The translations under genes and the position numbers were made by a program. This document shows, in pieces, positions 1 through 20,691 of a stretch of DNA of 20,691 nucleotides. Origin of the DNA: Acidobacteriota bacterium (lineage in GTDB: Bacteria > Acidobacteriota > Vicinamibacteria > Vicinamibacterales > UBA8438). The notes below the pieces were generated by a model. That model was not told the origin of the DNA. It did not search any database and saw only the letters and a program-made list of their open reading frames with translations. The stretch lies in assembly GCA_003533545.1 (NCBI GenBank), contig DQEK01000457.1, positions 1 through 20,691 of the forward strand. Reading direction: 5' to 3'. Position 1 is the stretch's first letter, and the number at the start of each line of letters is the position of its first letter.

Positions 1-261
1 GAGATGCTCGCGTTGCGCGATGATTTCGTAGGTGCCAGCGCGCACATTCGGAATCTCGAATGTGCCGTCGTCCTCGGTCAATGTTACGGACGACGTGCCA
101 ATTAGGAGGACCACGGCACCATGGACCGGGTCACCGGTTTCACCGAAGGTAACAGTGCCTTGAATGTTCCCGATGTCCTGTGCATCCGCCCAGGCCGGAG
201 ACCAGAGCCCCAGCCCTATAACAACAGCACGGCAAAGCCAGTCAACACGAACGAAATTCAT
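1..261 (-). CDS. Secreted protein with N-terminal carboxypeptidase-regulatory-like domain, 5' part only
   Basis: The ATG at 261 opens an 87-codon frame that runs off the left edge without a stop. Residues 1-27 form a signal peptide (basic and hydrophobic segment ending in WADAQD). From about residue 30 the pattern IQGTVTFGETGDPVHGAVV, followed by a TLTEDDGTFEIPNV strand pair and an AGTYEI strand, is the carboxypeptidase regulatory-like (CarboxypepD_reg) beta-sandwich. In Acidobacteriota and Bacteroidota this domain commonly precedes a plug and beta-barrel of a TonB-dependent outer-membrane receptor, so a receptor is the likely whole, but only the first domain is visible here. It could equally be a shorter exported protein with one such domain. 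The downstream part lies outside the window. Confidence 0.75.
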   Translation of the reverse strand, partial: MNFVRVDWLCRAVVIGLGLWSPAWADAQDIGNIQGTVTFGETGDPVHGAVVLLIGTSSVTLTEDDGTFEIPNVRAGTYEIIAQREHL

Positions 262-552
262 GGATCCGATCGGCCTCTGGCCACAGTGTTGGCGTTCACG
301 CGAGGCATTGTCCGGTGCTCAAGTCTTGGGCCTTGTGCCACCACTTGCCCGGTTCACGCGACATATGTAAAAGGCGCAATGTCCGATCTCGCGAAAGGTG
401 TCTCCGGGTACCGATTTTACCCATAGTGGCCCGTCTCTTGAACTCTTCGTCTTGCGAACACGATTCAAGCACCACGTTGCAGTCGACAGTTCGACCCCCG
501 CCCGGTCGACGGCTTGGCGGTGAAGATCTGGCGATCAACAGCATCGTCAGAC
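262..552. other. Intergenic region without a recognisable gene
   Basis: This 291-base stretch lies between the end of the ABC permease gene and the start of the secreted receptor-like gene, both on the minus strand. Short open frames exist on both strands, but none has a family-like protein sequence or a good ribosome-binding site. It must carry the promoter of the gene on its left; I see no convincing -35/-10 pair or terminator. Confidence 0.5.
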
Positions 553-1299
553 TTAGTCGTACTTCCAAGCCAGCAAGCGCCGCTCAAGTCGCTCAGAGAG
601 GGAGAAAAGCAGCAATACCAAACCCATGATCACGACGATTAGCCCGATCGTCAAGGCCGCGTTGTAGGTGCTCTGTGCAAACTGGAGTAAGTATCCTAGC
701 CCGCGACTTGAGGCCACGAATTCGCCAACGACTGCGCCGGTGAAACCAAATCCCACCGCGACCTTGAAGTTGCCCATGACCCATGCGGTCACTGAGGGTA
801 CGTAGACTTCCTGAACCAGGACACGTCTCCCACCGCCTAGGGTCTGGACTCGTTCCACGAGTCGCTGGTCCACCTCTTTGATGCCGTTGTACACAGCGAA
901 GAAGATGAGTACCATGACGAGGATGGTCGCGAGCGCCAGCTTGGACGCTAGGCCGATGCCCAGCCAAATGACGAACAACGGCGCCAAAATAACGCGGGGA
1001 ATCGCGTTGAGCAGAATCATAACGGGTTCAAGTAATTCGGCTAGTAGTGGCGAAAGTGCAGCGGCGAATCCCAATGCGACGCCCAGTGCCACTCCCACGA
1101 CGAGACCGGCGAAGGCTGCGATGGTCGTCGCCCAGAGATGCGGCCAGAGTTCGCCGTCGACGACTAACTGGAGCATAACCTCGCCGACAGCGCTCGGCGG
1201 CGGGGCATAGAACGGGTCCAGCCAACCGATACGGGATAGCGTTTCCCAGACCAGGAGGAGTAGTAAGCCGGCCAGGGTCCGTCTATGGGTCGGAGTCAT
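553..1299 (-). CDS. ABC transporter permease (SsuC/TauC/ThiX-like)
   Basis: This 248-residue inner-membrane protein has about six hydrophobic segments and belongs to the binding-protein-dependent permease family (BPD_transp_1). The cytoplasmic coupling loop (EAA-like motif) is seen around the segment VQTLGGGRRVLVQEVYVPS, followed by the family's AVGFGFTGAVVGEF stretch, which is the pattern of nitrate/sulfonate/taurine and thiamine-precursor importers. Its ATG overlaps the stop of the upstream ATPase gene by four bases (ATGA), so the two are translationally coupled. With the ATPase and the lipoprotein binding protein upstream it forms a complete importer. The substrate cannot be read from the sequence; sulfonates, nitrate-like anions, or pyrimidine and thiamine precursors are all handled by this class. 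Confidence 0.92.
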   Translation of the reverse strand: MTPTHRRTLAGLLLLLVWETLSRIGWLDPFYAPPPSAVGEVMLQLVVDGELWPHLWATTIAAFAGLVVGVALGVALGFAAALSPLLAELLEPVMILLNAIPRVILAPLFVIWLGIGLASKLALATILVMVLIFFAVYNGIKEVDQRLVERVQTLGGGRRVLVQEVYVPSVTAWVMGNFKVAVGFGFTGAVVGEFVASSRGLGYLLQFAQSTYNAALTIGLIVVIMGLVLLLFSLSERLERRLLAWKYD

Positions 1300-2060
1300 G
1301 TGTCGGTCGGCCTTGGTGCAGTTAGCGACTTGAGTTCGACGGAAAGGTCGTCCCAGAGCCGTCGTAGCAGTGGCGCGAAGGCCGGGTGCTGTCGCGTCTC
1401 AAGAATCTGCCGAGGGCGTGGAATGTCGACGACGTGACGGGCACTGATCGTCGCGCGCGGGCCCTTGCTGAGGACATACACGACATCCGACGCGCCGGCC
1501 GCTTCTTCGAGGTCGTGCGTGACCAACAGCACGGTTAGTTGCTCGCGTTCGACCCAATCCAGGAGCTCCTGCGTGACGCGGGTCCTGACGATGGCGTCCA
1601 AGGAGGCGAACGGTTCATCCAGCAGGAGCAGTTTTGGCTCCAGTGCAAGCACCTGCGCGATTGCGGCACGTTTGCGCTGGCCACCGGACAGTTGCGCTGG
1701 ATAGCGGTCACCGAGGCCGGCCAATCCAAGCACGGTTAGCCAGTGTTCGGCTTTGTCAGCGATGGTCGCTTCTGGGAGTTCTCGGATATGGAGGCCAAGG
1801 GCGACGTTCTGTCGTACCGTTCGCCAGGGAAGCAGAGCGTCGTCTTGAAATAGGAATCCAACGTCCCGCATAGGGACGTCCAACTCGACCGAACCGTGCT
1901 CTGCTGAGATCAGCTCAGTCACGACCCGAAGCACACTCGTTTTTCCAGAACCGGACGGGCCGACTAGGCTGACGAACTGACCCTTCTGGATGTCGAAGTC
2001 AACGCCGTCGAGCACCGGTGTTCCGCCATAACCGACGGTGAGACCTTTCACATGTAACAC
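1296..2060 (-). CDS. ABC transporter ATP-binding protein (SsuB/TauB/ThiZ-like)
   Basis: This 254-residue cytoplasmic ATPase energises the neighbouring permease. It carries Walker A GPSGSGKTS near residue 35, the Q-loop in FLFQDDALLPWRT, the ABC signature LSGGQRKRA, Walker B LLLLDEPFASLDA and the switch histidine in LLVTHDL. The DDALLPWRTVRQNV region is typical of the nitrate/sulfonate/taurine subfamily. The start codon is GTG at 2060; no ATG fits the homologous N-terminus (VLHVKGLTVGYGG). A 53-base gap separates it from the binding-protein gene and its stop overlaps the permease start by four bases. Confidence 0.93.
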   Translation of the reverse strand: MLHVKGLTVGYGGTPVLDGVDFDIQKGQFVSLVGPSGSGKTSVLRVVTELISAEHGSVELDVPMRDVGFLFQDDALLPWRTVRQNVALGLHIRELPEATIADKAEHWLTVLGLAGLGDRYPAQLSGGQRKRAAIAQVLALEPKLLLLDEPFASLDAIVRTRVTQELLDWVEREQLTVLLVTHDLEEAAGASDVVYVLSKGPRATISARHVVDIPRPRQILETRQHPAFAPLLRRLWDDLSVELKSLTAPRPTDT

Positions 2061-2113
2061 GGCGTTCTCAGTTCGGAGCGATGTGGTGACGTCGCGGGGC
2101 CGCGAACAGCGGA

Positions 2114-3223
2114 CTATTCGGAAAGGGCGTCGACATCGAGAAGCGTGTCCAGGGCTATTTGCCCAGGCTCCAGAATTCCGGCTACCTCCTGGGCTGCCAC
2201 GACGCGTTCGGACGCGGCGACGTCGATCCGAACGTGTTCGGGGTATAGCGACAGGCGGTGGCGTTCGATGATCTGTTCCAACTGGGTGACATCGCCTCCG
2301 GCGATGAGAGCGCGCGGTAGTGCCGAAACGATGTCTGGCGGCGGGAGGAGACGGGCGTCGTTAAGGCCGCCTTCGAGTGCGGCGGCGAGTCGGCGTATCT
2401 CCGGCAGGCGTCGGTCGCGTTCGTTCGATCGCACTGAGACGCCCATGAATTCGTAGGCCCCCCCCAAATACGTCTTGGCCTCGCTGAGGTTCATGAAGTT
2501 CACCAGTGTTTGGCCGCCGGCTTCCGTGATGAGCGAGAGGGCCGGTTCTTGAAGCATCGCCGCGTCGATTTGACCGATTCGTAGCGCGTCAAAGAGGTTC
2601 GTCCCGATGGCGGCGAATCGGACTTGGTCGGCGTTTACGCCGGCCTGATCGAGCAGGAACAGCAACAACGCGTGGTCCGCGTTGCCAAGACCCGAGATTC
2701 CGACTGTGTAGTTTTCGAGTTCGCGGATAGCGCCGATGGTCCCTGCCTGTTGAGGAGAAACAGCCAGCGCGAACAGCGGCAATCGGCCCGTCGACGCAAC
2801 GCGCCTGACGGCCGCGCCGTTCGCGGCGGCTTGTAGCGCGACGTCGAACGAGGTGCCGGCGTAGTCGACAGCGCCTCCGACGAGGGCCTGCATGGCAGCG
2901 CTGCCTCCGCGGGTATAAACGAGTTCAGCATTGAGGCCCTGCGCTGCGAAGTGGCCTCCTGCTCGTGCCATCTCATAGGGCACCACGCAGAGTAGCTGAC
3001 CGCAGAAGGCGAGTCGCACAGCGACGGTTCCGTCAGTCGGCTTTGCGGCGCAGGAACTGACGGCCATGACGCCGGCCACACCGACGAGGCTCTTGAGCGC
3101 AGTTCGCCGGTCCCAGGTGTTCCCTGGGTTGGGCCTACTTGGAGCACCCCTGGGCGAGAGGTTCCTCTCGTGGTCACGAACGGGGCCGACTAGGCCTGGA
3201 TTCGTCGCGTCACAGCAGCCCAT
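2114..3223 (-). CDS. ABC transporter substrate-binding lipoprotein (NMT1/THI5/SsuA-like)
   Basis: This 369-residue protein is the probable ligand receptor of the importer. A twin-arginine-like motif (DRRTALKSL, residues 38-46) precedes a hydrophobic stretch and a lipobox-like VSSC with C58, so it may be a Tat-exported lipoprotein. The mature part begins with a strand ending in FCGQLLCVVPYEMARAGG, followed by GLNAELVYTRGGSAAMQALVGG, the NMT1/THI5-like periplasmic-binding fold. The reading frame is open further upstream to 3310, but that would overlap the preceding gene, whose stop is at 3255. The ATG at 3223 is preceded by AGTAGG and is preferred. Ligand unknown. The long polar stretch before the twin arginines (about 37 residues) is unusual for a Tat signal. 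Confidence 0.85.
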   Translation of the reverse strand: MGCCDATNPGLVGPVRDHERNLSPRGAPSRPNPGNTWDRRTALKSLVGVAGVMAVSSCAAKPTDGTVAVRLAFCGQLLCVVPYEMARAGGHFAAQGLNAELVYTRGGSAAMQALVGGAVDYAGTSFDVALQAAANGAAVRRVASTGRLPLFALAVSPQQAGTIGAIRELENYTVGISGLGNADHALLLFLLDQAGVNADQVRFAAIGTNLFDALRIGQIDAAMLQEPALSLITEAGGQTLVNFMNLSEAKTYLGGAYEFMGVSVRSNERDRRLPEIRRLAAALEGGLNDARLLPPPDIVSALPRALIAGGDVTQLEQIIERHRLSLYPEHVRIDVAASERVVAAQEVAGILEPGQIALDTLLDVDALSE

Positions 3224-3254
3224 GGTACCTACTTGCTTTAGCGCCTCGATCGGT

Positions 3255-3797
3255 TCACTGGGCCACGTACTCGGTGGCGAACTCTTTGAGTCGTTCGCTC
3301 CGCAGTCCAATCGTTTCCGCTTCGGCCATGGCCCGTTCCTGGTCCCAGCCGTCTTGTTTCACGCGCTTGATGAACCACATGGCGCCGACCCGGTTCGCCG
3401 AGGCGCAGTGGATGTAGGCCGGCTGATTCGCGGTGTCTGCGATTGCGGCGAGGAACTCTTCGGTCACGTCGGGGTTCGGTGCCCGGAATGGAATGTGAAT
3501 GTACTTCAGGCCTGCCTCCGTGGCTGCCGCCTGACTGGCTCCGATGTTGGCACCTTCTTCTTCCGCGGTGCGAAAGTTGATGACCGAGGCGAAACCGAGC
3601 TGCTTCAACGCCGGCATTGCCTCGGCCGGCGTGGCTCCGGCGCAGGCGACGGTTGCGTCAATCCGCGTGTAATTTCTAACACCCTCTGGTGCTTCCTGGG
3701 CGCCTAGCGTGGCGGGAGTCCAGAACCCGAGTGCCAGACCGAAAAAGAGGCCGCCCGCGAGCAGGGGCGACCGCACGGTGCGGTGAACGATGGACAT
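3255..3797 (-). CDS. Exported DUF442-like phosphatase/rhodanese-fold protein
   Basis: This 180-residue protein has a signal peptide ending near residue 34 (ATLGAQEAP). The body matches the tyrosine-phosphatase-like domain known as DUF442 or beta-lactamase-hydrolase-like domain: YTRIDATVACAGATP, then ALKQLGFASVINFRTAEEEG, then the catalytic loop YIHCASANRVGAMW. The loop is H130-C131 with four residues before R136 (CX4R), one shorter than the classical CX5R phosphatase loop and closer to rhodanese-like loops, so hydrolysis of phosphate is not assured. The ATG has AAGGAG five bases upstream. Only 31 bases separate it from the binding-protein gene, so it may be co-transcribed with the importer, but a functional link is not evident. 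Confidence 0.85.
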   Translation of the reverse strand: MSIVHRTVRSPLLAGGLFFGLALGFWTPATLGAQEAPEGVRNYTRIDATVACAGATPAEAMPALKQLGFASVINFRTAEEEGANIGASQAAATEAGLKYIHIPFRAPNPDVTEEFLAAIADTANQPAYIHCASANRVGAMWFIKRVKQDGWDQERAMAEAETIGLRSERLKEFATEYVAQ

Positions 3798-3876
3798 GAT
3801 GTCTCCTTAAAAGTGTGCGTCCTCGCGCGTGTCGCTTAACGTCGTATGATGATGCTTGCATTCTACTGCGCCCGGA

Positions 3877-3889
3877 CGGGTCGCACCCG
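3877..3889. promoter_or_regulatory. Small dyad (CGGGT-CGC-ACCCG) in the divergent promoter region
   Basis: A perfect five-base inverted repeat with a three-base centre sits in the 128-base region between the divergent phosphatase-like gene and the merP-like gene, about 37 bases before the merP start. It could be an operator for a metal-responsive regulator, but it is short and may be chance. A TATGAT hexamer at 3845-3850 resembles a -10 box on the plus strand, without a convincing -35. Confidence 0.2.
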
Positions 3890-3915
3890 ACGATATCTGT
3901 TGTGGAAGGTGTTAC

Positions 3916-3919
3916 GGAG
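3916..3919 (+). promoter_or_regulatory. Ribosome-binding site deciding the merP-like start
   Basis: GGAG lies six bases before the ATG at 3926. It supports that ATG over the in-frame GTG at 3815, and the protein from 3926 begins directly with a lipoprotein signal peptide. The site lies upstream of the internal TGA, so translation starts before it. Confidence 0.55.
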
Positions 3920-3925
3920 CTACGG

Positions 3926-4282
3926 ATGTTACAAATATGTGGACCGCGGCTTTGGTTGTGCGCTGTCGCGGCTGGTTTGGTTGTGGGTTGCGGCGGACCT
4001 GGATTCGATTCGGCTTCATCCGTCCCCGAAGCGGTGGTTGAGCCAGCTGCGCTCGATATTGTGGTGCTCAGCGTCGAGGGCATGACCTGAGGCGGCTGTG
4101 CCCTGGCCGTGCGCCAGGCCCTCTTAGGGGTGGACGGAGTCGTTGATGCCAAGGTCTGGTACGACGACAAGCGTGCCGAGGTACGTTACGCCCCGATGGT
4201 CGTCGACACTGTCGCGATGCTGTTGGCAATCGAAGCCGCCGGATTTGCCGCGTCAGTGATCAACGACGATGACGTCGAATAG
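3926..4282 (+). CDS. merP: MerP-like heavy-metal-associated lipoprotein, probable selenoprotein (Sec at codon 55, TGA 4088-4090)
   Basis: Read with TGA 4088-4090 as selenocysteine, this is a 118-residue protein. Residues 1-22 are a lipoprotein signal with lipobox LVVGC (C22). Residues about 43-112 form one heavy-metal-associated (HMA) domain: the strand LDIVVLSVEG, the metal loop GMT-U-GGC (U55, C58), helix ALAVRQALLGVDGV, then VVDAKVWYDDKRAEVRY and the final AIEAAGFAA helix. The family loop is GMTCxxC, so the TGA replaces exactly the first metal-binding cysteine and the frame stays intact on both sides. A hairpin fitting a bacterial SECIS follows at 4102-4118. The role inferred from the family is to bind a soft metal ion such as Hg(II) at the outer face of the membrane and pass it to the transporter encoded next. 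Its 3' end overlaps the merT-like gene by 14 bases. The alternative, a nonsense-mutated pseudogene, is less likely. Confidence 0.85.
4102..4118 (+). promoter_or_regulatory. Candidate bacterial SECIS hairpin in the merP-like gene
   Basis: CCTGGC at 4102-4107 pairs perfectly with GCCAGG at 4113-4118 around a five-base loop CGTGC. The loop begins 17 bases after the in-frame TGA, and G is the second loop base. Bacterial SECIS elements are known to sit about 16-37 bases after the UGA with a G in the first two loop positions, so the fit is good. It lies inside the coding frame, as expected for bacteria. Confidence 0.65.
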
Positions 4283-4631
4283 CCTGCGACAGCGTTTGCC
4301 GGCCGCGACTGGAGTCGTAGCGGCAGTGCTAGCCTCAAGTTGCTGCCTGCTACCGTTGGCCCTGATCGTGACCGGTGTGACTGGTGCCGGCCTGATGATG
4401 ACGATGATGCGTTACGAGTGGTTGACTTTTCCGGTTGGCGTTGGTGGTCTGATTGGCGCCTACATACTGTACTTTCGGGCGCAACGTCGCTGCGCTACGA
4501 CCGCGTGCCGGTTCGTGAGCCAGCGGCGTACGCAGATCATGTTGGGTGTCTCGACCGTGGTTGTGGTGGTCGCGATCCTTTTGAAATTCTTCCCGTCCTG
4601 GACTGCCGACCTGCTACAGCAGCTAACCTGA
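4269..4631 (+). CDS. merT: MerT-like mercuric/heavy-metal ion transporter
   Basis: This 120-residue inner-membrane protein has three hydrophobic segments (about 12-33, 40-70 and 88-106). The first holds the vicinal cysteine pair of MerT in ASSCCLLPLALIVTGVTGAG (C25, C26). The cytoplasmic loop holds C75 and C80 (RCATTAC), matching the second cysteine pair of MerT, and the length is normal for the family (about 116 residues). The known route is transfer of Hg(II) from a periplasmic MerP to the first pair and then to the second. The start overlaps the merP-like stop by 14 bases and has no good ribosome site, so it is probably translationally coupled. No merR or merA is present in the window, so resistance rather than simple metal transport cannot be claimed. 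Confidence 0.85.
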   Translation: MTSNSLRQRLPAATGVVAAVLASSCCLLPLALIVTGVTGAGLMMTMMRYEWLTFPVGVGGLIGAYILYFRAQRRCATTACRFVSQRRTQIMLGVSTVVVVVAILLKFFPSWTADLLQQLT

Positions 4632-4869
4632 GGACGTTTCGTCAAGCACCTGGCGTTAGACGCCGGCGCGGGCGGACGACCTCCCGTGTTGGGTGTGTAG
4701 GTTGGTCACGCAACATCGAAAGGGCGCCAGCATTGGTTGCTCTTGGCCTTGGTTGCGATGGCAAACGGAACGTCCGTGGGGTTCCCTTGCGCGGCACTCT
4801 CAGTCTATCGGCTGTCGTCTCGCCGATTGTGGTTAACGGAATTGCCGGGACTGCCGGGGGCACTTGTGC

Positions 4870-5145
4870 TCACAGGGCCTCGAAAGTGCCGTCCGGCGTG
4901 TCGCGGATGGCCAACTCACCACGTTCGGCGCGAATAATCAGCTCGCGGGCCTCATTCGCACGCTCCGACGGGACCAGGACCTCTGCGGCTCCAATGCCAT
5001 CGACCGAGATGGGGTAGATTCGGCGGACCGCCTCTCCGCGCAGTTGGCAGGGGATGTCGTGAGCCTCGAGAAAGGCCTTGATCTGTGCTTCTACGAACTG
5101 GCCCTGGACCGTTGAGACGACCACGTATCCTTCATAATCGGTCAT
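4870..5145 (-). CDS. DUF2007-like putative signal-transducing protein
   Basis: This 91-residue cytoplasmic protein has the DUF2007 pattern: an N-terminal strand (GYVVVSTVQGQ), helix VEAQIKAFLEAHDIPCQLRG, a strand with YPISVDGIGAAEVLVP and the helix ANEARELIIRAE. The family is small, PII-like in topology and without a settled function. Its ATG overlaps the stop of the SnoaL-like gene by four bases (ATGA), so the two are translated together. No catalytic motif is visible. Confidence 0.75.
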   Translation of the reverse strand: MTDYEGYVVVSTVQGQFVEAQIKAFLEAHDIPCQLRGEAVRRIYPISVDGIGAAEVLVPSERANEARELIIRAERGELAIRDTPDGTFEAL

Positions 5146-5585
5146 TGTGGGTCTCCGCTATTGCTACCTTGTGCCACGATTCCGAGTTGCAACATGAGGC
5201 CCAAGAGGTCGGCCTGTTCCCAGCGTTCTACAATTTTGCCATCGCGCAGGCGCAGGAACACCATTGATGGGAGCTGCACCGGTTTCCCGGTCGGGGGCGC
5301 ACCCATCAACGGTCCCCGGCTCGTGCCGGCGAAGGTGGCCCGACAGGCCACGAGGTCCTCTTCGGCAAGCATTTCGTGCACCGTTATCCGTAGGTCGGGA
5401 AATGCGGTTCTGAACACGTCGTACATCTGGCGTGCGCCGGCGGGACCGGGAGCCTGCTCAGGCGCCGCACTATGGTCGAGGTAGTCGTCCGCGATCAGCT
5501 CATCGATCGCGTCAGGACGGGCGTTGTTGAACACCTCGTCGAAGAATCGCCGAACGAGAATTTTGTTCTGAGCAGACATGAACAT
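5142..5585 (-). CDS. SnoaL-like (ester cyclase/NTF2-fold) protein
   Basis: This 147-residue protein has the SnoaL-like polyketide cyclase / ester cyclase pattern: KILVRRFFDEVFNNARPDAI, then LIADDYLDHSAAPEQ, FPDLRITVHEMLAEEDLVAC, then a strand with LPSMVFLRLRDGKIVERWEQ and an LLGLMLQLG end. Members are alpha+beta-barrel proteins with varied or unknown activity, and none is implied here. Start is ATG at 5585 or the in-frame ATG at 5579; neither has a clear ribosome site. It is the first gene of a two-gene unit with the DUF2007-like gene. Confidence 0.8.
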   Translation of the reverse strand: MFMSAQNKILVRRFFDEVFNNARPDAIDELIADDYLDHSAAPEQAPGPAGARQMYDVFRTAFPDLRITVHEMLAEEDLVACRATFAGTSRGPLMGAPPTGKPVQLPSMVFLRLRDGKIVERWEQADLLGLMLQLGIVAQGSNSGDPQ

Positions 5586-5958
5586 AACTTTCGTTCTGCA
5601 GAACCGTGGCGGTTGGCGGGCTCACCAGTTGTGATGGGCTGGTTCGTCGTCAAACGAAACTACACGCGCTGTCAAAATCATGCGCGAGCGGCGATTGCTT
5701 CAGGCCACGACAAAGACGATGTGGCTAGCGCGAGAACGTTGTGATCTTTCCGCAACCTCGGTCCTGGACGCCCGCAACAGCGCCCTTCGCCAACCGGTGT
5801 GAGCCCCGTGTGGACGAGGTTCACTCGACGCATAGGCATTGCCGGCCGAGAGCGCGAGAGACTGTGAGGCCGGGTGCCGCCAGCGAGCGCGCTGCCGCGA
5901 CCCGTCCTTGTCGTGCCCTTTTCGACACGGACCTTGCCGGATGCGTGTATGTTCGGTT
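5586..5958. other. Gene-free intergenic region
   Basis: This 373-base stretch lies between the SnoaL-like start and the HpcH-aldolase stop. Open frames here have low-complexity, arginine-rich translations and no family resemblance. A TTGACA hexamer on the minus strand at 5670-5675 could be a -35 element for the SnoaL-like gene, but no good -10 follows at 16-18 bases. No RNA gene or terminator hairpin was recognised. Confidence 0.5.
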
Positions 5959-6804
5959 CTAGTCCCGCGGTTCGGTGCCCTCAATCGCTGCGACTCCCTC
6001 AGGGGCATCTGCAAGCATCGCTCGCACCCCATTGCGAATAAACGTGGTTGTTCCTGGTGCTTGGAAGAACAAAAAGCCCTCACGGTCTCGCCACGCAGAC
6101 GGGCCGCCCAGCACCTTGTCCGCTCCGAGGGTGTCGTCCTTGATCTTGGTGATCATCCGTTCATACTCGGGATCACCCTGACGCCGACCGGAGAAGCTAC
6201 CGAGGTCGCTACTGGCGGCGAAGATGGCGTCGACACCGGTCACGCTCGCGATGGCGTTCGCCTGTTCCACGCCTTCGAGTTGCTCGATCATTGCGATGAT
6301 CATGATGTTGTCGTTCGCGGTTTGACGATAGTCGTTGCCCCAGATGGCGCGATACTGACCGCCGCCCTGGCTGCGAATACCCATCGGCGGGTATTTTGCC
6401 CACTGCACCGCGTTTTCCATCTCTTCCGGCGTGATGACCATTGGCACGATGATGCCCAAGGCCCCGATGTCAGTCGCTTTCTGGATATCACCTTCGGTCG
6501 CGTCAGGGACACGGATGAAGGGAATGGCTGGTGCATCCTTGCAGGCCCAGATCATCCGGGCGACGTCTTGGTAGCTGAGCGGACTGTGCTGCATCTCGAT
6601 CCAGATGAAGTCAAACCCGGCATTGGCCATTGCGCAGTAGATCTGTGGGTCCGGTGTGTCGACCGTCCCCCCGACGATTTGCTGCCCCGACAGCACTTTC
6701 TGCTTTGCGGTGTTGTACATTCGCTGTGCTTCGGCGTTCGAAACGGCGCTCAGGACGACCATGGCGCAGGTGGCGACGGACAGGACGATTCGTGTGGCGC
6801 GCAT
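5959..6804 (-). CDS. Exported HpcH/HpaI aldolase family protein
   Basis: This 281-residue protein has a signal peptide (residues 1-27, ending SNAEAQ). The TIM-barrel body follows the class II HpcH/HpaI aldolase pattern: FIWIEMQHSPLSYQD (H73 in the position of the catalytic histidine), PFIRVPD, GALGIIVPMVITPEEME, AKYPPMGIRS, IIAMIEQLEGVEQAN (metal-ligand glutamate E174) and VDAIFAASSDLG (D200). Family enzymes cleave 4-hydroxy-2-oxo acids to pyruvate or glyoxylate and an aldehyde, normally in the cytoplasm, so the export signal is odd. AAGGAG lies five bases upstream of the ATG. It follows the NIPSNAP gene by 30 bases, probably as one operon. Confidence 0.88.
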   Translation of the reverse strand: MRATRIVLSVATCAMVVLSAVSNAEAQRMYNTAKQKVLSGQQIVGGTVDTPDPQIYCAMANAGFDFIWIEMQHSPLSYQDVARMIWACKDAPAIPFIRVPDATEGDIQKATDIGALGIIVPMVITPEEMENAVQWAKYPPMGIRSQGGGQYRAIWGNDYRQTANDNIMIIAMIEQLEGVEQANAIASVTGVDAIFAASSDLGSFSGRRQGDPEYERMITKIKDDTLGADKVLGGPSAWRDREGFLFFQAPGTTTFIRNGVRAMLADAPEGVAAIEGTEPRD

Positions 6805-6834
6805 CTGTTCTCCTTAATTTATTTGGCCGTGGGG

Positions 6835-7257
6835 CTACTTCAGCGGGGAATAGTCGGTAGCCTCCATATAGGCGCTTTCGACTTGGACCCGTCCCACCCC
6901 TGAGGCCTCAGCCACGCCAGGCCACTCAGCATCGGTGCGGAAGTCCTGCCAGTTTTCCTGCGCCGCCTGACGGCTGTCGTGCGAGATGATGTAGGTCAGC
7001 GTGTTCGGGGTGTCTTGCGGAACCCAGTAGCCAACGTTCTCGATACCGTGGCGTTCGAAGATTCGCATAGTGTGGTCGCGGAACCTGGCTTGCAGGTTAG
7101 GCAGTTTGCCCTCGGCTGTGGTGTAGGTTCGTAGTTCGAACACTTTACCGTTGCTCTGAGCTACCAGCGTGTCGGTCTGCCAGAAACTGCCAGCCCCGAA
7201 GCCGGCCGCGAAGACCATGATGCCGAAGACAACGAGATAGGGTCTACTGTTGGTCAT
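6835..7257 (-). CDS. Exported or membrane-anchored NIPSNAP-family protein
   Basis: This 140-residue protein has an N-terminal hydrophobic segment (about 7-22), then the NIPSNAP pattern: VFELRTYTTAEGKLPNLQARFRDH, FERHGIENVGYWVP, LTYIISHDSRQAAQENWQDF and a closing ESAYMEATDYSPL. NIPSNAP domains are ferredoxin-like folds of unsettled function. The ATG at 7257 is chosen because AAGGAG lies six bases before it; an earlier in-frame ATG at 7272 overlaps that site. It lies upstream of the exported aldolase, with which it is likely co-expressed. Confidence 0.85.
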   Translation of the reverse strand: MTNSRPYLVVFGIMVFAAGFGAGSFWQTDTLVAQSNGKVFELRTYTTAEGKLPNLQARFRDHTMRIFERHGIENVGYWVPQDTPNTLTYIISHDSRQAAQENWQDFRTDAEWPGVAEASGVGRVQVESAYMEATDYSPLK

Positions 7258-7418
7258 GATGGGCTCCTTCATGATGTTTTCCGCCTCAGGGCCCGATGGC
7301 TCTGTGGTCTGGCGGTCGTAAGATCCAGCGGTGTCCAGCCAGATTTTCGGTGCCTTTGAGCCGTCCGAGAAGTGCCATAGTAGCCGAAAATTCGGCAGAA
7401 TTCTCGGTTTTACGACGA

Positions 7419-7832
7419 CTAGTCCGTAAGCCGCGTCGAAAACCACAGGAGGGCAAGTCCGAAGAGGATCACGAACGGGCCTTCGGAAAGTGTCCAGGAA
7501 GTTGGCATGCCTTCGAATAGGTCAATGCCGATCACCACCGCGCCGAAAACCGTTGTTGCCCAACTCAGATAGACGAGCACGGTTCGATGGCGCACGACGT
7601 CGAACGATACGAGTAGAAACAACCCCCCGAACATCGCGTAAAAGGCGGAGAGCGAGCGGGCGAGATATCCGACCACGGGGACTGTCGGTAATGTCCCCAT
7701 ATCCAGAGCCTCGTGAATCGCTATCATCCAAGACTCCGGTGCAACGACGAAGATCATCGCGAACAGCATCGAGCCGCCGGCCAGACGGAGTAGCAGCTTT
7801 AATGTCCGGTTGGTGGTCTGGGCCGCGGTCAT
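7419..7832 (-). CDS. Small four-helix membrane protein of unknown function
   Basis: From the ATG at 7832 this is a 137-residue protein with four hydrophobic segments (roughly 12-30, 45-70, 80-98 and 108-130) and an ending LLWFSTRLTD. I do not recognise a named family. GGAGG lies three bases before this ATG, a short spacing. An in-frame ATG at 7931 overlaps the stop of the DUF411 gene as TAATG and would add 33 polar residues, so coupled translation from there is possible. It follows the DUF411 gene on the same strand and may be co-transcribed. Confidence 0.65.
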   Translation of the reverse strand: MTAAQTTNRTLKLLLRLAGGSMLFAMIFVVAPESWMIAIHEALDMGTLPTVPVVGYLARSLSAFYAMFGGLFLLVSFDVVRHRTVLVYLSWATTVFGAVVIGIDLFEGMPTSWTLSEGPFVILFGLALLWFSTRLTD

Positions 7833-7930
7833 GGCCCTCCATTCTCGCTTGGTCGCGTGGGTGGGGATGCTTGGGTTCGCAGGCTCCCGACGGGCCGCGA
7901 TGTCGGCGGCCCATCTCGGGACCGCGGGCA

Positions 7931-8377
7931 TTACGGCTTGTGAACGTTGTAGACCGCTAGCTCACCGTCGTCGTCGAATGAAATCACCGGAAATTCCTGA
8001 GGATTGGGGCCCTCCATGCCGGGTGAGCCGACTGGCATGCCTGGGACGGCGATACCCGTGATGTCGGGCCGCTCGTTCAGCATTCGCTTGATGTCTTCGG
8101 CTGGCACGTGCCCTTCGATGACGTAACCGTCAACAGTGGCCGTGTGGCACGACGACACGCGCTCGGGCACGCCGTTCTCAGTTTTGATCGGTGTAACACT
8201 GGGCACGTCGGTGGTGTTCACGGTGAATCCCGCGTCTTTGAGATGATTGACCCATCCCATGCAGCACCCTCAGGTAGGCGATTTGTAGACCTCGATCACG
8301 GGTTCCTGGGTCCGTACGACGGTTAGCGAACCAACCCCTACGAGCAGCGTGAATATGGCGGTCAATGCCGTGCGCAT
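7931..8377 (-). CDS. DUF411 metal-binding protein, probable selenoprotein (Sec at codon 36, TGA 8272-8270)
   Basis: Read through the TGA at 8272-8270, this is a 148-residue exported protein. Residues 1-24 are a signal peptide (ALTAIFTLLVGVGSLTVV). The DUF411 domain follows: VIEVYKSPT-U-GCCMGW (U36, C38, C39), VNHLKDAGFTVNTTDV, GVPERVSSCHTATVDGYVIEGHVPA, and ITGIAVPGMPVGSPGME. The family has CGCC at the first site, so the TGA sits exactly on its first cysteine. The good ribosome site AAGGAG precedes the ATG at 8377, upstream of the TGA, whereas the ATG just after the TGA (8260) has none and would delete the signal peptide and metal site. A SECIS-like hairpin with loop GGTCAAT follows. DUF411 proteins are linked by family context to copper and other metal handling in the periplasm. 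Confidence 0.87.
8240..8258 (-). promoter_or_regulatory. Candidate bacterial SECIS hairpin in the DUF411 gene
   Basis: On the mRNA, GGGAUG pairs with CAUCUC (one G-U pair; a flanking U-A pair extends it to seven) around the seven-base loop GGUCAAU. The loop begins 17 bases after the UGA and opens with GGU, the loop bases known to matter in the Escherichia coli fdhF SECIS. Position and loop both meet the bacterial consensus. Confidence 0.72.
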
Positions 8378-8382
8378 GAAAA

Positions 8383-8388
8383 CTCCTT
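8383..8388 (-). promoter_or_regulatory. Ribosome-binding site of the DUF411 selenoprotein gene
   Basis: AAGGAG on the minus strand ends five bases before the ATG at 8377. It fixes translation start upstream of the internal TGA and argues that the signal-peptide segment and the DUF411 domain are one gene. Confidence 0.75.
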
Positions 8389-8538
8389 ACTAGCGACTAT
8401 GATGGCGTCCCGATTTTCGCCTATCAGGCTACTCGTTGTCCGGATGGTTGGCAACCCACGGGAGCGCCGCTGGCCGTTCGAGGCGAGTTACAGCGCTTGT
8501 GCGGTAATACTTGAGGGTGCCGTCGACCCCATTTCGGT

Positions 8539-9297
8539 TTACCCGCTGCGTCTTTGAGGCTGGTTCCTCGGCGGACGCTCAGCGTCGAGGGTTTGTTGAA
8601 TAACCTCCCTCGTACGGGTGATCAGTTCGCTCACGCGCTTGTCATCGTAATCCGTCGTGTCGATTGGTTCCCCGAGAATAACGTCGACATGTCCTGGGCG
8701 TGGCGCAAGGGTAGTTTTCGGGAGCAGGTCGAATGTGCCCCAGATGGTAACGGGCACAATGGGCACTCCTGCTTTCAGGGCAATCTTAAACACGCCAGGT
8801 TGAAATTTTTGTAGCTTGCCATCAGGACTCCGTGTGCCCTCTGGAAACACAGCCAGTGACCGTCCGTGTTTCACTCCTTCGATGACTTGGCGCAGACTGG
8901 CGACCATTTTTGCGGCGTTGCCTCTATCGATCGGGAAGTGTCCGGCGGTCCAGAGATGCCAGCCCATGAACGGCACATAGAACAGTCCCCGTTTAGCCAT
9001 GATTCGGAACGGGTGAGGCAGATAAGCAAATAACGCTGGCGTATCGATCAGGCTCGAATGGTTCGCCATGTAAACGTAGGGGCGGTCGGGTCTCACGTGT
9101 TCGACCCCGTGTACACGAATGCGGGCAAAGATGGACCATGCGACGAGCCGGCACCACCAGCGAGCACACCAAAACTGCTTATTTCCCGTCCGATCAAACG
9201 GCCAGACGAGTAACGAAAGGCTCCCCATTACGACGGTGTGGGTGTACCACAGCAGGTTTGCGAATGGCGCCCAGAGGTAGACGAAAAGAAGCTTCAC
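8539..9297 (-). CDS. plsC: 1-acyl-sn-glycerol-3-phosphate acyltransferase (PlsC-like)
   Basis: This 252-residue protein carries the acyltransferase blocks: NHSSLID near residue 79 (HX4D, catalytic H and D), then PFMGWHLWTAGHFPIDRGN, FPEGTRSPDGKLQKF (substrate-binding FPEGTRS) and VPIVPVTIWGT. A hydrophobic N-terminus (about 1-35) would hold it at the inner membrane. The known reaction is acylation of lysophosphatidic acid to phosphatidic acid in phospholipid synthesis. The start codon is GTG at 9297, six bases after the stop of the LON-domain gene, with no clear ribosome site, so translation is probably coupled. No ATG fits the N-terminus. Confidence 0.92.
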   Translation of the reverse strand: MKLLFVYLWAPFANLLWYTHTVVMGSLSLLVWPFDRTGNKQFWCARWWCRLVAWSIFARIRVHGVEHVRPDRPYVYMANHSSLIDTPALFAYLPHPFRIMAKRGLFYVPFMGWHLWTAGHFPIDRGNAAKMVASLRQVIEGVKHGRSLAVFPEGTRSPDGKLQKFQPGVFKIALKAGVPIVPVTIWGTFDLLPKTTLAPRPGHVDVILGEPIDTTDYDDKRVSELITRTREVIQQTLDAERPPRNQPQRRSG

Positions 9298-9303
9298 GAG
9301 GGT

Positions 9304-10065
9304 TCAGCGGGTCAGTGCTGCTCTGATGTAGAGCAGGTCGATGAGTGCCCGGGCGCGCGCGAGTGGACCTGGTTGCTCAAGCAGTCCAAGTCGATCGACT
9401 GGGTCGATGTCGATGATTTGAGCGATGCCGTTGGCGAGGTCTCTGGTCGCCATACCGTCGGGGACCTGTAACCCATTCATGGCGATCGGAATCAGGCCGG
9501 CAAGCTCTTCGTGCAGGTCGCGCAGTGCGACCTGGTCGTCCGCGGTGGGTTCTTCCCAAATTGGCTCGATGTGCGCCAGACGATACGGACGACTCTCGTC
9601 CTCGCCGGTGATCCGGAATTTCGTCAGGCCTCCGAGCACGATATTGTACCGGCCGTCTGGTAGCTCTTCAGATTCAGCGATGACCCCGACACATCCGATG
9701 GGAAAGATCGGTGGTCTGCCCTCGTACTCATCCTCGTGACCCGGTTCTAGGAGCACCATGCCGATGAGACGGTCACCTTCTAGGGCATCGGACACCATGT
9801 CGCGATAGCGTTGCTCAAAGACGTGGAGCGGCCGGGTCGCGCGTGGGAAGAGCATGATGTCCTGAAGCGGAAAAATTGGTATCGTCGGTGGCAGCGTCGT
9901 GGGAGCGTAGCCCCGGGTTGTCGGTTCCTGGGCAGTGGCCCATATCGGGGAGCACAGCACCGCGAAGACTGCAACGAGGTGTATAAGTCGCGAGGTGGTA
10001 CATCGACACTTGGGTCCTCCGGTGGTGGTGGTCATCTTGAAATTCGAGTTGGACGGGCACGTCAT
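9304..10065 (-). CDS. LON substrate-binding-domain protein with export signal
   Basis: This protein of up to 253 residues has a hydrophobic signal-like segment at residues 27-46 (IHLVAVFAVLCSPIWATAQ), then a LON N-terminal (PUA-like) domain beginning IPIFPLQDIMLFPRATRPLHVFEQRYRDM and continuing through GDRLIGMVLLEPG, FPIGCVGVIAESEELPDG and LTKFRITGE. No AAA+ or peptidase domain follows, so it is not Lon protease. Stand-alone LON-domain proteins are usually cytoplasmic; the apparent signal is unusual. The start may be the ATG at 10065 or the one at 10035; neither has a good ribosome site. The plsC-like gene follows after six bases. Confidence 0.82.
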   Translation of the reverse strand: MTCPSNSNFKMTTTTGGPKCRCTTSRLIHLVAVFAVLCSPIWATAQEPTTRGYAPTTLPPTIPIFPLQDIMLFPRATRPLHVFEQRYRDMVSDALEGDRLIGMVLLEPGHEDEYEGRPPIFPIGCVGVIAESEELPDGRYNIVLGGLTKFRITGEDESRPYRLAHIEPIWEEPTADDQVALRDLHEELAGLIPIAMNGLQVPDGMATRDLANGIAQIIDIDPVDRLGLLEQPGPLARARALIDLLYIRAALTR

Positions 10066-10190
10066 GGAATGTCAATGATAGGTCCGTTCGCCATCTGCTC
10101 AACGTTCTTGAGAATCACCATAGCTTGGTTAGGGTTCTCTCGGTCCCAGTCCTGCACGGTTTTGCTCTGCACGGCTAGTTCCTCTGCGAG
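10062..10190 (-). pseudogene. Possible remnant of a helix-turn-helix-like coding sequence
   Basis: In the 156-base gap after the cysteine desulfurase, one minus frame gives a protein-like stretch of about 42 residues (LAEELAVQSKTVQDWDRE, then NPNQAMVILKNVEQM), resembling the recognition part of an XRE-type helix-turn-helix. A TGA lies directly before it (10193-10191) and there is no good start, so it looks like a decayed fragment rather than a gene. Its TGA stop overlaps the ATG at 10065. It may also be chance. Confidence 0.25.
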
Positions 10191-10221
10191 TCAGACGACG
10201 AACGGTGTGGCGGGCGCAGGT

Positions 10222-11361
10222 CTATTCGTGCGCGACCGCCGAAGCGCGTAGGCTCTGGACGGTTTCGATTACTCCCGCAGCGGCCGCGTCTATTTCTGCA
10301 GCGGTGTTACCCCGACCCAGCGAGAACCGGACGCTTCCTCGGAGCCTCTCTTCCGGCAAACCCATGGCACCGAGTACATAGCTTGGTTGAAGCAATGCGC
10401 TCGTACAAGCCGAGCTGGAGGACACGGCAACCTCTGGTAGACGCTTCATCAACTGGGTCCCGTCCACGTCCTTGAAACTGAGGCTCGTGGTGTTCGCCAG
10501 TCGTTCGGTACGGTGTCCGTTGACCTCGACACCGTCTAGGCCAGAGACGAGGGCAGATTCGAGCCGGTCTCGCAGCGCACCCACCCCGTCATCTGCTGGT
10601 AACGTTGCCGCGACCCCCATCCCAACAATGCCCGGGACGTTGAGCGTGCCGGAGCGCATGCGGCGCTCGTGGCCTCCCCCGTGGATGAGTGCCTCGCATC
10701 GCACCCTTGGTTCCTTTCGACGTACGTAAAGCAGGCCGATCCCCTTGGGTCCGTTGATCTTGTGGGCGCTCGCGCTCAGCAGGTCGATCCCCATACTCTG
10801 GACGTCGATCGGGGTCTTAGCAAACGACTGCGTCGCATCCGTGTGAAACAACACACCGCGTTCTTTGCACAGGGAGCCGATTCGTGCGATCGGATGCATC
10901 ACGCCGGTCTCGTTGTTGGCATGCATGATGGACACCAACAGGGTCTGGTCGGTGATCGCGTCAACAAGCTGGTCGAGGTCGAGTCGCCCGTCGGTGCCCA
11001 CGCCAAGATAGGTCACGTGCACCCCTTGCGCTTCGAGGATTTCACAGGTGTCGAGGACTGCCCGATGCTCTGTGGCCACCGTGACAATGTGTCGTTTCCG
11101 GTAGGCGGAAGAACGCATGACTCCCTGCAAAGCGAGGTTGTCAGACTCGGTGGCGCCACTGGTCCAGATGATCTCGCGCGGGTCAGCGCCGATGACCTGA
11201 GCCACTTGTTGCCGAGCCGTTTCGACTGCTGTCGCCGCATCGCATCCCAATGCGTGATGTCGGCTAGCGGCGTTGCCGAAGCGGTCCGTGAAAAACGCCA
11301 TCATCGCTTCGAGGACCCGTGGGTCGAGTGGGGTTGTCGCGTTGTGATCGAGATAGATCAT
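10222..11361 (-). CDS. Cysteine desulfurase (NifS/IscS-type, class V aminotransferase fold)
   Basis: This 379-residue PLP enzyme starts IYLDHNATTPLDPRVLEAM, the standard opening of NifS/IscS proteins. It has TSGATESDNLALQG, TVATEHRAVLDTCE (the PLP-stacking histidine), HANNETGVMHPI, FHTDATQSFAKTP, SASAHKINGPKGIG (the PLP-binding lysine) and the persulfide loop SSSSACTSALLQPSYVL with the catalytic cysteine. RFSLGRGNTAAEID closes the fold. It releases sulfane sulfur from cysteine for Fe-S clusters or thio-cofactors. The frame is open upstream, but the ATG at 11361 overlaps the stop of the terpene-cyclase-like gene by four bases (ATGA) and gives the family N-terminus. It is the last gene of the nine-gene operon; no IscU, SufE or other scaffold follows. 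Confidence 0.92.
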   Translation of the reverse strand: MIYLDHNATTPLDPRVLEAMMAFFTDRFGNAASRHHALGCDAATAVETARQQVAQVIGADPREIIWTSGATESDNLALQGVMRSSAYRKRHIVTVATEHRAVLDTCEILEAQGVHVTYLGVGTDGRLDLDQLVDAITDQTLLVSIMHANNETGVMHPIARIGSLCKERGVLFHTDATQSFAKTPIDVQSMGIDLLSASAHKINGPKGIGLLYVRRKEPRVRCEALIHGGGHERRMRSGTLNVPGIVGMGVAATLPADDGVGALRDRLESALVSGLDGVEVNGHRTERLANTTSLSFKDVDGTQLMKRLPEVAVSSSSACTSALLQPSYVLGAMGLPEERLRGSVRFSLGRGNTAAEIDAAAAGVIETVQSLRASAVAHE

Positions 11362-13004
11362 TTGAGCGCCGCGACTGAGAAGATTAATGGATAAAGTCGC
11401 TCTGAGTACCACAGTTTCGCGAAATACAGGCCGATCGGCGCTGGCGTCAGGTCGGTCTGCGTGGCGAGCCACTGGGCGCCCCGTTCGTTTCCTGTGGCAG
11501 CGACGGCCAGCGCAGTTTCTTCGATTGTGCCAAAGCTGCCGTTCTCGCGCTGCATCGCATACAGAAATTCCTCGCCGCGCCGCCGAACCTCGGTAGGCAA
11601 CAGATTGCCGCATTCGAGTACGCGCGCTGTTCCATACACTGGGTTCGTCTGGTCGGCGGTCCATGGATTTCCAAACCAAAGCGGGATCCAAGACCCGTCC
11701 GTCTGCTGGTTGTTCACTAGGTATCTAATTGCACGTTCCATTGCGCCGTTAATGCGTGGATTCACCCCGTACCACGCCTGCCATGCTCGCAGGGCGTGTG
11801 CCGTGAGGTCCGGGCTGCTTTGATCGAACGGCAGCATGCCCCAGCCCCGGCAGAATGTGGGAATGCCGCCGTCGCTGTTCTGCAGGTCGAGTAGCCACTG
11901 AGCACCGGCCGTTGCTGCTGCGCGAATCCCGGGGTCGTCACCAAGGACCGCGAGCGCGAGGAGGGCGCCGGAGGTGTCGTCCCCGTCGGGCACCGCACCT
12001 GGTAGGTTGCTCCACCCCCAACCGCCGGGTGCAGATTGGGTGTAAGGGTGAACCTCACCGTGCTGCTGGTCGAGTAGCCAACCCCGCAGATAATGCCGTT
12101 CATCGGTTGTGAATGCGCTGGCGCCTAGAGCGTTGATTGCCAGAGTCGTTACCCAGGTGGCCAAATTCGTGTCGATCGGCCAACTCCCGTCCTTGCGAAC
12201 TGACGCCGTCAGGAACTCAACTCCTTTCGCTGTGACCCGGTGATCTGCCAGGCCGCTACCAGCCAAACTCATTGTCACGAAACCTGTCAGGGGGGCGGCT
12301 TCGAGGAAACCGCCGGAGGTGGGTTGAATCGATTCCAAAATCCGTAACGTCCTCCGCTTTGTCAACGTTCGCATCGTTCGCGCGACACCGTTTGTAGACG
12401 GGCGGTGATGGTGCTGCGCTTGGCCAATCGCGATCAATGCCGGCAGGGCGTAGCTGACCACCGGCAGGCCGATCCATTTGAACCACGAGTGCGGTAGCGC
12501 CGAGAGCTCAAACGGGAGCACTGGGATGTGCTCCCACCCAAAGCGACCCGCGAGTGCACAGTGCGTCAGAATCGGCACGGCGAACGTTTGGTCTTCACCG
12601 TAAACGGCGCGGATCGCCCCGGTCAGGGACTCAGCGGTTATGGTTCCCACCTGGTTTTCGAGCCAGGCAGTGGCTTTGGTCGAACCAGGCGCGTTGTGCA
12701 TCGACAACGTGGCCCAAACGAGCGTCGTGGTGCTGATGTTGCTCGGACAGCCGGCGGCGTCGCCGAAGCCGCCATCGGGGTTCTGGTGGGTCGCGAGCCA
12801 CCGCAGGCCATTCCGCACGAGTTCATCGTGTCCCCCGACGAGAGAAAGCGCTGAGATCGCGGTTGTCGTCGAGAGCGGACTGGACGACAGCTCACCTTCC
12901 CAATGGCCCGCCTGGACTCGTGCCGCCAGGAGCCGGTCACGCAAGGCTGAGGTGTCCCATCGCGAGGAGCGCGTAGTAGGTATATTCGCAATCTGGTTCG
13001 TCAT
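11358..13004 (-). CDS. Squalene-hopene-cyclase-like class II terpene cyclase with DGDD motif
   Basis: This 548-residue protein consists of prenyltransferase/squalene-cyclase repeats. QW-type motifs are visible at about 74-80 (QNPDGGF), 269-275, 375-381, 433-439 (QQTDGSW) and 485-491. The acid motif of class II cyclases is D340-G341-D342-D343 within GGWGWSNLPGAVPDGDDTSG, which in relatives protonates a double bond or epoxide to start cyclisation. The C-terminus GLYFAKLWYSERLYPLIFSV is typical of bacterial squalene-cyclase relatives. At 548 residues it is shorter than hopene cyclases (about 630-700) and nearer to bacterial class II diterpene cyclases. Its 5' end overlaps the preceding prenyltransferase-repeat gene by 68 bases; the ribosome site is weak. 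The substrate is probably supplied by the DUF116-prenyl synthase of the same operon. Confidence 0.85.
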   Translation of the reverse strand: MTNQIANIPTTRSSRWDTSALRDRLLAARVQAGHWEGELSSSPLSTTTAISALSLVGGHDELVRNGLRWLATHQNPDGGFGDAAGCPSNISTTTLVWATLSMHNAPGSTKATAWLENQVGTITAESLTGAIRAVYGEDQTFAVPILTHCALAGRFGWEHIPVLPFELSALPHSWFKWIGLPVVSYALPALIAIGQAQHHHRPSTNGVARTMRTLTKRRTLRILESIQPTSGGFLEAAPLTGFVTMSLAGSGLADHRVTAKGVEFLTASVRKDGSWPIDTNLATWVTTLAINALGASAFTTDERHYLRGWLLDQQHGEVHPYTQSAPGGWGWSNLPGAVPDGDDTSGALLALAVLGDDPGIRAAATAGAQWLLDLQNSDGGIPTFCRGWGMLPFDQSSPDLTAHALRAWQAWYGVNPRINGAMERAIRYLVNNQQTDGSWIPLWFGNPWTADQTNPVYGTARVLECGNLLPTEVRRRGEEFLYAMQRENGSFGTIEETALAVAATGNERGAQWLATQTDLTPAPIGLYFAKLWYSERLYPLIFSVAALK

Positions 13005-13713
13005 CGGCCCAGCTGCCGCAGAACGACTTACCGGTCCACAACGTGTCCAGAAAGTCGAGCGTCGGCTCTTTCAGGTGTGCGAGTGAGATCTTCTGTCCAG
13101 AAAGCGCATGCAACGCAGTTGCTGTCGAGAGCAGGTCGGGCATGGGAGCGTCGGTCGTTGCTCTGAACCCCCCGTCGGGGTCCGCTCGGTCTAGCAGCCA
13201 CTGTACCGCGTCTCCAGGCACCGGGCTTTGCATTTGGCGTAGTAGCGTCACGGCTGCGGCGGTGGTGGGGGTCGTTTGTGCCAGCGAAGCGTCTCGCAGC
13301 GAGAACGCTGTCGGCGTGTGCCCGAGATCCTGTAGTGCGCCCCAGGCAAGAAAGCTGTGGTAGATGTTGTTACGGTCCCAAGCCGCGTTGATGCGCGCGA
13401 AAAGATCCGGGGCCGGTTGCTTTAACGTCGCCCAGCACCGAGCCAAGCAACAAAGGTGGACCAAGTCCAGACCGTCGCCGTTCTCGAACCCCTGAAGGTA
13501 ACTCCTGACGCCGGTGGGAAAATCCTGCTGCAAGGCAACCAGGCCCTCAAGCCCGAAGACCGTGTAATACAGGTCACTCTGGCCGGCGCGGTTCTGCACC
13601 CCGCCGTCTTCGTTGAATTGGGAGAGTAAATACTCCGCGACCGGACTAGAGGCGTCCTGAAGTAGATTCGGTGCCAGTCTCGCGACTTGCAGCATTTCGA
13701 GCTTCAAACTCAC
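12937..13713 (-). CDS. Small prenyltransferase/squalene-cyclase-repeat protein
   Basis: This 258-residue protein has alpha-alpha-barrel repeats like the beta subunit of protein prenyltransferases: SQFNEDGGVQNRAGQSDLYYTVFGLE (33-56), RADPDGGFRATTDAPMPDLL (176-195) followed by STATALHALSG, and the ending GSWADDEPDCEYTYYALLAMG (233-253). It has no DxDD motif and is half the length of a cyclase. D241-C242 could be part of a zinc site as in prenyltransferases, but the full D-C-H set is not evident. The start is GTG at 13713 with GAGGG upstream; an in-frame ATG lies at 13695. It overlaps both neighbouring genes by 68 bases and may form a partner or second domain for the DGDD cyclase. Confidence 0.78.
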   Translation of the reverse strand: MSLKLEMLQVARLAPNLLQDASSPVAEYLLSQFNEDGGVQNRAGQSDLYYTVFGLEGLVALQQDFPTGVRSYLQGFENGDGLDLVHLCCLARCWATLKQPAPDLFARINAAWDRNNIYHSFLAWGALQDLGHTPTAFSLRDASLAQTTPTTAAAVTLLRQMQSPVPGDAVQWLLDRADPDGGFRATTDAPMPDLLSTATALHALSGQKISLAHLKEPTLDFLDTLWTGKSFCGSWADDEPDCEYTYYALLAMGHLSLA

Positions 13714-15409
13714 TGCAATAGCCCTCGATCAGTTTCTCGCCGAAGATCTTGCCGACGATCCGTCGCATTAGTCCCTTAAGGGTCGGGCTCGCGAGGAATC
13801 GCAGCGACCGGATTGCATCTTCCTTGTAGGCCTCAAGGAGATCGTCGGCCTTGTCTAGTGCACCGCACCTGTTCGCGATGCGGCGTACGTCGTCCGCAAG
13901 ATCCTCGGCGCCTGTCCGGATGACCGACGCAATGCGTTCGCGGTCCTCGCCTTCGGTGCGTTTGTGAGCGATGGCCAAAATCAGTGAGAGCCGCACTTGA
14001 GCGAGGTCGTTTGAGTCGGCGTCGCCCTTGAAGTCCTCTAGGTCGTCTTTGATCTGGTAGGCAATACCTAGCGATTCACTGTATTTACCCAAAACATCGT
14101 GGGTGTCTGTGTCGGCGTCACTGAGGACCGCACCGATCCGTAAGGCAACCTCAAACGCTGCCGCTGTTTTCTGGCGGAAAATCTCTAGCACCTGCACGGA
14201 CGGGAGCGCTTGCGGATCGCGTGCCCAGAGCAGTTCTCGCCCTTGACCGCGGCTGAGGGTTACGTGGCCCTGCGCAGCTATGGACGCCAGCTGCACGTTG
14301 CCAAGTTCACCAAGCAGTCGATAACCCTCGCCCACCAAAAAATCGCCGATATTAAGCGCGACTGCTACGCCGACCTCGGTGTGCAGGGTAGGGCTGTCAT
14401 ACCGCTGTAGGTCACCGTCCTCGATGTCGTCGTGAATTAGGGACGCCTTGTGGAAACATTCGATCGCGACGCAAGCTTTCTTAACCTCGTCCGTCAGTTC
14501 CGGTTCGCCTTCCTGCCGGTCGGTTTCGAGGGCCATGTAGGTGCAGGCGGCGAGGTAGGGTCGCCACCGCTTGCCGCCCTTCTGGAGATACGCGCGAGCG
14601 ATCCGTGCCGTCTCGTCGTCCCCGGTCCGGCCCATGATGGCGCTGAGGGAGCCGGCGCTGAACCAGCCACGGACAGTGGTCTTTAGGTTGTCAAGGTCGA
14701 GTCGATAGGTCTTGTCGTCGGATGTCAAGTGAATCAGATCCCAGACCCAATCCAGATCGACCGTGGTGTTGATGCAATCGTCTTGCAGCAACGGGATTGC
14801 GACACCAGGTATGGCTGCAGCCTCCATGTGCGGGAAGCACTTTTCCAGCACATTGATGCAGCTTACGCCAACGATCGCCTCGATTTTCCCAGTCTCGATC
14901 ATTGAGCGAACGATGGCTGACCCTTCGGCAACCAGCACCGCATAGCCCAGACGTTCGGCTTCGACTGTCAGGTCTTGGATGGAGCACAGCCCGCACTCCT
15001 TGCAAAGTAGACCAAATTCGTCGAATGGGGCCGGGCACTTTTCTTCGACCCGGAGGCACTTTGGGATGAGGAGAAGCCGGCGATTGTAGGGAATTTGCGC
15101 TAGCGAATCATGCCAAGCGGCATTACTGACCAGAATCGAGGCATAGTCGCTGTAGCCCTGGTCGAGACCAGCTTCGGCGAGCACGGCGACGGTGTGTTCG
15201 GTCAACTCATCGAGCGTCAACGGTGGAATTGCGCGGACCCTTCTGACGTAGTCGTCCGTAACGGCTTTAAGGCGGACCCGGTCCTGCTTGTCGTCAGGAA
15301 TGTTCGATTGACTGGGGCGGTAGGTCTGACGCGGCACCGGTGACGGCAAACGCAGCGGAACCACCCGTTGTTCAACGTCGTCCACGGCTTCGGGGCTCAC
15401 AGGAGTCAT
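13646..15409 (-). CDS. DUF116-polyprenyl diphosphate synthase fusion protein
   Basis: This 587-residue protein fuses two domains. Residues about 60-225 are DUF116: LLLIPKCLRVEEKC, then C136-KECGLC (C136, C139, C142) followed by SIQDL, IEAIVGVSCINVLEKC and a closing DDCINTT, giving eight cysteines (118, 125, 136, 139, 142, 184, 191, 212) suited to Fe-S or metal binding. Residues about 250-560 are a complete trans-isoprenyl diphosphate synthase: GGKRWRPYLA, first Asp-rich motif LIHDDIED (D327-D331), ALNIGDFLVGEGYRLL, RQKTAAAFE and second motif YQIKDDLEDF (D455-D459). Residues -4 and -5 before the first motif are Ser and Ala rather than aromatic, which in the family favours chains of C20 or longer. 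It begins ten bases after the radical SAM gene. DUF116 has no settled function. Confidence 0.9.
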   Translation of the reverse strand: MTPVSPEAVDDVEQRVVPLRLPSPVPRQTYRPSQSNIPDDKQDRVRLKAVTDDYVRRVRAIPPLTLDELTEHTVAVLAEAGLDQGYSDYASILVSNAAWHDSLAQIPYNRRLLLIPKCLRVEEKCPAPFDEFGLLCKECGLCSIQDLTVEAERLGYAVLVAEGSAIVRSMIETGKIEAIVGVSCINVLEKCFPHMEAAAIPGVAIPLLQDDCINTTVDLDWVWDLIHLTSDDKTYRLDLDNLKTTVRGWFSAGSLSAIMGRTGDDETARIARAYLQKGGKRWRPYLAACTYMALETDRQEGEPELTDEVKKACVAIECFHKASLIHDDIEDGDLQRYDSPTLHTEVGVAVALNIGDFLVGEGYRLLGELGNVQLASIAAQGHVTLSRGQGRELLWARDPQALPSVQVLEIFRQKTAAAFEVALRIGAVLSDADTDTHDVLGKYSESLGIAYQIKDDLEDFKGDADSNDLAQVRLSLILAIAHKRTEGEDRERIASVIRTGAEDLADDVRRIANRCGALDKADDLLEAYKEDAIRSLRFLASPTLKGLMRRIVGKIFGEKLIEGYCSEFEARNAASRETGTESTSGRL

Positions 15410-15419
15410 CGTCTCTTAC

Positions 15420-16667
15420 CTATGTATACGCACCGAAGCCGAAAAACCAGTGCTTTTTCGCAAAACGGTAAATCCAGTTTTCCTCGGGGATCTCGTGGCC
15501 AGGGTTGTACTGGCTGGGCCTGGACCGCAATTCCTCAAGCTCGGTGGTCGCCGTCTTACGAATCGTGGTGTCACCGGCACCGTGCCGCGTGACGATCTGT
15601 TTGAGGAGGTCCGGTCGTTCCAAAACGATACATCCTTGGGTCGCTTTCGCTGCGGTCTTGCGGAAATCTTCCAAGAGCGGTGACTCGGTCATCGTCTTGT
15701 AAAGGTCGCCGTCGTGGTCCTGAATCTTCTCGTTGGCGAACTGGATGATCGGGCACGGTTCCACGTCGCCGAATGGACTAATGTGGTGGCTGATGCCGGT
15801 TGCGGCCGGGCAGAGAGCCTCACCCTTGTCGTCCCAGTAGGCGTCAATCAGGCCAATCGGCTTTCGGTTCCGCATGTCCATGACGAACCGGCGTATTTTC
15901 AGCACCTGCTCGGGGTCGAGTGCCAGCTGCGGGTTTGGTACCGGTCCCACAACTCGATAAGTATGGAACCAGCAATAGTGCACTCCCATGGAAATCAACT
16001 CTTCGATCCAGGCCTCACGGACGAGATCGTCGATGTTACTTTGACAGACACTCGTAGCTACGCCGGTGATTAGTCCGTTCCGGACACAGGCACGGATGCC
16101 TTCGAGCGTATGGTTGAGTACCCCGGCACGACCTCGTCTGGTGTCGCTGATCGACGCGGTGCCCTCGACGCTGATGAGCGGCGTGGCATTTCCGGCCTCG
16201 TGTAACTCCCGTGCGACCGCGTCGGTGATGTGATGGCCGTTAGTGAAGATCTGGAAGTAGCAGTCTGGGTGAGCCTTCAAAATTCGGATCAAATCAGGGT
16301 GCATGAACGGCTCACCGCCCAAGAGTCCGAAGAAGCTATTTCCGTGTTGTTTGGCGTTAGTGATCAGCGTATTCATGTCCTCGAAACTGATCATGTGCTG
16401 CGGTTTGTCGACATCCACCCAGCAACCCTGGCACCGCAGATTGCAGCTGTTGGTAATCGAAATGTAGAGGAACGGAGGGAAGGTGACCCCCTGTTTGAGA
16501 CGTTTCTTAAACCGCTGAACCGACCGGACGCCCTTGTAGCCGAAGTTGTAGGCGAACTTCCACAGAATGCGCGCGTCGGTTGAGCGCATCGTTCGATATC
16601 CGAGGCCGGCGGCCGCTTTCAGCATTGTGTCAAATGCCCCAATCAGTCGTTGTCGCTTGTTTGTCAC
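15420..16667 (-). CDS. Radical SAM protein with C-terminal SPASM-like cysteines
   Basis: This 415-residue enzyme binds a [4Fe-4S] cluster through C75, C79 and C82 (ITNSCNLRCQGCW) and SAM near GLLGGEPFMHPD (113-125). Downstream segments FQIFTNGHHITDAV and PLISVEGTASISDTRRG follow the barrel. C286, C305 (SPFGDVEPCPI) and C346 look like SPASM-type auxiliary cluster ligands. It would generate a 5'-deoxyadenosyl radical for hydrogen abstraction; the substrate is not known, and both a small molecule and a peptide are possible. The start may be GTG at 16667, overlapping the ferredoxin gene by 38 bases, or ATG at 16625 just after its stop. The ferredoxin gene upstream is a likely electron donor. Confidence 0.88.
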   Translation of the reverse strand: MTNKRQRLIGAFDTMLKAAAGLGYRTMRSTDARILWKFAYNFGYKGVRSVQRFKKRLKQGVTFPPFLYISITNSCNLRCQGCWVDVDKPQHMISFEDMNTLITNAKQHGNSFFGLLGGEPFMHPDLIRILKAHPDCYFQIFTNGHHITDAVARELHEAGNATPLISVEGTASISDTRRGRAGVLNHTLEGIRACVRNGLITGVATSVCQSNIDDLVREAWIEELISMGVHYCWFHTYRVVGPVPNPQLALDPEQVLKIRRFVMDMRNRKPIGLIDAYWDDKGEALCPAATGISHHISPFGDVEPCPIIQFANEKIQDHDGDLYKTMTESPLLEDFRKTAAKATQGCIVLERPDLLKQIVTRHGAGDTTIRKTATTELEELRSRPSQYNPGHEIPEENWIYRFAKKHWFFGFGAYT

Positions 16668-17499
16668 GAACGGTTTGAGACTTGGCCTGGCGCTTCTCTA
16701 ATTTGGCACGAGCCCGTGCGGTGCGCTCTTCGATGTCTTCCGCGGTGGGCAAAGTCATGAGCACTTCGTCCGGAATGTCGAGATCTTTCTTCAACTTGCT
16801 CAGACAGCGCTTCCGCTCGAGCAGAGCCTTTGATTCGTCCCGTTCGGTCGAAAATCGCTTCCGCGCGTCTCGCTGTCTCGTGCGGAGCGCTCCATATAGG
16901 TCGCCGCCGAGCAGGGTCGAAATATCAACCTTCATTGCTTCGCGTTGAATGTCCTCCTCTTTGACGATGTCGCCATTGATCGGACCCTTGCCGTATTTCG
17001 GGAACAGGATCGCGACTTCAGGGCACACCCGTGAGCAGGCAGGACAGTCGGTCTTGCAGTTATCCTCGTTTTGGACGGTGATCTGCTGCTGCTTGTCGAC
17101 GCCATAGACATCGAAAAGACAGAAAGTTAAGCATTGCATGCAGTTAGTGCAACGGTCGAAGTCGATGACCGGAAACCACGGCTTCCAAGCCTCAAGTTTC
17201 CTGGCACCGGTCGTTTCGCGCACTTCTCGGGCCGCGCCGAGTGGATCGCCGTCTGACAGGCTCCGGAAGTGCACTTCCTGACCCGGGGTCGCGGGAGGGT
17301 GTTTGTCTAGCAGGCCTAAAACCAGGACCGGTGCGTCGTCGGCGGGTGCCACCTCCTGACCAGCCACCGGCCGGGTCACTTCGAAGCCGTTGTCAAGTAG
17401 CGTCGACAGTGTCTGGAAGCGCTCGTCATCTTCGAGCCTCGTGCTTCCGGGGCCTTCGTAGAGCACCACACGCAGGTTCTTACCTTCCGTCCGCGTCAT
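16630..17499 (-). CDS. 2[4Fe-4S] ferredoxin-domain protein
   Basis: This 289-residue protein has a bacterial-type double-cluster ferredoxin in the middle: C117, C120, C123 and C127 (CTNCMQCLTFC), then C148, C152, C155 and C159 (CKTDCPACSRVCP). About 100 residues precede it without a recognisable fold. After about residue 180 there is a charged, probably helical or coiled-coil tail rich in Arg, Lys and Glu (for example ERTARARAKLEKRQAK). It likely feeds electrons to the radical SAM protein or another cluster enzyme of the operon. Its ATG overlaps the stop of the small cysteine protein by four bases (ATGA). The long flanks are atypical for a simple electron carrier. Confidence 0.85.
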   Translation of the reverse strand: MTRTEGKNLRVVLYEGPGSTRLEDDERFQTLSTLLDNGFEVTRPVAGQEVAPADDAPVLVLGLLDKHPPATPGQEVHFRSLSDGDPLGAAREVRETTGARKLEAWKPWFPVIDFDRCTNCMQCLTFCLFDVYGVDKQQQITVQNEDNCKTDCPACSRVCPEVAILFPKYGKGPINGDIVKEEDIQREAMKVDISTLLGGDLYGALRTRQRDARKRFSTERDESKALLERKRCLSKLKKDLDIPDEVLMTLPTAEDIEERTARARAKLEKRQAKSQTVRDKQATTTDWGI

Positions 17500-17810
17500 G
17501 TCAGGAGCTCCCTGACGATGTTGTCGGCCGAATCTTCCCGCATGTTCAGCACCTTGATGCCCTCATCCGGCACGGGGGTGCCGGCGGCGTGAAAAAGCCA
17601 CTTCACCGCGCGCGGATAGCAGGCCGCGATTTTCGTGCAGCCGCCACTGGCGATCTTGTTTAGCGCGGGATCTTTCCGCGCGGACATGTCGCACAGGTCC
17701 GCTACTGCATCGAAGGCTTGTCCTGAATCGCTCAGCCGGCGCAGGACGTCCTTCTTCACTTCGAGAGGTACGACCTTGGCGTAGGTGCAGTTGCAATACA
17801 GAATCTTCAT
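17496..17810 (-). CDS. Small cysteine-rich protein of unknown function
   Basis: This 104-residue protein (from the ATG at 17810) has five cysteines: C6 and C8 (YCNCTY), C40 (ADLCDMSARKDP), C58 and C64 (GGCTKIAACYPRAVKWLF). The spacing suggests a redox or metal site but matches no family I can name. The order of strand (MKILYCNCTYAKVV), helix and closing strand (IKVLNMRED) suggests a small alpha/beta fold. The ATG overlaps the CobW stop as TGATG; a GTG one codon earlier (17813) is also possible. Its stop overlaps the ferredoxin start. The tight coupling on both sides implies a defined role with these partners. Confidence 0.75.
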   Translation of the reverse strand: MKILYCNCTYAKVVPLEVKKDVLRRLSDSGQAFDAVADLCDMSARKDPALNKIASGGCTKIAACYPRAVKWLFHAAGTPVPDEGIKVLNMREDSADNIVRELLT

Positions 17811-18907
17811 CACGTCATCCGATGGGTCGGTGTTGGCCGACCCGGTCTGAGCTGCTCAAGGTGTTCCACGGTGGCCTGGACCGAGTCGATTGACCCCACG
17901 GCCTCACGGGTAACCGACTCAAGGTGCGATGGGTCGACTTCGGCCCGTAGATTGATCACCAACTCGCCGCCGCTGACGCGGTCGAGCAACGACTCGCGCA
18001 AGTCCGCACTACGGTCAACGCCTACCAAGCTGACGACCGACAGCGTCCCGGTGCCATCCTGTGAATCGAGGGTCATCTTCAGATGCGCAATATCCTTTCC
18101 AGTCTGACTCACACCGGCGCGGATTTTCTCGGCCAGTTCTACGAGTGTCTGGTTGCCGTCGAACGGCTCCTCAGATTGCAGCCGTACCGTGCAATTGAGC
18201 CAGCCAAGCAGAGCCTCACCTTCGGCATATACATCGTAGTCGATTTCAAGAGGCGGCGATGTGGGGGTATCCCCAGAAAGAACCGCCTCAAACCATGGTT
18301 CGACCTCCGTGCCGTCCTTAACTGAACAGGTAAAAATATCGGCACGTGGGTGGGTCTCAGCGAGCGCAGACCGAAGTCGTTCCAGGAATGCTGACGACTG
18401 GCTGTCGCACTTATTGATGACGATCAGATCCGCTTCCTGGAGCTGTTTCCGGTAAACGTAGACCACCTTCTCCGAAAAACTTCGTCCGTCTGCGAGCCCC
18501 AGAATGCGGGCGGCTCTCATGGGGTCGACCATGACACTAAGTGGCGCCACCGTGAAGCGTTCGCCATAAATGCGGCGTAGCGGGTAGGAGACCGTCGCCA
18601 CGAGGTCGGTGCAGCTGCCGACCGGTTCCGCGAGAAATAGATCAGGACGGGAACCCTCTGTCAGTCGCTCGGCAGCGTCAAGCAGTGAGTTGAAGCGGCA
18701 GCAGAAACATCCCCCAGTGATTTCTTCAACGGAAAAGCCTTTCGAACGTAGGAGTGTTGTGTCGACCAAACCGCTACTCTGGTCGTTGCAGATCAGTCCC
18801 ACCCGCTTCCCTTGATCGGTCAGATGTTGGGCCAGCCGGGCGACGGCGGTGGTCTTGCCTGCGCCTAGAAACCCTCCGATCATGACGTAGCGGGCGAGAT
18901 CACTCAT
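17810..18907 (-). CDS. CobW/G3E-family P-loop GTPase (metallochaperone-like)
   Basis: This 365-residue protein has Walker A GGFLGAGKTT at residues 11-20, the CobW metal motif GGCFCC at 65-70 (ITGGCFCCRFNSLLDA), LAEPVGSCTDL in the Walker B/switch region and NKCD for guanine recognition (IVINKCDSQ). A CobW C-terminal-like region follows. Family members hydrolyse GTP to deliver Zn, Co or another metal to a client. The frame is open upstream to 18967, but the ATG at 18907 puts the P-loop at the family position and overlaps the GcvH-like stop by eight bases. Its own stop overlaps the next gene. The client may be one of the cysteine-rich or metal enzymes of the operon. Confidence 0.88.
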   Translation of the reverse strand: MSDLARYVMIGGFLGAGKTTAVARLAQHLTDQGKRVGLICNDQSSGLVDTTLLRSKGFSVEEITGGCFCCRFNSLLDAAERLTEGSRPDLFLAEPVGSCTDLVATVSYPLRRIYGERFTVAPLSVMVDPMRAARILGLADGRSFSEKVVYVYRKQLQEADLIVINKCDSQSSAFLERLRSALAETHPRADIFTCSVKDGTEVEPWFEAVLSGDTPTSPPLEIDYDVYAEGEALLGWLNCTVRLQSEEPFDGNQTLVELAEKIRAGVSQTGKDIAHLKMTLDSQDGTGTLSVVSLVGVDRSADLRESLLDRVSGGELVINLRAEVDPSHLESVTREAVGSIDSVQATVEHLEQLRPGRPTPTHRMT

Positions 18908-19352
18908 GCCGTTGGCCCAGCATCTTGTCGATTGTCGTGTCCAGTAGTGTGACGTAGCCCTGAACATCGAGACAGTCCTCGCCAGGACGTCCGCGAATCT
19001 TGAAGAGCCACCCCTTGCCGTAAGGGTCGCTTGTCAAGAGTGTGACCTGGTCTTCTACCGCCGGGTTGAATCCTTCGAAGCGGCCTGTGAGGGGGGAGAA
19101 TATATCCGTGACAGCCTTGAAGCCTTCCGTCCACCCGATGACTTGGCCGGTCTCCACTTTGGCTCCTGTGCTGGTTTCGTATCCAAGTTCGACGATTTCT
19201 CCAAGCATGCGGACCGCAAACTTCGTGAAACCAATCCTCCACAGGTCGTCCTCTTCGTGTTCTAACCAACTGTGGCCGGCGGTGTACAGCCTGTTTTCCA
19301 GAAGCCGTGTGGAGAAGCGCGAACGTTTGTAGTGGATTTCTTCGACCGTCAT
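18900..19352 (-). CDS. GcvH-like lipoyl-carrier protein
   Basis: This 150-residue protein has the glycine cleavage H fold: HSWLEHEEDDLWRIGFTKFAV, then LGEIVELGYETSTGAKV, the lipoylation hairpin IGWTEGFKAVTDIFSPLTG with the predicted lipoyl lysine K79, and the ending LTSDPYGKGWLFKI, as in GcvH. No gcvT, gcvP or lipoate-attachment gene is in the window, so a role in glycine cleavage is not supported by context. The ATG at 19352 has no clear ribosome site. It is the first gene of the nine-gene operon; 127 bases separate it from the gene upstream and must hold the promoter, which I could not define. A C-terminal extension (GRPGEDCLDVQGYVTLLD) follows the H-domain. Confidence 0.87.
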   Translation of the reverse strand: MTVEEIHYKRSRFSTRLLENRLYTAGHSWLEHEEDDLWRIGFTKFAVRMLGEIVELGYETSTGAKVETGQVIGWTEGFKAVTDIFSPLTGRFEGFNPAVEDQVTLLTSDPYGKGWLFKIRGRPGEDCLDVQGYVTLLDTTIDKMLGQRHE

Positions 19353-19479
19353 GCGGCGCTACGTATCGATGTGAACCTGGGATGGTATCAGAGGTTTCGG
19401 ACTAGCCCCTGAGGACCGTTAGGCTCCGTGCGACCACGCGACTATTCCGGACCCCGTCCCGGGAGCGGACAAGAAGCTA

Positions 19480-19959
19480 CTAGCCCGATGATTCCGCGCT
19501 TATTCGAGTACTCTGAGTGGAGACGCATTGCCAACGTCCGTCGCGTTGAATCCAGACGTCGGTATAGCGGAAGGCTATTTCCGCCCGTTGCCCTTGCCGA
19601 ATGCCGACGAGACGAAGCGTGAACCAGACCACGGCCGCGTCGCCGAAGGTCCTCACCGTAAAGTCTTCCTGCGTGGCAGATTCGACCTGCTGATTAAATT
19701 CGGCCGTCAGGGTTAGCTCGCGCGCCTTGTCGCCGAGGCTGCCGTCGTCGTAGGTCGCCATGAATTCGTCCGCCAAGAGTGCCTCGATGAAAGCAACGTC
19801 CTGGCGATAGAACGCGTCGTTCCAGCCCCGTTCCAATTCGATCAGCGTCTGCTGGTTCGAATCGGACGGGGAACGCTGCGACGCCATCGCGGTAACGGTC
19901 CACGCGAGGGCAAACGCGAGGGTAAAGACGAAATACAGAAAATAAGGCTGCTTCTTCAT
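19480..19959 (-). CDS. Exported NTF2-like (DUF4440/SnoaL-like) protein
   Basis: This 159-residue protein has a signal peptide (residues 1-27, FLYFVFTLAFALAWTVTAMA) and an NTF2-like domain: TLIELERGWNDAFYRQDVAFIEALLADEFMATYDDGS, then FTVRTFGDAAVVWFTLRL and FRYTDVWIQRDGRWQCVSTQST, the DUF4440 pattern. These domains form a cone-shaped pocket with varied uses, and no catalytic residues can be assigned. A strong AAGGAGG lies eight bases before the ATG, which overlaps the stop of the TRAP permease gene (ATGA). Confidence 0.85.
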   Translation of the reverse strand: MKKQPYFLYFVFTLAFALAWTVTAMASQRSPSDSNQQTLIELERGWNDAFYRQDVAFIEALLADEFMATYDDGSLGDKARELTLTAEFNQQVESATQEDFTVRTFGDAAVVWFTLRLVGIRQGQRAEIAFRYTDVWIQRDGRWQCVSTQSTRISAESSG

Positions 19960-20691
19960 CCCGCGACCTCCTTCAGAGGCGGCCTGTTGATTGCCAGAAC
20001 CGCCCCGAAGACTAGGGCGCCCGCGGCGTCGAGGACCGGTACCGGCAGCCCTCCGAGTGAGATGGAGGGGCCAGGGGCCAATAAGAGAGCCGCGGCGACG
20101 AACATCGCAATCCGGAGGGGGAGCACGAGCGCACCACGTAGCTGCCCTGTGATCCCGGAAGCGAAGCAGAGCACGCCAAGTGTACCGATGACGACCGGGA
20201 CGAACATTGCGAGCGGACTGGCAGTTCCGCCGTCTTGGGTCAACATCAGTAGCTCTGGGCGGTAGACAAAGATGTAGGGCAGCGTAAAGCCCACGAGTGC
20301 GAAGCGGAATGCAGCGAAACTCGTTCGCATGATGTTAGTACCGGCAATTGATGCGGCGGCATAACCCGCTAGCGCCACGGGCGGTGTCACCATCGACATC
20401 ATGCCGAAGTAGAAAATGAATAGGTGCGCTGCGAGCGGCACGACGCCGAGGTTTCCTAGTACGGGTCCGATTAGCGTGGCGAGGAGCAGATAGCACACGG
20501 CGGACGGTAGGCCCATGCCGAGGATGATGGACGAAACCATGATTAGCAATAGGGCCAGGAATAGGCTTTGTTCGGCCAGCGGCAAAATGGCGGCTGGCAG
20601 GCGAGTGCCGATGCCGGTCAAGGTCACGATGCCGATAATGATGCCAACCGAGGCCGACGCAGCCACGAGAGAGACCACATCGCGTGAGGAC
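19956..20691 (-). CDS. TRAP transporter large (fused, TAXI-type) permease, C-terminal part
   Basis: The frame enters from the right edge (SSRDVVSLVAASAS at its first visible residues) and ends at 19956, leaving about 244 residues. It is very hydrophobic, with about seven membrane segments. The motif LGMGLPSAVCYLLLATLIGPVL and the stretch FIFYFGMMSMVTPPVALAGYAAASIAGTN are typical of the DctM subunit in fused 4TM-12TM TRAP permeases that work with TAXI-type binding proteins. Such systems use an ion gradient to import organic acids or related solutes. The N-terminal part and any binding-protein gene lie outside the window. Confidence 0.88.
   Translation of the reverse strand, partial: SSRDVVSLVAASASVGIIIGIVTLTGIGTRLPAAILPLAEQSLFLALLLIMVSSIILGMGLPSAVCYLLLATLIGPVLGNLGVVPLAAHLFIFYFGMMSMVTPPVALAGYAAASIAGTNIMRTSFAAFRFALVGFTLPYIFVYRPELLMLTQDGGTASPLAMFVPVVIGTLGVLCFASGITGQLRGALVLPLRIAMFVAAALLLAPGPSISLGGLPVPVLDAAGALVFGAVLAINRPPLKEVAG

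Follow-up and report, generated by a model that had tools for sequence, protein, structure and literature searches.

Nine adjacent minus-strand genes in the 20,691-nt stretch of DNA analysed here (the window) form one functional unit. They may well encode a pathway devoted to making a cyclic polyprenoid without squalene, in which a radical enzyme modifies the polyprenoid and an Hdr-like system supplies electrons. The observations on which this proposal is built concern the gene set, its motifs, its synteny and its co-occurrence across genomes.

Organization of the nine-gene run

The nine ORFs were confirmed at positions 10222..19352 and are listed in Table 1. The domain names given in the initial annotation are backed by Pfam matches (GCV_H, cobW, Fer4-type, Radical_SAM, DUF116 plus polyprenyl_synt, Prenyltrans, SQHop_cyclase N and C, and Aminotran_5); the small Cys protein matched no Pfam family. 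When the longest ORFs are taken in order from GcvH to NifS, the junctions consist of overlaps of 68, 4, 4 and 38 bases, a gap of 10 bases, and overlaps of 68, 68 and 334 bases, the last at NifS. A NifS start at 11361 (MIYLDHNATTP) fits the family and leaves an overlap of 4 bases with the cyclase stop. With that start, the arrangement originally described, seven of eight junctions overlapping by 4 to 68 bases and one gap of 10, is correct. The CobW start is more probably 18907 or 18883 than 18967, as in the longest ORF, so the first 68-base overlap (GcvH/CobW) is probably an artefact of start choice.

Table 1. Genes of the nine-gene run, with positions in the window
Feature	Position	Strand	Remarks
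GcvH-like lipoyl-carrier paralogue, 150 aa	18900..19352	-	Pfam GCV_H, 76.8 bits
CobW/G3E-type GTPase	17810..18907	-	Pfam cobW, 92.1 bits; start 18907 probably preferable to 18967
Small Cys protein, possibly HdrA N-terminal-domain-like, 105 aa	17496..17813	-	C7, C9, C41, C65 invariant
Ferredoxin-domain protein, 289 aa, eight invariant Cys	16630..17499	-	Fer4-type Pfam matches
Radical SAM enzyme, 415 aa, C-terminal part probably twitch/SPASM-like	15420..16667	-	Radical_SAM, 63.5 bits
DUF116 domain (7 invariant Cys) fused to trans-prenyl diphosphate synthase, two DDxxD	13646..15409	-	Pfam DUF116, polyprenyl_synt
Alpha/alpha-toroid 'prenyltransferase repeat' protein, 258 aa	12937..13713	-	Pfam Prenyltrans
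Squalene-hopene-cyclase-superfamily class II cyclase, 548 aa	11358..13004	-	Pfam SQHop_cyclase_C/N
IscS/NifS-type cysteine desulfurase, family-fitting start 11361	10222..11361	-	Pfam Aminotran_5, 276.8 bits

Conservation and co-occurrence across genomes

Eighty related loci were kept for comparison (81 sequences with the window), of which 34 had full flanks. All nine genes were present in 23 of these 34, and the eight genes other than NifS in 27. It is apparent that the association does not depend on proximity: among 144 verrucomicrobial genomes, the cyclase and the DUF116-prenyl synthase fusion were found in the identical 21, in keeping with the view that prenyl synthase and DxDD cyclase are the terpenoid heart of the operon. 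Where the genes are scattered in verrucomicrobial genomes (17 tested), they are still retained (small Cys protein in 17, cyclase in 16 and operon-type GcvH in 16). One genome, G075, contained the Cys protein and the fusion, and an operon-type cyclase was not found there. The genome search proposed in the initial annotation thus revealed neither a failure of the genes to co-occur nor sets routinely apart. That the nine genes are a chance run of unrelated genes is a negligible prospect: only their dispersal in the Verrucomicrobia speaks for it, and the complete loci, the matched core pair and the co-retention of dispersed genes contradict it.

The core of the unit is (Cys plus ferredoxin)-radical SAM-DUF116/prenyl synthase-toroid protein-cyclase. 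Three loci (L174, L176 and L177) consist of this five-gene core with the Cys and ferredoxin proteins fused, and in four others (L033, L042, L072 and L079) the DUF116-prenyl synthase stands alone. GcvH, CobW and NifS look accessory: of 20 further genomes that contain the core pair, 16 showed no operon-type GcvH.

The prenyl synthase fusion, the cyclase and the toroid protein

The synthase half of the fusion contains the two DDxxD motifs of trans-prenyl diphosphate synthases (D327-D328-I-E-D331 and D455-D456-x-x-D459, each in 34/34 rows of the alignment), and both its PDB and its fold matches are to prenyl synthases. Prenyl chain length is judged by a rule on residues −5 and −8 relative to the FARM motif. 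These are Ala and Phe, respectively, in all 34 rows, whereas position −5 is Tyr or Phe in three GGPP synthases of the PDB; the rule, together with five aligned structures, suggests a chain of perhaps C25-C30. In the DUF116 half, seven Cys are invariant (34/34 rows). No solved relative of this half was identified in a Foldseek search with the whole fusion, in which the 50 matches listed were all prenyl synthases. A fusion of the same kind, Psta_0175 of Pirellula staleyi, was noted in 2015, and a role in electron transfer was suggested (PMC5898192); the available text of that account mentions the fusion alone, without an operon, a cyclase or co-occurrence.

In the cyclase, D340-x-D342-D343, H403, W443, W331 and F384 are conserved (34 rows). 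In an alignment with squalene-hopene cyclase (SHC; 1gsz), D340, D342, D343 and H403 pair with D374, D376, D377 and H451 and are invariant, as is the residue aligned to W489. In class II cyclases the His activates the DxDD catalytic acid. With both the acid and the activating His, the protein falls in the class II squalene-hopene cyclase superfamily. An in-frame TGA was flagged in the cyclase of genome G277; the idea of a selenocysteine there was dropped, because the cyclase frame of L174 is unbroken to its stop.

The toroid protein has profile matches to RabGGTase beta and to squalene-hopene cyclase (alignment A4, 31 rows). The zinc ligands of protein prenyltransferase beta subunits are Asp, Cys and His; the profile of A4 aligns to RabGGTase beta, and neither Cys nor His is among its invariant columns.

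The radical SAM, small Cys and ferredoxin proteins

The radical SAM protein carries the CxxxCxxC motif of its superfamily (C75, C79 and C82), and these Cys, as well as C136, C286, C305 and C346, are invariant in 30/30 rows. Its nearest PDB sequence matches are SkfB (6efn, 68.3 bits), a thioether-forming enzyme, and BlsE (67.3 bits), a decarboxylase. The place of a radical SAM enzyme in the unit is corroborated by loci with substitutes: in L071 the slot is occupied by a non-orthologous radical SAM protein of another family, and L053, L067, L069, L073 and L076 have as a replacement a radical SAM protein with 38-42% identity, encoded next to NifS.

Eight Cys of the ferredoxin-domain protein (C117, 120, 123, 127, 148, 152, 155 and 159) are invariant in 30 rows. 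Fusions of the Cys and ferredoxin proteins were observed in several lineages (L022, L041, L076, L077 and the three five-gene loci), with a score of no more than 23 bits for the Cys half in L174. The small Cys protein, in a resemblance absent from the initial annotation, suggestively recalls the N-terminal Fe-S domain of HdrA, which is defined by its fold and a CxC...C...C pattern. The profile comparison with HdrA-N was not significant (P 0.053; 1 of 20 column-shuffled controls scored higher), and the fold match to HdrA ties with unrelated Rossmann-like folds. A search of the family against PDB sequences returned five proteins, all designed or unrelated. With Foldseek alone, no match reached E <= 0.001, so the putative link to HdrA rests on VIA-align, the order of the Cys and the domain fusion.

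The GcvH-like, CobW and NifS proteins

K79 of the GcvH-like protein, invariant in 28/28 rows, is presumably the lipoyl lysine, as its motif indicates, and the protein is a putative carrier with a lipoyl-carrier domain. It scores 78.6 bits against a GcvH equivalog (TIGR00527) cut-off of 115.85, and a separate canonical GcvH (131 bits) is encoded elsewhere in the window's own genome (G000:C449). A precedent for such a protein with an Hdr-type complex is LbpA of the sHdr system, a lipoyl protein resembling GcvH; the available text of PMC6067878 links it to Hdr-type proteins and to radical SAM genes. The operon differs in that terpenoid genes form its core. The HdrB and HdrC that accompany HdrA-like protein and LbpA in that system were not found by Pfam among the nine genes and 15 further ORFs of the window, nor was an LplA-type ligase.

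The P-loop and the GGCFCC motif of CobW are conserved (43 relatives). NifS belongs to the wider family Aminotran_5 and scores 440-476 bits against IscS/NifS models, below the equivalog cut-offs (IscS TIGR02006, 463.5 vs 643.2; NifS TIGR03402, 439.8 vs 530.75 bits).

The substrate of the cyclase

Among the known systems close to the operon is the hopanoid pathway, which shares an SHC-superfamily cyclase with DxDD and the His451 and Trp489 equivalents, and a radical SAM enzyme, HpnH, which adds adenosine to hopene. Membership of that pathway was rejected: the cyclase scores 75.7 bits against a cut-off of 431.1 for HpnF (TIGR01507), the radical SAM protein 42.3 against 225.05 for HpnH (TIGR03470), and of 60 genomes only one yielded a canonical hopene cyclase. 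Unlike the hopanoid pathway, the operon has its own DUF116-fused prenyl synthase, and no squalene synthase was found in some of its hosts. In the window's family, 20 genomes bear the operon, and SQS_PSY was not found in seven of them, including all five of genus g8. The seven assemblies are 65-96% complete, two of genus g8 being 94-96%. The cyclase therefore probably acts on the polyprenyl chain that the operon itself provides, of perhaps C25-C30. It is very improbable that the operon is a side branch in which the cyclase uses squalene from SQS or HpnC-D-like enzymes of the host. The resemblance to SHC favours such a branch, as do the SQS_PSY in the other 13 family genomes and the pair of SQS_PSY genes in the window's own (G000:C339), and the rarity of hopene cyclase leaves room for another squalene user. 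Against it, in addition to the g8 genomes and the low hopene-cyclase score, none of the 32 genomes taken from the order's other families contains the fusion, yet 28 of them contain SQS_PSY.

Triterpenes formed from C30 polyprenyl diphosphate without squalene are reported for the fungal enzymes TvTS and MpMS (PMC9177416) and for the gromomycins of Streptomyces (PMC12105684). The operon differs from those systems, which rely on chimeric enzymes of class I or, together with Rieske oxygenases, on GroF (likened to TvTS); genes for DUF116, Hdr-like proteins, GcvH or CobW are not mentioned in the available text of either paper.

Proposed pathway and alternatives

In the proposed pathway, for which every reaction, the order of the steps and the chain length are suggestions, the DUF116-fused prenyl synthase would form a polyprenyl diphosphate with a linear chain of perhaps C25-C30. 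This chain, or a derivative of it, would be protonated and cyclized by the SHC-like DxDD cyclase, whose partner subunit is probably the toroid protein; modification of the (cyclic) terpenoid by the radical SAM enzyme would come next. Electrons of low potential may reach the radical SAM enzyme and the DUF116 cluster(s) from the HdrA-N-like Cys protein and the ferredoxin, with GcvH (as a lipoyl dithiol), CobW and NifS as accessory suppliers of redox equivalents, metal and sulfur or Fe-S. Against this pathway stand the four loci in which the DUF116-prenyl synthase is alone, genome G075, the SQS_PSY of 13 operon-bearing genomes and the non-significant HdrA-N comparison.

A possible but rather unlikely alternative assigns the reductive step to DUF116 itself. 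Fed by the HdrA-N-like/ferredoxin pair, its Fe-S domain would act on the prenyl (di)phosphate, by double-bond reduction or by reductive dephosphorylation, the reaction of IspH; the cyclase would then use the reduced chain, and the radical SAM enzyme would perform a second, separate step. The match covers parts of both fusion halves in 80/80 kept loci, and the seven DUF116 Cys could accommodate a full cluster plus one with an open site; the electron-transfer role suggested for DUF116 in PMC5898192 points the same way, while the 50 Foldseek matches listed, all to prenyl synthases, offer DUF116 no solved relative. The initial annotation had envisaged a sulfur-bearing or radically modified terpenoid, or a terpenoid cofactor. 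For a sulfur-bearing product, NifS would give a persulfide, lipoyl-GcvH would carry it and the radical SAM enzyme would insert it. The linkage of cysteine desulfurase in 24 of 34 fully flanked loci, the similarity to SkfB and the essential role of LbpA in Hdr-like sulfur oxidation (PMC6067878, available text) fit this unlikely scheme. Yet 4 of the 27 loci that are complete in all other genes showed no NifS, operon-type GcvH is missing as often as noted above, and BlsE scores about as high as SkfB. With so many Fe-S proteins in the set, the desulfurase has an ordinary task to fill, and a sulfur product is not specially supported. The association of an HdrA-N-like domain, a ferredoxin and a lipoyl carrier could also reflect a membrane redox system, with the cyclic terpenoid as electron carrier or anchor and these proteins as redox partners rather than biosynthetic enzymes. 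This is improbable: beyond the nine families, the next most widespread occurs in 12 of the 81 sequences, so the set has no HdrB/HdrC, flavoprotein or membrane protein as a regular companion.

Possible products

The gene set is kept in several phyla and the presence and absence of its core pair are matched in the sample tested; it must therefore make something that its hosts use. No description of the set was found in the literature searched, which included few subscription journals. With the squalene-independent pathway preferred here, the operon may represent a second way, alongside hopanoids, in which bacteria turn a linear isoprenoid into a polycyclic lipid through SHC-type chemistry. Sediments and oils contain tricyclic terpanes (cheilanthanes), for which geochemists have postulated 'tricyclohexaprenol'-type skeletons. 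It is a long shot, though a specific one, that the operon makes a new class of cyclic polyprenol lipids, in which a regular C25-C30 polyprenyl chain is closed from its far end by the SHC-like cyclase and then radically modified, and that these are the biological source of such skeletons in Acidobacteriota, Planctomycetota and Verrucomicrobiota. If the product were a tricyclic polyprenol, the source of tricyclic terpanes, an old question of organic geochemistry, would become testable. All nine genes are present in Planctomycetales bacterium ZRK34 (L043), one of the 80 kept records and not titled as a MAG, so the product can perhaps be sought in culture.

Conservation of the nine genes as a unit

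ORF calling confirmed the nine minus-strand ORFs that the initial annotation had described in the window, and Pfam searches confirmed their named domains; its count of junctions is correct provided that NifS starts at position 11361, in which case it overlaps the cyclase stop codon by 4 bases. Flanking ORFs are listed in the table below.

Features of the window flanks and of related loci
Feature	Sequence	Position	Remark
ABC transporter	Window	556-3310	Same flank as the MerT-like protein
MerT-like small membrane protein	Window	4269-4631	One flank; 30.1 bits, just below the Pfam cut-off of 32.9
Phosphatase-like, DUF2007, SnoaL-like, HpcH/HpaI, NIPSNAP, DUF411, acyltransferase and LON-domain proteins	Window		Same flank as the MerT-like protein
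DUF4440 and DctM-type proteins	Window		Opposite flank
Protein in the radical SAM slot	L071 (Omnitrophota)	8364-9950	Nearest B12-type radical SAM models, not twitch-type
Two adjacent squalene/phytoene synthase family genes	G000:C339 (own genome)	2996-4659	

The DUF116-prenyl synthase fusion was used as a query against GTDB genomes. At least 556 relatives were found, and the 80 best were taken forward; going by record titles, all but a few of these belong to the Acidobacteriota, Planctomycetota, Verrucomicrobiota, Hydrogenedentota and Omnitrophota. Because they were picked by similarity, the counts lean toward close relatives. Gene presence was scored by profile, with thresholds of our own setting, at the 34 fully flanked loci (at least 9 kb of sequence before the gene and at least 8 kb after it). 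It is apparent that the nine genes form one unit, as had been proposed: the complete set was present at 23 of the 34 loci, and genes that are dispersed still co-occur. The eight genes other than NifS were found at 27 loci, the NifS tally including, in many loci, a NifS of 37-41% identity sited before GcvH. Locus L006 lacked the cyclase only, L071 had five genes and L035 two, and at four loci only the query gene was seen. The eight genes lay on a single strand in 26 of the 27 loci and followed the window's order in 20 by the scoring script; among the seven exceptions, L013 matches that order in tblastn. When all ORFs were clustered, the nine families (two merged through a fusion) were represented in between 31 and 81 of the 81 sequences. 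The next most widespread family appeared in 12, and recurring flank families in at most five each.

Only the fusion, with or without the radical SAM gene, was seen at 21 loci with verrucomicrobial titles, some of them on short contigs, and 17 of their genomes were searched for the small Cys protein, the cyclase and the operon-type GcvH. The small Cys protein was found elsewhere in all 17 (as two pieces at contig ends in G065, and with a stop within the match in G074), and the cyclase in 16, the copy in G071 having an internal TGA and G075 being the sole genome in which none was found. The operon-type GcvH (≥190 bits) was likewise present in 16; G063 has only a weaker, canonical-like GcvH. Among 144 sampled genomes of this verrucomicrobial phylum, the cyclase (E≤1e-60) and the fusion (E≤1e-40) were found in an identical 21, a 22nd match to the fusion query (G252) covering just the prenyl synthase half. 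Matches to the Cys protein (E≤1e-10) came from 11 genomes, every one of them within those 21. Assuming independence, the chance of such identity between cyclase and fusion is about 1e-25, which is no true P value since the genomes are related.

Core and probable accessory genes

Three divergent loci of the Verrucomicrobiota (L174, L176 and L177) have the order (Cys-ferredoxin fusion)-radical SAM-DUF116-prenyl synthase-prenyltransferase-repeat (toroid) protein-cyclase, the Cys half in L174 being a weak match (23 bits). In the stretches fetched, L171 contained the cyclase and the fusion only, and L172, L173 and L175 the cyclase only, the ORF in L175 also matching the toroid profile weakly. The operon-type GcvH (≥170 bits) was found in 4 of 20 examined genomes of the 21 with cyclase and fusion; the remaining 16 gave GcvH matches of at most 86 bits or none.

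In the family to which the window belongs, the fusion was present in 20 of 28 genomes (whole in 17, in pieces in G001 and G007, and as the DUF116 half only in G008); 32 genomes drawn from the order's other families gave no match to it. The GcvH paralogue was on the same contig as the fusion in 19 of the 20, G027 being the exception. Tandem pairs of GcvH-like frames, mostly open for about 240-275 aa and approximately 1 kb apart, were observed in other families of the order (G043:C25, G031:C42, G057:C349, G047:C5, G059:C29 and similar contigs); no genome from those families has the DUF116-prenyl synthase.

Predicted activities of the enzymes

Both DDxxD motifs are present in the prenyl synthase, and the first is preceded by Ala at -5 and Phe at -8 (34/34 alignment rows). 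Bulky residues at these positions set the floor of the product pocket. Five solved relatives were aligned for comparison: position -5 is occupied by Tyr or Phe in three titled GGPP synthases (1wy0, 5jfq and 6kd7), by Ala in the Caulobacter synthase 3oyr, whose -8 residue is Ile, and by Gly in Ord1 (9v4g). Read by the pocket-floor rule, Ala and Phe at these positions lead us to infer a C25-C30 product.

In an alignment with squalene-hopene cyclase (1gsz), cyclase residues D340/D342/D343, H403, W443, W331 and F384 pair with D374/D376/D377, H451, W489, F365 and Y420, as numbered by the printed alignment coordinates. All seven cyclase residues are invariant in 34 relatives. Seven of the family's 20 operon-bearing genomes gave no match to the squalene/phytoene synthase family (PF00494). 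All five genomes of genus g8 are among these seven, and two of the five are 94-96% complete; the remaining 13 of the 20 have at least one such gene. Of 60 genomes, G026 alone yielded a canonical hopene cyclase, and none was found in the window's own genome (77.7% complete). On this basis, the substrate of the operon's cyclase is most likely the chain produced by the neighbouring fused synthase.

The radical SAM protein contains CxxxCxxC plus C286, C305 and C346, a putative twitch-like set of three cysteines for a twitch cluster. Its sequence relatives include SkfB, BlsE and PqqE, which carry out differing chemistry. In addition to the replacement in L071, stand-in radical SAM proteins of 38-42% identity adjoin NifS in L053, L067, L069, L073 and L076. 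To judge from these replacements, a radical SAM step seems to be required, while its type varies.

Relation to published work

A 2015 publication already mentions the fusion (PMC5898192). No description of the operon was found among the titles and abstract openings listed from a library that covers few subscription journals. Squalene-independent C30 terpenes are already known, but the enzymes described in those sources are other than those of this operon (PMC9177416, PMC12105684). A C30 tricyclohexaprenol of prokaryotic origin has been put forward as the parent compound of tricyclic terpanes (PMC10319793); a link between it and the operon is speculation.

A separate observation concerns HdrA. 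Each of its eight best matches in the Acidobacteriota (L159-L166) holds an in-frame TGA inside the matched region, and L165 a TAA also; the TGA may encode selenocysteine in a fusion of the HdrA-MvhD type.
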